A stretch of 64,000 nt of DNA from Zhouia amylolytica (GTDB lineage: Bacteria > Bacteroidota > Bacteroidia > Flavobacteriales > Flavobacteriaceae): the NCBI RefSeq assembly GCF_900116365.1, contig NZ_FPAG01000006.1:1-64000 (forward strand), given 5' to 3'. A model generated the notes under the pieces. That model was not told where the DNA came from. It ran no database searches and saw only the letters and a program-made list of their open reading frames with translations. Shown one piece after another: positions 1 through 64,000 of the stretch. The position numbers were made by a program, and so were the translations under genes. The number at the start of each line of letters is the position of its first letter. Position 1 is the stretch's first letter.

Positions 1-190
1 GAGAATGGAACTGACTTAAGATATATTCAGTTGCTATTAGAGCATAACAGCACCAAAACTACAGAAATTTACACTCCTATAGCCAGAAATAGTTTTATTA
101 AAATATAAAATCTGTTAGATTTGTAGGTGAACATATTAAATATAAATGCCATATGGGGTTTATGTAATTTTTGTAGGTAATTTAAGAAAT
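1..190 (+). repeat. Long direct repeat, copy 1, ending in block A
   Basis: The first roughly 140 bases are nearly identical to 5833-5972. The 3' part (about 110-190) is a diverged copy of block A, a module recurring at 2990, 5940, 9200, 12117 and 13842. Block A holds TAGATTTGTAGG followed by a palindrome whose best form is AAACACCATATGGTGTTT. It ends with TTGTAGG just before the next gene, so it looks like the 3' end of an attC-like spacer cut by the window edge. Confidence 0.75.
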
Positions 191-193
191 GAT

Positions 194-1039
194 ATGAATA
201 AATATTCTCCTTATTGGATTTTAAATCCTCTAAAAAATGACATAGACATTAAAAATCATGGAAATTGGAATTTTTATACATCTAAAGAAGTCATTGATGG
301 CATATCTCCAGTAAAAGACTTAGGAGCTAAGTTTTATCAAATGTCACATCATCATGTAAGCCTTTATGACCACTGTTTATGGATATTTAATAATTCAGAA
401 TTTGATAGTGAAAATAGAAATAAGCTTGCAAGGATTTTAAAATCTGTTGCAGAATCATTTTGTAATTCTCTACTCTCTCAAACGGGAATTATTGTAACAC
501 TTGAAAATGGGGATATAATTAAACAACCTGCAACTCCTATACATTACGAATCAATTGGTGGAGAGAATTTAACAAACAATAAACTTATAACAATCATAAA
601 CATTACTGAAAGTATTTACCGAAAAAACCTAATTGAATATTTAGCTATTTTCGAATATTTAAGAGAAATTAAAAAATCAAGTACTTTTATAAGCGAATTA
701 GCTTTATGGTCTTTCATTGAACAACATTGGATTGAAAACATTAATAGTAAAAATAGATTAGCCGAAAGTTTAAAAAAACTTAGCACAAAAGTATATGATA
801 GAAAAGAACCTGTTTATGTCTTGTTTAAAGACAACCTAAAAAAGCTTATAGAAAGTACAGGAGGAAAAAAGAGTAATTTATCAGATTTAAGGAATCTTTT
901 AGCACATGGGATATTTTACAAACAAAAAGACTCTTGGGATGACAACCAATGGAACCAATACTTTGAGGTTCATGAATTTCTGAATGAGATGGTTCTTTTG
1001 GGACTTGAAAAAGAAATAATTGAATTAAAAAACAAATAA
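194..1039 (+). CDS. HEPN-like domain protein of unknown function
   Basis: Hypothetical protein of 281 aa. The frame is open from an ATG at 146, but those first 16 codons lie in the upstream repeat, so ATG 194 (MNKYSPYW) is preferred. No signal peptide or membrane segment is seen. The C-terminal third is helical and carries RNLLAH at about residues 233-238, which fits the R-x4-6-H signature of HEPN RNases, preceded by an SDL helix as is common in that fold. HEPN proteins are often toxins or defence RNases; that role is inference here. No antitoxin partner is adjacent, because the next gene is a secreted hydrolase in its own unit. Confidence 0.6.
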   Translation: MNKYSPYWILNPLKNDIDIKNHGNWNFYTSKEVIDGISPVKDLGAKFYQMSHHHVSLYDHCLWIFNNSEFDSENRNKLARILKSVAESFCNSLLSQTGIIVTLENGDIIKQPATPIHYESIGGENLTNNKLITIINITESIYRKNLIEYLAIFEYLREIKKSSTFISELALWSFIEQHWIENINSKNRLAESLKKLSTKVYDRKEPVYVLFKDNLKKLIESTGGKKSNLSDLRNLLAHGIFYKQKDSWDDNQWNQYFEVHEFLNEMVLLGLEKEIIELKNK

Positions 1040-1045
1040 CAAAAC

Positions 1046-1185
1046 GCACTACAACACCTTATAAAAATAATGCTTAAGTTTAATCCTAAATCAAAAGGTT
1101 AGTGTGTATTTGGACACTTTTATTTTCCTATGGAAATTCTCGGACATACAACCCGCAATTTACCATACACAAAATCGTTGTAAGC
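1046..1185 (+). repeat. attC-like spacer 1
   Basis: It starts with GCACTACAAC seven bases after the preceding stop and ends with CGTTGTAAGC. The end cores are mutually complementary (CTACAAC with GTTGTAAG) but the inner arms match only loosely. A start codon follows 29 bases later. Confidence 0.45.
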
Positions 1186-1214
1186 TATACGACCAAAACT
1201 TTGAAGCGAACTAT

Positions 1215-2129
1215 ATGATAAAATTAACAAGCCGACTTTTATTACTCACCCTATTTGTAACAACAATTGGTTGCAATAAATCAGTTGAACAAAAAAAGGC
1301 GATACCTCCTCAAGATAAATCTGACTTGAATGTTTCTATAAAAACAGAAAATGTAACTTTCGAGAGTGAGGGAGTTAAATTGGCAGGTACAATTTATAGT
1401 CCTAATCATCCGCATTCAGCGGTTGTCATTGTTCACGGCTCTGACCAAGTACCTCGAATGACCAAATTCGCTGAATTGTTGGCTGAAAATGATATTTTGG
1501 TATTGACCTATGATAAACGCGGAGTTGGAGAATCTGGTGGAGTTTATGCTGGGCCTGAAGTAGGAACGAATAACATCAGTGTTGAAAATCTGAATCTATT
1601 GGCAAAAGATGCAAGTTCTGCTGTTAACTTAATACATAAAAAAGGAGGAAATTTACCTACTGGACTAATTGGGGCGAGTCAAGCCGGTTGGATAATTCCA
1701 ATTGTTGCAAGTGAAAATTCATTGGTCGATTTTATGGTGTTATTAAGTAGCCCAACAATAACTACTCTTGAACAATTAAGGTTTCAGTTTTATACAAACG
1801 GGAGAACAGATTTTTGGGATAATCATACCGAAAAAGACGCTCGCGAACATATCAAAAACGACCCCGACAAATATCAATTTGAAGCTACTGACCCAAAAGA
1901 GGTTTTGAAAACTCTTTCAATTCCTGGTCTTTGGGTTTTTGGAGAAAAAGATATTCAAATTCCTGTGAAAATGTGTATCGAGCATCTTAACAATTTGAAA
2001 TTAGAGAACAAACCATTTGAGTATGTTTTGTTTCCATCACTAGGTCATAATACCAATAAGAGCGAACCGATAAGCATTTCAGTTAATTGGATAAAACAAA
2101 AATCGTTGAATATTAAGAATAATAAATAG
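1215..2129 (+). CDS. Alpha/beta hydrolase lipoprotein
   Basis: Protein of 304 aa from ATG 1215. The frame is open upstream to 1104, but that part falls in the spacer, while ATG 1215 gives a clean lipoprotein signal peptide (basic start, hydrophobic run, lipobox TIGC with Cys20). The alpha/beta hydrolase fold is supported by VHGS (oxyanion region, about 73-76), the nucleophile elbow GASQAG with Ser155, the acid in FGEKD (about Asp246) and the base in LGHNT (about His278). It resembles dienelactone-hydrolase or acyl-peptidase-like esterases. The substrate cannot be told. It probably acts in the periplasm, anchored by its lipid. It is a single-gene unit in the array. Confidence 0.85.
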   Translation: MIKLTSRLLLLTLFVTTIGCNKSVEQKKAIPPQDKSDLNVSIKTENVTFESEGVKLAGTIYSPNHPHSAVVIVHGSDQVPRMTKFAELLAENDILVLTYDKRGVGESGGVYAGPEVGTNNISVENLNLLAKDASSAVNLIHKKGGNLPTGLIGASQAGWIIPIVASENSLVDFMVLLSSPTITTLEQLRFQFYTNGRTDFWDNHTEKDAREHIKNDPDKYQFEATDPKEVLKTLSIPGLWVFGEKDIQIPVKMCIEHLNNLKLENKPFEYVLFPSLGHNTNKSEPISISVNWIKQKSLNIKNNK

Positions 2130-2141
2130 AAATAAATCACT

Positions 2142-2276
2142 GCCTACCACACGGTGTATAAGTACTATCGGTTTAAGTGATAAAATAAAGTGTAAACATA
2201 AAACAACGGTCAGTGTTAATCTGAAAAGTTAGTGAATAGAAAGCCACGACTAATCATACACAGAACCGTTAGCACC
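2142..2276 (+). repeat. attC-like spacer 2
   Basis: It begins GCCTACCACACGGTGTATAA and ends CATACACAGAACCGTTAGCACC. The reverse complement of the end lines up with the beginning over about 25 bases (CTACCACACGGTGTATAA against CTAACGGTTCTGTGTATG), giving a long imperfect hairpin of about 135 bp. The next gene's ATG follows ten bases later in the context AATTTGAGAATG. Confidence 0.6.
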
Positions 2277-2285
2277 AATTTGAGA

Positions 2286-2732
2286 ATGACAAGAAATTAT
2301 TCAGCAGATAATGAGTTAAGGGAATTGGATAATTACTATCCCAAGTCTGACTTGAACCACGTTTATCAAAAGAACAGAGACCAAATAATTAATCTGCTAA
2401 ATACCATTGAAGCCGTCTGGAACACAAGTGAGTTGGATAATGAAAAATTTGAGATTCTATATGAAGGACTTCAAAATTCTTGGACTGCAATTTTTTACGA
2501 TATTATTGGAAAGGAAATTAACTTGATGACCGGAAAAATCAATGGAGTTGAAAAACTAATCTATAATGGTATTAAGGACAGTAAATGGCGAACAAGATTT
2601 AATACTGTCGTGATAATGAAAGGGTTCGAACAGAAGAAAATTAAGAATGAAATAATTGACTTAGGTTTAAGTGATAAAAGCAAAAAAGTAAGAGAAATGG
2701 CTTTAGATGTACAAAATCATTGGACTGATTGA
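2286..2732 (+). CDS. Hypothetical protein with HEAT-like C-terminus
   Basis: Protein of 148 aa. The frame is open from 2232, but ATG 2286 sits right after the GTTAGCACC core, as for other units of the array, and is preferred. It is soluble, charged and has no signal peptide. The C-terminal half (WRTRFNTVVIMKGF ... LGLSDKSKKVREMALD) looks like one or two HEAT repeats. Small HEAT-type proteins in such arrays are sometimes immunity or adaptor proteins, but nothing here shows that. Function unknown. Confidence 0.65.
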   Translation: MTRNYSADNELRELDNYYPKSDLNHVYQKNRDQIINLLNTIEAVWNTSELDNEKFEILYEGLQNSWTAIFYDIIGKEINLMTGKINGVEKLIYNGIKDSKWRTRFNTVVIMKGFEQKKIKNEIIDLGLSDKSKKVREMALDVQNHWTD

Positions 2733-2741
2733 AAAACTGAT

Positions 2742-3071
2742 CCCAACATTGTAAAACGCAATTTGATTACGCGCAGTTGGCTGTGCTCGTGTTGGCGGAT
2801 TCGACTACTATTCGATTGTGATCGGGATAAACCAAGCGGGTGGTGTATACGGCGGTTCAAAAAGAATATTAACCATTGCAGTACAATAGCATACTAAGAT
2901 ACCCTCTTTTCTGGAGCCTGGATTGCGTTATCATAGTTTGTAGCAGAGGACTATAAGCTACCGCCTATACTCCCATGTAGCAAGAAACAGTTTTGTTGAA
3001 AAAATCTGTTAGATTTGTAGTAAACATATTGAAAATAAACACTATATGGTGTTTGTGCATTTGTTGTAGGC
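2742..3071 (+). repeat. attC-like spacer 3 (blocks B and A)
   Basis: This 375-base gap between genes (2733-3107) contains no convincing gene. It starts with CCCAACATTG, continues through block B (GCTCGTG, GGATTCGACT, AAGCGGGTGGTG, TCTTTTCTGGAGCCTGG) and block A (CTGTTAGATTTGTAG, AAACACTATATGGTGTTT), and ends GTTGTAGGCAAG. The same composite recurs at 8957, 11876 and 13561. Confidence 0.6.
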
Positions 3072-3107
3072 AAGTGATTAACAAAATAATTTAGAAAAAA
3101 TAAAGAG

Positions 3108-4649
3108 ATGAAAACAAACATTAAATTATTTGTGCTGGCACTTATGTTTGTTATTCTGGGTATATCCTGCCAGAATCAATCAAAACAAGAGTATGACTTG
3201 GTAATCCTTAATGGCCGTGTTATGGACCCGGAAACCAATTTCGATGCTGTTCGTAATGTGGGTATCGAGGATGGAAAAATCGCCGTCATTACAGAAAAGG
3301 AAATTAAAGGGAAAGAATCCATTGATGCCACAGGTTTAGTTGTCGCTCCGGGATTTATAGAACCACACGCCCACGGGCAGGACTTTTTCGCCTTTAAACT
3401 TTACTTGCGCGATGGTATCACCACGGCGTTGGAACTGGAGCTTGGTGCCTTCCCTGTAGAGGATTTTTATCAATATTTTGAAGGCAGGGCTCAACTCAAT
3501 TATGGTGCAACTGTTGGTCATGGTTTTGCCCGCATGGCTGTGCTGGATAAGGTTAATCCCAAGGGTAGGGCCATGTATACAGGAGCGCTGGAGGAAACCA
3601 TGAAGGATGGTTCACACTGGCAGACCAAGACCTACGATCCGGCAGATCTGCCCGCCCTAGAAGAGGCGATCGAGAATGGATTGAAACAGGGAGGTCTGGG
3701 AATTGGGTTCGCGGTAGGTTATTACAGTTCAGCGGGCGGGCCGGAAATCATGGCTCTCGCCAAATTGGCAAAAAAATATAACGCTTTCATTACGACGCAC
3801 GTTCGCTTTCTCTCACAGTTACCTCCCAGTGGATATCTAGGAATTGAAGAAATGTTAACAGCTGCAAAGATGAACGACGTTCCGCTGTTAGTGCACCATG
3901 TACCGAGTAACTGCCTCGGTTTAACACCGTTATGTCTGGATGTAATCGACGAGGCTCGGAGACAAGGAATGAATGTGGTTGCTGAATTTTACCCCTATAC
4001 TTTTGCCAATTCTTACGCCGGTGCCGATTACCTTGCACCTGGCTACGAGCAGCGGATCGGAATGGACCCCTCCGATATTGTCGTCACCGAGACAGGTCAA
4101 CGTCAAACGGCTGAATCGTTTGCCAAGCTTCGCAAGGAAGCACCCTCAACGGGTGTTCTCATTTACACACAAAAAGATAAAGATATGATGGAGGCACTAA
4201 AGCGCCCCGGTGTTTTTTTGGGAAACGATGCCATTCCTTTCATCATGCCTGATGGTAAAGAACCAACCTGGAATACACCATATGGAGTTGGTAAGGGTCA
4301 CCCTCGTGGTGCGGGTGCACACGCAAAGCTGTTGCGAATAGTACGTGAAGAAAATCCTATCTCTTTGATGGAAGCTATTGCCAAGATGTCGTACCTGCAA
4401 GCCAAGTGGTTGGAATCTACGGTACCTCAATTCAAAACCCGTGGACGAGTTCAAGAAGAAGCAACAGCGGATATCACCATCTTCGATCCAAAAACGGTAC
4501 AAGACAATGCCACTGCGGAAGAGGGCAAGAACACGCTGCCATCTACAGGCATTCCCTATGTCATCGTTAATGGTAATATTGTGGTCAAGGACTCCAAAGT
4601 TCTCAAAGACGTTTATCCCGGGCAGGCCATTCGTAATCCGGTGAGGTAA
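3108..4649 (+). CDS. D-aminoacylase-type amidohydrolase lipoprotein
   Basis: Protein of 513 aa. It has a lipoprotein signal peptide (LGISC, Cys21), then a composite-domain amidohydrolase: small beta domain (DLVILNGRVMDPETNFDAV), the metal-binding PGFIEPHAHG with His87 and His89, and later LLVHHVPSN and FLGNDAIPF segments expected to supply further metal ligands. It ends with the beta-sandwich strand (ADITIFDP). This matches the N-acyl-D-amino-acid deacylase / D-glutamate deacylase group of metal-dependent hydrolases; exact substrate unknown. The gene is visibly richer in G+C than its neighbours, suggesting a separate origin. It is the sole gene between two spacers. Confidence 0.85.
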   Translation: MKTNIKLFVLALMFVILGISCQNQSKQEYDLVILNGRVMDPETNFDAVRNVGIEDGKIAVITEKEIKGKESIDATGLVVAPGFIEPHAHGQDFFAFKLYLRDGITTALELELGAFPVEDFYQYFEGRAQLNYGATVGHGFARMAVLDKVNPKGRAMYTGALEETMKDGSHWQTKTYDPADLPALEEAIENGLKQGGLGIGFAVGYYSSAGGPEIMALAKLAKKYNAFITTHVRFLSQLPPSGYLGIEEMLTAAKMNDVPLLVHHVPSNCLGLTPLCLDVIDEARRQGMNVVAEFYPYTFANSYAGADYLAPGYEQRIGMDPSDIVVTETGQRQTAESFAKLRKEAPSTGVLIYTQKDKDMMEALKRPGVFLGNDAIPFIMPDGKEPTWNTPYGVGKGHPRGAGAHAKLLRIVREENPISLMEAIAKMSYLQAKWLESTVPQFKTRGRVQEEATADITIFDPKTVQDNATAEEGKNTLPSTGIPYVIVNGNIVVKDSKVLKDVYPGQAIRNPVR

Positions 4650-4796
4650 AGGGAAGATAAGATAAGAGACTGTTGATGTAGAAGGTTGGGTCAAGACTTT
4701 TGCCATTTCTGTAGTTGAATAAGATGTAGGCCATGCAGCAGACTGGGTAAAAGATAATTATTGAATTGTTAACAGATGAAATACAAGCAAACACCT
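4650..4796. other. Non-coding stretch before spacer 4
   Basis: About 150 bases after the amidohydrolase stop. A minus-strand reading frame runs through it but overlaps the amidohydrolase C-terminus and shows no family motif I trust. I see no clear function. Confidence 0.4.
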
Positions 4797-4932
4797 GCAT
4801 ACCACATACGGTATATTTCAGGCGGTAGGGATGTGCAACTTGAAAGGTTTGCAATACCTATTAAGGTTCGTAACGGTAGAAAGGTAAGTAGTTTCTAATA
4901 CCGCCCGCAATATACCGTCACCGTTGTAGCAC
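4797..4932 (+). repeat. attC-like spacer 4
   Basis: It begins GCATACCACATACGGTATA and ends AATATACCGTCACCGTTGTAGCAC. The arms ACGGTATATTTCAGGCGGTA and TACCGCCCGCAATATACCGT are inverted repeats of about 20 bases with few mismatches. This is one of the clearest hairpin pairs in the array. The ATG of the next gene is seven bases downstream. Confidence 0.65.
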
Positions 4933-4938
4933 ATTAAA

Positions 4939-5559
4939 ATGAACCGAAATATGAAAATATCGACAGGACTAATTTCATTGGGACTTTTAGCGACTTTGAT
5001 TTACAAGTTGACAGAAGTTCCGGGCGGAATGATTTTATCAGGACTATTTCTTGGTGGAATGTTAATCGCCTTGATTTTGGTTGGCGGATTTATCTTGAGT
5101 TGGCTGACAAAATTGATTTTAAAGCAACTTCCGTTTTGGACCGTTTATTTCACAATTACAACGATAGCATTTGCCGTTTTCCATTACCAACTCTATTCCC
5201 CGACTTTGAAAATTGTCGTACCTGAGAATTATACGGGACAAGTCAGTCTCATAAAATCGAATGTGACCGAAAACATTTTGACCTTAGATTCAAATGGAAT
5301 CGGATACTTGAACGAATGGACATTCAAACACACTTATTCAAAACCAATCGTGGTAGACGTGAATGGTAAGAATTTGGAAGAGCAATTGGTAGGGTTCAAT
5401 AATTCGTCATTTTTCGGATTAGGAAGTTCTACAACCTCAGAAAATCAAATTGAAATTAAATCAAAGTCATTCGAAATAGTCCCTGAAGACAAGACCAACG
5501 AAAAACAGTATTACCGCACGAATCTTTCAGAACTCGTGGACAAAGAAAAAATAAAATAA
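4939..5559 (+). CDS. Hypothetical membrane protein
   Basis: Protein of 206 aa that I do not recognise. Three hydrophobic segments occupy roughly residues 7-26, 31-60 and 65-86 (the last holding FWTVYFTITTIAFAVFHY), followed by a soluble domain of about 115 residues rich in beta-type sequence (LKIVVPENYTGQVSLI). The soluble part ends in a charged tail (LVDKEKIK). The topology suggests an inner-membrane anchor with an exported or cytoplasmic domain. No paired gene is present and function is unknown. Confidence 0.7.
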   Translation: MNRNMKISTGLISLGLLATLIYKLTEVPGGMILSGLFLGGMLIALILVGGFILSWLTKLILKQLPFWTVYFTITTIAFAVFHYQLYSPTLKIVVPENYTGQVSLIKSNVTENILTLDSNGIGYLNEWTFKHTYSKPIVVDVNGKNLEEQLVGFNNSSFFGLGSSTTSENQIEIKSKSFEIVPEDKTNEKQYYRTNLSELVDKEKIK

Positions 5560-5669
5560 AAACGTGCTACAACAAATGTAGTCGTTGCACAAATGATTAA
5601 TTGCATAAATACAATATCTAAACAAGCTCTTAAAAGGGCTTTTATTTTACGCTTTAGTTTCGTTGCAAA

Positions 5670-5831
5670 CTAAAATAAAGGCTTATAAAGAAGTGAAATA
5701 TATCGTAGGAGTACTTTTAGCACAAAACAGACGCCTTGCATACTTGCTGCTCCACTTTTTGTATGTTTTTCTATAAATTTCAGGTACTTCTTCAAATTGT
5801 AGGCAATGGCCGAGAGCTGTATATATTTACT
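5670..5831 (-). pseudogene. C-terminal relic of an IS1182-type transposase
   Basis: The minus strand reads 53 codons to a TAG at 5670-5672, including IQLSAIAYNLKKYLKF, the well-known conserved C-terminal stretch of IS1182-family (DDE) transposases. Reading further upstream meets a stop within about 10 codons, and no catalytic DDE region is present. It is a dead fragment. It shows that insertion sequences have visited the array. Confidence 0.75.
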
Positions 5832-5832
5832 G

Positions 5833-5972
5833 GAGAATGGAACTGACTTAAGATATATTCAGTTGCTATTAGAGCATAACAGCACCAAAACTACAGAAAT
5901 TTACACTCCTATAGCCAGAAATAGTTTAATTAAAATAAAAAATCTGTTAGATTTGTAGGTGAACATATTAAA
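5833..5972 (+). repeat. Long direct repeat, copy 2
   Basis: Nearly identical to 1-140, with only a few differences near the AT-rich 3' end. Here it directly abuts the transposase relic, so the sequence just outside the window may hold a second relic. Confidence 0.85.
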
Positions 5973-6019
5973 AATGAACACCATATGGTGTTTATACAAT
6001 TGTTAGCTAACATTTGAAA

Positions 6020-6757
6020 ATGAACAAACTGACCACAATTTTACTTCTTATTTTGATACTGGTTAGTTGTCAAAAAAACATTGAACGGATTGACACTGCA
6101 AATGAATTACGAGGAAATACATTCAATATGTCTTCAATTGGAGAAAAGGACACGATTACTATTGAATTCAAAGACTCTACATTTACTGTTTTTGAGTATG
6201 ATGATAGAAGTTTACCTTGGCGAATTGCATCTTTTGAGAATAACAATATATTAGTTTTTGACAGTCGAGTAATTGCAATTGAGCAAATTGATAAGAACAC
6301 TCTAAAAGGACTTTTAATATCCGAAAAGGACTATGAAATCATTCTTGAGAAAAGACAACTTCAATGGAATAAAGAGTTGCTAAATGGAATTTGGATTGAG
6401 GAAAAAAATTATGATTTGTTCTTTAATGACAGTATAGTAAAGCCACCATTACCACCTGCACCACCAGGAATAACCGAAAGTGATTTTCAATACCCACCTT
6501 TTTATGAAATTAAAGGCGATACTATTTCTGCATCATATTTTTATCAAGTTTCCAAATCTGGAATTGACATCAGTAATACAACAGAATTCTTAACCCTGGA
6601 ATTACAAAGTGATTTGGATAAGGTTGAGAAACTATGGAAAATAAAAAAGCTGACCGACAGCATAATGATTATCGACAGAACTATAGAAAAAGAAAATAAA
6701 AAGTTTAGTATCTTAACGACAACTGAAGAAAATATAAAACTGATTAAAAAACGTTAG
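6020..6757 (+). CDS. Hypothetical lipoprotein
   Basis: Protein of 245 aa from ATG 6020, which sits in the context ATTTGAAAATG right after GTTAGCTAAC. The start is a lipoprotein signal peptide (MNKLTTILLLILILVSCQ, Cys16-17). The rest alternates beta-type and charged segments with a proline cluster (PPLPPAPPG) in the middle. This pattern is seen in many secreted Bacteroidota proteins with lipocalin-like or beta-sandwich folds. I recognise no family. The stop codon TAG overlaps the first base of the next spacer core (GCTAACACC). Confidence 0.7.
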   Translation: MNKLTTILLLILILVSCQKNIERIDTANELRGNTFNMSSIGEKDTITIEFKDSTFTVFEYDDRSLPWRIASFENNNILVFDSRVIAIEQIDKNTLKGLLISEKDYEIILEKRQLQWNKELLNGIWIEEKNYDLFFNDSIVKPPLPPAPPGITESDFQYPPFYEIKGDTISASYFYQVSKSGIDISNTTEFLTLELQSDLDKVEKLWKIKKLTDSIMIIDRTIEKENKKFSILTTTEENIKLIKKR

Positions 6758-6940
6758 CTAACACCGGCTATAGTTCATTGCTTCTGACCTTCCTCTCGGA
6801 AAGTCCTCGCAAATTTGCTATCTTCGATTTACGGCGGAAAATCCTCGCGGATTTTATTCATGATATATTGATTGTTTAATTAGGTATTCATTAATCCTTT
6901 GGATTTCACGTACCGAAACCATAGCCAAACCGTTGTGTGT
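6757..6940 (+). repeat. attC-like spacer 6 (block C)
   Basis: It starts GCTAACACCGGCTATAG, overlapping the previous stop codon, and ends CATAGCCAAACCGTTGTGTG. The ends are complementary (AACACCGGCTATAG with CATAGCCAAACCGTT). The interior carries block C: GGCGGAAAATCCTCGCGG, TTTATTCATGAT, TTAATTAGGTATTC. Close relatives are at 15376 and 19515. Confidence 0.6.
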
Positions 6941-6994
6941 CATACCCGAAGAACGTAAATTGAATTTAAAACGGACAAAAAAACTGAAAAACAA

Positions 6995-7282
6995 ATGTTT
7001 ATTATAAATCTGACTTATAAAACGGAACTTGAAAAAATTGACCAATTTCTGATTGAACATATTGAATTTCTAAATGAACAATATGAATTAGGACATTTTC
7101 TCGCCTCAGGACGAAAAATTCCAAGAACAGGAGGAATAATTCTGTCTAATGTTAAATTACAATCAGAATTGGAAAAAATTATTGAAAAAGACCCTTTCAA
7201 GAAAAATGAATTAGCGAATTACGAGTTGACTGAATTCGTGCCGACTAAAACTTGTGAAGAACTGAATTTCTTGATGAAATAA
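6995..7282 (+). CDS. YciI-like protein
   Basis: Protein of 95 aa. The segments LIEHIEFLNEQYELGHFLASG and PRTGGIIL, together with the size and the ferredoxin-like alternation, fit the YCII-related (YciI) family, whose members are small dimeric alpha+beta proteins often linked to degradation enzymes. The conserved His of that family may correspond to His17. Biochemical role is not known. It is a single-gene unit 55 bases after the preceding core, a longer leader than for most units. Confidence 0.75.
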   Translation: MFIINLTYKTELEKIDQFLIEHIEFLNEQYELGHFLASGRKIPRTGGIILSNVKLQSELEKIIEKDPFKKNELANYELTEFVPTKTCEELNFLMK

Positions 7283-7288
7283 AAAAGT

Positions 7289-7423
7289 ACGAACACAATA
7301 ATGGCTATAAGAAATTGCTTGTTCTCGCCTACTTCTGAAAATCTTCCGGGATTTTCAGCTTGGTGTGTACTTGTAAAGTTAAGTGCTAAACCACGCAACG
7401 CCTCTTATACAAACACGTTACCT
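7289..7423 (+). repeat. attC-like spacer 7
   Basis: It begins ACGAACACAATAATGGCTATAAG and ends GCCTCTTATACAAACACGTTACC. ATAAGAAATTGC near the start is complementary to GCAACGCCTCTTAT near the end. The start codon of the next gene follows 16 bases later. Confidence 0.5.
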
Positions 7424-7438
7424 TTCATAACCATAACC

Positions 7439-8338
7439 ATGAAATATATTATTCTAGTATTAACATTTATAACTTCATTAACTTCAATTGCTCAACCAAC
7501 CATAAGCTTCACTTTCGATGACGGCAGCATGTCGAAACGTGCTGGCTATGAGTTTGAAGAATGGAATAATATGATTTTGAGTGCTTTGGAGGATGCTGAA
7601 ATCCAAGCGGTATTTTTTGTCAAAACCGAAGGAAAGTCTAATGCTCAGGGAAGGCATCTTTTAGAAACATGGAACAACAAAGGGCATTTTATTGCTAACC
7701 ACACTCACTCGCATCCGAATTTTAATAGAGAAGAAATCAATGCAGAAGATTTTCGAATAGAACTTTTAAGGGCTGACTCCTTGATTAATTCCTTGAGTAA
7801 CTACACCAAACTATTCAGATTCCCATATTTAAAGGAAGGAAACACAACAACTGAAGTAGATAGTATTCGGCAAATCATGAAATACTATGGGTATAAAAAT
7901 GGTCATGTTACAATTGATGGGTCGGACTGGTATATTGACAGTCGATTAAGAAAGAGACTTAATCAAAACCCAAAGGCCCATATTGAAGATTTCAAGGATT
8001 TCTATCTGGAACACCTATTTGAACGTGCTAACTACTATGAAAACTTGTCGCTAAAGCTTACAGGTCGACATATCAACCATACGCTACTTCTTCATCACAA
8101 CCTTGCAGCCGCACTTTTCTTAGATGATCTTATCGCAATGTTTAAATCAAAAGGTTGGAATGTGATTTCAGCCGATGAGGCTTTTAAAGATTCTATTTAT
8201 GAACAAACTCCTAACCATGCAGGAGAAAGCTTAATTTGGGCTTTGGCTAAAGACTCTGGAAAATACGAAGATGAACTTAGATATCCGGCAGAAGACAGCA
8301 GGTATGAAAAGAAACGAATGGATGAGCTTGGACTTTAA
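7439..8338 (+). CDS. Polysaccharide deacetylase family protein (secreted)
   Basis: Protein of 299 aa from ATG 7439; the open frame upstream to 7301 lies in the spacer. It has a signal peptide ending near TSIAQP. NodB-homology motifs are present: TFDDG (residues 25-29, metal ligand and base Asp pair), HTHSH (88-92, zinc-binding H-x3-H) and RFPY for motif 3. These predict a metal-dependent deacetylase acting on N- or O-acetylated glycans outside the cytoplasm. The C-terminal third is charged and not recognised. Substrate is open. Confidence 0.85.
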   Translation: MKYIILVLTFITSLTSIAQPTISFTFDDGSMSKRAGYEFEEWNNMILSALEDAEIQAVFFVKTEGKSNAQGRHLLETWNNKGHFIANHTHSHPNFNREEINAEDFRIELLRADSLINSLSNYTKLFRFPYLKEGNTTTEVDSIRQIMKYYGYKNGHVTIDGSDWYIDSRLRKRLNQNPKAHIEDFKDFYLEHLFERANYYENLSLKLTGRHINHTLLLHHNLAAALFLDDLIAMFKSKGWNVISADEAFKDSIYEQTPNHAGESLIWALAKDSGKYEDELRYPAEDSRYEKKRMDELGL

Positions 8339-8346
8339 TAACGAAA

Positions 8347-8462
8347 GGTAACAGACACTAAAATGAAGATGCAAACCAAGCCATTTGATATGATATTACA
8401 AACCAGAAACTCCCGTGATTTTAGCAAGGGCAGCAGACTCATTTTAGTTAAGCGTTGGCACC
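8347..8462 (+). repeat. attC-like spacer 8
   Basis: It starts GGTAACAGACACTAAAATGA and ends CTCATTTTAGTTAAGCGTTGGCACC. CACTAAAATGA and TCATTTTAGTT are inverted. The next ATG follows in the context AATTTGAAAAATG. Confidence 0.6.
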
Positions 8463-8472
8463 AATTTGAAAA

Positions 8473-8961
8473 ATGAGCATCTTAGAAAATAAAAAGCATT
8501 TCCTTCACAAACATCTTACTTTTCTTGAATCATATGGAAAGGAAGGAAAAAATGGTGGATTTGAGAATTTATTAAAACAGCTTGGAATTAAAGTTGGCGG
8601 AAAAAGTTGGGACGATGACCACTCAACAATTGATTGGAATTTAACGAATAATCATTTTCAATTCTTCTTCGATTATGAGAATAATGAGACGGAAATTAAA
8701 AATTGGCTAAAAAAAAGTCCAATATCCAGATATGAGACACTTTTGACTTGGCTATCTTGGGAAGACCCAATTATTCGAGTTAAATCAACTGATTTTATTG
8801 AAAATTGGGAGGAATTTATTATCGCCGGAGGTTGGGATGGACTTATTTTGACCACAGAGGACGGAAAATATTATTTAGAATTTACCGACACTTGGAAATT
8901 TCATTTGAACAGTAATTTTGAAATAAAACCTGGCACGAAAAAAATAAAAGCTAGTAGGTAA
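8473..8961 (+). CDS. Hypothetical protein
   Basis: Protein of 162 aa, soluble, no signal peptide, unusually rich in Trp and acidic residues (SWDDDHSTIDWN, LTWLSWEDPIIR, WEEFIIAGGWDGLIL). The C-terminal half reads as beta strands (GKYYLEFTDTWKFHLN). Size and composition recall immunity-type proteins, but I cannot place it in a family. The TAA stop lies inside the next spacer core GGTAACACC. Confidence 0.6.
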   Translation: MSILENKKHFLHKHLTFLESYGKEGKNGGFENLLKQLGIKVGGKSWDDDHSTIDWNLTNNHFQFFFDYENNETEIKNWLKKSPISRYETLLTWLSWEDPIIRVKSTDFIENWEEFIIAGGWDGLILTTEDGKYYLEFTDTWKFHLNSNFEIKPGTKKIKASR

Positions 8962-9286
8962 CACCGCATATTATTTTTTAGGAGTTCATCAGTCGTTGCG
9001 CTCGTGTCTGTGGATTCGACTCCCGTTCGATTGTGCTCAGGATAAACGAAGCGGGTGGTGGAAACGGCGGTTCAAAAGAATATTAACCTTTTCCGTACAA
9101 TAGCATACTAAGATACCTTCTTTTCTGGAGCCTGGATTGTATTATCATAGTTTGTAGCATAGGACTTTAAGCTACTAACTATCCTCCCATGTAGCAAGAA
9201 ACAGTTTTATTGAAAAAATCTGTTAGATTTGTAGGTAAACATATTAAAAATAAACACCATATGGTGTTTATGGAATTGTTGTGGCC
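8957..9286 (+). repeat. attC-like spacer 9 (blocks B and A)
   Basis: It starts GGTAACACCGCATATTA, overlapping the previous stop codon, and ends GAATTGTTGTGGCC. Block B (GGATTCGACTCCCGTTCGAT, GCGGGTGGTGGAAACGGCGG) and block A with the perfect palindrome AAACACCATATGGTGTTT (9252-9269) fill the interior. It lies in a 369-base gap without any gene. Confidence 0.65.
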
Positions 9287-9330
9287 AATTTGAAATAAAC
9301 ACCCGATTAATAATGAAATCGGGCGAAAAT

Positions 9331-9966
9331 TTAAATTTTAGCTAATGCTATTTTTATTCCCATAACTATAAAAATCAAACCACTTAATTTATTTAACCAA
9401 CGTCCTGATTTAGGAATACTTCTTAACTTTTGACTGAAAACACTTGCGAATAATGTCAATATCAAAAACCATACAATCCCGATTAAGGCATAAGTTATGC
9501 CCAATAATAGGAACGGAATAGGATTATCCATTTGATTTACATTAATAAATTGAGGAAAAAAAGCTAGAAAGAATAATGCAACTTTCGGATTTAAAGCATT
9601 AGTTAAAAATCCAGTCCAAAAATCATTTTTTGAATTTTTGTTTAACTTATTTTTATCAGTTGGAATAAATTCCTCTTTGTTCTTCAACTTTAAAAATCCC
9701 AAATAAATCAGATATCCTGCACCAAGAAATTTGATTAAAGTCAATGCGAAAGTAGATTTTCCAATAAGCACCGACAAACCTAATGCAGCAAAAAATGTAT
9801 GAACCAAAACACCTGCATTTACTCCAAAAGAAGCGTAAACACCTGACTTTTTTCCTTGACCAATTGACTTATTTAAAACAAAAACCGTGTCAATTCCAGG
9901 TGTCATAATAAATAACAAAGCCGTTACTATAAATGTCATTAAATTTTCAATTCCCATTGTGTTCAA
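9331..9966 (-). CDS. LysE/RhtB-family exporter
   Basis: Protein of 211 aa with about six hydrophobic segments. The N-terminal FIMTPGIDTVFVLNKSIGQG matches the LysE/RhtB signature (TPGP-type motif, here TPGID), and the central FLGAGYLIYLGF is typical. Members export amino acids or related metabolites. It is the only intact gene of the array on the minus strand, and it is divergent from the LysR gene 99 bases away, a classical regulator-exporter pair. A second ATG three codons in is possible. Confidence 0.88.
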   Translation of the reverse strand: MNTMGIENLMTFIVTALLFIMTPGIDTVFVLNKSIGQGKKSGVYASFGVNAGVLVHTFFAALGLSVLIGKSTFALTLIKFLGAGYLIYLGFLKLKNKEEFIPTDKNKLNKNSKNDFWTGFLTNALNPKVALFFLAFFPQFINVNQMDNPIPFLLLGITYALIGIVWFLILTLFASVFSQKLRSIPKSGRWLNKLSGLIFIVMGIKIALAKI

Positions 9967-10065
9967 TCTTTTAGAATTAATAAAATATTATCAACAAAGA
10001 AACAGTTTTGATATACTTAAAAAAATACATATTATTGATCATCTAATGCAAAAACAGCATTATTA

Positions 10066-10926
10066 ATGACGATTCAACAAATAAAATATTTTTTAGCACT
10101 TGCCAAAGAGCTTCATTTCTGGAATACGGCAGAGAAAGTTTTTATATCACAGTCTTCATTAAGCAGACAAATCCAAGCTTTGGAAGATGAATTACAAATA
10201 CAACTTTTTGAACGGGACAAAAGAAATGTCAAGCTTACAAATGCGGGTAAATTTCTTCAAGAACATTGGACAGAGAAAATCAACGAGTTTGACCAAATTA
10301 TAAGGCATGCAAAAAAAATTGACGAAGGAAAAGCGGGAACTATCTCTATATCGTATCCGGGTTCTATAGCTTATAAGTTTTTACCAATTTTTTTGGAGGT
10401 TTTAAGCAACAATCTACCCGATTTAAAAATAGAATTAACGGAACCGACAGACGAAAATCACGAAAAGCTTTTATTAAACTTTCAAACCGACATAGCATTT
10501 AGTAGAGACAAAATCAAAAATGCAAATATCGACTCTCAAAAACTTTATTCTGAACCAATATGTTTGGTTGTTCCTAAAAACCATAGGTTAAACAAAAAAG
10601 ACAAAGCTGGATTAGAGAACGAAAAGTTCATTATTTCTGGTTTACACCAAACCACTTTTTTTGCTTCGTTATTAAGGTCGTGGTTTTCAAAAAATGAAAT
10701 CGAACCCGAAATCATAATTGAATCGGACTTTGGAGGTATGATAATAAACCTCGTTTCTAAAGGGCTTGGAATCTCAATTTTACCTTTGTCATTTAAATCG
10801 GCACAAGTAGAAAATGTTGAGTTTATAGAATTAGAGGAAAAAATAGATTTATACATAAACTGGCGAAAAAAGGAACTGAACAACACGATTAAAAAAGTAA
10901 TTGAACTTGCTAAAAATGTTGCATAA
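10066..10926 (+). CDS. LysR-family transcriptional regulator
   Basis: Protein of 286 aa. The winged helix-turn-helix is at residues 1-60 (MTIQQIKYFLALAKELHFWN, then ISQSSLSRQIQALEDEL and LFERDKRNVKLT). A type-2 periplasmic-binding-like effector domain follows from about 90. The divergent arrangement with the LysE-type exporter implies that it controls that gene from the 99-bp intergenic region, which contains AT-rich dyads such as ATATTATTGATCATCTAAT. Its ligand is unknown, probably the exported metabolite. Confidence 0.9.
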   Translation: MTIQQIKYFLALAKELHFWNTAEKVFISQSSLSRQIQALEDELQIQLFERDKRNVKLTNAGKFLQEHWTEKINEFDQIIRHAKKIDEGKAGTISISYPGSIAYKFLPIFLEVLSNNLPDLKIELTEPTDENHEKLLLNFQTDIAFSRDKIKNANIDSQKLYSEPICLVVPKNHRLNKKDKAGLENEKFIISGLHQTTFFASLLRSWFSKNEIEPEIIIESDFGGMIINLVSKGLGISILPLSFKSAQVENVEFIELEEKIDLYINWRKKELNNTIKKVIELAKNVA

Positions 10927-10940
10927 AAATAAAAACTGGT

Positions 10941-11071
10941 GCTTACAACATATATAAAAAATAGCGGTTTAATCGCTTAATCAAACAAAATGAATAAATT
11001 AAAGGTCAGTAACTATCCGAAAAGTTCGTGTGTAAAATCCGCTACTTTTCATATACAAGACCGTTGGCAGT
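10941..11071 (+). repeat. attC-like spacer 10
   Basis: It starts GCTTACAACATATATAAAA and ends TTTTCATATACAAGACCGTTGGCAGT. AATAGCGG near the start pairs with CCGCTACTT near the end, and the outer cores pair as well, giving a hairpin of about 130 bp. The ATG of the next gene is 14 bases away. Confidence 0.6.
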
Positions 11072-11084
11072 AATTCTAAAATTC

Positions 11085-11870
11085 ATGAAAAAATACCTAC
11101 TTCGAACAATCATGGTGCTTATCGGATTCAATTGTTCCGCTCAAAGTATAGCGACCGCCTTAAGTCATGATCGTAAACCAGATATTAGAGAAAAACCCCA
11201 TATTATCGAAATAACTACCACGACAACGTATTACAGAAAAAATGTAATGGAAACTTTAAAAACAGTTTCGACTTATAATATTCAAAATATGTTGGTATCT
11301 GAAATAAAATATGATAATGAAGAAAATATCAAGGCAAGATTAAACTTCATTTATGACTCAACAAATGCTAAAAGTATTACCAGAAAATTTGAAACCTGGA
11401 ATAGAGTAATTGGCCATTCGGTAGAAATTACAGAGTACGTTTATGACGAAAAAGGTTATTTAATTGAGACAATTGATAAAAATGTCAATAACCAACCGTT
11501 TAGGATTAGTTCTTTAAAGAATAATGACCAAGGATATCCTATACAATTAGTATTAAAGGAATTAAATTCAAATTTTAATGGAGTCGAATTTGCTTCCTAT
11601 GATTTTGACAAAAATTTAGTTAAAATATCTGTTCTCGATGAAAACGGAAAGACACTTTCTACAAATGAAATGAGAATTAATTTTGAAGAAAGGAAATTTA
11701 ATGATCTTGTCTATAATGATTTTGGAGATTTAATAAAGTCCAATGGAAAGGAATATGAATATAAGTATGACAAATTCAACAATTGGATAAAAAAAACTTG
11801 GTATAAATATCTTGATGGTAAAAAAAGAAAGTATCAAGTTTCTACCAGAAAAATAAAATATAAAAAATAA
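11085..11870 (+). CDS. Secreted protein with YD/RHS-like repeats
   Basis: Protein of 261 aa from ATG 11085. A signal peptide ends near FNCSAQS. The body contains degenerate YD-type motifs (VYDEKGYLIETI, YDFDKNLVKISVLDENGKTL, YEYKYDKFNNWIKKTWY) like those of wall-associated or RHS-type beta-strand repeats. Such secreted Bacteroidota proteins are common, but no function is assigned. No toxin C-terminus is present, so this is not a polymorphic toxin as it stands. Confidence 0.7.
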   Translation: MKKYLLRTIMVLIGFNCSAQSIATALSHDRKPDIREKPHIIEITTTTTYYRKNVMETLKTVSTYNIQNMLVSEIKYDNEENIKARLNFIYDSTNAKSITRKFETWNRVIGHSVEITEYVYDEKGYLIETIDKNVNNQPFRISSLKNNDQGYPIQLVLKELNSNFNGVEFASYDFDKNLVKISVLDENGKTLSTNEMRINFEERKFNDLVYNDFGDLIKSNGKEYEYKYDKFNNWIKKTWYKYLDGKKRKYQVSTRKIKYKK

Positions 11871-11875
11871 CTACA

Positions 11876-12203
11876 GCCAACAACATATAACCGCAATTTG
11901 CTTACGCCATTACGCAGCGCTCGTGCCTGTGGATTCGACTCCCGTTCGATTGTGCTCAGGATAAACCAAGCGGGTGGTGGAAACGGCGGTTCAAAAATGA
12001 TATTAACCTTTGCAGTACAATACGATACTAAGATAGTCTCTTTTCTGGAGCCTGACTTGCGTTATCATAGTTTGTATTATAGGACTTTGAGCTACTGCTT
12101 ATCCTCCATGTAGCAAGAAACAGATTTGTCAAATAAATCTATTAGATTTGTAGGTAAACATATTAAAAATAAACACCATATGGTGTTTATGTAATTGCAT
12201 GTA
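11876..12203 (+). repeat. attC-like spacer 11 (blocks B and A)
   Basis: It starts GCCAACAACATATAACCGC and runs through block B (GGATTCGACTCCCGTTCGAT) and block A, with AAACACCATATGGTGTTT at 12171-12188. The 3' core is degenerate (TAATTGCATGTAA instead of a GTT core). The gap of 344 bases between genes holds no convincing gene. Confidence 0.55.
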
Positions 12204-12214
12204 AATAAAAAATC

Positions 12215-13561
12215 ATGAGGGAGTTCATCATCATTGCAATCTTTTTAACAAGCCTGAATATTGGGTTTTGTCAGGATACAAGTATGAATGAGAAGCTAAA
12301 TTTGACCATAGAAGCTTACGAAAAAGTATTTGGTTTTTCAGGTACAGTTAAAGTTATAACAGACAATAATAACACCTTTGAGAAAAGTTACGGGCTCGCT
12401 AACAGAAGCTTTAAAATCAAGAATACACCTAATACAAGATTCTCCATAAATTCAATCTCAAAAACATTTACGGCTACGGCAATTTTGATTTTAATCGAGG
12501 ATGGTAGGATCGACATTGAAGCACCTGTTGCAAGATATTTACCTAATTTAGAAACCAATTGGGCGGATAACATAACCGTGCATCATTTGCTTACGCATAC
12601 TTCAGGTCTTTCGAGAGAATCTGGTGTTCAACCACATGATGAATTGACTTTCCAAGAACAAGTCGAACTTGTCGAAAAACAAACCCTTCTTTTTACCCCT
12701 GGAGAGCGATATGAATACTCTAACGCTGGCATCATTTTATTGGGTGCTATTATCGAAAACGTTAGTGGCATGTCTTACCAAGCATTTATTAACGAAAACA
12801 TCATTCAACCCTTGAACTTGAATAATACAGGTTATTATAGAGGAAGGAATGTTGTTTCAAACCTTGCGGTACCATACCGAATTTCTTCGAATGGATTAGA
12901 GTTTGCTCAAAGAAGTAAGCATTATGGAGATAATGCGGGAGGTGGCCTTTACTCAAATCCTTCGGATCTTTTTAAGTTCGTACAGGGTTTGGAGGACTAT
13001 AGAATTCTTAGTAAAAAATATGTTGACATGATGTTCAAGGCTCATGTACAAAGTGGTGAAAATGATTTTGAAGGTTATACCTGGAGCATTAAATATTTCG
13101 GCGATAAAAAGATATATTTTGCAGCCGGTAGCGGTTATGGCTCCAAAAGTGTAATTATTAGAATGGCAGAATCCGGAGGCTTTATAGGAATAACGTCAAA
13201 CTGGGGAAATACGCCTATACTTCAGCTATTACGTGATTTATATCTTGCTATCACAAATAAAGATGTAGTATTACCTTCTGAAAACAAATTAGCTAACCCC
13301 AATTCTTATAAAAGGCAAATTGGAACTTATATTTTCGACAAAAAAGAACTCACTAAGCACTTGGGAATTAAACGGGCTAAAATTGTTTTACATGAAGTTG
13401 ATGGTCGTTTATTCTTAGACGATGAGTTATTAGCCGAAGAGGCTAACCTTTTGATGCTAACCTATACCAATGAATTGAAAATCAAGTTTAATGGTGATAA
13501 AATGATTATAAATATGAATGACAATACCATCGAAGGGGTTAAAAGGCATCGAATCAACTAG
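12215..13561 (+). CDS. Serine hydrolase, class C beta-lactamase-like
   Basis: Protein of 448 aa with a signal peptide (cleavage near GFCQDT). Catalytic motifs of the beta-lactamase / penicillin-binding superfamily are present: S-x-x-K at Ser80-Lys83 (SISK), Y-x-N at Tyr168-Asn170 (YSN), and a third segment AAGSGYGS in place of the usual HxG. LLTHTSGL is also typical of the family. Members include D-aminopeptidases, esterases and beta-lactamases; the substrate is open. The C-terminal 100 residues form a small extra beta domain. Confidence 0.85.
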   Translation: MREFIIIAIFLTSLNIGFCQDTSMNEKLNLTIEAYEKVFGFSGTVKVITDNNNTFEKSYGLANRSFKIKNTPNTRFSINSISKTFTATAILILIEDGRIDIEAPVARYLPNLETNWADNITVHHLLTHTSGLSRESGVQPHDELTFQEQVELVEKQTLLFTPGERYEYSNAGIILLGAIIENVSGMSYQAFINENIIQPLNLNNTGYYRGRNVVSNLAVPYRISSNGLEFAQRSKHYGDNAGGGLYSNPSDLFKFVQGLEDYRILSKKYVDMMFKAHVQSGENDFEGYTWSIKYFGDKKIYFAAGSGYGSKSVIIRMAESGGFIGITSNWGNTPILQLLRDLYLAITNKDVVLPSENKLANPNSYKRQIGTYIFDKKELTKHLGIKRAKIVLHEVDGRLFLDDELLAEEANLLMLTYTNELKIKFNGDKMIINMNDNTIEGVKRHRIN

Positions 13562-13931
13562 TTAACCTGCCTTTCGGAGAGAAATGAAGTGAGCTTCTCA
13601 AATATTTATATTCATAAAGTCCTTATTAAAAAAAGAAACAAAACCCTGAGGCCACCAGCGTACTCTTCGGCTGTCGCTCAGGATAAACCAAGCGGGTCGC
13701 ATAAAAGGCAGTTCAAAAAGAATATTAACCTTTGCAGTACAATACGATACTAAGATACCCTCTTTTCTGGAGTCTGGCTTGCGTTATCATAGTTTGTAGC
13801 ATAGGACTTTGAGCTACTGCCTATCCTCCCATATAGCAAGAAACAGATTTGTCAAATAAATCTATTAGATTTGTAGGTGAACATATATAAAATAAACACC
13901 CTATGGTGTTTATACAATTGCTATATGCAAG
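13561..13931 (+). repeat. Spacer 12 (partial block B plus block A)
   Basis: This 373-base gap starts with GTTAACCTGCC at the preceding stop. A partial block B (CTCAGGATAAACCAAGCGGG, TCTTTTCTGGAGTCTGG) and block A (AAACACCCTATGGTGTTT, 13894-13911) follow. The 3' end is TTGCTATATGCAAG, so the GTT core is missing. No gene is seen. Confidence 0.5.
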
Positions 13932-13934
13932 CCT

Positions 13935-15383
13935 ATGAAAAAAATCCTACTTACATTTTTAATTCTAACAGTATTTAGCTGTCAAGAAAAAAAGAAAGAA
14001 ATTAGTTCTGAAATTTCAATTATAAAAGAAAAGGAAATTAAGAAAAAGAATGAGGTTGTAATAAGTGTAAATGACACTATAAATTCATTTTTCACTAACC
14101 TTTTCGTGGATGAAATGCAGGACAATCCTGATATGCTATATCTCGGAAAGAAAGAAAATAGAACATCAGTAACAATACCAATACAAAATACTGTAAAAAT
14201 TATTGGTGGAGACCCATTCATTTCATTTTTCTATGAATTACAACTTGACAAAGGAGATAGCCTTTTAATCGCAATTAAAAAAATAGACGTTAACCAATCG
14301 AAACAAATTGATTATCCGATATTTACATTGTTGAATAGTAATAGAAGGTGGAGTGAAACCAACTTCGATTATATTTTATACAGCTACAATTTAAAAAGCA
14401 AAGCAATAGTAATAGATGAAAATAAATTTCAAAATAACAAGTATGATTCAGAAAAAATATACAAAAACTCAATTAAATTACTGGATAGCTTAAAGTCTAA
14501 TAATAGCATATCAGATAAATTTTATTCAACAAACAGAATTAATCAAAAATTAAAGTTTGCTACTTCCAGGATAAGAGAAGCAAAAAATCAAAATCTAGAG
14601 TTAGAAATTGAGAGTTTAGGTGTTAAACTTAATGAAGATAAATTACTTAACAATAAAGAATATGTGAGTTTTTTGAGGGCATTGATGTTATACAAATATT
14701 TTAATGAAGATAAACGAGTTAAGAATTCTGTTCTATTTGACTTTGTTAATGAACACGAAACATTTTTGAATAAATCCGCAAAAGACGTTCTATTGGACTC
14801 ATATCTTAAAAGTATTTTTTTCGTTGAAAAGCCTAAATTTGACAAGTATCTTACCAAGTTTAATTCTGCTAATGAAAATGATGAATTAAAAAACAAATGG
14901 AATTCTGTTGTTGCTAATCAAAAGGCGAACTCAAAAAAATTAAACGCAACTAATAGAACTGCAGGGCTGTTGACTAATCTCGTCAACGACAACGAATTGA
15001 CTTTCGAACAAGTGCTTTCAGGACATAAAGGAAAAATTGTTTTAGTGGACTTTTGGGCAAGTTGGTGTTCGCCATGCAGGAAAGAAATGCCATTTTTAAA
15101 AGATTTAAAATCAAAGTTTAATGAAACAGAACTTAAAATTATTGAAATTTCGATTGATAAGGACTATTCAGCTTGGGTAAGGGCATCAAAATTAGAAAAC
15201 CTTTCAAAAGAAGAAGGAAACTATATAATATCAAATTGGGAGAAATCAAATCTGTACAAAAATTTTAGGATTAAGACAATTCCGAGGTATCTTCTTTTTG
15301 ATAGAAACGGAAAAATAATTGACGATGATGCACCGAGACCAAGTGAAAATGAACTTGAAGAATTAATAAAGGCCAGCATATAA
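13935..15383 (+). CDS. TlpA/thioredoxin-domain lipoprotein
   Basis: Protein of 482 aa with a lipoprotein signal peptide (LTVFSCQE). A long N-terminal region of mixed helices, rich in Lys and Asn, spans about residues 30-340. A C-terminal thioredoxin fold starts near 345 with VDFWASWCSPCRKEMPFL; the redox Cys are Cys378 and Cys381, and the cis-Pro segment is KTIPRYLLFD. This layout is typical of Bacteroidota periplasmic thiol-disulfide oxidoreductases of the TlpA/ResA/DsbE type. The large N-terminal part may bind a specific partner. Confidence 0.85.
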   Translation: MKKILLTFLILTVFSCQEKKKEISSEISIIKEKEIKKKNEVVISVNDTINSFFTNLFVDEMQDNPDMLYLGKKENRTSVTIPIQNTVKIIGGDPFISFFYELQLDKGDSLLIAIKKIDVNQSKQIDYPIFTLLNSNRRWSETNFDYILYSYNLKSKAIVIDENKFQNNKYDSEKIYKNSIKLLDSLKSNNSISDKFYSTNRINQKLKFATSRIREAKNQNLELEIESLGVKLNEDKLLNNKEYVSFLRALMLYKYFNEDKRVKNSVLFDFVNEHETFLNKSAKDVLLDSYLKSIFFVEKPKFDKYLTKFNSANENDELKNKWNSVVANQKANSKKLNATNRTAGLLTNLVNDNELTFEQVLSGHKGKIVLVDFWASWCSPCRKEMPFLKDLKSKFNETELKIIEISIDKDYSAWVRASKLENLSKEEGNYIISNWEKSNLYKNFRIKTIPRYLLFDRNGKIIDDDAPRPSENELEELIKASI

Positions 15384-15562
15384 CTCCGTGTATAACTTAT
15401 TGTGGCTGAAATTCCTAATTGGAATGCATTGCAATTTGCTATCTTGCGGTCACGGTAGAAAATCCTAGCGGATTTTATTCATGATTTATTGATTGTTTAA
15501 TTAGGTATTCTTGAATTCTTGGGATTTGGGTAACGGAATCATAGCCAAACCGTTGGGCAGCA
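15376..15562 (+). repeat. attC-like spacer 13 (block C)
   Basis: It starts GCATATAACTCCGTGTATAA, with the preceding TAA stop inside the core, and ends GAATCATAGCCAAACCGTTGGGCAGC. GTGGCTGAAATTCC pairs with GGAATCATAGCCA. The interior shares block C (AAAATCCTAGCGGATTTTAT, TTAATTAGGTATTC). Confidence 0.6.
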
Positions 15563-15563
15563 T

Positions 15564-16466
15564 ATGAAAACAAACTTTCTATTAAATATAATAATCGGGT
15601 TTCTATTTACCTCTTGTGTTGCACAAAATGAACGGATTGAAAATTTAATAATGGATTGTGCATTTCAATCCTTCGCTGATAATGGTATAGCATACAAGAA
15701 ACAAATCTCTGACTACGAAAACTTGTTAATTGACGAGAAAATATTGACAGACAATAGCGGGCAAAGCTATCGACAACTTTTAATGGACATTGCAGACGAG
15801 AAGGAATTTGACAAAGTTCCATCCAAATTCTTTGTAGTGGAATTACAAAAAATTGAAAAACCTAATTTTGAAGAGGCACAGAAATGCAAAGAAATAATAG
15901 TTAAGGATTCTGCCAAATATGATATGACTAAACTCAAAGGTTTCGAACAAGTAATTGATAAGGCTCAATATTCTGGTAATTTCCAACCTGATGCAATTGC
16001 GAAAGGCCTTTTAAAAGTGCTGACAGAAGAGGACTTAGAGCTCGATTTCTATAAGTTAAGGACTTTTCTTTTATTCAGCATAATTGATACAAATTCCGGA
16101 ATGAACAAGCAATTGTCGGATTTTGAAAGCGACCAGACAGAAGTTGATCTGACAAAGGCTTTACGAATAACCCTTGATGATAAAAATCAAATCTTTGTAA
16201 ACGAAAAGAAAGTAAGCCTCGATGATTTAAAAAAGCTCGTCCGGGAATACGAATCCGAACTTAAATCGGAATCTGTGATTTTATGGAAAACAGACAGAGC
16301 AACAATGTATCGAAACTATATTGACGTACAAAATGCGATTGTAGGAGAGATCCAATATTTAAGAAATAAACTAGCTATAGAAAAATATAAAACGGAATTC
16401 GACAAACTGATTGAAGAACAGCAATCTGAAATAAAAAATATCTATCCGAAGCGAATAATTGAATAA
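15564..16466 (+). CDS. Lipoprotein-like protein with ExbD/TolR-like C-terminal domain
   Basis: Protein of 300 aa. The N-terminus is a signal peptide with FTSCVAQ, so a lipoprotein or secreted protein is predicted. Residues about 30-190 are unrecognised and mostly helical. Residues about 195-285 resemble the periplasmic domain of Bacteroidota ExbD: LRITLDDKNQIFVNEKKVS, then SVILWKTDRATMYRNYIDVQ, then EIQYLRNKLAIEKY. True ExbD is anchored by an N-terminal transmembrane helix with a key Asp; that helix is absent. A role in energy-coupled transport is therefore doubtful; the fold may have been reused for peptidoglycan or protein binding. Confidence 0.65.
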   Translation: MKTNFLLNIIIGFLFTSCVAQNERIENLIMDCAFQSFADNGIAYKKQISDYENLLIDEKILTDNSGQSYRQLLMDIADEKEFDKVPSKFFVVELQKIEKPNFEEAQKCKEIIVKDSAKYDMTKLKGFEQVIDKAQYSGNFQPDAIAKGLLKVLTEEDLELDFYKLRTFLLFSIIDTNSGMNKQLSDFESDQTEVDLTKALRITLDDKNQIFVNEKKVSLDDLKKLVREYESELKSESVILWKTDRATMYRNYIDVQNAIVGEIQYLRNKLAIEKYKTEFDKLIEEQQSEIKNIYPKRIIE

Positions 16467-16474
16467 AATACCTT

Positions 16475-16660
16475 GCCCAAAGATGTGTAATGCAATTTAT
16501 TTACGGCATATTATTTTATACGTCTTCATCAGTCGCTGCGGTGGTGTCGGCGGGGTTGTCAGAATCCACACAAAACTGCTAACGCAAGTCCTAAAGCGAA
16601 AAATATTAACTTTAATCCCAACTAACCATTATACCGGACTTTTACGCGTGTTACTGACCG
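16475..16660 (+). repeat. Spacer 14, diverged
   Basis: It begins GCCCAAAGATGTGTAATGCAA and includes remnants of block B (CATCAGTCGCTGCGGTGGTG). It ends GTGTTACTGACC just before the GNAT gene. It shares its first part with the spacer at 17125 (GATGTGTAAxTGCAATTTATT). End pairing is weak. The 69-codon reading frame over it is composed of repeat sequence. Confidence 0.4.
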
Positions 16661-16668
16661 AACATTAA

Positions 16669-17139
16669 ATGGATAAAGCAATGACTTTTAGGGAGGCAAA
16701 TAAAGCCGATATAAAACAAATTCAAATCGTCCGAAACTCTGTGGCCGAAAATACATTATCAAACCCTGATTTAGTAACGGATGATGATTGTTTGGATTTT
16801 ATAACGAAAAGGGGAAAAGGATGGGTTTGCGAAATTGATAATAAGATTGTCGGTTTTTCAATTGTAGATCTAAAAGAACATAATATTTGGGCTCTATTTG
16901 TACATCCATTCTATAGCGAGAAAGGCATTGGAAGAAAATTGCACGACATAATGTTGGATTGGTATTTTAATCAGACTTATCAAAATGTATGGTTGGGAAC
17001 TGCACCAAATACCAGAGCAGAGATGTTTTATAGAAAAGCGGGATGGACCGAAGTCGGAACTCATGGAAAAGGAGAGATAAAATTTGAAATGACATTCGAA
17101 AATTGGAAAGGGAACAGAACAGCAGGTAACGATGTGTAA
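16669..17139 (+). CDS. GNAT-family N-acetyltransferase
   Basis: Protein of 156 aa. The acetyl-CoA-binding motif A is LFVHPFYSEKGIGRKL (about 84-99; Q/R-x-x-G-x-G/A read as EKGIGR), and motif B holds PNTRAEMFYRKAGWTEVG. The substrate cannot be predicted. An alternative start is ATG 16681. The 3' end of the coding sequence runs into the next spacer, whose GGTAAC core lies five codons before the stop. Confidence 0.88.
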   Translation: MDKAMTFREANKADIKQIQIVRNSVAENTLSNPDLVTDDDCLDFITKRGKGWVCEIDNKIVGFSIVDLKEHNIWALFVHPFYSEKGIGRKLHDIMLDWYFNQTYQNVWLGTAPNTRAEMFYRKAGWTEVGTHGKGEIKFEMTFENWKGNRTAGNDV

Positions 17140-17328
17140 GTGCAATTTATTCAAGACATATTCTTTTTAGGAGTACATCAGTTGCTGGGCTCGTGTCGGC
17201 GGATTCGACTCTCCTTTGGCTGAGCTCAGGGGCAGGCTGGAGTCCACCTGGAATTGCGAGTGTCGGTGCTTAAGCGAAAAATAATTAATTTTAAAACCTT
17301 AACTGACGGATATACGATTCGTTACAAG
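17125..17328 (+). repeat. attC-like spacer 15, diverged
   Basis: It starts GGTAACGATGTGTAAGTGC inside the GNAT gene and ends GATTCGTTACAAG. Block B fragments (GCTCGTGTCGGCGGATTCGA) are inside. Terminal complementarity is weaker than in the other sites. Confidence 0.45.
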
Positions 17329-17349
17329 AAAACCTAATAAAATCGGGAT

Positions 17350-19107
17350 ATGAAAATTAAACATATTTTTCTGGCAGTATCATCTTGTTTATTATTGTTT
17401 TCTGTAATGGGTTTTGCCCAGGAAAAATCACATCCAAATATTATTATAATCATTACCGATGACCAGGGGTATGGGGACCTTGGTATTACTGGAAATCCTC
17501 ATGTGCAAACTCCCGTAATTGATAAGTTGGCAACTGAAAGTATTAGCTTTAATAACTTTTATGTTTCTCCGGTATGTGCCCCAACCCGTTCAAGTCTTAT
17601 GACCGGTCGCTATTCGTTGCGCACAGGGGTAAGAGATACGTATAACGGGGGAGCAATAATGGCATCAAACGAGGTGACTATTGCTGAAATGCTAAAACAA
17701 GCTGATTACAAAACCGGGGTTTTTGGTAAATGGCACTTGGGTGATAATTACCCGAGCAGACCGAGTGATCAGGGTTTTGATGAATCTCTGATCCACCTTT
17801 CCGGCGGAATGGGACAAGTTGGTGATATTACAACCTATTTTAAAGGGGATAAGAGTTATTTTGATCCTGTACTTTGGCACAATAATAAAAAAGAAGCCTA
17901 CAAGGGTTATTGCTCAGATATTTTCACAGAAGAGGCTATAAAATTTATTGAAAAAAATAATGAAGCACCCTTTTTCTGTTATCTCGCTTTTAACGCTCCT
18001 CATACTCCTTTGCAGGTTCCGGATAAGTATTATCAACAATATAGAGGAATTGACCCGGCATCTGGTTTCGAGAACGATAACAGGCCCTTTTCGGAAATGA
18101 CAGAGAAAGATAAAGAGGATGCCCGAAAAGTGTATGCAATGGTCACAAACATCGATGACAATATTGGTAAACTTTTAAAAAAACTAGATGACTTAAATAT
18201 TGCAGATGATACACTCATTATTTTTATGACTGATAATGGTCCGCAACAAACAAGATATGTAGGTGGCATGCGAGGTCGGAAAGGGGATGTTTATCAAGGG
18301 GGTGTTCGGGTACCATTTTATATTAAATATTCCTCTTTTGAGAAGCAGAAAGATATTGAAACCATGGCTGCTCATATTGATGTTTTGCCGACTATCGCAC
18401 AGATATGCAATGTTCCATTGCCCACTGAAAGAAAGATTGATGGTAAAAGTCTACTCCCGCTTATTAAGGGTAAGGGGGGTGATTGGGATAACAGATCGTT
18501 ATTTTTTTACTGGACAAGGCGTTATCCTGAACTTAATTATAATATGGCCTTGCGAAAAGGAAATTATAAACTGGTAGGAAAGACAGATTATAATGCCCCG
18601 ATTAAGGACTTTGAACTGTTTGACCTTGAAAAGGATCCATACGAACAAAATAATATCGTTTTAGAAAATCAAACAATTGCAAATAATCTTAAGGAAGAAC
18701 TCCATGAAACTTATAATGAATTAATTGCCTCTGAAAATCTCATTCAACATCCTCGGATTATTATCGGAAGTACCCATGAAAATCCTGTTATCCTAAACAG
18801 GAATGACGCGGGAGGACAACGCAGAATTTGGGATCAAGAAGAACTATATGGCAAATGGAGGGTTAGCATAGAAAAAGGATATTACGATATAAAATTTAAA
18901 TTTATTAAGCCGGTTAAAGCAAATGGCAGGATGTATTTAGAAACCAATGGATTGGTAAATCACGTACTAAATAAAAAAGAGGGGACAGATATCATTGAGA
19001 TGAAGAATGTCTTCTTTTCAGAAATGGATTGCGATTTGATACCATTCTATGCTATTGGCTCAAAAAACATTTTCCCATTTTGGGTTGAAATGAAAAGGAT
19101 TGATTAA
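17350..19107 (+). CDS. Sulfatase (arylsulfatase type)
   Basis: Protein of 585 aa with a signal peptide (VMGFAQEK). Family S1 sulfatase motifs are clear: metal-binding ITDDQGYGD (about 36-44) and the formylglycine signature CAPTRSSLMTGR with Cys76, which a maturase must oxidise; VFGKWHLG and FMTDNGPQ follow. It would remove sulfate esters from sulfated glycans or aryl substrates in the periplasm. No maturase is in the window, so it must be encoded elsewhere. The next gene is only 21 bases downstream with no spacer, making this a two-gene unit. Confidence 0.92.
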   Translation: MKIKHIFLAVSSCLLLFSVMGFAQEKSHPNIIIIITDDQGYGDLGITGNPHVQTPVIDKLATESISFNNFYVSPVCAPTRSSLMTGRYSLRTGVRDTYNGGAIMASNEVTIAEMLKQADYKTGVFGKWHLGDNYPSRPSDQGFDESLIHLSGGMGQVGDITTYFKGDKSYFDPVLWHNNKKEAYKGYCSDIFTEEAIKFIEKNNEAPFFCYLAFNAPHTPLQVPDKYYQQYRGIDPASGFENDNRPFSEMTEKDKEDARKVYAMVTNIDDNIGKLLKKLDDLNIADDTLIIFMTDNGPQQTRYVGGMRGRKGDVYQGGVRVPFYIKYSSFEKQKDIETMAAHIDVLPTIAQICNVPLPTERKIDGKSLLPLIKGKGGDWDNRSLFFYWTRRYPELNYNMALRKGNYKLVGKTDYNAPIKDFELFDLEKDPYEQNNIVLENQTIANNLKEELHETYNELIASENLIQHPRIIIGSTHENPVILNRNDAGGQRRIWDQEELYGKWRVSIEKGYYDIKFKFIKPVKANGRMYLETNGLVNHVLNKKEGTDIIEMKNVFFSEMDCDLIPFYAIGSKNIFPFWVEMKRID

Positions 19108-19128
19108 TGCCTATGTGTGTAATTTGAG

Positions 19129-19512
19129 ATGAAAGTAATTAGACTGATATTTAAATTATTGATTGGAGCAGGCATAATTTACGTTATTTCTGTAATGGTT
19201 TTAGCATTAAAACCTGGTATCAATGATTTTTTCAACCGGACTGAATTTGTAAGCAGGGAATGGATTAATTGGGAAGATACTGAATCATCGTTTGGAGTAA
19301 GATGGAATATGACTCATGATTTAATTCAAAACTATGATTTAATAGGAAAGACCAGGAAGGAAATAGAACAACTACTAGGAAAACCAACTAGGGAAACGAA
19401 ATACGAAATGAGATACTATCTGGGTTTGACAGGGCATGGAATTAATACAGGGGCTTTGACTTTTGAATTTAAAAATGATCGCGTAACAAAATTTGAAATT
19501 TGGCAAGGTTAA
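19129..19512 (+). CDS. BamE/SmpA-like small anchored protein
   Basis: Protein of 127 aa with one N-terminal hydrophobic segment (about 5-27) and no lipobox. The C-terminal half has YDLIGKTRKEIEQLLGKPT followed by beta strands (MRYYLGLTGHG, GALTFEFKNDRVTKFEIWQ). This is the alpha-alpha-beta-beta layout of SmpA/OmlA (BamE)-type domains. It follows the sulfatase by 21 bases, so the two are probably co-transcribed, but a functional link is not shown. Confidence 0.65.
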   Translation: MKVIRLIFKLLIGAGIIYVISVMVLALKPGINDFFNRTEFVSREWINWEDTESSFGVRWNMTHDLIQNYDLIGKTRKEIEQLLGKPTRETKYEMRYYLGLTGHGINTGALTFEFKNDRVTKFEIWQG

Positions 19513-19514
19513 AG

Positions 19515-19704
19515 GCTGTATACAACTTTTGGTATAGTTCATTGCTTCTGATTTTTCTTGTGGAAAGTCCTCTCAAATATGGTATCTTCGGTTTACGGCG
19601 GAAAATCCTCGTGGGTTTTGTTCATCATATCTTGATTGGTAAATTAGGTATTCATGAATCCTTGGGATTTTGGGCAACGGAATCATAGCCAAACACGTTA
19701 GCTA
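19515..19704 (+). repeat. attC-like spacer 16 (block C)
   Basis: It starts GCTGTATACAACTTTTGGTA and ends CATAGCCAAACACGTTAGCTA. The ends are complementary (TTTGGTATAG with CATAGCCAAA). The interior is block C (GGCGGAAAATCCTCGTGGG). An ATTTGAAAATG start context follows. Confidence 0.6.
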
Positions 19705-19728
19705 ATATTTGAAAATGAAATCAAAAAT

Positions 19729-20373
19729 ATGATTGAAAATAACAATTCTGACCAAGAGAACCCTTGGTTGAAATGGGCTATTGAGCTTCAGTTTATTTCT
19801 CAAGCTGGAATTACTTATTCAAAAGACCCTTTTGACTTGGAAAGATTTGAAAGGATAAGAGAAATTTCAGCGGAAATAATGAGTTTGAAATCTGGGTGGA
19901 ACCTGGACAAAGTAAAAAACGTTTTTTGCAATGAAACAGGTTTTCAAACACCAAAACTTGATACAAGAGCAGCTATTTTTAGAGATAATAAAATCCTTTT
20001 GGTTAAGGAGAATAATGGCACCTGGTCTTTACCAGGTGGATGGGTTGATGTTAACGAATCAATAAAATCAAATACAATAAAAGAGGTAAAAGAAGAATCG
20101 GGATTTAACGTTAAACCTTTAAATCTAATCGCGGTTCAGGACAGAAATAATCATAATAAACCTTTATATGCTTATGGTGTTTGCAAAGTTTTTGTCCGAT
20201 GTGAGATTTTGGAAGAAGATGTTGAATTTATTCCCAATATTGAAACAATTGAACGGAATTTTTTTACAGTAGATAGTTTACCTGTACTTGCAACTGAAAA
20301 AAATACGGAAGAGCAAATAAAGCTATGCTTTAAGGCAAATTCTTCAGACCATTGGAAAACAATCTTTGATTAA
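19729..20373 (+). CDS. Nudix hydrolase with N-terminal accessory domain
   Basis: Protein of 214 aa. An N-terminal helical domain (about 1-75) of the kind found in YjhB-like Nudix proteins precedes the Nudix fold. The Nudix box spans 104-126: Gly104, Glu110, then KEVKEESGF where the usual Arg is Lys118 and the metal-binding pair is Glu122/Glu123. Likely substrates are nucleoside-diphosphate derivatives such as ADP-ribose; not determined. The ATG at 19715 in the canonical array context gives only MKSKI and a stop overlapping this ATG, so translation may be coupled. Confidence 0.88.
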   Translation: MIENNNSDQENPWLKWAIELQFISQAGITYSKDPFDLERFERIREISAEIMSLKSGWNLDKVKNVFCNETGFQTPKLDTRAAIFRDNKILLVKENNGTWSLPGGWVDVNESIKSNTIKEVKEESGFNVKPLNLIAVQDRNNHNKPLYAYGVCKVFVRCEILEEDVEFIPNIETIERNFFTVDSLPVLATEKNTEEQIKLCFKANSSDHWKTIFD

Positions 20374-20381
20374 TAATAGTT

Positions 20382-20452
20382 GCACCTAACCATGGCTATG
20401 AAATCATAGCGCCCTTCGGGATGTTAATGCATATAGCTAAACCGTTAGTAAC
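20382..20452 (+). repeat. attC-like spacer 17, short form
   Basis: At 71 bp this is the most attC-like site by size. It starts GCACCTAACCATGGCTATGA and ends ATATAGCTAAACCGTTAGTAA. CTAACCATGGCTAT pairs with ATAGCTAAACCGTTAG, and an inner palindrome lies around GCCCTTCGGG. Confidence 0.65.
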
Positions 20453-20470
20453 ACTATAAAATGAACTAAT

Positions 20471-21523
20471 TTGACAATTACTGAACTTATAAGTGACATT
20501 GGAAAAATCATCGTTTTTTTAATGATCTTGATGTCCATTTTCTTGATTACTGTCAAGTCTTCAAAAAAACTATCTAACTACCTGTTTGCAGCCTTTCTTT
20601 TGGTTACTGCTATTGACTTTTCAGGACTGTTTTTATCGATTCAAAATACTACCTGGAATAGTCTGAAAATCGCTTCGGTTTTGCTACAAATGCCATTATT
20701 CTATTTGTATGTGCAATCTGTTTGTTATTTCAACTTCAATCTAAAAACAAAGCACTTACTACATGCCCTTTTATTTTTTGGTATGTTTATACTATTGATG
20801 GCTACTTCTGTTTCTGCTGAAAACTATATGCTTTATGAGATAATAAATAAAGTACAGTACTATAGTTATATGGTTGCTGTATTATTCACTTTGAGTCATT
20901 TCAAAAAACTATATCAGGAAAACTATTCCGCCAATCATTACAACACCTATAAATGGCTGTTGCAAATCACCATTTTATTTTTAATCGGAAGCTGTTTTGT
21001 CTTACTAAGAGGCTTTATCCCAAATGGAGAAAATGACATATTACTAACGAGTTTAAACTTGTTGATATTTGTTTTTGCCTTGTTTGTTGTATGTTGGTTT
21101 GTATTAAAAGCGCTTTACAGGCCCAGTTTATTCCTGGGAGTTGACAAAAATTTAAGCCTCCTTAAATCCAAAGAAAAATCAGATACTGAAGTCGAACAAA
21201 CTTTGGAGCAACTTACCAACTATATGATTTCTGAAAAACCATACCTGGACTCCGAAATTAGCTTACAAAAACTAGCGTTGCTTCTAAATCTTCCGGAGAA
21301 ACAACTTTCGCAACTTATTAACCAACAAACAGGAAAACACTTTTTTGATTATATCAATGAATTTCGAATAAATGAAGCCAAGATACTCTTAAAGGAAAAT
21401 CCGGATTTAACTGTTCTGGAAATATTGTATGATATAGGTTTTAATTCAAAATCATCTTTTTACACGGCATTTAAAAAACAGACCTCCCAAACCCCCACGG
21501 CCTACAGAAAATCAATGAATTAA
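20471..21523 (+). CDS. AraC-type regulator with membrane N-terminus
   Basis: Protein of 350 aa starting at TTG 20471. The ATG ten bases upstream, placed as in other units, reads only two codons. Six or seven hydrophobic helices fill residues 5-220. The C-terminal AraC/XylS DNA-binding domain spans about 250-348 (LQKLALLLNLPEKQLSQLIN, then FFDYINEFRINEAKILL and the second helix-turn-helix with SSFYTAFKKQT). Such membrane-bound AraC proteins sense envelope or extracellular signals. A terminator follows, then a serine hydrolase gene it may control. Confidence 0.85.
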   Translation: MTITELISDIGKIIVFLMILMSIFLITVKSSKKLSNYLFAAFLLVTAIDFSGLFLSIQNTTWNSLKIASVLLQMPLFYLYVQSVCYFNFNLKTKHLLHALLFFGMFILLMATSVSAENYMLYEIINKVQYYSYMVAVLFTLSHFKKLYQENYSANHYNTYKWLLQITILFLIGSCFVLLRGFIPNGENDILLTSLNLLIFVFALFVVCWFVLKALYRPSLFLGVDKNLSLLKSKEKSDTEVEQTLEQLTNYMISEKPYLDSEISLQKLALLLNLPEKQLSQLINQQTGKHFFDYINEFRINEAKILLKENPDLTVLEILYDIGFNSKSSFYTAFKKQTSQTPTAYRKSMN

Positions 21524-21567
21524 CAATGGTCTGACTTTAAATCGAACTCTTTTTTTTATGAAAAAGC

Positions 21568-21597
21568 AGTCCGATTTCCGATACTCGGACTCTTTTT
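21568..21597 (+). terminator. Rho-independent terminator after the AraC-type gene
   Basis: The stem AGTCCGA / TCGGACT with loop TTTCCGATAC is followed by CTTTTTATA. Confidence 0.75.
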
Positions 21598-21642
21598 ATA
21601 GCCTTATGATTCACTTTTGTCCGGAACAAAAGTTATATCAAC

Positions 21643-23280
21643 ATGAATCATAAAGTTTTTATTGTTTTCTCACTTTTAATATCGTTATCTACATTTAGTT
21701 TAGCCCAAAACAATGCCATTGAACGGGTACCCTACACCAGGATTGATTCTATTTTTCAATCATACTGCAATCCTGATGAACCTGGAATGGCCATTGGAAT
21801 TGTTAAAGATGGAGAAGTTATTTATAAGGGTTCGAGAGGAATGGCAGATCTTTCCAATAAGCTTTCAATAACTGATACGACTGCCTTTAATATTGCTTCT
21901 GTATCTAAACAGTTTACAGCATTATTGGCTCTTATGGCAGAGCAAGAGGGGAAAATTAAGTTGGATGATGACATCAGACAGTACCTGCCAGAGTTAAAGC
22001 ATCTTCCAAATAAAATTACTATCAAGCAACTTGCGAATCATTCTCACGGTTTGCCAAACTACTCTGATGTAATGGCTATGATAGGTTTTGGATTGTCTTC
22101 GCCAATGCGTAACGACCGGGCAGTAGAAACCTTATTGCACGTAAAACGGGTCAACTTTAAAGCTGGTACACAATATCAATATGGAAACTCCGGATTTATG
22201 CTTCTTGCTGAGATCTTAAAACGTGTTTACAAAAAGCCATTCCCAGTCCTTATAAAGGAAAAGATATTTAAACCACTCAATATGACTCATACTGATGTAA
22301 TTGATAACTCCAACGCCATTATCAATAATATCGCAATAGCATACTCAAAGAGGGGTAATGCGTATATGGAATATCCAAACAGACAGATGGAAAGTGGCTC
22401 ATCTAATGTGCATACGTCATTGAATGACATGATCAAATGGGTGAAAAATTTTCAAAATCCTATAGTAGGTTCTGAGAATCAAATCAATCGGTTATCAAAA
22501 AAGACCATATCTATTACTAAAACCGGGGATTTAAATTACGGCTTAGGACTTTATACTGAAACTTACAAGGGGCAAAAATTCGTTTTTCATGGTGGTGGAA
22601 CTGCGGGATATCGTGCATATGTTTTGCATGTGCCTGAACATAATTTTTCAATCATCACATTAGGTAATCAGCAAAGCTTTGATTGTCTGCATGTAATTTA
22701 CGATATATTAGAATTGTATTTTGGAACCTATTTTGAAGAACCTACTGCGGAAAAAATCTCTTACACTGAAGAAGCGTTAAAAACATATGCAGGAACCTAC
22801 AGGTTTCAACCCGGACAGTATTGGACGTTTAAGGCAAAAGGGAAAAATCTCTACTTTGAGGGCGTAGAACAGCCTCTTTCTTCGGTTGGTAAAGGCAAAT
22901 TTGAATTCTTTCTACCATTTTCGTTTATTACTTTTCACCCAAACGCTCTGGAATTTCGAATCAGTGATATGAATTATCACTGCGAAAAAATAGATTTTAA
23001 TGTACCTGTTTTTAGTAAAGAAGAACTGGAGGCTTATGTTGGTGTTTTTAAAAATGAGGAATTCAACGTGTTTTATGAGCTATTAATAATCGAAGACCAT
23101 CTTGTGGCAAAGCATCTAACAAATGGTGAAATTATTTTAACTCCACTATCAAAAAACAGCTTTTATGCTCAATATCCCTTAGGGGAATTGGATTTTCAGC
23201 TCAACTCTGAAGGAAAGGTAAATGGATTTGTTTTGAATGGTCAGAATTTCAGTAATCTAAAATTCATGAAAGTGAATTAA
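21643..23280 (+). CDS. Serine hydrolase, beta-lactamase family, with C-terminal extension
   Basis: Protein of 545 aa with a signal peptide ending near FSLAQN. Motifs: S-x-x-K at Ser86-Lys89 (SVSK), Y-x-N at Tyr180-Asn182 (YGN), and HGGG near 320 for the third motif. About 190 C-terminal residues form one or two extra beta domains (YAGTYRFQPGQYWTF and AYVGVFKNEEF are parallel repeats of the type seen after this catalytic domain). It probably hydrolyses a peptide or ester in the periplasm. No spacer separates it from the AraC-type gene, so the two may form one unit. Confidence 0.88.
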   Translation: MNHKVFIVFSLLISLSTFSLAQNNAIERVPYTRIDSIFQSYCNPDEPGMAIGIVKDGEVIYKGSRGMADLSNKLSITDTTAFNIASVSKQFTALLALMAEQEGKIKLDDDIRQYLPELKHLPNKITIKQLANHSHGLPNYSDVMAMIGFGLSSPMRNDRAVETLLHVKRVNFKAGTQYQYGNSGFMLLAEILKRVYKKPFPVLIKEKIFKPLNMTHTDVIDNSNAIINNIAIAYSKRGNAYMEYPNRQMESGSSNVHTSLNDMIKWVKNFQNPIVGSENQINRLSKKTISITKTGDLNYGLGLYTETYKGQKFVFHGGGTAGYRAYVLHVPEHNFSIITLGNQQSFDCLHVIYDILELYFGTYFEEPTAEKISYTEEALKTYAGTYRFQPGQYWTFKAKGKNLYFEGVEQPLSSVGKGKFEFFLPFSFITFHPNALEFRISDMNYHCEKIDFNVPVFSKEELEAYVGVFKNEEFNVFYELLIIEDHLVAKHLTNGEIILTPLSKNSFYAQYPLGELDFQLNSEGKVNGFVLNGQNFSNLKFMKVN

Positions 23281-23282
23281 AA

Positions 23283-23388
23283 TTTAGCTATATTCATATC
23301 AATGAAATTTAGTTCGGCGGAAAGAATCCTGTGGGTTATATTCATCCCGAAATCATAAAAAGTTTTATTTAAGTGAACCGTTAGGGTG
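23283..23388 (+). repeat. Spacer 18, truncated block C
   Basis: A shortened block C (CGGCGGAAAGAATCCTGTGG, TTATATTCATCCCG) ends GTGAACCGTTAGGGTG. The 5' core is not recognisable. This is the last attC-like site before the conserved region. Confidence 0.45.
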
Positions 23389-23421
23389 ATGTTTTATCTT
23401 ATTAACCTCCAATTTTAGCCA

Positions 23422-24165
23422 TTGAGTACGTTATTACAATTTGAACAATTTTATTTAACGGTAAAGCGCAACCGATGGTATTGGTTGTTTTCCATCTTTT
23501 GTCGCGTAAGTTTAGCTTTTGCGTTTATTGTTGCCGGGATGGTAAAGATAGTTGGTGAACGGTTTGCGAGCGGGTTATCGGTTGTGCATCCGATGGGGGC
23601 TTATCTTGAAGCCTTGCATCACACGGGTTACTATTATACTTTTATTGGGGTTGCCCAGGTAATAGCTGCTATTTTGTTGTTAATCCCCAGAACGGTTGCC
23701 TTGGGTGCCTTGCTTTATTTTTCAATTATATTCAATATCTGGGTGCTCTCGTATGCAGTACGGTTTGAAGGTTCTTTTGTGACTTCTCCTTTGATGGTAT
23801 TAGCAAACATCTTTCTTCTTGTCTGGAATTATGACCGGTTAAGATTTATTTTACCGATTAAGCAGTTTTCTGCAATCGGGATTTTTGAGAAGCCAAAAAA
23901 ATACTCCACTAAGTTCCCATGGAAATTTTTTATGGGGGTTTTCCTAACTGTTGTTTTGACCATTGCTTTTGCCGAGTTTGGTTATGAGGTGATGCCAAGG
24001 AACTCATTGTCGGATTGTCAGAAGCAATTTAAAGGGACTGCAAATGAAAAGTCGGGGTTTGAGTTTTGTGAATGTATTCATGTTAACGGAAATTCATTGG
24101 ATGACTGCCTGGAGGAATTTGAGCGGGCAAAAACGAAGATGGATTCCGCAACAAGTGCGGAATGA
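23422..24165 (+). CDS. DoxX-like membrane protein
   Basis: Protein of 247 aa from TTG 23422. Four or five hydrophobic helices match DoxX-type proteins (CRVSLAFAFIVAGMVKIVGE, then GYYYTFIGVAQVIAAILLLI). A Cys-rich tail follows (DCQKQF, FEFCECIHVNG, DDCLEEF). The exact activity of this group is not known; relatives act with quinones or thiol-redox partners. The final eight codons (MDSATSAE) and the stop are read from a REP-like hairpin, so the original C-terminus was probably replaced by the insertion. Confidence 0.75.
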   Translation: MSTLLQFEQFYLTVKRNRWYWLFSIFCRVSLAFAFIVAGMVKIVGERFASGLSVVHPMGAYLEALHHTGYYYTFIGVAQVIAAILLLIPRTVALGALLYFSIIFNIWVLSYAVRFEGSFVTSPLMVLANIFLLVWNYDRLRFILPIKQFSAIGIFEKPKKYSTKFPWKFFMGVFLTVVLTIAFAEFGYEVMPRNSLSDCQKQFKGTANEKSGFEFCECIHVNGNSLDDCLEEFERAKTKMDSATSAE

Positions 24166-24276
24166 CATGGAGTGGGAGTGCCCAGTGGGGGATGGATTCC
24201 GCAATGAATGCGGAATGACAATGAGAGCGATGAAGGCCTAGTGGGAATGGATTCCGCAACAAGTGCGGAATGACAT
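24139..24276 (+). repeat. REP-like hairpin cluster 1
   Basis: Three copies of a 29-base unit of the form ATGGATTCCGC...GCGGAATGACA at 24139, 24190 and 24247. All point the same way. Stem TTCCGCA / TGCGGAA with a 5-base loop. Confidence 0.85.
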
Positions 24277-24281
24277 AAAGG

Positions 24282-24800
24282 AAAAAACAATTTCCTCCTT
24301 TAGGGGGTTAGGGGGTAAGAATTTATTTTGTGTTACGTCATTGCGAGCCTTGTGTTAACAAGGCGTGGCAATCTTTTCAAAAGAAGTCACCAACCTTCAT
24401 AAGATCTCCCAAATTATAATCTATTGTTCATTTTTGTATTCGAGAGGTTATCTATTGTTTTTAAAGGTTCTCATGATGTGCTTCGCAGTTCTTGAAACAA
24501 AAACGAACCAAAAAATTCAAGACTGTAATAGGAAATTGCTATCGCACCATTCTTCCCTGGCGCCGGCTGGCTCCTTCGCTAAAAATGTATACTATACATT
24601 TTAATAACGCTTGGCCCTATGCTTGAAACAAGTTTCGCACTTTCGTTTTTCCGCTCTTTATTTACTCACCTTTTTTTAATTGTAAATTAGGTGTTCGTGA
24701 TGTGCTTCGCAGTTCTTGATTACAGTCGATATAAAGGAAACCCCAAACAAATGTCATTGCGAGCCTTGCGATAGCAAAAATACCTCTCGACGGGCGCCCT
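24282..24800. repeat. Non-coding repeat region, element copy 1
   Basis: No gene is seen between 24166 and 25087. This part carries the hairpin at 24340-24372 (ATTGCGAGCCTTG / CAAGGCGTGGCAAT) and a repeat of about 300 bases whose landmarks are GTATTCGAGAGGTT, CATGATGTGCTTCGCAGTTC, GGCGCCGGCTGGCTCC and TGATTACAGTCGATATAAA. Further copies lie at 34365-34580 and 34799-35093. The 79-codon reading frame across it is repeat sequence, not a gene. Confidence 0.75.
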
Positions 24801-24921
24801 TTTCTTTGGTTCGTTTCTTTTGGGTGGTCAAAAGAAATGAATAGCGAATTGTGTTTGAATGAAGATTATCATTGGGAATAATTTTAATCCTTGGAATAGG
24901 TATTTAGAAACCATACGAAAA

Positions 24922-24986
24922 AGTGGATTCCGCAACAAGTGCGGAATGACATCGTGTGGATTCCGTGACAAGCACGGAATGACATG
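24922..24986 (+). repeat. REP-like hairpins, two copies
   Basis: One copy has stem TTCCGCA / TGCGGAA, the other TTCCGTG / CACGGAA, a compensated change. Confidence 0.85.
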
Positions 24987-25034
24987 GAGTGGGGAATGAC
25001 AAGTAATAAGAAAACCTTTTGATAATGCGATTAT

Positions 25035-25065
25035 TTTGCGGGGTGATATATAAATAGTACTTTTG
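25035..25065 (+). promoter_or_regulatory. Promoter of the SulP gene
   Basis: TTTG at 25035-25038, then 19 bases, then TACTTTTG at 25058-25065. This matches the Bacteroidota TTTG-N19-TAnnTTTG consensus and lies 22 bases before the ATG. Confidence 0.75.
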
Positions 25066-25087
25066 CGCCCTTTAAAACTAACCCATT

Positions 25088-26752
25088 ATGACTGAGTTTA
25101 TTAGAAAGATAATGCCCAACACTAAAGATGATGTTTTAGCCGGAATTACGGTTTCCTTAGCTATGATACCAGAGGTTGTGGCTTTTGCGTTTGTTGCGCA
25201 AATAGATCCTTTAATGGCTTTATCCGGAGCTTTCATCATTGGATTGATCACTGCAATTTTTGGTGGTCGGCCGGGTTTGATTTCCGGAGCTGCTGGTGCT
25301 GTTGCGGTTATTTTTGTTAGTATGATCTCTGAAGGTCATACCAAGGGGATGTTGTTTGATCAGCCTGTAGAGAATATGGGCTTTTTCTATTTAATGGCTT
25401 GTGTGGTCTTAATGGGGGTTATTCAGGTTTTAGCCGGTGTTTTTAAACTTGGGAAATTCGTTCGTCTTATTCCACATCCTGTGATGTTAGGGTTTGTGAA
25501 TGGTCTTGCCATAGTAATATTTTGGGCGCAGGTAAAAATGTTTTCTCATAAAACTCTGGAGGTTACTGCTGATGGTGTGAAGACCTACATAAGTACTTTT
25601 ATGCATGGTGCCGAGTTATACACCATGATTGGTTTGGTATTGCTTACCATGGGAATTATCTGGGGTTTGCCTAAGCTAACTAAGAAGTTACCTGCGGCAT
25701 TAACGGCAATTCTTGTAACGACTTTTGTGGTGGTTGGTTTTGATCTTAATGTTTCTACGGTAGGTTCTTATATTATTGAAGGAGGGGGAACTGGTCTGAA
25801 AGGGGAGTTGCCAACACCAAATATGGAATTGTGGGCAAATCTTCCTTTTAATATGGATACGCTTTCGTTTATATTGCCTTATGCATTTTTGGCTGCCTGT
25901 GTTGGTTTGATAGAGACTTTAATGACGATGAACCTGGTTGACGAATTGACCGAAACCAGGGGGAATGGTAACCGCGAGTGTGTAGCTCAGGGAGCAGGTA
26001 ATATTCTTTCCGGATTCTTCGGTGGTACAGGAGGCTGTGGTATGATCGGTCAGACTGTAATTAATATTAAAGCTGGGGGTAGAGGTAGATTGTCTGGTGT
26101 GATGATGGCCTTAACCTTATTGACCTTTATCTTATTTACAGATAAATTGATTGAACAGGTGCCAATTGCTGCTTTGGTAGGGGTGATGTTTATGATGGTT
26201 ATCGATACATTCGCCTGGTCTAGTTTTAGAATCATTAGAAAAATACCAAAGTCGGATGCCTTTGTATTGGTGATCGTATCTGCCGTTACCGTGATATTTG
26301 ATCTTGCTATCGCCGTATTTGTTGGAGTTATTATTTCTGCATTGGTATTTGCGTGGGAAAGTGCTAAACGTATCAGGGCTCGTAAGCGAGTGAAAGAAGA
26401 CGGTACTAAAATATACGAGATCTGGGGACCTTTGTTCTTTGGAAGTATCCAGGCTTTCAACAATAAATTTGATGTAAAGAACGATCCTGAAAAGGTGGAA
26501 ATAGATTTTGTCGAATCAAGAATAAGTGATCACTCTGCTTTGGAAGCTATTTTTAACCTGGTTGAAAAATACGAGGCGGAAGGTAAATCGATACGACTGA
26601 AGCATCTTAGTGAGGATTGTAAAGCATTATTATATAAGGCTAGTCCGAAATTCAGGGAAGTGATCGTGGAGGCTATTGATGATCCGCGTTATCATCTGGC
26701 AGCGAATCCTGAAGAATTTCCAAAGTCACTTTCGGAATATAAACTTTTATAG
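25088..26752 (+). CDS. SulP-family anion transporter
   Basis: Protein of 554 aa with 11-14 hydrophobic segments. The N-terminal DVLAGITVSLAMIPEVVAFAFVA is the SulP start signature, followed by GLISGAAGAVAVIF and a C-terminal cytoplasmic STAS-like domain (about 440-540: GPLFFGSIQAF ... IDFVESRISDHSALEAI). Substrates of the family include sulfate, bicarbonate and dicarboxylates; which one applies cannot be read from sequence. It is a single-gene transcription unit with its own promoter and terminator. Confidence 0.92.
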   Translation: MTEFIRKIMPNTKDDVLAGITVSLAMIPEVVAFAFVAQIDPLMALSGAFIIGLITAIFGGRPGLISGAAGAVAVIFVSMISEGHTKGMLFDQPVENMGFFYLMACVVLMGVIQVLAGVFKLGKFVRLIPHPVMLGFVNGLAIVIFWAQVKMFSHKTLEVTADGVKTYISTFMHGAELYTMIGLVLLTMGIIWGLPKLTKKLPAALTAILVTTFVVVGFDLNVSTVGSYIIEGGGTGLKGELPTPNMELWANLPFNMDTLSFILPYAFLAACVGLIETLMTMNLVDELTETRGNGNRECVAQGAGNILSGFFGGTGGCGMIGQTVINIKAGGRGRLSGVMMALTLLTFILFTDKLIEQVPIAALVGVMFMMVIDTFAWSSFRIIRKIPKSDAFVLVIVSAVTVIFDLAIAVFVGVIISALVFAWESAKRIRARKRVKEDGTKIYEIWGPLFFGSIQAFNNKFDVKNDPEKVEIDFVESRISDHSALEAIFNLVEKYEAEGKSIRLKHLSEDCKALLYKASPKFREVIVEAIDDPRYHLAANPEEFPKSLSEYKLL

Positions 26753-26769
26753 ACCTGATGATCTAAATC

Positions 26770-26803
26770 AAAAAGAGCCCTGTGATTACACAGGACTCTT
26801 TTT
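26770..26803 (+). terminator. Terminator after the SulP gene
   Basis: The stem AAAAAGAGCCCTGTG / CACAGGACTCTTTTT has a single mismatch, with the T-run as the end of the stem. It may work in both directions. Confidence 0.85.
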
Positions 26804-26875
26804 GTTGGTTAGGGTGGTATGAGGTTAGCGTGGTTTTAGGGGTGCCACTTCATGTGATCATGCTTAATGACATGG

Positions 26876-27154
26876 TGTGGATTCCGCAATGAATGCGGAA
26901 TGACAGTGAGAGAAGAATGAAAGCCTAGTGGGAATGGATTCCGAGACAAGCACGGAATGACATAGATTTGGAGTGCCTAATGGGGGATGGAATCCGCAAT
27001 AAATGCGGAATGACATGGAGTGGGAGTGACAAAAGTGAGATGGATTCCGCAATAAATGCTTAATGACAATGGGGGTGGATTCCTGATGGGGATGGATTCC
27101 GCAATGAATGTGGAATGACATCGTGTAGATTCCGAGACACGCACGGAATGACAT
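26876..27154 (+). repeat. REP-like hairpin cluster 2
   Basis: Six diverging copies of the REP unit, all in the same orientation, near 26878, 26935, 26987, 27041, 27093 and 27125. Stems alternate between the GCA/TGC and GTG- or GAG/CAC types. The 650-base gap 26753-27404 otherwise holds the terminator above and a roughly 250-base AT-rich leader with a possible -7 element TAGGTTTG at 27358-27365. The minus-strand frames over the cluster are repeat sequence. Confidence 0.85.
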
Positions 27155-27404
27155 TTTGGTGGGAAAGGAGGTTGAAGTGGGCGATTAATACTTCGGGATA
27201 TCTCTGTCGAAAGTGGGCTGGAGATCAATTCGATACCATTATTTTTATTAAAAGTTCTTGATCTATTTTTCAATTCGCAAATAACTTTTGAGAATAATCT
27301 GTTTTATGCTCGTTAAAAAACCAGTCTGTTATGTACTGATATACCTTTATGATTGTATAGGTTTGTAGGTGTTTTAAAAATAATTTATCTGTAATTAATA
27401 CATT

Positions 27405-29231
27405 ATGAGGCTAGTTAAATCTTCCTTGGTGTCGTCGCTGTTGTTGTCGGCATTATTCTTTGTTTCCTGCAGTAAGACGACGGTGTTTAATATGAGTGAT
27501 TTTGGTCTGAAGGCCGAACCTGGGTTTGATAATTCTCGTCTTTTGGCTAATGCTTTAAAGGAAATTGCCGAGACTTCTAAACCGGGAAAAGAGATCGTTA
27601 TCAACTTTGACGAGGGACGTTATGAGTTTTTTCCCGAAACGGCCGATACTACCTTGTATTTTATTTCGAATCACGACCAGGTAAAGACAAGGCGTACTGC
27701 TTTTAATTTTGATGGATTAAAACAGGTTACCCTCGACGGAGGAAATTCCTCCTTCATCTTTCATGGAAGAATGTTGCCCATGGCTGTTTCAGCATGTGAT
27801 GGTATCACTTTAAAAAATTTTTCCATAGATTTTGAAAATCCGCATATTGCTCAGGCTACTATAGTCGAGAATGATACCATTAATAAAAGCATTACCTATG
27901 AGTTGGCGCCCTGGGTGTCTTATAGTGTAAAGGATAGTGTCTTATTCACTAAGGGAAGGGGCTGGGAGCATACGCCTGGAGCCGGAATCCCTTTTGAAAA
28001 AGATACCAAAAGAATTCTTTATCAGACCGGTGATATTCGCATGGGTGTAAAAGGAATTGTTGAGGTTGCACCTCATTTGATCAAGGCTCCCTGGGATGAC
28101 GCGCGTTTAGTTCCGGGAACCGTGATTGTAATGCGCACCTGGAATCGACCTTCGCCGGGAATTTTTGTCCAATACAGTAATGACGTCTCTTTAGATGGGG
28201 TTACGGTGCATTATGCAGAGGGTATGGGGTTGTTAGCTCAAATGACAGCGAATATCAATCTTAATAATTTTAATGTTGCGTTAAGGGGCGATGATGATCC
28301 GAGGTATTTTACGACTCAGGCGGATGCAACGCATTTTTCGGGATGCAAGGGGGTGATTATCTCTAAGAATGGTTTGTATGAAAATATGATGGACGACGCT
28401 ATTAATGTACATGGCACCTATTTAAAAGTTACTAAAAGGGTTTCTGAGAAGATAGTGAATGCTAAATATATGCATTCGCAGGCCTGGGGTTTTGATTGGG
28501 GTTATCCGGGAGATGAGGTTCAGTTTGTAAAAGCGAACACGATGGATGTATTGCATGAGAAAACGGCCATTGCTTCTATAAAGCCTTTGGATAGTAAGAC
28601 GAACCTGGGGGCGAAAGAATTTCAGATCGAATTCAAGGACGTGATTCCACAGGAGATTAACGGCACGGAAGCTTTTGGTATTGAAAACCTCGAATGGACT
28701 CCGGAAGTCGTCTTTTCGGACAACATTGTTCGTAACAACAGGGCTCGTGGCGCTTTGTTCAGCACGCCATTAAAAACGGTAGCTGAAAATAATATCTTTG
28801 ATCATACCTCGGGAACGGCCATATTGTTGTGTGGCGATTGTAATGGTTGGTATGAGACCGGATCCTGTACCGATGTTACTATTCGAAATAATAAGTTTAT
28901 CAATGCCCTTACCAGTTATTATCAATTTACCAATGCCGTGATTTCTATATATCCGGAGATTCCAAACCCGAAAGCGCAGGAAAATTATTTTCATGGGGAT
29001 AAGATCGTTATTGAGGATAATTATTTTGAAACCTTCGACAGTCCGATTCTTTATGCAAAATCTGTTAATGGCATCACGTTTAGAAATAACGTAATAGATA
29101 CGAACACCGCTTACAGTCCTTTTCATTGGAATAAAGCAAATTTTTTATTCGAGCGGGTCATTAACTACGATATACAGGACAACGATTTTGAGGGGGGATA
29201 TGATGAGGCAGAGGATCTGATTATAAAGTAG
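27405..29231 (+). CDS. GH110-like alpha-1,3-galactosidase lipoprotein
   Basis: Protein of 608 aa with a lipoprotein signal peptide (FFVSCSK, Cys22). The body is a right-handed parallel beta-helix: repeated strands such as VTLDGGNSSFIFHG, ITLKNFSIDF, VSLDGVTVHYAEGMG, VIISKNGLYENMMDDAINVHG. The MDDAINVHGTYLKV segment and RGDDDPRYFTTQADATHF are typical of GH110 enzymes, which remove terminal alpha-1,3-linked galactose. Acidic residues in DDA and GDDD are the likely catalytic candidates. Attached by lipid, it probably faces the periplasm or outside. It is a lone gene, not part of a SusCD locus here. Confidence 0.85.
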   Translation: MRLVKSSLVSSLLLSALFFVSCSKTTVFNMSDFGLKAEPGFDNSRLLANALKEIAETSKPGKEIVINFDEGRYEFFPETADTTLYFISNHDQVKTRRTAFNFDGLKQVTLDGGNSSFIFHGRMLPMAVSACDGITLKNFSIDFENPHIAQATIVENDTINKSITYELAPWVSYSVKDSVLFTKGRGWEHTPGAGIPFEKDTKRILYQTGDIRMGVKGIVEVAPHLIKAPWDDARLVPGTVIVMRTWNRPSPGIFVQYSNDVSLDGVTVHYAEGMGLLAQMTANINLNNFNVALRGDDDPRYFTTQADATHFSGCKGVIISKNGLYENMMDDAINVHGTYLKVTKRVSEKIVNAKYMHSQAWGFDWGYPGDEVQFVKANTMDVLHEKTAIASIKPLDSKTNLGAKEFQIEFKDVIPQEINGTEAFGIENLEWTPEVVFSDNIVRNNRARGALFSTPLKTVAENNIFDHTSGTAILLCGDCNGWYETGSCTDVTIRNNKFINALTSYYQFTNAVISIYPEIPNPKAQENYFHGDKIVIEDNYFETFDSPILYAKSVNGITFRNNVIDTNTAYSPFHWNKANFLFERVINYDIQDNDFEGGYDEAEDLIIK

Positions 29232-29300
29232 TGAAAGTTAGCGTTTCCGGGTTTTCGATAGCTGTCGGAATTTAATGGATTCGGTATGTAACGAAAAAGA

Positions 29301-29332
29301 AACAGCAGGTAAGGGAGCCCTAATCTGCTGTT
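29301..29332. terminator. Bidirectional hairpin between the galactosidase gene and coaD
   Basis: AACAGCAG / CTGCTGTT with inner GGGA / TCCC-like pairing. It lies between convergent genes with only a short T-tract. Confidence 0.6.
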
Positions 29333-29353
29333 GTATATATAACCACTTTCTTG

Positions 29354-29815
29354 CTATTTGAGTTGTAAGCGAACTGTTTCCGGTACCAGTCCGGTATAAT
29401 CTCCTCCATTTCTTATGACGTCACGAACAATGGAAGAGCTAATGTATGACTTACCAGAGGAGGTAAGTAAAAACACTGTTTCTATTTCTGATAGTTTTCT
29501 GTTGGTATGGGCAATGGCTTTTTCAAACTCGAAGTCGGCAGGATTTCGGAGTCCCCTGAGAATAAACTGCGCATCGATCTGTTTGCAGAAATCGACTGTC
29601 ATGCCTTCGTAGGTCATGACTTTTATTTTGGGCTCATCTTTAAAAGCTTCTTCGATAAATCGTTTGCGTTCATCGAGTGTGAACATATAATTTTTTTCTG
29701 CATTTATACCTATGGCAATAATAAGCTCATCGAAAAGGGAAACCCCTCTCATTATGATATCATAATGTCCCAATGTAATCGGATCGAATGATCCTGGGAA
29801 AACAGCTCGTTTCAT
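29354..29815 (-). CDS. coaD: Phosphopantetheine adenylyltransferase
   Basis: Protein of 153 aa; ATG 29815 (MKRAVFPGSFDP) is chosen because the upstream extension is Lys-rich and outside the family length of about 155-160. It makes dephospho-CoA from 4'-phosphopantetheine and ATP, the penultimate step of CoA synthesis. Signature motifs: PGSFDPITLGH (nucleotidyltransferase T/HxGH, about 5-15) and ISSSIVRD near the C-terminus. Its neighbour ddl is 121 bases upstream on the same strand, so the two may be co-transcribed. Confidence 0.96.
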   Translation of the reverse strand: MKRAVFPGSFDPITLGHYDIIMRGVSLFDELIIAIGINAEKNYMFTLDERKRFIEEAFKDEPKIKVMTYEGMTVDFCKQIDAQFILRGLRNPADFEFEKAIAHTNRKLSEIETVFLLTSSGKSYISSSIVRDVIRNGGDYTGLVPETVRLQLK

Positions 29816-29936
29816 CTGTTTGATTTTTTTAAGTTGTTTAAAGTGAATTTTTTTCAAAATTATTCACCCGTGGAAATTCGTATTTTTCTTCGTGATGTTT
29901 TACGTTAAAGATCAATACTTACTTCATTACATAAAG

Positions 29937-30920
29937 TTACAATTTTTGAATTAAGGCTTCTTCTATGGCGTTTTCGAAGAGCATTGATAAACTGATGCCG
30001 GCATGTTCGGCCTGTTGTGGAAGAATGCTTGCTTCTGTTAAGCCAGGGGTTGTATTTAATTCTAATAAATAGGGTTCGTTATCTACAAAGATGTATTCGC
30101 TTCTGCTAAATCCTTTCATTTTGAGTGTTTGATATACTTTCTTCGCGGTTGCTGCCACTTTCTCCGTCCATTCTTCAGGGATACGAGCCGGGGTGATTTC
30201 CTGTGATTTTCCGAGGTACTTGGCTTCGTAATCAAAGAAATCATTTTCAGAAACAATTTCAGTGATCGGCAGGACCTTGATCTCTCCTTTATAGGTGATT
30301 ACCCCTACAGAAACTTCGGTGCCATCTAAAAAGGATTCTATGATGATTTCATCGTCTTCATTATAGGCGGTTTCAATTGCTGGAGCCAGTTCGTCTTTGG
30401 TCATGACCTTTGTGATTCCAAAACTACTTCCGGCTTTATTGGCTTTGACAAAGCATGGTAATCCGACCTTGGCGATGATTTCATCTTCATTGACTTCATC
30501 TCCCTCGTTTAGATAATAGGCTTCAGCAGATTTAATACCATAGGGTTTCAGGGTGGAAAGTAAATCGCGCTTATTAAAGGTTAGGGCCGATTGGTAAAAA
30601 CCACATCCTGTAATAGGTATTCTTAGCAGTTCAAAATAGGCCTGCATATAACCATCTTCTCCGGGAGAACCGTGAATTGCATTAAAGACACAATCAAAGG
30701 TGATTCTTATTCCATTAATGGTTACTGAAAAGTCATTTCGATCTACAGGGATCTCAATATTTTCTTCATCTACATATACCCATTTTTCTTTATAGATGTG
30801 AATTTTATAAAGGTTGTATTTGTCTTTGTCAAGATAGTTATAAACTACATCTCCACTTTGTAGTGAGATGATATACTCACTCGAGTATCCGCCCATGATA
30901 ATGGCTATGTTCTTTTGCAT
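29937..30920 (-). CDS. ddl: D-alanine--D-alanine ligase
   Basis: Protein of 327 aa of the ATP-grasp family. It joins two D-Ala for peptidoglycan precursors in the cytoplasm. Motifs: MGGYSSEYIISLQSG at the N-terminus, HGSPGEDGYMQAYFE (about 84-98), KANKAGSSFGITKV for ATP binding, and the C-terminal LELNTTPGLTEASILPQQA with metal ligands Glu and Asn. The gene is divergent from the PASTA-protein gene with a 190-base AT-rich intergenic region that must hold both promoters. Confidence 0.96.
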   Translation of the reverse strand: MQKNIAIIMGGYSSEYIISLQSGDVVYNYLDKDKYNLYKIHIYKEKWVYVDEENIEIPVDRNDFSVTINGIRITFDCVFNAIHGSPGEDGYMQAYFELLRIPITGCGFYQSALTFNKRDLLSTLKPYGIKSAEAYYLNEGDEVNEDEIIAKVGLPCFVKANKAGSSFGITKVMTKDELAPAIETAYNEDDEIIIESFLDGTEVSVGVITYKGEIKVLPITEIVSENDFFDYEAKYLGKSQEITPARIPEEWTEKVAATAKKVYQTLKMKGFSRSEYIFVDNEPYLLELNTTPGLTEASILPQQAEHAGISLSMLFENAIEEALIQKL

Positions 30921-31110
30921 GTACCAAAACGATTAATAATACGTTAAACAAAAATATCAATTTATTATTGTAACTATTCATATCAAAACAGTTTTATATA
31001 TTTCCTAAAATAAAGTTGATATTTGTAGACTAAATTTTACAAATTTGCATTTTATAATAAAAAGCGCCGAAATAAATAGTTTATCTTCGTTTGCCCTTTA
31101 AATAACAATT

Positions 31111-31662
31111 ATGAGTTTAATTAAATTTGTTGCCAGTAAGTCATTTTTAAAACAATTAGGTTTGGCTGTTGTAGTACTGATTCTTTTGGTTTTTGGAATT
31201 ATGCAATGGTTGAAAGTTTCTACTAATCACGGTGAATATATCGAAGTTCCTGATCTATCTAAAAAGACGATCAATGAGGTGCAACAGGTTTTAGAAGATT
31301 CAAATCTTAATTTTGTGGTGTTGGATTCCACTAATTTTAATCCGGCATATCCGCGTTATTCGGTTATTGAACAGAATCCACCTGCGGGAAATAAGGTGAA
31401 GGAGGGTAGAAAAATATATTTAACTATAAACCCATCGGGTTACCGTAAGGTGAGTGTTCCTAAAGTGATTCAGGAAACGCTTCGTACCGCTACTTCTATT
31501 ATAAAAGCGGTAGGACTGGAAGTAGGAGAGGTTACTTATGTTGATAATATTGGGAAGGATATGGTATTGGGTGTTAGATTTGAGGGTAAGGATATTCAGC
31601 CTGGAGATTTACTTCCAAAGAAATCGAAGATAGATTTAGTTTGTGGAAACGGTAATAAATAA
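31111..31662 (+). CDS. PASTA-domain membrane protein
   Basis: Protein of 183 aa with one N-terminal membrane helix (about 14-32) and two or three PASTA repeats: EVPDLSKKTINEVQQVLE (about 47-64) through NPPAGNKVKEGRKIYLTINP, then VSVPKVIQETLRTATSIIK and the PGDLLPKKSKIDLVCG end. PASTA domains bind peptidoglycan or beta-lactam-like ligands. Here no kinase or transpeptidase domain is attached. It sits next to ddl and a RluD-type gene, whose true start is five bases after this stop. Confidence 0.88.
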   Translation: MSLIKFVASKSFLKQLGLAVVVLILLVFGIMQWLKVSTNHGEYIEVPDLSKKTINEVQQVLEDSNLNFVVLDSTNFNPAYPRYSVIEQNPPAGNKVKEGRKIYLTINPSGYRKVSVPKVIQETLRTATSIIKAVGLEVGEVTYVDNIGKDMVLGVRFEGKDIQPGDLLPKKSKIDLVCGNGNK

Positions 31663-31666
31663 TAGC

Positions 31667-32704
31667 ATGAGGGAAGAGGATCAGCATGAATTGGATAACC
31701 AGGATGATGAATTGTATGAGCATTACAGCTTTGACGCCGGAAAGTTATCAACCCCATTACGAGTTGATAAGTTTTTAATGAACTTTATAGAGAATGCTAC
31801 ACGTAATAAAATTCAGCAGGCTGCTAAAAATGGTAATATTCATGTAAACGGTAAACCGGTAAAGCAGAACTATAAGGTTAAGGCTAATGATGTAGTCAAG
31901 GTGCTTTTTGAGTATCCTCCCTATGAACATTTGTTGACTCCGGAAGATATTCCTTTGGACATTGTTTATGAAGATGATACTTTACTGGTGGTGAATAAAC
32001 CTGCTGGTATGGTGGTACATCCCGGGCATGGTAATTATTCGGGAACCTTAATTAATGCCTTGGTATATCATTTTGACAACTTACCTGCCAACAGTGATAA
32101 CCGTCCCGGATTGGTGCATAGAATAGATAAGGATACTACCGGACTCCTGGTGATCGCTAAAACTGAGCATGCTTTAAATCACCTGTCGAATCAGTTTGCT
32201 GAAAAAACAAGTGAGCGAGAGTATGTTGCCTTGGTTTGGGGTAATGTTAATGAGGATGAAGGTACTGTAGAAGGTCATATTGGACGTCATAAGAAGAACC
32301 GTCTTCAAATGGATGTATATGAAGATGGCAGTCATGGAAAGGAAGCTGTAACTCATTATAAAGTGTTGGAGCGATTGGGATACGTTACTTTGGTTTCTTG
32401 TAAACTGGAAACGGGTAGAACGCATCAGATCCGTGTACATATGAAGCATATTGGGCATACACTTTTTAATGATGCTCGTTATGGTGGTGATAAAATATTA
32501 AAAGGAACTTCGTTTACGAAGTATAAGCAGTTTGTAGAAAATTGTTTTAAAATCCTTCCACGTCAGGCATTGCATGCAAAAACCTTAGGGTTTGAACATC
32601 CGGTAACGGGTGAATTTATGTGCTTTGATTCTGAGCTTCCGGAAGATATGGTAGCTTGTCTTGATAAGTGGCGTCATTATGCGAAGCATAAAGATCTTGA
32701 ATAG
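31667..32704 (+). CDS. RluA-family pseudouridine synthase (RluD type)
   Basis: Protein of 345 aa from ATG 31667; an earlier start in this frame would overlap the PASTA gene. An N-terminal S4 RNA-binding domain (LRVDKFLMNFIENATRNKIQ) precedes the catalytic domain with HRIDKDTTGLLVIAK, where Asp154 is the nucleophile, and RTHQIRVHMKHIGH. RluD modifies helix 69 of 23S rRNA; the S4 domain and length favour this assignment, but RluA/RluC relatives cannot be fully excluded. Confidence 0.9.
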   Translation: MREEDQHELDNQDDELYEHYSFDAGKLSTPLRVDKFLMNFIENATRNKIQQAAKNGNIHVNGKPVKQNYKVKANDVVKVLFEYPPYEHLLTPEDIPLDIVYEDDTLLVVNKPAGMVVHPGHGNYSGTLINALVYHFDNLPANSDNRPGLVHRIDKDTTGLLVIAKTEHALNHLSNQFAEKTSEREYVALVWGNVNEDEGTVEGHIGRHKKNRLQMDVYEDGSHGKEAVTHYKVLERLGYVTLVSCKLETGRTHQIRVHMKHIGHTLFNDARYGGDKILKGTSFTKYKQFVENCFKILPRQALHAKTLGFEHPVTGEFMCFDSELPEDMVACLDKWRHYAKHKDLE

Positions 32705-32788
32705 ATAATCATTATTATTAAATAAGATAAAAATTTAAGGAATTCTTCTTAAAAATGGCTTTGAGTCTTAACTTTATCTTCAGTTAAA

Positions 32789-33448
32789 ATGAAGGTTAAA
32801 GAACTCATATTATACACTACAAATATTGAAAAGCAACGATCTTTTTATCGGGATACGTTGGAATTTTCATTATTGGCGGATAGTCCGGGTAAAATTTCTT
32901 TTCAAGCAGGAAGTAGTGTGTTGAGTTTCGTGGAAGCCTCCACATCAAAGCCTTATCATTTTGCCTTTAATATTCCCCCCTTTAGTGAAAATAAGGCTTT
33001 AACCTGGTTGAAGGAGCGGGTCACTTTATTACCTTTTGAGGGTGAGGAAATCATCGATTTTTCGAGTTGGAATGCGAGAGCTTTATATTTTTATGATGCC
33101 GATCGTAATATTGTTGAATTCATTGCCCGAAGAAATTTAAATGTAGATAGGATAGCAGATTTTCAAAGTACATGTGTTCTCCATATTAGTGAAGTTGGAA
33201 TTGCAACCACGGAGATTGAAAGCATCTATTTTATTTTGAATAAACAAAAGGAATTACCGGTTTTCGACGGGTCTTTTGCCAAGTTTTGTGCAGCCGGAGA
33301 TGAAGAGGGGTTATTTATTTTAGTGAATAAAGATGAAAAAAAATGGTTCCCCACAGGAGACGACATTGCTGTGACCGATCTTCAAGTTGTCGGGGACTAT
33401 AATTTTGAATATAAAAACGGAATAATTTTAATATCAGATAAGGAATGA
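32789..33448 (+). CDS. VOC (glyoxalase/bleomycin-resistance) family protein
   Basis: Protein of 219 aa with two VOC-type modules. The first (about 1-115) starts KELILYTTNIEKQRSFYRDT and ends YFYDADRNIVEFIAR, a classic beta-alpha-beta-beta-beta unit with the terminal Glu metal ligand. The second is more diverged (HISEVGIATTEIESIYFIL). The metal ligand set looks incomplete, so activity is uncertain. The stop overlaps the yaaA start (ATGA), indicating translational coupling. Confidence 0.8.
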   Translation: MKVKELILYTTNIEKQRSFYRDTLEFSLLADSPGKISFQAGSSVLSFVEASTSKPYHFAFNIPPFSENKALTWLKERVTLLPFEGEEIIDFSSWNARALYFYDADRNIVEFIARRNLNVDRIADFQSTCVLHISEVGIATTEIESIYFILNKQKELPVFDGSFAKFCAAGDEEGLFILVNKDEKKWFPTGDDIAVTDLQVVGDYNFEYKNGIILISDKE

Positions 33449-34203
33449 AATTAGTTATATCACCAGCAAAGTCACTTGATTTTGAAACGCATGTTCCAAC
33501 GGCCATAAATTCAGAAGCTTGTTTTCTGGGGGAAGCGGAACGTATCAACAAATTGCTTAAGAAAAAGTCTGCCAGGAGTCTCTCGAAGCTCATGAGTATT
33601 TCTGACAGTCTGGGGCAAATGAATTATGAGCGAAATCAAGAATGGAGTTTGCCTTTTACCCCGGATAATGCCCGTCAGGCTGTTTATGCATTTAGCGGAG
33701 AGGTTTATCGTGGGATAGATGCTTATGAAATTCCGGAGGAAAAGCTGGATAAATTACAAGATACGGTGCGTATAATTTCTGGTCTTTACGGGATTTTAAA
33801 GCCATTAGACCTGATTCAACCTTACCGATTGGAAATGGGGACTAAGTTTCCGGTTGGGAAGAACAAGAATCTATATGAATTCTGGAAGCAAAAAATAACT
33901 AAAGCTCTTAACGAGGAGCTGGAGGATGATGAGGTGTTTTTGAACCTTGCAAGTAATGAGTATTTTAAGGCCATCGATAAGAAGGCTTTAAAGGTACCTG
34001 TGATCACGGCTAATTTTAAGGATTTTAAAAATGGTCAGTATAAAACGATTATGACGTATGCTAAGCAGGCCAGAGGGTATATGACTCGTTACATTATAGA
34101 TCATGATGTGGACACTATTGAAGCGCTGAAGGGTTTTAATTATGAGGGTTATGGTTATAGTGAGGAGATGTCTTCGGAAAATGAATTGATGTTTATACGG
34201 TAG
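33445..34203 (+). CDS. yaaA: Peroxide stress protein YaaA family (DUF328)
   Basis: Protein of 252 aa, the usual length. Starts MKLVISPAKSLDFE and contains the family hallmarks YAFSGEVYRGIDAY, ISGLYGILKPLDLIQPYRLEMG and LNLASNEYFKAI. In E. coli YaaA limits free iron and DNA damage during peroxide stress. It overlaps the VOC gene by four bases. Confidence 0.95.
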   Translation: MKLVISPAKSLDFETHVPTAINSEACFLGEAERINKLLKKKSARSLSKLMSISDSLGQMNYERNQEWSLPFTPDNARQAVYAFSGEVYRGIDAYEIPEEKLDKLQDTVRIISGLYGILKPLDLIQPYRLEMGTKFPVGKNKNLYEFWKQKITKALNEELEDDEVFLNLASNEYFKAIDKKALKVPVITANFKDFKNGQYKTIMTYAKQARGYMTRYIIDHDVDTIEALKGFNYEGYGYSEEMSSENELMFIR

Positions 34204-35285
34204 TTGGTTGGTATTGTTTTGTGATTGCGTTGTTTATGGATTCCGCAACAAGTGCGGAATGACATAAAGGAAAAAACAATTTTCCCCTTTAGGGGTGTAG
34301 GGGTAAGAAATTGTGTTTCGTCATTGCTATAACCATTCGTTTATAATTTTATATTCCTTGTTCATTTTGTATTCGAGAGGTTGTCTATTGTTTTTAAAGG
34401 TTCTCATGATGTGCTTGGCAGTTCTTGAAACAAAAACGAACCAAAAAATTCAAGACTGTAATAGGAAATTGCTATCGCACCAATCTTCCCTGGCGCCGGC
34501 TGGCTCCTTCGCTAAAAATGTATACTATACATTTTATTAACGCTTGGCCCTATGCTTTGTTAGCTATCGCTAACGCACTTCCACTTGAGCCACAGCTATT
34601 TCATGAAAACCTTCATTTAAATCCGATTAGAAATATAATCAAGCGATTCCGCAACAAGTGCGGAATGACAGGTGGATGGATTCTGTTATGGTGAGAAGGA
34701 TAATGATCGGGGTTGCAGTCTCTAAATGTTAAATACCATCCTTCAATGGATCGTCAAACTTTAATTTGTTTCGTTCGTGATGATGGGATGTAATATTATA
34801 ATCTATTGTTCATTTTTGTATTCGAGCGGTTGTCTATTTTTTTTAAAGGTTCTCATGATGTGCTTTGCAGTTCTTGAAACAAAAACGAACCAAAAAATTC
34901 AAGACTGTAATAGGAAATTGCTATCGCACCATTCGCTCTCAAAACTACATGCCTGAAACAAGTTTCGCACTTTCGTTTTTTCGCTCATTATTTACTCACC
35001 TTTTTTTAATTGTAAATTAGGTGTTCGTGATGTGCTTCGCAGTTCTTGATTACAGTCGATATAAAAGAAACCTCGAATAAATGTCATCCCATCTTCTTTA
35101 CAAACATAGGATGACAATGAGAGCGAAGAAGGCCTAGTGGGTGATGGATTCCGCAATAAATGCGGAATGACAGGGGGGGGTGGAAGGACAATGGGTTTGA
35201 ATGATGAGAGGAGAATGGATTCTGTGATAAGCACGGAATGACAAATTTTAGGATTTTATAATTTTAATAGTATTTTGGTATAGCA
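34204..35285. repeat. Gene-free repeat region: REP hairpins and two copies of the 24.4-kb element
   Basis: I see no gene here. REP hairpins are at 34236, 34645, 35146 and 35215, the last with the GTG/CAC stem. Element copies lie at about 34365-34580 (with GGCGCCGGCTGGCTCC) and 34799-35093 (with TGATTACAGTCGATATAAA); between them they cover the two halves of the element at 24,420-24,740. Reading frames of 75-89 codons in this region are repeat sequence. Confidence 0.8.
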
Positions 35286-35945
35286 TTGTTTACGCATCAA
35301 CATCCATATGAGCCATTTATCCCTAAGGGGGCTACGAAACTGATCGTGGGTACATTGCCGCCTCCAAGATTTACGACCGGGCAATTCAAAGCCGGGGATG
35401 TAGATTTTTGTTATGGGAGTCGTGATGGTTATTTATGGCCTATTCTGGACAGAATTTTTGATTTGAATCTCAGTTTTGAAACTACCGATAAGGCTGTTGA
35501 AGAGCGAAAAGCGTTTTTAGTAAAACACAAAATTGGTATATGTGATATCGTAGAGAGGGCCTATAGAGCGAAAGTAGATGCTTCTGATTTGGGTATGCAG
35601 GATATCGAGTTGCGTGATTTACTGGAGATCTTAAAAGTCCATGAAGTGATTGATACGTTATTGTTCATGGGCGGTAATAGTAAGAATGGACCCGAATATT
35701 TTTTTAGAAAACATTTGAAAGGTACTGGTAAGGTGTTGCATGAGGTTTCAGGGGATGTGCCCAGAATACATAATCTTCAATTGGGAAAGAGGATAATCAA
35801 AACGGTTTCATTGATTTCTCCTTCGGGTGCAGCGAACAGGGCTGTGGGATCATTGCAAGATTATAAACGCATGAAAAAAGAAAACCCTGAAATCAATACA
35901 CTTGACTTCAGGGTTGTTCAATATGCCAAGTATTTCAGAGGTTAA
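35286..35945 (+). CDS. Uracil-DNA glycosylase-superfamily protein
   Basis: Protein of 219 aa starting at TTG 35286. It has VGTLPPPRF (motif-1-like) and the sequence GDVDFCYGSRDGYLWPIL, then a C-terminal SPSGAANRA resembling the HPSP/HPS-type motif 2 of the uracil-DNA glycosylase superfamily. A DNA-repair or base-recognition role is likely, but the catalytic residues differ from classical Ung and the substrate is unknown. The 3' end forms a hairpin (AACCCTGAA / TTCAGGGTT) inside the coding sequence, and the stop overlaps the bTHX stop on the other strand. Confidence 0.75.
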   Translation: MFTHQHPYEPFIPKGATKLIVGTLPPPRFTTGQFKAGDVDFCYGSRDGYLWPILDRIFDLNLSFETTDKAVEERKAFLVKHKIGICDIVERAYRAKVDASDLGMQDIELRDLLEILKVHEVIDTLLFMGGNSKNGPEYFFRKHLKGTGKVLHEVSGDVPRIHNLQLGKRIIKTVSLISPSGAANRAVGSLQDYKRMKKENPEINTLDFRVVQYAKYFRG

Positions 35946-36076
35946 GCCTTCTGATTTACTTTTTCACTTTTTACCGGGTCTGGTTTTACTTTGAATTTGC
36001 TTCTTCGAGGGCGCAGTCTTCCATAAGACCCGATATGGATTTTGCCCCGTTTCGTTTTCTTATCTCCTTTACCCAT
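35942..36076 (-). CDS. Ribosomal protein bTHX-like (30S THX)
   Basis: Small gene of 44 codons. The product begins MGKGDKKTKRGKIHIGSYGR and continues with LRPRRSKFK, matching the strongly basic THX family that sits in the head of the 30S subunit in Thermus and Bacteroidota. The tail (KPDPVKSEKVNQKA) is family-variable. It ends tail to tail with the glycosylase-like gene, sharing the palindrome TTAA for both stops. Confidence 0.92.
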   Translation of the reverse strand: MGKGDKKTKRGKIHIGSYGRLRPRRSKFKVKPDPVKSEKVNQKA

Positions 36077-36136
36077 TTTATAAATTTTTATTGGTTTAGC
36101 TACAATTTAATAAAATAGGTAATTGAAGTCAAATTA

Positions 36137-36898
36137 TTAACGAATAGACTTTACAAATTCTTCGATTCCATCAATTCCTTTACTGTTCAGTGTTTTAATA
36201 AAGGCAGATCCGATGATTGCACCTTTTGCTAATTTCGTGGCAGCATTAAACGTATCTTTATTACTAATTCCAAATCCTACAATTTGAGGGTTTTTAAGTT
36301 GGAGTTGATCGACACGCTCAAAATATTGCGTCTGCACATCACCAAAGGTGTTTTTGGCACCAGTAACACTGGCAGAGCTTACCATGTAGATAAAACCGTC
36401 TGAAACCGAATCTATAAAACGAATACGTTCGTCTGAGGTTTGTGGTGTAATAAGGAAGACATTGGAGAGTCCGTATTTTTCAAATAGGGCTTTGTATTCT
36501 TCTTCATAAACATCTACGGGAAGATCGGGTATAATGAGGCCGTCAATGCCTATTTCTGCACATTTGGCGCAAAATGCTTCTACACCATACTGCATCATTG
36601 GATTGAAGTAACCCATTATGATCAGTGGAATATGTACCGTTTCTCTAATGTCCTTTAGTTGTTCGAACAGTTTTTTCGTCGTCATCCCATTTTTCAGAGC
36701 TTTGGTAGAGCTTTCCTGAATGGTTGGTCCGTCGGCAAGCGGGTCACTAAACGGTAATCCGATTTCTATCATATCGACCCCGTTGTTTTGTAATCGCTCA
36801 ATAATCGGAACGGTATCTTCCAGGTCGGGATAACCTGCCGTGAAATATATAGAGAGTAACTTCTTGTCTTCTTCTAACTTTTTATGAATTCTATTCAT
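36137..36898 (-). CDS. trpA: Tryptophan synthase alpha chain
   Basis: Protein of 253 aa, TIM barrel. It cleaves indole-3-glycerol phosphate to indole and glyceraldehyde 3-phosphate and passes indole to TrpB. Key segments: MIEIGLPFSDPLADGPTIQ with the catalytic Glu, GLIIPDLPVDVYEEE with the catalytic Asp, and the phosphate-binding GFGISN and AIIGSAF. It is the last gene of the operon, 64 bases after trpB. Confidence 0.97.
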   Translation of the reverse strand: MNRIHKKLEEDKKLLSIYFTAGYPDLEDTVPIIERLQNNGVDMIEIGLPFSDPLADGPTIQESSTKALKNGMTTKKLFEQLKDIRETVHIPLIIMGYFNPMMQYGVEAFCAKCAEIGIDGLIIPDLPVDVYEEEYKALFEKYGLSNVFLITPQTSDERIRFIDSVSDGFIYMVSSASVTGAKNTFGDVQTQYFERVDQLQLKNPQIVGFGISNKDTFNAATKLAKGAIIGSAFIKTLNSKGIDGIEEFVKSIR

Positions 36899-36962
36899 TT
36901 TTATACGTATTGGGTATTGATCATTGATTTTTGAATCTCATGGTAAACATGAGTGTTCTTCT

Positions 36963-38144
36963 TTATAAACCAAAGTAATCAATGTATGTATTTAAATCTT
37001 TGTCTCCTCTTCCTGATAGTGCTACTACTACGATATCATCAGGTTTAAATTTTGTGTTCTCGAAAATGGCAAGTGCATGGCTGGTTTCGATGGCAGGGAT
37101 AATACCTTCCAACTTACATAATTCCAGACCTGCCTTCATGGCCTCTGCATCGGTAATAGCTTTAAATTCGGCTCTGCCTGTTGCGTACAAATGAGAATGC
37201 ATAGGTCCGACGCCCGGATAATCCAAACCTGCAGAAATTGAATAAGGCTCTGTTATTTGTCCGTCGTCTGTTTGCATTAACAAAGTTTTACACCCATGAA
37301 TGATTCCTTTATGGCCTAGTACTGAGGTTGCAGCACTTTCTCCTGAATGAACTCCTTTTCCGGCTGCTTCGACTGCAATGATACCTACTTCTTCTTCGTC
37401 TAAGAAGTGATAAAAGGTGCCGGCGGCATTACTCCCTCCTCCAATACATGCTACCACATAATCGGGATTTTCGCGACCTTCTTTTTCTTTCAACTGGGTT
37501 TTAATTTCGGCTGAAATTACGCTTTGAAAGCGGGTTACCATGTCTGGATACGGATGGGGTCCGATTGCAGAACCGATAATATAATGGGTGTTTACCGGAT
37601 TGTTAATCCAATCACGGATCGCTTCATTGGTAGCGTCCTTCAGGGTACGGCTTCCTGATAATGCCGGGCGTACTTCGGCTCCAAGCATTTTCATACGCGC
37701 CACATTGGGTGCTTGTCTTGCAATATCAATTTCTCCCATATAGACAATACACTCCAATCCCATTAAGGCACACACGGTAGCCGTTGCTACGCCGTGCTGA
37801 CCAGCCCCGGTTTCTGCAATAATACGGGTTTTACCCAGGCGCTTTGCCATGAGGATTTGTCCGATGGTATTATTGATTTTATGTGCACCGGTATGGTTGA
37901 GGTCTTCTCTTTTTAGATAAATTTTTGTTCCATACTTTTCAGACATTCGCTTAGCGAAGTACAGGGGTGACGGGCGACCAACGTAATCTTTTAATAATTG
38001 ATTGAATTCTTCTTTAAATGAAGGTTCATCCATTACTTTTAAATACTGTTGACGCAACTCTTCTACATTCGGATACAGCATTTCAGGAATAAATGCTCCT
38101 CCGAACTCTCCATAATATCCTTTTTCGTTTACGTGATAACTCAT
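36963..38144 (-). CDS. trpB: Tryptophan synthase beta chain
   Basis: Protein of 393 aa. PLP enzyme joining indole and serine. The PLP lysine is in [11 protein letters not shown] (about 85-95), the phosphate-binding loop is GGGSNAAG, and [10 protein letters not shown] holds the catalytic Glu region. The start ATG overlaps the trpF stop by four bases (ATGA). Confidence 0.98.
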
Positions 38145-38821
38145 TGCTTTATGTTTTCATTCTGGTGGCTTTTTAAGAAGTCACCTAATTTATCTTTGAA
38201 TTGTTTTAGTTGTTCTATGTTTTTTTGTCCGGGAGCAATTTCAAATTTGCTATTCACATCGATGGCATAGCAATATTTTGACTCCTCTCTGCTAAGAAAT
38301 GACAGTACCTCGTTAATTTCATTCAGACCGATTCCTCCGCTTAGGAAGTAGGGTTTTTGTGAGGGGTATTGTTTTAAAACCGACCAATCGAAGGTATAGC
38401 CGTTGCCCCCCGGCAGTTTTCCTTTTGTGTCAAAAAGAAAGTAATCGACATAAGGTTCATAGGCCTTCAGGACATTAAAATCGAAAGTGTCTTTTATGGA
38501 AAATACCTTGATGAGGGAAGGTGCTCCTGACTTGCTTTCGGATGCGAGTTTGTTTTTTAACTCTTTACAAAATTCGGGAGTTTCGTTACCGTGAAGTTGG
38601 ATTGCATTGAGTTCATATTCATTGATTTTATTTGAAATATATGCTTCTGATGCATCAACAAATACTCCGACTTTTTGAATGTTATCAGAAATATTAGGTA
38701 TTGATCTATCGAAATACCTGGAAGATTTACTATAAAAAATATAGCCAAGATAGTCTGGTTGCAAAGCAGCAACGGCTGTCATGTTATCCGGATATTTCAT
38801 TCCACAAACTTTCAGTTTCAT
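38141..38821 (-). CDS. trpF: Phosphoribosylanthranilate isomerase
   Basis: Protein of 226 aa, TIM barrel; Amadori rearrangement of phosphoribosyl anthranilate. [10 protein letters not shown] at the start holds the catalytic Cys; IQLHGNET and [19 protein letters not shown] hold the catalytic Asp and phosphate loop. Separate from trpC, as usual in Bacteroidota. It overlaps both trpC and trpB by four bases. Confidence 0.97.
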
Positions 38822-39603
38822 TTCTCAAGAGCTTTAATAAATTCATAGGCACTTTGGCCAGGGTTTTCGGTCTTCATAAAGTTTTCCCCGATTAAAAATC
38901 CTTGATAGCCATACTCCTGTAATTCTTTGATGGGTTCGATCGCGCTGATACCGCTTTCTGAAACCTTCACAAATTCATCAGGGATTAAAGCGGATAGCTT
39001 TTTACTGGTTTCAATAGTGACATCGAAGGTTTTAAGGTTTCGGTTGTTTACACCGAGCATGTCAAGGGTAGGCATGATGGATTTATGTAATTCTTCTTCA
39101 TTATGAACTTCTAAAAGAACATCTAATCCCAGGTCTTTAGCGAGCTTAGAAAGTGTTGATATTTCATTTCTATTCAGGATGGCCGCAATCAGAAGAATAA
39201 CATCTGCACCATGGGCTTTGGCTTCAATAAGCTGGTATTCGTCGATAATGAATTCTTTTCTTAGCAAAGGAGTGTTTACTGATGCCCGGGCTAATAAGAG
39301 GTCGTCCAGGGATCCTCCGAAATATTTACCATCGGTAAGAATGGACATTCCGCATACGCCCGCATTACTATAGCCTTCAGCAACTTCAGCGACACTAACT
39401 TTTTGATTAATAACGGATTTAGAAGGTGAGCGTCTTTTGTGTTCGGCTATAATTCCGGTTTTACTCGTTTTGAGAAGTGTTGCCAGCGAATTACATGGTC
39501 TTTCGAATAGCACTGATGCTTCCAGTTGTGAAACAGGAATCAGGCGCTTTTTCAAATCGACTTCCTTTCTTTTATCAATGACTATTTTGTCTAATATATT
39601 CAT
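38818..39603 (-). CDS. trpC: Indole-3-glycerol phosphate synthase
   Basis: Protein of 261 aa, TIM barrel. It closes the indole ring from CdRP. Motifs: IIAEHKRRSPSKS (catalytic Glu and Lys), LRKEFIIDEYQL, and LLEVHNEEEL; LGVNNRNLKTF and SESGI line the phosphate site. It overlaps trpF by four bases and follows trpD by 32 bases. Confidence 0.97.
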   Translation of the reverse strand: MNILDKIVIDKRKEVDLKKRLIPVSQLEASVLFERPCNSLATLLKTSKTGIIAEHKRRSPSKSVINQKVSVAEVAEGYSNAGVCGMSILTDGKYFGGSLDDLLLARASVNTPLLRKEFIIDEYQLIEAKAHGADVILLIAAILNRNEISTLSKLAKDLGLDVLLEVHNEEELHKSIMPTLDMLGVNNRNLKTFDVTIETSKKLSALIPDEFVKVSESGISAIEPIKELQEYGYQGFLIGENFMKTENPGQSAYEFIKALEK

Positions 39604-39635
39604 GTGTTGTTGTTATTATTGACTTCCGACTCCTA

Positions 39636-40628
39636 TCACTTACTTAATTCTTGCAGGGTCTTCAAAACCTTTAATCCATTTCCGGCCATCAAGCTTTCTT
39701 TTGCCGTATGAAAACCTTCAACAGGTGATAGGTCGTTTACCGTTGCAATGGCCATACCAGCATTGGCACATACCACATTGTTTTGTGCTTCGGTTCCTTT
39801 ACCTTCAAGGATGTTCATGAAGATTTTAGCTGATTCTTCGATGCTGCCACCACCATAGATGTCGGATGCTGCCACGGCATTTACTTCAAAGTCTTCCGGG
39901 GTGATCATTTTCTCTGTTTGGTTTCCGATCGCTTTAGTGGCTCCTGTTAATGAAATTTCATCATATCCATCGAGGGCATGAATGATATTGTATTTTTTAT
40001 CGGTGTTTTGATAGAGGTAGCTATACATTCTTGCCAGTTCTAAATTGAAAACCCCTAATAATTGATTTTTAGGGAATGAAGGATTCACCATGGGGCCCAG
40101 CATGTTAAAAAAGGTTTTCACGGCTAGTTCTCTGCGTATAGGAGCTACGTTTTTCATAGCGGGGTGAAAGAGCGGAGCGTGTAATATGGTAATCCCGGCC
40201 TGATCTACAGATCTTTTTATGAAATCCTGATCGCTTGTGAATTTAATACCCAGGTATTCCATTACGTTACTGGATCCACATTTGGAGGACACCCCATAAT
40301 TACCGTGTTTAGCTACTTTAATACCTGCACCAGCAGTGATAAAAGAGGATAGGGTCGATATGTTAAAGGTGTCTTTTCCGTCGCCGCCTGTCCCTACAAT
40401 ATCAATGGTATTAAATTCGCTGAGGTCGACTGGAACACAAAGTTCCAATAGTGCATCACGAAATCCTTCCAGTTCTTCGATGGTAATGCTACGCATCATG
40501 TAAACGGTTAGAAAGGCTGCAATCTGACTAGTGTTGTATGCTCCTTTGGAAATGTTTACCAGTACATTTTTAGCTTCACCTTTTGAAATGGTTTCGTGGT
40601 TAATAAGTCGGTTTAGTATTTCTTTCAT
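39636..40628 (-). CDS. trpD: Anthranilate phosphoribosyltransferase
   Basis: Protein of 330 aa. Transfers phosphoribose from PRPP to anthranilate. The PRPP loop is GTGGDGKDTFNIST (about 80-93), followed by KHGNYGVSSKCGSSNVME and the Asp-Glu pair (YDEISLTG). Not fused to trpG. A 99-base gap separates it from trpG, the longest inside the operon. Confidence 0.97.
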   Translation of the reverse strand: MKEILNRLINHETISKGEAKNVLVNISKGAYNTSQIAAFLTVYMMRSITIEELEGFRDALLELCVPVDLSEFNTIDIVGTGGDGKDTFNISTLSSFITAGAGIKVAKHGNYGVSSKCGSSNVMEYLGIKFTSDQDFIKRSVDQAGITILHAPLFHPAMKNVAPIRRELAVKTFFNMLGPMVNPSFPKNQLLGVFNLELARMYSYLYQNTDKKYNIIHALDGYDEISLTGATKAIGNQTEKMITPEDFEVNAVAASDIYGGGSIEESAKIFMNILEGKGTEAQNNVVCANAGMAIATVNDLSPVEGFHTAKESLMAGNGLKVLKTLQELSK

Positions 40629-40727
40629 GTTTTCTTCATTATCATCCCATAGTTACTACGGGTATATTCTGTTTTGTTTAAGCTTATCGGGGTTCCTTTT
40701 TCAGCAATAATTAACAGGAAACCGTTG

Positions 40728-41291
40728 TTAAGACTTTACCCAGTTTTCCAGTATTTTTTTACCATGAGGCGTTAGAACCGACTCAGGATGGTATTGGACT
40801 CCTGAGACATCGTATTCGATATGTCTTAATGACATTACTTGTCCGTTTTCATCATAAGATGTTGGTTTCAGTACATCGGGCAGATTAGGGTCAACTACCC
40901 AGCTATGATATCGACCTGCTTCAAACTCTTTGGGAAGGTCATTAAAAAGCAGATCATCTTCGACTACGGTGACTTTGGTAGACACCCCGTGATATACTTT
41001 ATCGAGGTTGATTAATTTTCCTCCAAAAACCTCTCCTATGGCTTGCATTCCCAGGCATACTCCAAAGATACTTTTTGTGGGAGCATATTTTTTTATGATT
41101 GATTTCAAAAGCCCTGCTTCATCGGGTATACCCGGTCCTGGTGATAAAACAATTTTTTCGAAGGGTTCTACTTCTTCCAGGGTAAGCTGATCATTTCGTT
41201 TTACGATTACTTCACAATCGAGGTCCTCCAGGTAGTGTACCAGGTTGTAAGTAAAACTATCGTAATTATCGATGACTAATATCTTTTTCAT
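40728..41291 (-). CDS. trpG: Anthranilate synthase component II (glutamine amidotransferase)
   Basis: Protein of 187 aa, class I amidotransferase. It supplies ammonia to TrpE. The nucleophile is Cys79 in GVCLGMQAIGE; the His-Glu pair is in YHPESVL near 166. SPGPGIPDEAG forms the oxyanion loop. Could also serve folate synthesis as PabA, as in many bacteria with a single copy. It lies 24 bases after trpE. Confidence 0.96.
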   Translation of the reverse strand: MKKILVIDNYDSFTYNLVHYLEDLDCEVIVKRNDQLTLEEVEPFEKIVLSPGPGIPDEAGLLKSIIKKYAPTKSIFGVCLGMQAIGEVFGGKLINLDKVYHGVSTKVTVVEDDLLFNDLPKEFEAGRYHSWVVDPNLPDVLKPTSYDENGQVMSLRHIEYDVSGVQYHPESVLTPHGKKILENWVKS

Positions 41292-41315
41292 TTGAATGTG
41301 TATTCAGTAGTTGTG

Positions 41316-42716
41316 TTAAATGCTTTCTGCCATATCGAGTGCTTTGTTCAGGGCACCAAGTTTGTTATAGACTTCTTGTAATTCGCTTTCAGGGTTGGAT
41401 GCTGAAACGAGTCCGGCGCCTGCCTGATAGTGTAATTCGTGATTTTTACTTAGAAATGTTCTGATCATGATGGCATGATTAAAGTTGCCGTGAAAATCCA
41501 TAAAGCCAATAGCTCCTCCATAGAAGTTTCTGTTGATGGTTTCATACTTATCTATGAGTTGCAGTGCCATATGTTTTGGTGCTCCACTTAAGGTTCCTGC
41601 CGGAAATGTATCGGCTACGACTTGCATAGTCGGGGTATCTGGTTTTTTCTTTGCAGTAACCTTGGAAACCAGGTGAATGACATGCGAAAAGAATTGAACT
41701 TCTCGGTATGTTTCAACTTTTACGTTATTTCCGTGTCGGCTCAGGTCGTTTCTGGCAAGGTCAACAAGCATGACATGTTCGCTGTTCTCCTTTTCGTCCT
41801 TAGCCAGCTTTTTGGCTAATTCAGAATCTTTTTCATCATTCCCGGTACGTTTGAAGGTACCTGCTATCGGATGAATTTCGGCTTTATTACCTTTTATGAC
41901 CAGTTGTGCTTCCGGAGAGCTTCCGAAGATTTTAAAGTTTCCGTAATCGAAGTAAAACAGGTAAGGGGAAGGGTTAATACTTCTCAAGGCTCGGTAAACG
42001 TTAAATTCATCTCCTTTAAATTTTTGTGAGAAACGCTTACTTAGCACCAGTTGAAATACATCGCCACGGGCACAATGTCTTTTGGCTAGTTCTACATGTT
42101 CTTTGTATTCATTATCGGTAAGGTTTGAAACCGGGTCACCTTCTTTATTGAAGTTATAGGTTGCAAAGTTCTTCGAACTTAACAGTTGTTCTATTTGCGG
42201 GATGTTATTTTCTGAATTGTAACAATGAGCAAATATATAGGCCTCATTTTTAAAATGGTTGATAGCTATGATGTTTTGATAAATAGCATAATAGATATCT
42301 GGGATATTGAGGTGGTCTTCTTTTTGCGTAATATCGACTTGTTCGAAGTAACGAACGGCATCGTGAGCTATATATCCGAACAGTCCGTTATTTATAAATT
42401 TGAATCCGTTTTTTTCTGCTTTGAATTGTTGCGCAAACTCTTCTATGGCCTGCGGGACATTTATTTGCTTGTCGATTGCTATTTCTTCGCTTGTGCCGTC
42501 CGGGTATTGTTTGGTAATGATTTCATTGGCCACATTAATCGAGGCAATCGGATTGAAGCATATATATGAAAAACTATTATCGTTAGCATGATAGTCGCTA
42601 CTTTCGAGCAAGATACTATTTGGGTATCGATCTCTTATTTTAAGGTAGACACTCACCGGGGTAATGGTATCGGCAAGTATTTGTTTGTAATGCGTTGTTA
42701 AGTTATATGTTTTCAT
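41316..42716 (-). CDS. trpE: Anthranilate synthase component I
   Basis: Protein of 466 aa. Chorismate to anthranilate. The N-terminus has the tryptophan feedback motif LLES at 36-39 with the paired Ser50 (LLES-x10-S), so allosteric inhibition by Trp is expected. The chorismate-binding domain shows EIHPIAGTFKR, DLARNDLSR and GTLSGAPKHMALQLID. First structural gene of the operon, preceded by a leader and attenuator. Confidence 0.97.
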   Translation of the reverse strand: MKTYNLTTHYKQILADTITPVSVYLKIRDRYPNSILLESSDYHANDNSFSYICFNPIASINVANEIITKQYPDGTSEEIAIDKQINVPQAIEEFAQQFKAEKNGFKFINNGLFGYIAHDAVRYFEQVDITQKEDHLNIPDIYYAIYQNIIAINHFKNEAYIFAHCYNSENNIPQIEQLLSSKNFATYNFNKEGDPVSNLTDNEYKEHVELAKRHCARGDVFQLVLSKRFSQKFKGDEFNVYRALRSINPSPYLFYFDYGNFKIFGSSPEAQLVIKGNKAEIHPIAGTFKRTGNDEKDSELAKKLAKDEKENSEHVMLVDLARNDLSRHGNNVKVETYREVQFFSHVIHLVSKVTAKKKPDTPTMQVVADTFPAGTLSGAPKHMALQLIDKYETINRNFYGGAIGFMDFHGNFNHAIMIRTFLSKNHELHYQAGAGLVSASNPESELQEVYNKLGALNKALDMAESI

Positions 42717-42752
42717 ATGGTTTAATGAATTTCAAATGTTTTTAAAATCAAA

Positions 42753-42780
42753 AAAGGCTTGTCGTGTTTGACAAGCCTTT
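42753..42780 (-). terminator. trp attenuator
   Basis: On the minus strand AAAGGCTTGTC and GACAAGCCTTT form an 11-bp stem with a six-base loop, followed by T-rich sequence. It lies between the leader peptide and trpE, as a Trp-dependent attenuator should. Confidence 0.88.
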
Positions 42781-42819
42781 TTGTATATTAAGTTTTAATT
42801 TATACTATAGCGGTGCCTC

Positions 42820-42876
42820 TCACGACGTCTGACGTAAGTTGATCCACCACCAAGTATTGTTTAAAATATTGTTCAT
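42820..42876 (-). CDS. trpL: trp operon leader peptide
   Basis: Too short for usual gene calling: 18 codons reading MNNILNNTWWWINLRQTS, with three consecutive TGG codons. A ribosome stalled there when charged tRNA-Trp is scarce would alter pairing downstream. GGTG in the Trp-codon region can pair with CACC just after the stop. Then follow 39 bases and the attenuator hairpin. Position, Trp run, promoter and hairpin together make this convincing. Confidence 0.9.
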   Translation of the reverse strand: MNNILNNTWWWINLRQTS

Positions 42877-42896
42877 TCTCGTTTTGAATATGGGGT

Positions 42897-42927
42897 CAAA
42901 TATAGAAATGAAATTTTAATTTTCAAA
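42897..42927 (-). promoter_or_regulatory. trp operon promoter
   Basis: Minus strand TTTG (42924-42927), 19 bases, TATATTTG (42897-42904): a perfect Bacteroidota consensus, 20 bases before the leader ATG. Confidence 0.88.
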
Positions 42928-42975
42928 CGGGTTTTAAAAAAATAACAAAAGAAGTATGAAGCTGTTACAAAAAGA

Positions 42976-43009
42976 GAAAGCTCCACTATACGAATAAAGT
43001 GAAGCTTTC
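42976..43009 (-). terminator. Terminator after the yceI gene
   Basis: Minus strand GAAAGCTTCACT / AGTGGAGCTTTC with one mismatch, then TCTTTTTG. Confidence 0.82.
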
Positions 43010-43030
43010 AAACCAACCACCTTTGATTGT

Positions 43031-43600
43031 CTAGAACTCTAAATCAACAACCAAGTCAAATTCGTCATATATGGTTTTATCTCCCAGGTTGTCAAAAAAG
43101 CTACCTGAACCATACTTAACATTGTATTTACTTCTGTCTATTTTAAGGGTAGCAGTTGCTTTGCTGCCATAAACAGATACATCGAAGGTTACGGGGTTTG
43201 TAATTCCTTTTATCGTCAGGTCTCCGGTAACTTCGTATGAGTTTTTACCAGTAGCCTTTACATTTTTGAATACTAAAGTAGAGGTCGGGTGATTTTCAAC
43301 ACCGAAGAAATCATCCGATTTTAAGTGTCCGTCTAATTTTGTTTTCCATTCTCCTTCAAGGTCGGTAGACCCAATGGTAGTCATATTAACTACAAATTCT
43401 CCTCCGGTAAGTTTGTCACCGTCGAATTCTAAGTGACCATCCTTTAGTGCTACGGTTCCCTCATGAGAACCGGTAACCTTATATCCTTTCCAGGTTACGG
43501 TACTTTTTTCTGCATTTACACTTTTTTTCTCAGTTTCGATTGAATTAGCAGAAGCAGTTCCAACTACTAAAGCTAAGGTAATGGCTAATAAATTTTTCAT
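43031..43600 (-). CDS. YceI-family protein (secreted)
   Basis: Protein of 189 aa with a signal peptide (ALVVGTASANS). The YceI beta-barrel is recognisable: STVTWKGYKVTGSHEGTVAL, FVVNMTTIGSTDLEG, VTGDLTIKGITNPVTFDVSV. Family members bind isoprenoid lipids such as polyprenyl quinones in the periplasm. It lies 12 bases after the nitroreductase gene on the same strand, so one transcript is likely, under the MarR operator. Confidence 0.93.
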   Translation of the reverse strand: MKNLLAITLALVVGTASANSIETEKKSVNAEKSTVTWKGYKVTGSHEGTVALKDGHLEFDGDKLTGGEFVVNMTTIGSTDLEGEWKTKLDGHLKSDDFFGVENHPTSTLVFKNVKATGKNSYEVTGDLTIKGITNPVTFDVSVYGSKATATLKIDRSKYNVKYGSGSFFDNLGDKTIYDEFDLVVDLEF

Positions 43601-43612
43601 TTTGTTCGTGTT

Positions 43613-44245
43613 TTAAATTGTTGTAAATAATTCTGTTTTTGGTTTTCTTACTTTTATATATTCCTGGGTATTGTCTTCTTCACTTCTGTAACCTACAGGT
43701 GCAATTACGGCTGCGTTTAACCCTTTTTCATTCAGTCCGAGAATTTCATTGAACTTATCTGCTTCAAAGCCTTCCATAGGACATGAGTCTATTTTGAGTT
43801 CGGCGGCGGCAGCTAATAGGTTACCTAAAGCGATGTAGGTTTGTTTAGAAGTCCAAACTGCCTTCGCGTCTTCAGGAAGACTGTTTACCACCCCATTTAT
43901 CATTTCGCTAAAACCGTTAAGGCTATCTACCGGAATGTTTCTGGTAGCACTGATATTATTCATATAGGCTTCAGTGTCTTTTGGACTTAAGTTAACCTTA
44001 TTGGCGAATACAACCAAATGCGATGCGTCAGTTATTTGGGTTTGGTTCCAAGCTGCCGGCTTTAACTTTTCACGGATTTCCTGATCTTCAATGATTAGCA
44101 CCTGGTATGGTTGTAATCCGTATGATGAAGCGGATAACTGAATAGCTTCCTTTAGTGTTTCTAAATCCTGGGGACTAATTTTCTTTGACGGATCAAATTT
44201 TTTAGTCGCATATCTCCATTTAAGATTTTCAATGATATTACTCAT
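43613..44245 (-). CDS. NAD(P)H-dependent nitroreductase family oxidoreductase
   Basis: Protein of 210 aa. FMN-binding nitroreductase fold: MRYATK-type N-terminus (WRYATKKFDPSKKI), then SYGLQPYQVLIIED, and the C-terminal GLNAAVIAPVGYRS. Relatives reduce nitroaromatics and quinones with NAD(P)H. The gene stands between marR and yceI, preceded by a copy of the MarR-type palindrome, which suggests induction by a quinone-like or electrophilic compound. Confidence 0.9.
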   Translation of the reverse strand: MSNIIENLKWRYATKKFDPSKKISPQDLETLKEAIQLSASSYGLQPYQVLIIEDQEIREKLKPAAWNQTQITDASHLVVFANKVNLSPKDTEAYMNNISATRNIPVDSLNGFSEMINGVVNSLPEDAKAVWTSKQTYIALGNLLAAAAELKIDSCPMEGFEADKFNEILGLNEKGLNAAVIAPVGYRSEEDNTQEYIKVRKPKTELFTTI

Positions 44246-44265
44246 GATAATTGTGTTTACTATAA

Positions 44266-44277
44266 TTGTATATACAA
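44266..44277. promoter_or_regulatory. Probable MarR operator, nitroreductase promoter
   Basis: Perfect 12-base palindrome TTGTATATACAA in the 50-base gap between marR and the nitroreductase gene. The same 12 bases occur before marR at 44788-44799. Confidence 0.75.
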
Positions 44278-44295
44278 ATGTTTATTTAAATTTTT

Positions 44296-44712
44296 TTATA
44301 CTCTAAGTTTGTCCAGCAGGTTATTGAGGGTGTTAAGTTCTTCTTTACTTAATTCGACAATTATCTGCTGTTCGGCTTCGCATACTGCTTTATCCATTTC
44401 AATTAAAGCGTTCAGTCCATCGTTAGTGATAAAGATCTCTACTTTTCTTCTGTTTTGTTCGCAGGTATGACGTTTTACAAAATTTTTATCAATTAGTTTA
44501 TCGACCAAACGAGTCGTGTTGCTCATTTTGTGAATCATTCTTTCCTGGATGGTCGAGAGGTTCGCCGGTTTTCCTTTTTGACCTCTGAGTATTCTCAGCA
44601 CATTGAATTGAGGAGTGGAAACGTCAAATGGTTTAAGTGCATCTGTTATTTTATCACTTATAATATTTGCTGTATAAACCAAATTGACTACCGCTTTTGT
44701 GTGGTCAGACAT
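44296..44712 (-). CDS. MarR-family transcriptional regulator
   Basis: Protein of 138 aa from ATG 44712 (MSDHTKAVVNL); the longer frame upstream crosses the operator and is rejected. Winged helix: FDVSTPQFNVLRILRG, then LSTIQERMIHKMSNTTRLVDKL (recognition helix) and the wing RRKVEIFIT. A Cys in the linker region (HTCEQNRR) and one in the C-terminal helix (AVCEAEQ) could sense redox or electrophiles. It probably represses itself and the nitroreductase-yceI pair. Confidence 0.9.
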   Translation of the reverse strand: MSDHTKAVVNLVYTANIISDKITDALKPFDVSTPQFNVLRILRGQKGKPANLSTIQERMIHKMSNTTRLVDKLIDKNFVKRHTCEQNRRKVEIFITNDGLNALIEMDKAVCEAEQQIIVELSKEELNTLNNLLDKLRV

Positions 44713-44787
44713 TGTTTCTGTTTTTATGATTTCCTCTATCTTCAATTGTATTGACAAAATTTGTTGGTACAAATGTAATGTAAATAT

Positions 44788-44799
44788 TTGTATATACAA
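44788..44799. promoter_or_regulatory. Probable MarR operator, marR promoter
   Basis: Second perfect copy of TTGTATATACAA, 75 bases before the marR ATG. A half-matching TTGTTGGTACAA lies at 44761-44772. Confidence 0.72.
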
Positions 44800-44913
44800 G
44801 TGTTGTGGTGATAAATTTTTGTTAAAGAGGTAATGTGTTGATATTCTATGTCTTTATTTTGTAGGTGAGATATAATCAAATTGTGTGCTATTGGCATAAA
44901 TTAAATTATAGTA

Positions 44914-45453
44914 TTGATGAAAAATGGAGTTGTTTTTTTATTTTTTGTATTTTTAATAGTAAACAAGGGTTTAGGACAATATCAAAACAAGGATGTTGCC
45001 ATTGCTGATTTGGCGGCTGATGCAAATAGTTTGTCGGTTAAGACTTATAATTTTGATGAATTAGAGCCTTACTTACATATTAAAGATGACAAAATTTACG
45101 TTATAAACTTTTGGGCCACCTGGTGTAAGCCATGTGTAGAGGAGTTGCCTGGTTTTGAAAAGATCTTAAAGGAATATAAGGATAAAGATGTGGAGGTAGT
45201 GTTGGTGAGTTTAGATTTTCCAACGATGTTGCGAACCAACCTTATTCCTTTTGTCAAAGAACACGATTTACAATCGAAAGTTGTATTGCTGGATGATCCG
45301 AAGCAAAACGTATGGATTCCCAAAGTAAATGCTGAATGGAGTGGCGCCATTCCGGCTACGATTATTTATACGAAGGATAAAAGATTGTTTTTTGAGGATA
45401 CTATGACTTATGAAGCATTGAAAGCGAATATCGACCAGCTTATAAACGAATAA
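44914..45453 (+). CDS. TlpA-like thioredoxin-fold protein (secreted)
   Basis: Protein of 179 aa with a signal peptide (VNKGLGQYQ). Active site VINFWATWCKPCVEELP with Cys71 and Cys74; the cis-Pro segment is SGAIPATIIYT. Periplasmic thiol-disulfide reductase of the TlpA/ResA group. It is 14 bases upstream of another redoxin gene, and the two probably form an operon. Confidence 0.9.
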   Translation: MMKNGVVFLFFVFLIVNKGLGQYQNKDVAIADLAADANSLSVKTYNFDELEPYLHIKDDKIYVINFWATWCKPCVEELPGFEKILKEYKDKDVEVVLVSLDFPTMLRTNLIPFVKEHDLQSKVVLLDDPKQNVWIPKVNAEWSGAIPATIIYTKDKRLFFEDTMTYEALKANIDQLINE

Positions 45454-45467
45454 CCACTTTTTAGATT

Positions 45468-46076
45468 ATGAAGACTTCAATAAAAACCATTTCACTCATT
45501 TTATTAGTATTTATAACGAGTGCATTTACGATAAATGATTCGGGGTATGGAATTGGGGATTATGCTACTGATTTCGAATTAAAAAATATCGATGGGAAAA
45601 AGGTTTCTTTAAAAGATTATAAAGAAGCCAAGGGTTTCCTGGTAATTTTCACCTGTAATAGTTGTCCGTATGCTGTTGCTTATGAAGATCGCATTATTGC
45701 TTTGGACAAGAAATATAAATCGCTCGGGGTACCTGTTATAGCGATTAACCCGAATAATCCGGAACTACAACCAAGAGATGGTTTTGATCAAATGAAAAAG
45801 AGAGCGGCGGATAAGGGGTTTACTTTTCCTTATTTGTTGGATGAAGAGCAGGATATTTTTCCGCAGTATGGTGCTACCAGAACTCCTCACGTATTTTTAT
45901 TAGAGAATACTTCTAAAGGATATTTAGTTAGGTATATTGGGGCTATTGATGATAATTATCAAGATGCTTCCCAGGTGGAGACGAAATACGTCGAGGATGC
46001 TGTCGAGGCTATGTTGGCAGGTGAGGAAATAAAGATAACAACCACCAAGGCTATTGGCTGTGCGATAAAGGTTTAA
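45468..46076 (+). CDS. Redoxin (AhpC/TSA-like) family protein, secreted
   Basis: Protein of 202 aa with a signal peptide (ITSAFTIND). Peroxiredoxin-like thioredoxin fold: ATDFELKNIDGKKVSL, then FTCNSCPYAVAYEDR with Cys63 and Cys66, and GATRTPHVFLL for cis-Pro. The CNSCPYA signature is typical of a Bacteroidota redoxin subgroup. It may exchange thiols with the preceding TlpA-like protein. Confidence 0.9.
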   Translation: MKTSIKTISLILLVFITSAFTINDSGYGIGDYATDFELKNIDGKKVSLKDYKEAKGFLVIFTCNSCPYAVAYEDRIIALDKKYKSLGVPVIAINPNNPELQPRDGFDQMKKRAADKGFTFPYLLDEEQDIFPQYGATRTPHVFLLENTSKGYLVRYIGAIDDNYQDASQVETKYVEDAVEAMLAGEEIKITTTKAIGCAIKV

Positions 46077-46102
46077 TAAATAGATAAATGAATTTAATAG
46101 AT

Positions 46103-46129
46103 CCGGGATGTAACATCTCGGTTTTTTTA
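46103..46129 (+). terminator. Terminator after the redoxin gene
   Basis: CCGGGATG / CATCTCGG stem followed by TTTTTTT. Confidence 0.8.
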
Positions 46130-46162
46130 TAGATAAATATTACATTTGAAAAAAAATAAAAA

Positions 46163-46474
46163 ATGGCAGATTTAACACAACAAGAGTGGGTAGAACAATT
46201 AGAGAAAGATGATAACGCTGTTATCCTTGATGTAAGAACTGATGAAGAGGTAGAGGATGGGTATATTCCTAATTCTGTACATATTGATATTTATATGGGT
46301 CAAGGGTTTATTGATGAGGTTGAGAAGCTTGATAAGTCTAAGAATTACTATGTGTATTGTCGTTCGGGAAATAGAAGCGGTCAGGCTTGTACCTTGATGG
46401 GACAGTTAGGATTTGAAAGTACTTACAACTTGCTTGGCGGATTTAATGAATGGGAAGGAGAAGTAGTGGAATAA
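46163..46474 (+). CDS. Rhodanese-like domain protein
   Basis: Protein of 103 aa, a single rhodanese domain. VILDVRTDEEVEDGYIPNSVHI marks the CH2A region, and the active loop is YCRSGNRS with Cys66 as the persulfide carrier. Cytoplasmic, no signal peptide. Sulfur transfer or thiol chemistry fits the redox neighbours, but the partner is unknown. Confidence 0.94.
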   Translation: MADLTQQEWVEQLEKDDNAVILDVRTDEEVEDGYIPNSVHIDIYMGQGFIDEVEKLDKSKNYYVYCRSGNRSGQACTLMGQLGFESTYNLLGGFNEWEGEVVE

Positions 46475-46501
46475 GTTAAAATATAAAAATTTTCTTACAA
46501 A

Positions 46502-46529
46502 AAATCTCGTTTTTTAAACGGGATTTTTT
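46502..46529 (+). terminator. Terminator after the rhodanese gene
   Basis: AAATCTCGTTT / AAACGGGATTT stem with following T-run. Confidence 0.75.
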
Positions 46530-46540
46530 ATTTTCAATGC

Positions 46541-47815
46541 ATGAATGAGCAGTTCTTGCATTATATATGGAAGTTAAGGAAGTTTGATTTGAATGGAGTG
46601 TACCATGCTACAAATGGCCGAATCAGGGTTATATCGGTAGGTGTTCACAATCATGATGCAGGTCCTGATTTTTTTAATGCAAAGATTGAAATAGATGGTC
46701 AGCTATGGGCAGGGAATGTGGAGATACATGTAAATGCATCTGATTGGTATGTACATGGTCATGAAAAAGATCACAACTATCAAAATGTGATATTGCATGT
46801 GGTCTGGGAAGATGACGTGGTGGTTTATTCCTATGATGGACGAATTATTCCTGTGCTTGTAATGAAGCCTTTGATTGGTTTTGTTACTCTTAGTAATTAC
46901 GAGAAACTTATAAAGACTCAAAAGCAATTTATTAATTGCGAGACTCGTATTCATGAGATTGATCACTTTTTATGGGGGCGTTGGCTTGAACGTCTTTTTT
47001 TTACGCGGTTACAATCGAAATCTGCATTCATTGAAGGTTGTCTGCAGCAGAATGGCAATGATTGGGAGGCAACTTTGTTTCGTGTTTTAATGCGTAACTT
47101 TGGATTTGCTATAAATGCCGATTCATTTGAAAGTGTCGCTACGGCAGTTAATCACAGGGTTATCCGAAAAATGCAAAATGATTATACGGCATTTGAGTCA
47201 TTCTTATTTGGAATGACAGGATTATTGGAAGGGGAATATAGCGATTCTTATTTTAGAGATTTAAAGAAGTTGTTTCGCTTTCAGCAGCGTAAATATGGTT
47301 TAAGTTCAGGCGCTGTTATCGCCCCTAAATTTCACAGGCTTCGTCCGCTGAACTTTCCAACGATTCGATTGTCTCAAATTGCTCATTTATATAGTAAGGA
47401 GGTGCATCTGTTTTCAAAGATTATGGACTCAAACACGAAAGAGGCCTTTTATGAATTATTTGATGTCGTTGCCGGGCCTTATTGGGATACACATTATACT
47501 TTTGACAAACCTTCACCTAAGAAATCCAAAAAAAGGACTTCCAAGGCATTTATAGATCTTATTATTATCAACACGGTCATTCCTTTGAAATTTAAATATG
47601 CCCAATATGCAGGTGCGTCTTTTGATGAGGACCTTATCGGATTGATGGAGGCACTTCTTCCTGAAAAGAATTCTATAATAGTCAAGTTTACCCAATTAGG
47701 AGTTAAGGTACCCAATGCATTCAGGAGTCAATCGCTTTTACAGTTGTATACTGAGTACTGCAGGAAGAATAAATGTCTTCAATGTGAGGTAGGAAATAAA
47801 TTAATTAACGAATAG
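46541..47815 (+). CDS. DUF2851 family protein
   Basis: Protein of 424 aa. The start (EQFLHYIWKLRKFD) and the segment VGVHNHDAGPDFFNAKIEID ... GNVEIHVNASDWYVHGH are characteristic of DUF2851, a family common in Bacteroidota. The His/Asp/Glu-rich N-terminal segment looks nuclease-like, but no activity is established as far as I know. It ends with CLQCEVGNKLI, a Cys pair. Followed at 17 bases by the PspC-like gene. Confidence 0.88.
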   Translation: MNEQFLHYIWKLRKFDLNGVYHATNGRIRVISVGVHNHDAGPDFFNAKIEIDGQLWAGNVEIHVNASDWYVHGHEKDHNYQNVILHVVWEDDVVVYSYDGRIIPVLVMKPLIGFVTLSNYEKLIKTQKQFINCETRIHEIDHFLWGRWLERLFFTRLQSKSAFIEGCLQQNGNDWEATLFRVLMRNFGFAINADSFESVATAVNHRVIRKMQNDYTAFESFLFGMTGLLEGEYSDSYFRDLKKLFRFQQRKYGLSSGAVIAPKFHRLRPLNFPTIRLSQIAHLYSKEVHLFSKIMDSNTKEAFYELFDVVAGPYWDTHYTFDKPSPKKSKKRTSKAFIDLIIINTVIPLKFKYAQYAGASFDEDLIGLMEALLPEKNSIIVKFTQLGVKVPNAFRSQSLLQLYTEYCRKNKCLQCEVGNKLINE

Positions 47816-47832
47816 TTATTATATTTACCACG

Positions 47833-48060
47833 ATGAACAACATAAGCAACATACGTTATTTTTTTGAAAAACACGGATTTGAAGTTTCCTCTCGTCTGGC
47901 TGAAAAGATGGGAGTTAAGGCTAAGAATGTAAGATTGTTTTTTATATATGCCTCCTTTGCAACGCTGGGGGTTTGGTTTATTGTGTATTTAAATCTCGCG
48001 TTTTGGTTGCGTTTAAAAGATTTAGTTTATACCAAGCGTACGTCTGTTTTTGATTTATAG
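47833..48060 (+). CDS. Small PspC-like membrane protein
   Basis: Protein of 75 aa. An N-terminal charged helix (YFFEKHGFEVSSRLAEKMG) precedes one membrane helix (RLFFIYASFATLGVWFIVYL). The pattern resembles the PspC domain found in Bacteroidota. Function unclear. Five bases upstream of the potassium channel gene, so likely co-transcribed with it. Confidence 0.72.
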   Translation: MNNISNIRYFFEKHGFEVSSRLAEKMGVKAKNVRLFFIYASFATLGVWFIVYLNLAFWLRLKDLVYTKRTSVFDL

Positions 48061-48065
48061 GATTT

Positions 48066-49088
48066 ATGTTTAAACTCTTCAGGTCGAAATTCTATATCGC
48101 TATTGCACTACTGGTGTTTGTTTTTCTATTTGGGATTTTTGGATACCGTTATTTTGGGGAATACAACTGGATCGATGCGGTTTATATGACGGTTATCACC
48201 GTTACAACTGTTGGATTTAGTGAGGTTAGGCCTTTGGATGGGGAAGCAAAAATTTTTACTATAATTTTAATTATATCCAGTGTATTCATTTTTGCTTTTG
48301 CCATATCAATTATTACAGAATTTCTATTGGTTAGGAGTACGGTTCAGCAAATAAAACTTAGAAAGATGAAACGAAAAATCAATCAACTCAAAGACCATGT
48401 TATCATATGTGGTTATGGTAGAAATGGAAAACAAGCGGCTCTTAAGTTATTGCGATATAAGAAACCATTTGTTGTGATAGAGAGTAATGAGGAAGTTATA
48501 GAAAAGGAGCAGGATGATCAGGTTTTGTTTATTCTGGGGAATGCTAATGAAGATGAGGTGTTGCTTGAAGCCGGAATAGAAAAAGCCCAGGTATTGATAA
48601 CTGCCTTGCCGAATGATGCCGACAACCTTTTTGTGGTGTTATCGGCTCGTCAGCTTAATAAGGGGTTAAACATCATCAGCCGGGCTTCTGAAGAGTCGTC
48701 TCAACGGAAGTTAACCCTTGCCGGAGCTGACAGGACCATAATGCCGGATAAGATAGGGGGAGATCATATGGCTTCTTTGGTCGTGTTACCCGATCTGGTT
48801 GAATTTGTTCGACAACTAGCTATTGAGGGGAAGGATACTATTACTTTAGAAGAAGTTTCTATGGATGATCTGCCTGAAAAATACAAGTATAAATCACTTA
48901 TAGATTTGAATTTGCGAAGTGTAACCGGGTGTACGGTGATTGGGTATAAGGAAGCTTCAGGAGACTTTATTATTAATCCTGAGGGCGATACAAAATTGCT
49001 TCCTAATTGCAAATTGGTGGTATTGGGCAGACCGGAGCAAATAAAGAAGCTCAATGAAATGTTTAATATAAAAGAAAGCTTTGTGTAG
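48066..49088 (+). CDS. Potassium channel-like protein with RCK (TrkA-N/TrkA-C) domain
   Basis: Protein of 340 aa. Two membrane helices (about 8-27 and 62-88) flank a pore loop with TVTTVGFSE (45-53), then a TrkA-N Rossmann domain (HVIICGYGRNGKQAALKLL, about 111-129) and a TrkA-C part near the end. It should gate K+ or related ions in response to nucleotides or Ca. The filter has TVGFSE instead of TVGYGD, so selectivity may differ. Confidence 0.9.
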   Translation: MFKLFRSKFYIAIALLVFVFLFGIFGYRYFGEYNWIDAVYMTVITVTTVGFSEVRPLDGEAKIFTIILIISSVFIFAFAISIITEFLLVRSTVQQIKLRKMKRKINQLKDHVIICGYGRNGKQAALKLLRYKKPFVVIESNEEVIEKEQDDQVLFILGNANEDEVLLEAGIEKAQVLITALPNDADNLFVVLSARQLNKGLNIISRASEESSQRKLTLAGADRTIMPDKIGGDHMASLVVLPDLVEFVRQLAIEGKDTITLEEVSMDDLPEKYKYKSLIDLNLRSVTGCTVIGYKEASGDFIINPEGDTKLLPNCKLVVLGRPEQIKKLNEMFNIKESFV

Positions 49089-49357
49089 TACACTGTTGTT
49101 CCTTATCGACATAACCAGGTAGCTTGTTTTTATCTTGTTGAAAGTAACTTATAAATAGCTTTCTATTCGAAGGTAGAATCAGTGAGGTTGCAGGCGTTTT
49201 AAGGTTTTCAATCAGTGAATTCTCGAGTTGTTTGAATTGATTTTCAATGTAAAGGGGCTTTAGTTATAACACTTAAAATTTGTCTTGGATGATATTTTTT
49301 AAGATATTGGCGTCCTGTTTAACAAATCCTAACCTAAAATTAACGAAAAATTACATT

Positions 49358-51457
49358 ATGAAGAAACCTTTTCTCTTGCTAATAATGTTAACTGTGACCG
49401 CTTTTTCTTTTGCGCAAGAACTAACGGTAACGGAGACAATAGATAACCCTTCCAAAATTATAAATGACGGACAAATATCTATTAAAGTAGAAGGAGGGCA
49501 AGAGCCTTATACCTACAAGTGGAGTAATCAATCGACCTCATTAAAGTCTAATATTGCTTCCGGATTAACGGAGGGAGTGCCCTATTCAGTTACGGTAACA
49601 GATGCTAATGGGCTTTCGGTAACCAAGGAGTATGAAGTGCCTACCAGAGCGATAACTGAGGTTTTTAATAGTACGATGACACCGGCAGTAGCAGCGCTTG
49701 GTTCTGTCTTGTTTTGGGATCCATTTGCGGCCATTGGAATTTATGATCCGGTGAAATATGCTGATGCTAAAATGGTAGGTATACCAAGCTGGAATGCGCG
49801 AACCACGAATAAATATACTTTAAAGAAGTGGTTGATCAATGAAGGGGTTCATGTAAATAAAGGTGATGAAATTGCCATTGTTTCCAAACGTACCGGAGAA
49901 GATGAAACAGTAACGGCTAGTGTAAGTGGAAAGTTGAATCACCTGGTTAAGGAAGGTCAAATTATTTACAATGCAGACAACCCAGAGCATGTTATTGAAA
50001 CTAACGCGGATGTTTTTGCAAAAATAGAATATGATGAAAAGGTGCCATTGTTGCATCCTAATGGTGATAAGCAAACCAGCAGTATTCCATTTATCGTAGT
50101 ATGGTTAGTTTTAGGAGCTACCTTCTTTACACTCAGAATGGGATTCATCAACATAAGAGGTTTCAGGCATTCACTTGACTTAGCAAAAGGTAAATTTGAT
50201 GATCCTAATGCACCTGGGCAGATTACCCATTTCCAGGCATTGGCTACGGCAGTTTCAGCTACCGTTGGATTAGGAAATATAGCCGGGGTTGCGGTGGCGA
50301 TATCCTTAGGGGGAGCCGGAGCTACTTTCTGGATGATTCTTGCAGGATTGCTAGGGATGTCATCTAAGTTTGTAGAGTGTACCTTAGGTGTAAAATACAG
50401 AGATATACTTCCTGATGGAAGAGTATTTGGAGGACCGATGAACTATCTTCGTTATGGTCTTGAAAAGAAAAACCTTAAAGGGTTTGGAAAAGTGCTAGCC
50501 GGAATTTTTGCTGTGTTATGTGTTGGGGCTTCTTTTGGGGGCGGAAATATGTTTCAGGCAAACCAATCATTTGCAATTCTTTCCAGTCAATTACCAGCTT
50601 TAGAGGGTAACGGATTCTATTTTGGATTAATCGTGATGATTCTTGTAGGTGTTGTAATTATTGGTGGAATCAAGAGTATTGCAAATGTAACAGGTAAAAT
50701 TGTTCCGTTTATGGCAGCTGTTTATGTTTTGGGTGCCTTAGCGGTTATAATATTCAATATTAAAAACGTAGGTCCTGCAATTTCGGCCATTATAGATGGA
50801 GCTTTCAGTCCTAGTGCACTTAAAGGTGGATTTATAGGTGTATTGATCGTAGGTTTTCAACGTGCGGCATTCTCGAACGAAGCTGGAGTTGGATCGGCGG
50901 CAATTGCGCATAGTACTGCTAAAACGAACCATCCACCATCTGAAGGGTTTGTGGCTTTATTAGAGCCTTTTATAGATACCGTAGTAGTTTGTACCTTAAC
51001 TGCTTTAGTGCTTATTTTTACAGGGATGCATGAGGTTACCGGGGTAGCCGGGGCCGAATTGACATCAACTGCATTTGGTAGTGTAATATCGTGGTTCCCT
51101 TACGTGTTGGCTATTGCAGTGTTCTTATTTGCTTTCTCTACTATGATTTCATGGTCGTATTACGGGATGAGAGCCTGGACTTATTTATTTGGAAAGAGTA
51201 AACGTACGGAATTGGCATACAAACTTTTATTTTTAGTGTTTGTAGTGGTCGGTGCATCAGTGAGTTTAGGGGCTGTTCTTGACTTTTCAGATATGATGAT
51301 TCTTGCCATGTCGTTTCCGAACATTATCGGTCTTTATATAATGAGTGGTGAGGTACGTAAAGACTTAAATGAGTATTGGGCTAAATTGAAGAGCAATAAG
51401 CTTTTTAGAAAACAACAACAAAAAGAAACTCCGGACACACAGCAGGCTGCGAGTTAA
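49358..51457 (+). CDS. Alanine/sodium symporter family protein with secreted N-terminal domains
   Basis: Protein of 699 aa from ATG 49358, which gives a signal peptide (TAFSFAQ); an upstream in-frame start at 49280 is unlikely. Residues 22-95 form an SprB/PKD-like beta-sandwich repeat (GGQEPYTYKWSN, YSVTVTDANGLSV), then a hydrophobic segment near 108-128, then a lipoyl/barrel-sandwich-like domain (155-222, INEGVHVNKGDEIAIVS, ASVSGKLNHLVKEGQII). From about 243 runs the full AGCS transporter (TAVSATVGLGNIAGVAVAI, FSNEAGVGSAAIAH). Typical AGCS proteins have about 450-550 residues, so roughly 230 are added. Confidence 0.9.
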   Translation: MKKPFLLLIMLTVTAFSFAQELTVTETIDNPSKIINDGQISIKVEGGQEPYTYKWSNQSTSLKSNIASGLTEGVPYSVTVTDANGLSVTKEYEVPTRAITEVFNSTMTPAVAALGSVLFWDPFAAIGIYDPVKYADAKMVGIPSWNARTTNKYTLKKWLINEGVHVNKGDEIAIVSKRTGEDETVTASVSGKLNHLVKEGQIIYNADNPEHVIETNADVFAKIEYDEKVPLLHPNGDKQTSSIPFIVVWLVLGATFFTLRMGFINIRGFRHSLDLAKGKFDDPNAPGQITHFQALATAVSATVGLGNIAGVAVAISLGGAGATFWMILAGLLGMSSKFVECTLGVKYRDILPDGRVFGGPMNYLRYGLEKKNLKGFGKVLAGIFAVLCVGASFGGGNMFQANQSFAILSSQLPALEGNGFYFGLIVMILVGVVIIGGIKSIANVTGKIVPFMAAVYVLGALAVIIFNIKNVGPAISAIIDGAFSPSALKGGFIGVLIVGFQRAAFSNEAGVGSAAIAHSTAKTNHPPSEGFVALLEPFIDTVVVCTLTALVLIFTGMHEVTGVAGAELTSTAFGSVISWFPYVLAIAVFLFAFSTMISWSYYGMRAWTYLFGKSKRTELAYKLLFLVFVVVGASVSLGAVLDFSDMMILAMSFPNIIGLYIMSGEVRKDLNEYWAKLKSNKLFRKQQQKETPDTQQAAS

Positions 51458-51469
51458 ATAAAAGTATAT

Positions 51470-52333
51470 ATGAAAACGGCATCCCATTTCAGGTTGAATA
51501 AAAACCAACGAAATGGGATGTTTTTTTTGATTCTTATTATTCTTACCCTTCAGGGAATTTATTATTTCTTTTCCGCAGGTTATATGAAGGGGACTTCTTC
51601 GAACATTCCTTCGGAGTCATGGTCCTTATATCATGATTCTTTGCCTATTGCATCTCCATTAAATTCAGGTATTCTTTATAAATACGATCCGAATTATCTC
51701 GATGACTATAGCGGTTATGTTTTGGGATTAGATCCGGAGGTCCTGGATAGATTGTATGCTTACAGAGCTACGAATGCTTTTGTGAACTCGATTGAGGCAT
51801 TTCAGGAAGTTACCAAAGTTTCGGACTCCGCAGTTTTGGCTATACGTTCTCAATTGAAGTTTCGACAATGGAATGACACGTATAGATTTAGAGAGCGTCA
51901 GGATATTGAAAGGCCTTTGAGGTTAACAGTTCAAAAGCAGGATTTGAATGCTGCGACTCCTGCTGATTTGACCCGGGTTCATGGAGTGGGTGCTGTTTTT
52001 TCTAAACGTATCGTGAAATACAGAGCTCTTTTAGGAGGTTTTGTTGAGGAGGCGCAGTTGTATGAGGTTTATGGGTTGGATAGTTTGGTTGTTCAGAGAA
52101 TCATTAAGGCCTTTGAAATTGATGACCTTTCCGGCGTGAGGAAAATCAATATAAATGAGGCGAGTGTTAAGCAATTGGCTTCCAATGTGTATATTGACTA
52201 TGATTGCGCTCGGGCAATTGTTGCCTACCGGACTAAAAGGGGAAAAATCAGGGATTTAAAGGAATTAACAAAAATTCAAGGTTTTCCTTCAGAAAAAATA
52301 AATCTAATTCAAGTATATTTGGAGATTGAATAA
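51470..52333 (+). CDS. Helix-hairpin-helix protein with membrane anchor (ComEA-like)
   Basis: Protein of 287 aa with one membrane helix (about 16-34). At least two HhH modules follow, LNAATPADLTRVHGVGAVFSKRIV (about 164-187) and ININEASVKQLASNVYIDYDCA, with DNA-backbone-binding hairpins like those of ComEA. Another weak one lies at 85-110. Such proteins bind DNA outside the cytoplasmic membrane during uptake, but a competence role here is inference. Only 12 bases after the symporter gene. Confidence 0.82.
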   Translation: MKTASHFRLNKNQRNGMFFLILIILTLQGIYYFFSAGYMKGTSSNIPSESWSLYHDSLPIASPLNSGILYKYDPNYLDDYSGYVLGLDPEVLDRLYAYRATNAFVNSIEAFQEVTKVSDSAVLAIRSQLKFRQWNDTYRFRERQDIERPLRLTVQKQDLNAATPADLTRVHGVGAVFSKRIVKYRALLGGFVEEAQLYEVYGLDSLVVQRIIKAFEIDDLSGVRKININEASVKQLASNVYIDYDCARAIVAYRTKRGKIRDLKELTKIQGFPSEKINLIQVYLEIE

Positions 52334-52347
52334 AAGGTATTGACGCA

Positions 52348-53511
52348 ATGAATACAGAATTGGCAAAAACAATGAATTTTGATTATTCCGAAACGCAAGA
52401 AATGGTGGCTAATTCGGCCAGAGATTTTGCTAAACAATATATAGCACCTTATGTATTAGAGTGGGATGAGTCTCAGGTTTTTCCTGTTGATGTTTTTAAG
52501 AAGGCAGGAGAGATGGGTTTTATGGGAGTTTTGGTTCCAGAGCAGTATGGTGGTTCAGGGCTTTCATATCACGAGTATGTTGCTATAATAGAGGAGATAT
52601 CTAAGGTGGATCCTGCAATCGGTCTTTCGGTGGCAGCACATAATTCTTTATGTACCAATCATATTTTGGAGTTTGGTAATGAAGAGCAGAAAGCCAAGTG
52701 GTTGCCTAAACTTGCAACTGCGGAATGGATAGGAGCCTGGGGGCTTACGGAGCACAATACAGGATCTGATGCAGGTGGTATGAATACTACTGCGGTTAAG
52801 GATGGTGATGCCTGGGTGTTGAATGGAGCAAAAAACTTTATTACTCACGGTATTTCCGGTGACATAGCTGTCGTTGTTGTACGCACCGGAGAGAAAGGTG
52901 ATTCTCATGGAATGACGGCTTTTGTAATAGAAAAGGGAACGCCTGGTTTTTCAAGTGGAAAGAAGGAGAATAAACTGGGAATGCGTGCCAGTGAAACTGC
53001 CGAATTGATTTTTCAAGATTGTAGAATTCCTGATGCCAATAGATTAGGAGCTGTGGGTGATGGATTTATACAGGCCATGAAAGTTTTGGATGGTGGTCGT
53101 ATTTCTATAGGGGCGCTGTCTCTTGGGATAGCTAAAGGAGCTTATGAGGCCTCGCTTAAGTATTCGAAGGAACGTGTGCAATTTGGTAAGCCTATCTCGG
53201 AATTTCAGGGGATTTCTTTTAAGTTGGCTGATATGGCTACTGAAATAGAAGCTTCTGAACTATTATTGCACAAAGCTGCTTTTGAAAAAAATGCTGGTCG
53301 CAAGATGACTAAGATTGGGGCGATGGCTAAAATGTATGCTTCTGAGGTTTGTGTGAAGGTTTCTAACGAGGCGGTTCAGATTCATGGTGGGTACGGTTAT
53401 ACGAAAGATTTTCCTGTTGAAAAATTCTATAGGGATTCTAAGCTATGTACCATTGGTGAGGGAACCACGGAAATACAGAAATTAGTAATTTCTCGTAACC
53501 TGCTGAAATAG
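52348..53511 (+). CDS. Acyl-CoA dehydrogenase
   Basis: Protein of 387 aa, flavoprotein for alpha-beta oxidation of acyl-CoA. Signatures: GAWGLTEHNTGSDAGGMNT (about 131-149), RVQFGKPISEFQGISFKLADM, and QIHGGYGYTKDFPVEKFYRD with the C-terminal TIGEGTTEIQKLVI. Either short-chain or branched-chain acyl-CoA could be the substrate. ATG 52348 or ATG 52372 could be the start. Confidence 0.95.
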   Translation: MNTELAKTMNFDYSETQEMVANSARDFAKQYIAPYVLEWDESQVFPVDVFKKAGEMGFMGVLVPEQYGGSGLSYHEYVAIIEEISKVDPAIGLSVAAHNSLCTNHILEFGNEEQKAKWLPKLATAEWIGAWGLTEHNTGSDAGGMNTTAVKDGDAWVLNGAKNFITHGISGDIAVVVVRTGEKGDSHGMTAFVIEKGTPGFSSGKKENKLGMRASETAELIFQDCRIPDANRLGAVGDGFIQAMKVLDGGRISIGALSLGIAKGAYEASLKYSKERVQFGKPISEFQGISFKLADMATEIEASELLLHKAAFEKNAGRKMTKIGAMAKMYASEVCVKVSNEAVQIHGGYGYTKDFPVEKFYRDSKLCTIGEGTTEIQKLVISRNLLK

Positions 53512-53537
53512 GGTAGTTTATTTTTTTATTTTTTTAG

Positions 53538-53567
53538 TTGCGCGATTTTGATTAATTAGTATATTTG
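53538..53567 (+). promoter_or_regulatory. rpsU promoter
   Basis: TTG (53538-53540), 19 bases, TATATTTG (53560-53567), 30 bases before the ATG. Confidence 0.8.
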
Positions 53568-53580
53568 CCGCGCTAAAAGA

Positions 53581-53587
53581 AAGGAGG
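53581..53587 (+). promoter_or_regulatory. Strong Shine-Dalgarno sequence of rpsU
   Basis: AAGGAGG with ten bases to the ATG, exceptional in a genome where starts otherwise lack such a site. In Flavobacteriia the anti-SD of 16S rRNA is sequestered with help from bS21, and rpsU keeps an SD; this fits autoregulation by bS21 supply. Confidence 0.8.
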
Positions 53588-53597
53588 TGTGTAGAGC

Positions 53598-53792
53598 ATG
53601 CTAGTAATACCAATAAAAGAAGGAGAAAATATAGACAGAGCGCTAAAGCGTTATAAGCGAAAGTTCGATAGAACAGGTACTATGCGTCAGCTAAGAGGCA
53701 GACAGCAGTTTACAAAACCTTCTGTTGAAAGAAGAGCTGAAATACAAAAAGCACAATACATTCAGGGATTAAGAGATCAGGAAGAGATCTAG
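53598..53792 (+). CDS. rpsU: 30S ribosomal protein bS21
   Basis: Protein of 64 aa, basic. LVIPIKEGENIDRALKRYK and the long second helix (RRAEIQKAQYIQGL) match bS21, which contacts the 3' end of 16S rRNA. Single gene with its own promoter, SD sequence and terminator. In Bacteroidota it helps to hide the anti-SD (established for Flavobacterium). Confidence 0.96.
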   Translation: MLVIPIKEGENIDRALKRYKRKFDRTGTMRQLRGRQQFTKPSVERRAEIQKAQYIQGLRDQEEI

Positions 53793-53812
53793 TCTTATTG
53801 ATGTAAATGTTT

Positions 53813-53862
53813 AAGCCGTTATTGGGCAAAGTTTTTTAACTTTGTTTAATAACGGTTTTTTT
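53813..53862 (+). terminator. rpsU terminator
   Basis: AGCCGTTATT / AATAACGGTT stem with an inner CAAAG / CTTTG hairpin, then TTTTTTT. It ends directly before the xerC ATG. Confidence 0.82.
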
Positions 53863-54750
53863 ATGCCTTTTAAAAAATTTCACGATTATCTTGCTTTAGA
53901 AAAGAACTATTCAGTTCATACTATTACTGCCTATCTGAATGATCTTGAGGAATTCTCTTCGTATTGTAGTGAAGCATTTGGAGAAGGTGTTATCGATATG
54001 GTGAATTATTCACAGATTCGTTCCTGGATTATTGAATTGGTGGAACGAGGTGTTGCAAACAGGTCGGTTAACCGAAAGATATCGTCTTTAAAAGCTTACT
54101 ATAAATTTTTAATTAAAGTAGGGGTTATAGAGGTCCATCCGTTAGCCAAGCACAGGGCTCTTAAAACATCAAAAAAAGTAGAGGTTCCTTTTTCTGAACA
54201 GGAGATGATGAAGGTTTTTGAATCTTTATCGCCGGAGGATACGTTTGAGGCTACGAGGGATCGATTAATGATTGAATTGTTTTACGGTACGGGAATACGG
54301 CGGGCGGAGTTGATTAATTTAAAGGAAGGTGATTTAGATCTCTCGGGGAAAACTATTAAGGTATTGGGTAAAAGAAATAAGGAGCGCTATGTTCCTTTAT
54401 TGCCATTTGTGGAAGATTCTCTTCAGCGTTATTTGAGGCATAAGAGGGTTGTGGAGCATTCGGATTCAGGAGGCTTTTTATTTTTGTTAAAATCGGGTTA
54501 TAAAGTTTATGAAACGTTTGTTTATAGAGTAATAAATAATTATTTTAGTAAAGCATCTACGAAAGTAAAAAAGAGTCCACATATTCTCAGACATACATTT
54601 GCTACTCATTTACTAAATAAAGGTGCGGATTTAAATGCGGTGAAAGAATTACTGGGGCATTCCAGTCTGGCATCGACTCAGGTGTATACGCACAATAGTA
54701 TAGAGGAGTTGAAGAGGGCATATGGGAAAGCACACCCCAGAAACAATTAA
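53863..54750 (+). CDS. xerC: Tyrosine recombinase XerC
   Basis: Protein of 295 aa. An N-terminal SAM-like core-binding domain (FHDYLALEKNYSVHTITAYL) precedes the catalytic domain with GTGIRRAEL, HILRHTFATHLL, LGHSSLASTQVYTH (R-H-R-H-Y set). It resolves chromosome dimers at dif with XerD. Length and lack of an extra insertion argue against an integron integrase. ATG 53863 is used; an upstream TTG lies inside the rpsU terminator. Confidence 0.92.
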   Translation: MPFKKFHDYLALEKNYSVHTITAYLNDLEEFSSYCSEAFGEGVIDMVNYSQIRSWIIELVERGVANRSVNRKISSLKAYYKFLIKVGVIEVHPLAKHRALKTSKKVEVPFSEQEMMKVFESLSPEDTFEATRDRLMIELFYGTGIRRAELINLKEGDLDLSGKTIKVLGKRNKERYVPLLPFVEDSLQRYLRHKRVVEHSDSGGFLFLLKSGYKVYETFVYRVINNYFSKASTKVKKSPHILRHTFATHLLNKGADLNAVKELLGHSSLASTQVYTHNSIEELKRAYGKAHPRNN

Positions 54751-54798
54751 ATTTAATTCTTCCCGTTTTATTTGTTTAACCTTAAAAAATCAAACGAA

Positions 54799-55101
54799 AT
54801 GAAAGTAAACACTCAATCTGTTAATTTTGCAGCAGACCAAAAGTTGGTGGATTTCATTCAGAAAAGAATGGATAAGCTAGAGGTTTTTTATGATCGGGTA
54901 GTCCATTCGGATGTATACCTTAAAGTGCAGAAGACGAGTCAAAAGGAAAATAAAATTGTAGAGGTTAAAGTTCATGTCCCGGGAGATGAGTTTATGGTTA
55001 AAAAGCAGTGTAAGACTTTTGAGGAGGCGGTAGATAGTGCTGTCAGTTCTTTAGAGCGGGTGTTGGTAAAACGTAAAGAAAAGTTAAGAGCTCACATCTA
55101 G
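54799..55101 (+). CDS. hpf: Ribosome hibernation factor, HPF/RaiA family (short form)
   Basis: Protein of 100 aa from ATG 54799. The beta-alpha-beta-beta-beta-alpha fold is seen: MKVNTQSVNFAADQKLVDFI, KIVEVKVHVPGDEFMVKKQ, CKTFEEAVDSAVSSLERVL. Short HPF binds the 30S subunit and favours 100S dimers or inactive ribosomes. It follows xerC by 48 bases. Confidence 0.9.
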   Translation: MKVNTQSVNFAADQKLVDFIQKRMDKLEVFYDRVVHSDVYLKVQKTSQKENKIVEVKVHVPGDEFMVKKQCKTFEEAVDSAVSSLERVLVKRKEKLRAHI

Positions 55102-55124
55102 AATAAAAATTTTAGATATTTTGT

Positions 55125-55154
55125 TTTGAAAAAAAAATAAAATATATACATTTG
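55125..55154 (+). promoter_or_regulatory. Promoter of the tRNA-tuf operon
   Basis: TTTG (55125-55128), 18 bases, TACATTTG (55147-55154), about 38 bases before the first tRNA. Confidence 0.78.
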
Positions 55155-55191
55155 CAGTCCGTTAGAAATAGCGGACTTTTTTATTGTGTTT

Positions 55192-55265
55192 GCCGATGTA
55201 GCTCAGCTGGCTAGAGCAGCTGATTTGTAATCAGCAGGTCGTGGGTTCGAGTCCCTCCATCGGCT
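55192..55265 (+). tRNA. tRNA-Thr (TGT)
   Basis: 74 nt cloverleaf. Acceptor GCCGATG / CATCGGC, anticodon TGT in CTGATTTGTAATCAG, T-arm GTGGGTTCGAGTCCCTC. CCA is not encoded. Confidence 0.97.
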
Positions 55266-55305
55266 CAATAGAAAATAAAGAGAAAGTTCATTAAAATAAT
55301 GGTTT

Positions 55306-55388
55306 GGGGAGATACTCAAGCGGCCAACGAGGACAGACTGTAAATCTGTTGGTTTTTACCTTCGCAGGTTCGAATCCTGCTCTCCCCA
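55306..55388 (+). tRNA. tRNA-Tyr (GTA)
   Basis: 83 nt class II tRNA. Acceptor GGGGAGA / TCTCCCC, anticodon GTA in CAGACTGTAAATCTG, a long variable arm, and T-arm GCAGGTTCGAATCCTGC. Confidence 0.97.
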
Positions 55389-55433
55389 CTAAATAATGTT
55401 AACGACTCTATTGTTGAGTTGTTTGTTTAATAA

Positions 55434-55507
<74 letters not shown>

Positions 55508-55521
55508 TTTTAAATTTTCAA

Positions 55522-55593
55522 GCCGACGTAGCTCAGGGGTAGAGTGCTTCCTTGGTAAGGAAGAGGTCACGGGTTCAAATCCCGTCGTTGGCT
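55522..55593 (+). tRNA. tRNA-Thr (GGT)
   Basis: 72 nt. Acceptor GCCGACG / CGTTGGC with one G-U pair, anticodon GGT in CTTCCTTGGTAAGGAAG, T-arm ACGGGTTCAAATCCCGT. tuf begins 57 bases downstream. Confidence 0.97.
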
Positions 55594-55649
55594 CATGTGT
55601 TGTTTATTATTGAACACTAATATATAACTAAGATTAAAATTATTAAATC

Positions 55650-56837
55650 ATGGCAAAGGAAACTTTTGATCGTTCCAAACCGCACTTAAATATTGGTACT
55701 ATTGGACACGTAGATCACGGTAAGACTACCCTAACTGCTGCAATTACTAAGGTATTGGCAGATGCTGGTTTTTCAGATGCTCGTTCATTCGATTCTATCG
55801 ATAACGCACCGGAAGAAAAAGAAAGAGGTATTACAATTAATACTTCACACGTAGAATATCAAACAGCGAATCGTCACTATGCACACGTTGACTGTCCAGG
55901 TCACGCCGATTACGTTAAGAACATGGTAACTGGTGCTGCGCAAATGGACGGTGCTATCTTGGTAGTGGCTGCTACAGATGGTCCAATGCCACAAACTCGT
56001 GAGCACATCCTATTAGGTCGTCAGGTAGGTGTTCCAAGAATCGTTGTATTCTTGAACAAAGTTGATATGGTTGATGATGAGGAGCTTTTAGAGCTTGTTG
56101 AGATGGAAGTAAGAGAATTGCTTTCTTTCTACGAGTATGATGGTGACAATGGTCCTGTAGTTGCAGGTTCTGCTTTAGGTGCACTTAACGGTGAGCAAAA
56201 GTGGGTTGATACAGTATTGGAGCTTATGGAAGCTGTTGATAACTGGATTGAACTTCCTCAGCGTGACGTTGATAAGGATTTCTTAATGCCTATTGAAGAT
56301 GTATTTACAATTACTGGTCGTGGTACTGTTGCAACTGGACGTATCGAAACTGGTATTGCTCACACTGGTGATGCAGTAGATATTATCGGTATGGGAGCTG
56401 AGAAGCTTACATCGACTATTACAGGTGTTGAGATGTTCCGTAAGATTCTTGATGAAGGACAAGCTGGTGATAACGTAGGTATCTTATTAAGAGGTATTGA
56501 GAAGACCGATATCAAAAGAGGTATGGTTATCTGTAAGCCAGGTTCTGTAACTCCTCACTCTAAATTCAAAGCTGAGGTTTACGTTCTTAAGAAAGAAGAA
56601 GGTGGTCGTCACACTCCGTTCCACAACAACTATCGTCCGCAGTTCTATTTAAGAACAACTGACGTTACTGGTACAATTTCACTTCCTGACGGAGTTGAGA
56701 TGGTTATGCCAGGTGATAACTTGACTATTACGGTTGAACTATTAAGCCCGGTGGCTTGTAACGTAGGTTTACGTTTCGCTATCCGTGAAGGTGGTAGAAC
56801 TGTAGGTGCTGGTCAGGTAACTGAAATTTTAGACTAA
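55650..56837 (+). CDS. tuf: Elongation factor Tu
   Basis: Protein of 395 aa. GTPase that delivers aminoacyl-tRNA to the ribosome. P-loop GHVDHGKTT (about 18-26), DCPGHADYV and NKVD for guanine binding, and domains 2 and 3 complete to AGQVTEILD. Co-transcribed with the preceding tRNAs, as in many bacteria. Confidence 0.99.
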
Positions 56838-56853
56838 TTTCACAATATATATA

Positions 56854-56887
56854 GTTTTAAGGTGTCTGCATGCGGATGCCTTAAAAC
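56854..56887 (+). other. Hairpin between tuf and tRNA-Trp
   Basis: GTTTTAAGG...CCTTAAAAC inverted repeat with inner GCATGC. It lacks a T-run, so it may be a processing or partial termination site. Confidence 0.55.
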
Positions 56888-56893
56888 TTGAAT

Positions 56894-56964
56894 ACGGGTG
56901 TAGTTCAATGGCAGAATAGCGGTCTCCAAAACCGTTGATGGGAGTTCGAATCTCTCCACCCGTG
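56894..56964 (+). tRNA. tRNA-Trp (CCA)
   Basis: 71 nt. Acceptor ACGGGTG / CACCCGT, anticodon CCA in CGGTCTCCAAAACCG, T-arm GGAGTTCGAATCTCT. The CCA tail is not encoded. secE starts 17 bases downstream. Confidence 0.97.
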
Positions 56965-56981
56965 CTAGAAAGACTTAAGCT

Positions 56982-57173
56982 ATGACAGTAATAAACTACA
57001 TAAAGGAATCTTTTGATGAGTTGAAAAACAATGTGACCTGGCCAACCTGGGCTGATGCTCAGAAATTAATGGTAACGGTTGCTGTTTTTTCTATTTTGTT
57101 TTCTTTAGCGACTTGGGGTGTTGATACGGTATTTACCAAGTTGATTGGTCTGTATTTTGATTTAATTGGTTAA
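56982..57173 (+). CDS. secE: Preprotein translocase subunit SecE
   Basis: Protein of 63 aa with one membrane helix (KLMVTVAVFSILFSLATWGV) preceded by the conserved amphipathic ESFDELKNNVTWPTWADAQ. It stabilises SecY in the translocon. 12 bases upstream of nusG. Confidence 0.95.
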   Translation: MTVINYIKESFDELKNNVTWPTWADAQKLMVTVAVFSILFSLATWGVDTVFTKLIGLYFDLIG

Positions 57174-57185
57174 ACCAGAAAGAAG

Positions 57186-57737
57186 ATGGCAGAGGGCTTG
57201 AAGAAACAATGGTATGTAGTTAGGGCTGTTAGTGGTCAGGAGAACAAGGTGAAATCTTATATTGAAAATGAGGTTTCTCGTCTTGGTTTTGAGGATTACG
57301 TAGAAGAGGTATTGGTTCCTACCGAGAAGGTGGTTCAGATCCGAAATGGCAAAAAAACAAATAAAGAACGCGTTTACTTTCCGGGGTATGTAATGGTGAA
57401 AGCCAATCTGGGTGGTGAGGTGGTTCACGTTATTAAATCTATTACAGGAGTGATCGGTTTTCTTGGTGAGGTAAAGGGAGGAGATCCTGTGCCTTTGAGA
57501 AAATCTGAGGTGAACAGAATGTTAGGAAAGGTTGATGAGCTTTCTGTAAAAACTGATAATGTAGCAATACCGTATACTGTTGGGGAGACTGTTAAAGTTA
57601 TTGATGGTCCTTTCAATGGGTTTAATGGTACTGTAGAAAAGGTAAATGAAGAGAAGCGTAAACTTGAGGTAATGGTTAAGATTTTTGGAAGAAAGACACC
57701 ATTGGAATTGAGTTATATGCAAGTGGAGAAAATTTAA
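57186..57737 (+). CDS. nusG: Transcription termination/antitermination factor NusG
   Basis: Protein of 183 aa. NGN domain (KKQWYVVRAVSGQENKVKSY; PGYVMVKANL) and KOW domain (VGETVKVIDGPFNGFNGTVE, about 127-146). It couples RNA polymerase to Rho or the ribosome. Confidence 0.98.
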   Translation: MAEGLKKQWYVVRAVSGQENKVKSYIENEVSRLGFEDYVEEVLVPTEKVVQIRNGKKTNKERVYFPGYVMVKANLGGEVVHVIKSITGVIGFLGEVKGGDPVPLRKSEVNRMLGKVDELSVKTDNVAIPYTVGETVKVIDGPFNGFNGTVEKVNEEKRKLEVMVKIFGRKTPLELSYMQVEKI

Positions 57738-57756
57738 TTTGTTACGCATATATAGA

Positions 57757-57783
57757 TTCGCCTAGCTTCCATAATTAGGCGAA
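57757..57783 (+). other. Hairpin between nusG and rplK
   Basis: TTCGCCTA / TAGGCGAA with a loop of about 11 bases and no T-run. It could be an L11-operon leader structure or processing site. Confidence 0.6.
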
Positions 57784-57811
57784 CGTAATTGTTTTAAATT
57801 GAACTATAACA

Positions 57812-58249
57812 ATGGCAAAAGAAGTAAGTAAAGTAGTTAAGCTACAAGTTAGGGGAGGTGCAGCGAACCCATCGCCGCCGGTTGGACCCGCTTTAGGTGC
57901 TGCCGGAGTTAACATCATGGAGTTCTGTAAGCAGTTTAATGCTCGTACGCAGGACAAACAGGGTAAAGTTTTACCTGTTGTTATCACGGTTTATAGTGAC
58001 AAGTCATTTGACTTTGTCGTAAAGACACCGCCAGCGGCAGTTCAGCTTTTGGAAGCGGCTAAGATTAAAAGTGGTTCAGGAGAGCCTAACCGTAAAAAGG
58101 TAGCAAAGATCACTTGGGATCAGGTGAAGACTATTGCAGAGGACAAAATGCAAGATTTAAATGCGTTTACTGTAGAGTCTGCTATGAGCATGGTTGCAGG
58201 TACTGCAAGATCTATGGGTATAACGGTAACAGGTGATAAGCCTTTTTAA
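57812..58249 (+). CDS. rplK: 50S ribosomal protein uL11
   Basis: Protein of 145 aa. Proline-rich N-terminus ([20 protein letters not shown]) and C-terminal RNA-binding domain ([14 protein letters not shown]). It binds the GTPase-associated centre of 23S rRNA. 18 bases before rplA. Confidence 0.99.
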
Positions 58250-58267
58250 TCTTAAAAGAATCTAGAA

Positions 58268-58957
58268 ATGGCAAAATTGACAAAAAAGCAAAAAGAAGCT
58301 TTAGCAAAAGTAGACAGAAGTAAATTATACTCTGTGGAAGAGGCTTCAGCTTTAGTTAAGGAAATCACTAATGTTAAGTTCGACGCATCTGTAGATTTAG
58401 CTGTTCGTTTAGGTGTAGATCCACGTAAAGCTAACCAAATGGTTAGGGGTGTTGTAACACTTCCACACGGAACAGGTAAAGATGTTAAGGTACTTGCGTT
58501 AGTAACTCCGGACAAAGAGGAGGAAGCTAAAGCAGCGGGAGCAGATTATGTAGGTTTAGATGAGTATCTACAAAAGATAAAAGACGGTTGGACAGATGTT
58601 GATGTAATTATCACTATGCCAAGCGTAATGGGTAAATTAGGTCCACTAGGTCGTATTTTAGGTCCTCGTGGTTTAATGCCTAACCCAAAAACAGGAACCG
58701 TTACTATGGATGTAGCTAAAGCGGTTAAAGAAGTTAAGGCTGGTAAGATCGATTTTAAAGTTGATAAGACTGGTATCGTTCATGCAGCTATTGGAAAAGC
58801 TTCTTTTTCACCAGAGCAAATTGCAGGTAACGCGAACGAATTAATTTCAACATTAATCAAATTGAAGCCAACTGCAGCTAAGGGAACTTATATCAAGAGT
58901 ATTTATATCTCTAGTACTATGAGTCCTAGTGTACCGGTAGATCCGAAAGCAGTTTAA
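58268..58957 (+). CDS. rplA: 50S ribosomal protein uL1
   Basis: Protein of 229 aa with the L1 signature [19 protein letters not shown] and PNPKTGTV. Forms the L1 stalk; in other bacteria it represses its own operon. A target hairpin may lie upstream of rplK (57757-57783). Confidence 0.99.
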
Positions 58958-58983
58958 TTGGTAGTTAGAAATTTTTTTCAAGC

Positions 58984-59502
58984 ATGACAAGAGAAGAAAA
59001 ATTAACAGTAATAGAAGATTTAACTGCACAGTTAGCTGATAACGCAAACATCTACCTAGCAGATATTTCAGGTTTAGATGCACAAACTACTTCTAATTTA
59101 AGAAGAGCTTGTTTTAAAGCGAATATTACGCTTGCAGTTGTAAAGAACACATTGCTTACTAAAGCAATGGAAGCTTCTGATAAAGATTTCGGAGATCTTC
59201 CTTCTGTATTAAAAGGGAATACTTCTTTAATGTTTTCTGAAACTGGTAATGGACCAGCTAAGCTTATCAAAGAGTTTAGAAAGAAATCTGAGAAGCCTTT
59301 ATTGAAAGGTGCTTTTATTGAAGAGGCAGTTTATGTAGGGGATGACCAATTAGATGCCTTGGTTAGCATCAAGTCTAAGGAAGAAGTTATTGGAGATATC
59401 ATTGGATTACTTCAGTCGCCTGCTAAGAACGTTATTAGCGGTCTTAAATCAGGTGGTGGTAAATTGGCTGGTATTCTTAAGACTTTATCAGAAAAAGAAT
59501 AA
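58984..59502 (+). CDS. rplJ: 50S ribosomal protein uL10
   Basis: Protein of 172 aa. Starts TREEKLTVIEDLTAQLADNA and ends with the helix that carries L7/L12 dimers (SGLKSGGGKLAGILKTLSE). The leader before it is only 26 bases, so the classical L10 leader structure of E. coli is absent. Confidence 0.97.
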   Translation: MTREEKLTVIEDLTAQLADNANIYLADISGLDAQTTSNLRRACFKANITLAVVKNTLLTKAMEASDKDFGDLPSVLKGNTSLMFSETGNGPAKLIKEFRKKSEKPLLKGAFIEEAVYVGDDQLDALVSIKSKEEVIGDIIGLLQSPAKNVISGLKSGGGKLAGILKTLSEKE

Positions 59503-59551
59503 GTACGCACTTAATAATATTTATATTTTAAAATTTTAAAACGATAGAAAA

Positions 59552-59929
59552 ATGGCAGATTTAAAGGATTTTGCAGAAAAATTGGTTAACTTAACAGTTA
59601 AAGAAGTAAACGAGTTAGCTGATATCTTAAAAGAGGAATACGGTATAGAGCCTGCTGCTGCTGCTGTAGCTGTAGCTGGTGGTGCTGCTGGTGGAGATGC
59701 TGGTGCTGCTGAGGAGAAGTCTGAATTTGACGTAATTCTTAAGTCAGCAGGTGCTTCTAAGTTAGCAGTTGTTAAACTAGTTAAAGAATTAACTGGTTTA
59801 GGTCTTAAAGACGCTAAAGAGATGGTAGATGGCGCTCCAAAAGCTATCAAAGAAGGTGTAGCTAAAGATGAGGCTGAAGGTCTTAAGAAGTCTTTAGAAG
59901 AAGCCGGAGCTGAAGTAGAGCTTAAGTAA
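59552..59929 (+). CDS. rplL: 50S ribosomal protein bL7/L12
   Basis: Protein of 125 aa. N-terminal dimer domain, Ala/Gly hinge (about 35-55), and C-terminal factor-binding domain ([20 protein letters not shown]). Recruits translation GTPases. Confidence 0.99.
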
Positions 59930-59950
59930 GCATACCAGGCTAAAAACTTA

Positions 59951-59990
59951 CGGTTTAGGTCTTAGGAGAAATGTCCTCAAGACCTAAACC
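59951..59990 (+). terminator. Attenuator-like hairpin between rplL and rpoB
   Basis: CGGTTTAGGTCTTAGGA / TCCTCAAGACCTAAACC: about 12 outer pairs plus four inner ones, followed by CTTTTGCG. Partial termination here would set the ratio of L7/L12 to RNA polymerase. Confidence 0.7.
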
Positions 59991-60055
59991 CTTTTGCGTA
60001 TATAAATATATGCGTATATTACACTAAGGTACTTTAATCAAAATTTTGTCCATTG

Positions 60056-63000
60056 ATGTTCACAAATCAGACTGATAGAATTAATTTCGCTTCTGCTAAG
60101 AATACTCCGGAATACCCGGATTTCTTAGACATTCAGATTAAATCGTTTCAAGATTTCTTTCAACTTGAGACTAAATCGGAAGCGAGAACCAATGAAGGAT
60201 TGTATAACACCTTCATGGAGAACTTTCCCATAACTGATACCCGCAATCAATTTGTACTTGAATTTTTGGATTATTTTATTGATCCTCCTCGCTATAGTAT
60301 CCAGGAATGTATTGAGAGAGGTCTTACATACAGTGTGCCATTAAAAGCACGTTTGAAACTGTACTGTACAGATCCGGAGCACGAAGATTTTGAAACTATA
60401 GTTCAAGATGTATATTTGGGGACCATCCCTTACATGACTCCTAGTGGTACTTTTGTTATCAATGGAGCTGAAAGAGTTGTGGTATCTCAATTACACCGTT
60501 CTCCAGGGGTATTCTTTGGGCAATCATTTCACGCAAACGGAACCAAGTTATATTCTGCAAGGGTAATACCATTTAAAGGTTCTTGGATAGAGTTTGCTAC
60601 CGATATTAACAGCGTTATGTACGCTTATATCGACAGAAAGAAAAAGCTTCCTGTTACCACTTTATTCAGAGCAATCGGATTTGAAAGGGATAAGGATATT
60701 TTAGAGATATTCGATCTTGCTGAAGAAATTAAGGTTTCAAAAACAGGGCTTAAAAAATATTTAGGAAGAAAGTTAGCTGCTCGTGTTTTAAATACATGGC
60801 ATGAAGATTTCGTTGATGAGGATACGGGAGAAGTAGTTTCAATTGAACGTAACGAAATCGTTTTGGACAGGGATACAGTTCTTGAAAAAGATCATATTGA
60901 ACTCATACTTGAAGCGAATGTTAAGACTATTCTTTTACATAAAGAAGAAAGTTTAACGTCGGATTATGGGATCATTCACAATACATTACAAAAAGACCCT
61001 ACCAACTCTGAAAAAGAGGCGGTAGAACACATTTACCGTCAGCTACGTAATGCTGAACCACCTGATGAGGAAACTGCCCGAGGTATCATCGACAAGTTAT
61101 TCTTTTCAGATCAGCGTTATAACTTAGGTGGTGTAGGTCGTTACAGAATGAATAAGAAGTTAGGACTTGATATCTCTATGGATAAGCAGGTGTTAACTAA
61201 AGAAGATATCATTACGATCGTTAAGTATTTAATTGAGCTTATCAATTCAAAAGCGGAAGTTGATGATATCGATCACTTGTCAAACCGTCGTGTTCGTACT
61301 GTAGGTGAACAATTATCTACACAATTCGGAGTTGGTTTGGCGCGTATGGCACGTACTATTCGTGAGCGTATGAACGTTCGTGATAACGAGGTATTTACAC
61401 CGATAGATTTGATTAATGCTAAAACGCTTTCTTCGGTTATAAACTCGTTCTTTGGTACGAACCAGTTATCTCAGTTTATGGATCAAACGAACCCATTAGC
61501 GGAGATTACACATAAACGTAGATTATCTGCATTAGGACCAGGGGGTCTTTCGAGAGAAAGAGCAGGATTCGAGGTTCGAGATGTTCACTATACACATTAT
61601 GGTCGTTTGTGTCCAATCGAAACGCCTGAAGGTCCGAATATTGGATTGATTTCATCACTTGGGGTATTTGCTAAGGTGAATGCTATGGGATTCATTGAGA
61701 CTCCATATAGAAAAGTGGCTGAAGGTAAGGTAGATCTTAGCGAGATCCTTTATTTAAGTGCAGAAGAAGAAGAAGAGAAGAAGATTGCTCAGGCGAATAT
61801 TCCGCTTAAAGATGACGGAACTATAGACAAAGATCGTGTTATTGCACGTGAGGAAGGTGACTTCCCGGTTGTTGAGCCAACAGCAATTGACTATACTGAC
61901 GTAGCGCCGAACCAAATAGCGTCTATATCAGCATCTTTAATTCCATTCTTAGAGCACGATGATGCGAACCGTGCCTTAATGGGATCAAACATGATGCGTC
62001 AGGCAGTACCATTACTTCGTCCTCAATCACCTATTGTTGGTACAGGATTGGAGCGTCAGGTAGCGTCTGATTCAAGAGTGTTGATTAATGCTGAAGGTTC
62101 TGGTGAGGTTGATTACGTTGATGCAACTAAAATTACCATCAAATACGACAGAACTGATGATCAACAATTAGTGAGTTTTGATGATGATTATAAGACCTAT
62201 GATCTTGTAAAGTTCAGAAAGACGAACCAGGGGACTTCAATTAACTTAAAGCCTATCGTTAAGAAGGGTGATAAAGTTATTAAGAACCAGGTTTTATGTG
62301 AAGGATATGCTACACAGCAAGGAGAATTAGCACTTGGAAGAAACCTACAGGTGGCCTTTATGCCATGGAAAGGATATAACTTTGAGGATGCGATTGTTAT
62401 TTCTGAAAAAGTAGTAAGAGAGGATATCTTTACATCAATTCATATCGATGAGTATTCATTAGAGGTTCGGGACACCAAATTAGGTGCTGAAGAATTGACT
62501 AATGATATACCGAATGTTTCTGAAGAGGCTACCAAAGACCTTGATGAGAATGGAATGATCAGAGTTGGTGCTGAAGTTAAACCTGGAGATATTCTAATCG
62601 GTAAGATTACTCCAAAAGGAGAGTCTGATCCGACTCCGGAAGAAAAATTATTAAGAGCTATTTTCGGTGATAAAGCGGGTGATGTTAAGGATGCTTCATT
62701 AAAAGCGTCTCCGTCATTAAGCGGTGTTGTTATCGATAAGAAATTGTTTTCACGTGCTGTTAAAGACAAGCGCAAGAGAGCAAAGGATAAAGAAGATATA
62801 GCAAGATTAGAGGCTGAATATGGAGCTAAGTTTGATGTCTTAAAAGACAGACTTATTGAAAAGTTATTCACGCTGGTAAATGGTAAGACCTGTCAGGGTG
62901 TATTTAATGACTTAGGTGAAGAAGTATTGCCAAAAGGTAAGAAGTATACACTTAAGATGTTAAATGGTGTTGATGATTTTGCACATTTAGTTAGTGGTGT

Positions 63001-63865
63001 TTGGACGACTGATGATAAGACCAATGAACTTGTTAATGATCTTCTTCACAACTATAAGATTAAATTAAACGACCTTCAGGGAGCGTTAAGAAGAGATAAG
63101 TTTACGATCTCTGTAGGAGATGAGCTTCCGTCTGGAATCATGAAACTAGCTAAGGTTTATATCGCTAAAAAGCGTAAACTTAAAGTTGGTGATAAGATGG
63201 CAGGTCGTCACGGTAACAAGGGTATTGTTGCAAGAATCGTTAGACAAGAAGATATGCCATTCCTTGAAGATGGAACACCTGTTGATATTGTATTGAATCC
63301 GCTAGGGGTACCATCTCGTATGAACATTGGTCAGATCTATGAAACCGTATTAGGATGGGCCGGATTAAAATTAGGAAAGAAATTTGCTACGCCTATTTTT
63401 GACGGTGCTACATTGGATGAGATCAATGAATTTACTGATGAGGCAGGTATACCTAGATTTGGACATACTTACCTTTACGATGGTGGTACGGGTCAGCGTT
63501 TTGACCAGGCTGCTACAGTAGGGGTGATCTACATGTTAAAATTAGGTCACATGGTAGATGATAAGATGCACGCTCGTTCTATTGGACCATACTCACTGAT
63601 TACGCAACAGCCGCTTGGTGGTAAAGCCCAGTTTGGTGGTCAGCGTTTTGGAGAGATGGAGGTATGGGCACTTGAAGCTTATGGTGCATCAAGTACTTTA
63701 CGAGAGATCTTAACAGTAAAATCTGATGATGTTATTGGTAGAGCTAAGACGTATGAAACTATTGTTAAAGGGGAAGCGATGCCAGAGCCAGGATTACCTG
63801 AATCGTTCAATGTATTAATGCATGAACTTAAGGGACTTGGATTAGACATCAGATTAGAGGAATAA
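60056..63865 (+). CDS. rpoB: RNA polymerase beta subunit
   Basis: Protein of 1269 aa from ATG 60056 (a TTG stands one codon before). Core signatures: fork and rifampicin region [19 protein letters not shown] with [30 protein letters not shown], and the C-terminal [19 protein letters not shown]. The rifampicin region shows wild-type residues ([17 protein letters not shown]). A lineage-specific charged insertion is seen around 900-950 ([12 protein letters not shown]). Confidence 0.99.
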
Positions 63866-63867
63866 AC

Positions 63868-63902
63868 GTAGTGGGCTTTCATATGCCCACTACCATTTTT
63901 TT
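63868..63902 (+). terminator. Terminator-like hairpin between rpoB and rpoC
   Basis: Perfect nine-pair stem GTAGTGGGC / GCCCACTAC with loop TTTCATAT, followed by CATTTTTTT. This is a textbook intrinsic terminator shape in the 67-base gap of a normally continuous operon. Confidence 0.78.
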
Positions 63903-63932
63903 ACATTAAATTACATTATCACCATTTATATC

Positions 63933-64000
63933 ATGGCAAAGACAAAAGATAGGAATACTGTACAGAGGTTTAACAAGATCTCAATCGGTTTGGCTTCTCC
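63933..64000 (+). CDS. rpoC: RNA polymerase beta-prime subunit (start only)
   Basis: The first 22 codons, MAKTKDRNTVQRFNKISIGL and onward, match the start of Bacteroidota beta-prime. Cut by the window end. Confidence 0.93.
   Translation, partial: MAKTKDRNTVQRFNKISIGLAS

Follow-up and report, generated by a model that had tools for sequence, protein, structure and literature searches.

The R boxes of integron cassette sites follow the consensus GTTRRRY / RYYYAAC, and Xer recombinases act at a single dif site. At canonical attC sites the integron integrase uses the bottom strand, which is chosen by extrahelical bases, as described in PMC2727003, and the account given in PMC9668308 treats the additional domain of IntI near patch III as a defining characteristic. 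For the Bacteroidetes, very few integrons are reported in the survey of PMC9024848, and the taxon-specific site models presented in PMC8352920 do not include this group. Our search of the open-access literature, with preprints and most subscription papers outside its scope, returned no description of a system such as the one reported here, which may be described elsewhere.

Here we analysed a stretch of 64,000 nucleotides (the window) from Zhouia amylolytica, whose intergenic spacers had attracted attention in an initial annotation by their complementary ends. We conclude that these spacers are very probably attC-like sites of an integron-like cassette system of the Flavobacteriaceae, whose recombination we infer from sequence comparison.

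Results

A cassette array divided between two contig ends

The window corresponds to the first 64 kb of contig C13 (NZ_FPAG01000006.1), in a genome of 3.9 Mb assembled into 17 contigs. Open reading frames, repeats at both contig ends and reading of the sequence delimited the left part of a cassette array at the very start of this contig. Its second part (locus L027) lies at the opposite contig end, at about C13:327860-343880, in the same orientation. The start of the contig recurs at its end (window 1-74 equals L027 16807-16880), pointing either to an assembly break at a repeat or to a closed circle, and the array of the second part begins inside a truncated epimerase-like gene (L027 ~690-860, judged by eye). 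Spacers were delimited by hand, giving 31, of which 17 lie in the window and the other 14 in L027. Those of the window are the following, with the array itself in the first line:

1..24165, + strand: cassette array, left part, at the start of contig C13
1046..1185, + strand: W1, attC-like spacer with a weak stem
2140..2275, + strand: W2, first spacer of the initial annotation; L'' 2152-2167 / L' 2248-2263, degenerate stem
2739..3071, + strand: W3, attC-like left half joined to the recombinase 3' end and an attI-like palindrome
4794..4932, + strand: W4, named in the initial annotation; L'' 4808-4823 / L' 4903-4918
5564..6011, + strand: W5, IS-like remnant, recombinase 3' end, palindrome, GTTAGC
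6754..6941, + strand: W6, weak stem
7287..7426, + strand: W7
8344..8462, + strand: W8, named in the initial annotation; L'' 8357-8372 / L' 8433-8448
8953..9286, + strand: W9, attC-like left half and attI-like end
10938..11071, + strand: W10, named in the initial annotation; L'' 10951-10966 / L' 11040-11055, with both A.C positions of the family consensus
11873..12204, + strand: W11, attI-like end, GTT lost
13558..13928, + strand: W12, attI-like end, GTT changed
15374..15561, + strand: W13, weak stem
16471..16659, + strand: W14, weak stem
17119..17329, + strand: W15, weak stem
19514..19706, + strand: W16, weak stem
20379..20454, + strand: W17, short form of 76 nt

The assignable genes in 1-24165 are on the + strand, with the single clear exception of 9331-9966; a divergent gene pair at 9331-10926, one gene per strand, lies within one cassette, and its second gene encodes a LysR-type regulator. 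Cassettes of the window encode sizeable enzymes (12215-13561, 21643-23280, 17350-19107, 3108-4649, 1104-2129, 16669-17139 and 19729-20373), comprising two PF00144 proteins (beta-lactamase family), a sulfatase, an amidohydrolase, a serine hydrolase, an acetyltransferase and a NUDIX protein. PADLOC matched none of 10 ORFs of the region (E 0.001), and Rfam at gathering scores gave no match within window 1-24165; beyond the array, positions 42770-42896 on the - strand hold a Bacteroidete tryptophan peptide leader RNA (RF01692).

Spacer ends pair with their own partners

The initial annotation had described the ends of several spacers as imperfect inverted repeats able to fold as long hairpins, and had proposed folding energies compared with shuffled sequence, together with covariation across homologous spacers, as checks. 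The four complementary end pairs that it named are present where it had placed them, in W2, W4, W8 and W10. On energy alone, its claim would have failed. The mean folding z of 24 of the 31 spacers (those of at most 215 nt, DNA parameters) was -0.92 (top strand) and -1.23 (bottom strand), no lower than the intergenic controls (26 segments, -1.13 top and -1.00 bottom); 40 ORF segments gave about -0.4. Taken singly, the site placed from 4797 (W4) stood out, with 5 (top) and 1 (bottom) of 100 shuffles as low, and the site from 10941 (W10) did so on the bottom strand only (3/100), while those from 2142 (W2; 65 and 43 of 100) and 8347 (W8; 38 and 29) were unremarkable.

Direct pairing of the ends bore out the accompanying claim that each end pairs with its own partner while the sequence differs between spacers, as did the covariation in the sites of relatives presented below. 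Own ends scored 25.9, and ends permuted between spacers 19.7 +/- 1.0 (z 6.4, 0 of 20,000 permutations), in 23 of the 31 spacers, the 8 palindrome-ended ones being left out and the terminal 14/12 nt excluded. Removal of the four sites named in advance left a z of 4.9 (again 0 of 20,000). The named site at 2142 was weak in this test, ranking 11 of 23, and several sites of the window's own array have weak stems. The wobble bias in this array, 44 to 19 (p 0.002), is weaker than it looks, because the spacers come from a few related families.

The units of the array are cassettes cut at GTT

Two examples illustrate how the two ends of one gene unit are related:

4923..5573, + strand: cassette with start GTTGTAGCAC and end GTGCTACAAC, the reverse complement of the start
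7417..8352, + strand: cassette carrying a polysaccharide deacetylase gene, with start GTTACCTTTC and end GAAAGGTAAC

Between integron sites, a cassette would open with R', at the right end of the preceding spacer, and close with R'', at the left end of the following one, and the two would match. In a gapped junction test on 32 cassettes of the own array, the start of a cassette matched its own end with a score of 7.78, compared with 4.85 +/- 0.25 when ends were permuted (z 11.6, 0 of 20,000), and the own end was the first-ranked partner for 15 of the 32. These figures include W11 and W12, whose right ends were misplaced inside the palindrome, and E3, whose right end was set by hand at the second GTT behind its attI-like copy. 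R'' and R' within one spacer were unmatched (4.52, z -1.2, 31 spacers). Since start and end match within cassettes and not within spacers, the cassettes are the units, with the cut at GTT, and every spacer combines parts of two neighbours.

We also counted exact 9-mer pairs, in which GTTN6 is followed by its reverse complement 250-2500 nt further. They were not raised in the window array (6 in cassette order, 11 in reverse), so that the case in the own array rests on the gapped junction test; L027 gave 14 and 9, and the 39.8 kb outside the array 9 and 7. The flat count in the own array fits a decayed array.

The recombinase persists as fragments in the window and intact in relatives

The array carries repeated copies of the primary site together with the 3' end of a recombinase gene, often joined to the left halves of cassette sites:

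1..123, + strand: recombinase 3' fragment, 90% identity to residues 3-43 of a 43-aa query, with one internal stop
~140-180: degenerate attI-like copy behind this fragment
5827..5955, + strand: second recombinase 3' fragment, 91% identity, inside W5 and behind an apparent IS remnant
9250..9271, self-match on both strands: attI-like palindrome ATAAACACCATATGGTGTTTAT, then GGAATT and GTT
near 3030, 5980, 12169-12190 and 13890: further palindrome copies
2739-3071, 5564-6011, 8953-9286, 11873-12204, 13558-13928: copies of primary site and recombinase 3' end in the window
L027 ~1000-1090, 2600-2720, 4871-5320, 9117-9313, 12665-13000: such copies in the second part of the array

An intact recombinase gene was not found in the 17 contigs of this genome, which hold 3' fragments only; a profile of the N-terminal domain gave no match there, and nothing scored above the TIGR02249 cut-off. 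An array in a genome without intact integrase is termed a CALIN, and this is the situation in the 17-contig assembly. The window array is probably a stranded, CALIN-like remnant that has lost its recombinase.

Searches with the C-terminal query returned some match in 58 of 60 genomes, many matches being Xer-sized proteins, the best non-fragment matches lying in ORFs of 371-411 aa. In G001, a genome of the same genus, a palindrome and GTT come after the recombinase gene, and the array behind them has spacers of the same types. Scanning public genomes, we confirmed 380 relatives and examined the best 80 loci; these are mostly from Flavobacteriaceae (e.g. Aestuariibaculum, Maribacter, Zobellia, Winogradskyella and Arenibacter), and the intact gene was readable in 68 of them. 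Viral contigs contained 163 stretches coding for relatives of the core enzyme, with 80 loci kept.

Behind the intact genes of relatives, the palindrome recurs at the same position and with the same design. The best palindrome beside GTT scored 7.24 on average against 0.59 in shuffled sequence (65 loci, that is, the 68 intact genes minus 3 with less than 60 nt left), and a score of at least 6 was reached in 44 of the 65 loci compared with 1.3% of shuffles; one locus had no palindrome. The element is variable, 54 hairpins differing in sequence, and strand asymmetry was absent from the 44 attI-like hairpins in which wobbles were counted (11 top, 9 bottom). We conclude that the palindrome behind the recombinase gene is the attI counterpart of this system.

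Cassette chains follow the intact genes

In the 25 of the 68 intact-gene loci with at least 5 kb downstream, the sequence behind the recombinase gene held 277 9-mer pairs in cassette order and 118 in reverse, compared with 96 and 68 upstream of the gene in the same loci. The end match was exactly 10 nt long in 175 of 229 cassette pairs, and stopped at the cut point in 194 of 229; the chain search required GTT[AG], and the purine after GTT is thus no result. Over 36 kb of the same-genus genome G001 the pairs were not raised (24 and 22), and the first 9 kb behind its gene gave 6 in cassette order and 2 in reverse when GTT[AG] was required. Four distant members (G007, G024, G026 and G055) also head similar cassette chains; the two that were measured share 38 and 43% identity with the G001 enzyme.

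As a positive control, ten IntI-containing stretches from the same phylum yielded 70 pairs in cassette order and 22 in reverse. Singly, they ranged from 12 vs 1 (L290) and 10 vs 2 (L286) to 4 and 3 (L289) and 2 and 2 (L284). In the stems of these IntI arrays, A.C outnumbered G.T by 27 to 7 (30 stems), and GTTRRRY occurred in 6 of 37 sites; this stem control was read in one orientation from 7 of the ten stretches, and the script did not locate the intI gene in L290. The junction signature therefore marks integron cassettes generally, and the A.C excess is common to both systems.

The fold of the sites is kept while their sequence changes, and better on the bottom strand

Between adjacent cassettes of the relatives, we collected 147 spacers from 33 loci, or 140 once double parses were removed. 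Their length is even, with a median of 136 nt, quartiles of 134 and 139, and a range of 64-211. In the 129 sites of at least 100 nt, the 16-pair inner stem reached a score of 23.8 when own ends were paired and of 10.8 +/- 0.4 when the partner came from another locus, a covariation that we regard as decisive for the proposal of the initial annotation. The Watson-Crick share of this stem was 81% with own and 56% with exchanged ends, and all four Watson-Crick types were present at 14 of the 16 positions (three types at the other two). Strict GTTRRRY was found in 5 of 140 sites and RYYYAAC in 6 of 140, which carries little weight, as the IntI arrays of the phylum reach only 6 of 37; the strict R-box rule thus does not separate the two systems.

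A good stem was present in 133 of the 140 sites. Of their 2128 cells, 1725 are Watson-Crick pairs; read on the top strand, 268 are A.C and 13 are G.T, which leaves 122 others. A.C on the top strand corresponds to G.T on the bottom strand. With exchanged ends, A.C made up 15.2% compared with 12.6% for own ends, and top-strand G.T 5.3% compared with 0.7%. Composition therefore explains part of the A.C count, but not the scarcity of G.T on the top strand.

A consensus was built by RNAalifold from a gapped alignment of 30 diverse sites, taken from 42 chosen among 89 sites of 133-139 nt. It reached -20.5 kcal/mol on the bottom and -12.5 on the top strand, with double changes at 13 of 20 consensus pairs. 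One consensus pair is a bottom-strand G.T in 30 of these 30 chosen sites, and a second one in 22; when the registers were left ungapped, 79 and 64 of 126 stems carried A.C at the two positions. We recognised no fixed unpaired base in the inner stem of the consensus folds; what is invariant is the bottom-strand G.T. Because this pair is G.T on the bottom and A.C on the top, the bottom strand is the one kept foldable. A wobble may be what selects the bottom strand in this system. Taken together, the kept pairing, the cassette-like units cut at GTT and the better-kept pairing of the bottom strand support the suggestion of the initial annotation that structure is recognised as in attC. That the sites work like attC is separate from membership of the IntI family, which fails on the integrase.

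The recombinase lacks the IntI insertion and has its own N-terminal domain

All seven intact relatives that were scanned remained below the TIGR02249 cut-off of 265, with scores of 200-215 bits; the XerD of the genome itself scored less, at 137. For NF040815, an NCBI model named site-specific tyrosine recombinase/integron integrase, 5 of 7 scanned relatives were above the cut-off and two narrowly below. The IntI insertion is absent: of 68 proteins read, 4 lack the motif, and in all of the 64 measured the two motifs lie 64-65 aa apart, compared with 107 aa in 19 of 19 IntI; the alignment to 2a3v likewise has a gap at the insertion. A tree of 40 rows separated the family (22 rows) from IntI (12 rows), each as a clade with support of 100/99; its branches are long, and the tree does not decide on a sister relationship between the two.

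In VIA comparisons, the enzyme without its N-terminal domain matched XerA (5hxy) first, with Z 23.2 but an rmsd of 14.3 over 262, and IntI4 (2a3v) with Z 21.4 and an rmsd of 2.9 over 257. The N-terminal 105 aa gave no Pfam match above the cut-off. A predicted model of this domain (pLDDT 82.5) placed XPB damage-recognition rows among its first eight VIA matches (Z 5.8-6.3, rmsd 1.9-2.3 over 54-57 aa), with the HARP domain of SMARCAL1 (4o66) at Z 4.0; Foldseek returned E values of 0.2-0.6 against XPB and HARP. Since the unrelated aIF1/YciH folds score 5.5-5.8, the domain is perhaps XPB/HARP-like, and we take this likeness of the model as a lead only.

Distribution in the family

The N-terminal-domain profile matched in 112 of 299 genomes of the window's family, which we take to be the Flavobacteriaceae. 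A query made of one own cassette with its site matched in 121 of 199 genomes of the family; among the matches listed, most alignments fall within the right part of the site, with many stopping at query base 804, the final GTT base. IntI was above the cut-off in 105 of 395 genomes of a phylum sample and reached E <= 1e-60 in 107 of the 395, of which 106 belong to other classes and one to the class of the window. None of these 107 is from the family of the window, which contributes at least 24 genomes to the sample.

A cassette homologue in another locus was found for only 7 of 292 candidates. The own cassette at about L027 6006-6592 recurs in Aestuariivivens marinum (85%), with similarity from 1 nt before GTT, and the pair from loci L163 and L203 (82%) is similar from 2 nt before GTT. 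In the pairs L198/L212 and L224/L240, the similarity does not break at GTT.

Discussion

The attC-like reading of the spacers has to be weighed against three others. Plain attC sites of an ordinary IntI integron, whose integrase had been overlooked, would share the cassette logic and the site architecture, and IntI arrays do show the junction signature in most of the ten control stretches as well as the excess of A.C over G.T (27 to 7); the recombinase is also closer to the IntI model, at 200-215 bits, than is the XerD of the same genome at 137. We nevertheless consider this explanation improbable: seven of seven relatives stay below the cut-off of 265, the insertion is missing (64-65 aa in all 64 measured, compared with 107 aa in each of 19 IntI), the family branches as a clade separate from IntI (100/99), and the 107 genomes with IntI at E <= 1e-60 in the 395-genome sample include none from the own family.

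Less likely still are two further explanations. If the hairpins marked mRNA ends or terminated transcription, with immobile gene units, the position of the spacers at gene 3' ends and the terminator-like stem in W5 (AAGCTCTTAAAAGGGCTTTTATTTT) would be accounted for, but the junction test contradicts this idea, which leaves unexplained the matched cassette ends, the GTT cut, the even site length in relatives and the A.C mismatches, which would fall in the RNA; we rate it as very improbable. Just as improbable, in our view, are non-autonomous repeats of the MITE or REP kind inserting between genes. Such repeats would agree with the matches of the own cassette and site in 121 of 199 family genomes, mostly (among the matches listed) in the right part of the site; yet the outer 10 nt of a gene unit match the far end of that unit, not the other end of the repeat, and the arrays begin at the 3' end of the recombinase gene.

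With the spacers read as attC-like sites, we infer the following mechanism. The recombinase would cleave at G^TT once the bottom strand has folded into a hairpin, its N-terminal domain possibly reading the fold of the site. A circular cassette, with matched R'' and R' ends, would enter beside the palindrome, the attI counterpart. After insertion, R'' would meet the R' of the next cassette and the outer stem would be broken, which would make excision less likely. Beyond this, we tentatively entertain the idea, which we hold to be somewhat less than probable, that the Bacteroidia have their own kind of integron. Its recombinase would be XerA-like, lack the IntI insertion and read folded bottom strands through a different, XPB/HARP-like N-terminal domain and the fixed G.T, and its primary site would itself be a hairpin, so that hairpin recombines with hairpin; ends would be matched only in the circle, making insertion a ratchet.

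A major bacterial group may thus have its own, largely overlooked gene-collecting system. If it is active, this large group holds integron-like libraries that IntI-based searches would miss, and the origin of structure-specific recombination becomes testable by comparing two enzymes with different solutions.

Comparison with known systems

The locus shows the features by which integrons are recognised, namely tandem cassettes mostly in one direction, complementary ends joined at GTT, and a fold that is kept over sequence. It is not an IntI integron, because the integrase feature that defines these was looked for and is absent, and we therefore file the system as integron-like. An integron-like subgroup of simple tyrosine recombinases has been described; the part of PMC8138268 that deals with it leaves Bacteroidetes cassette arrays unmentioned. 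In the Treponema integrons, as described in PMC3607928, the integrase is transcribed toward the primary site, in the direction of the cassettes, as it is here, but they have an IntI enzyme and belong to another phylum. With XerA, XerC and XerD (5hxy, 1a0p) the recombinase shares core-binding and catalytic domains, and it differs from them by its many cassette sites and by the N-terminal extension of about 105 aa.

IntI integrons and CALINs resemble the present system most broadly in their tandem cassettes, the GTT joint, the matched cassette ends and structured sites that favour the bottom strand, and IntI integrons also in the primary site beside the recombinase. By contrast, the recombinase described here is without the additional domain of IntI and has an N-terminal domain of its own, a variable palindrome at the 3' end of the gene serves as its primary site, and its cassette sites, mostly 134-139 nt long, carry one G.T wobble that is invariant among the sites compared.
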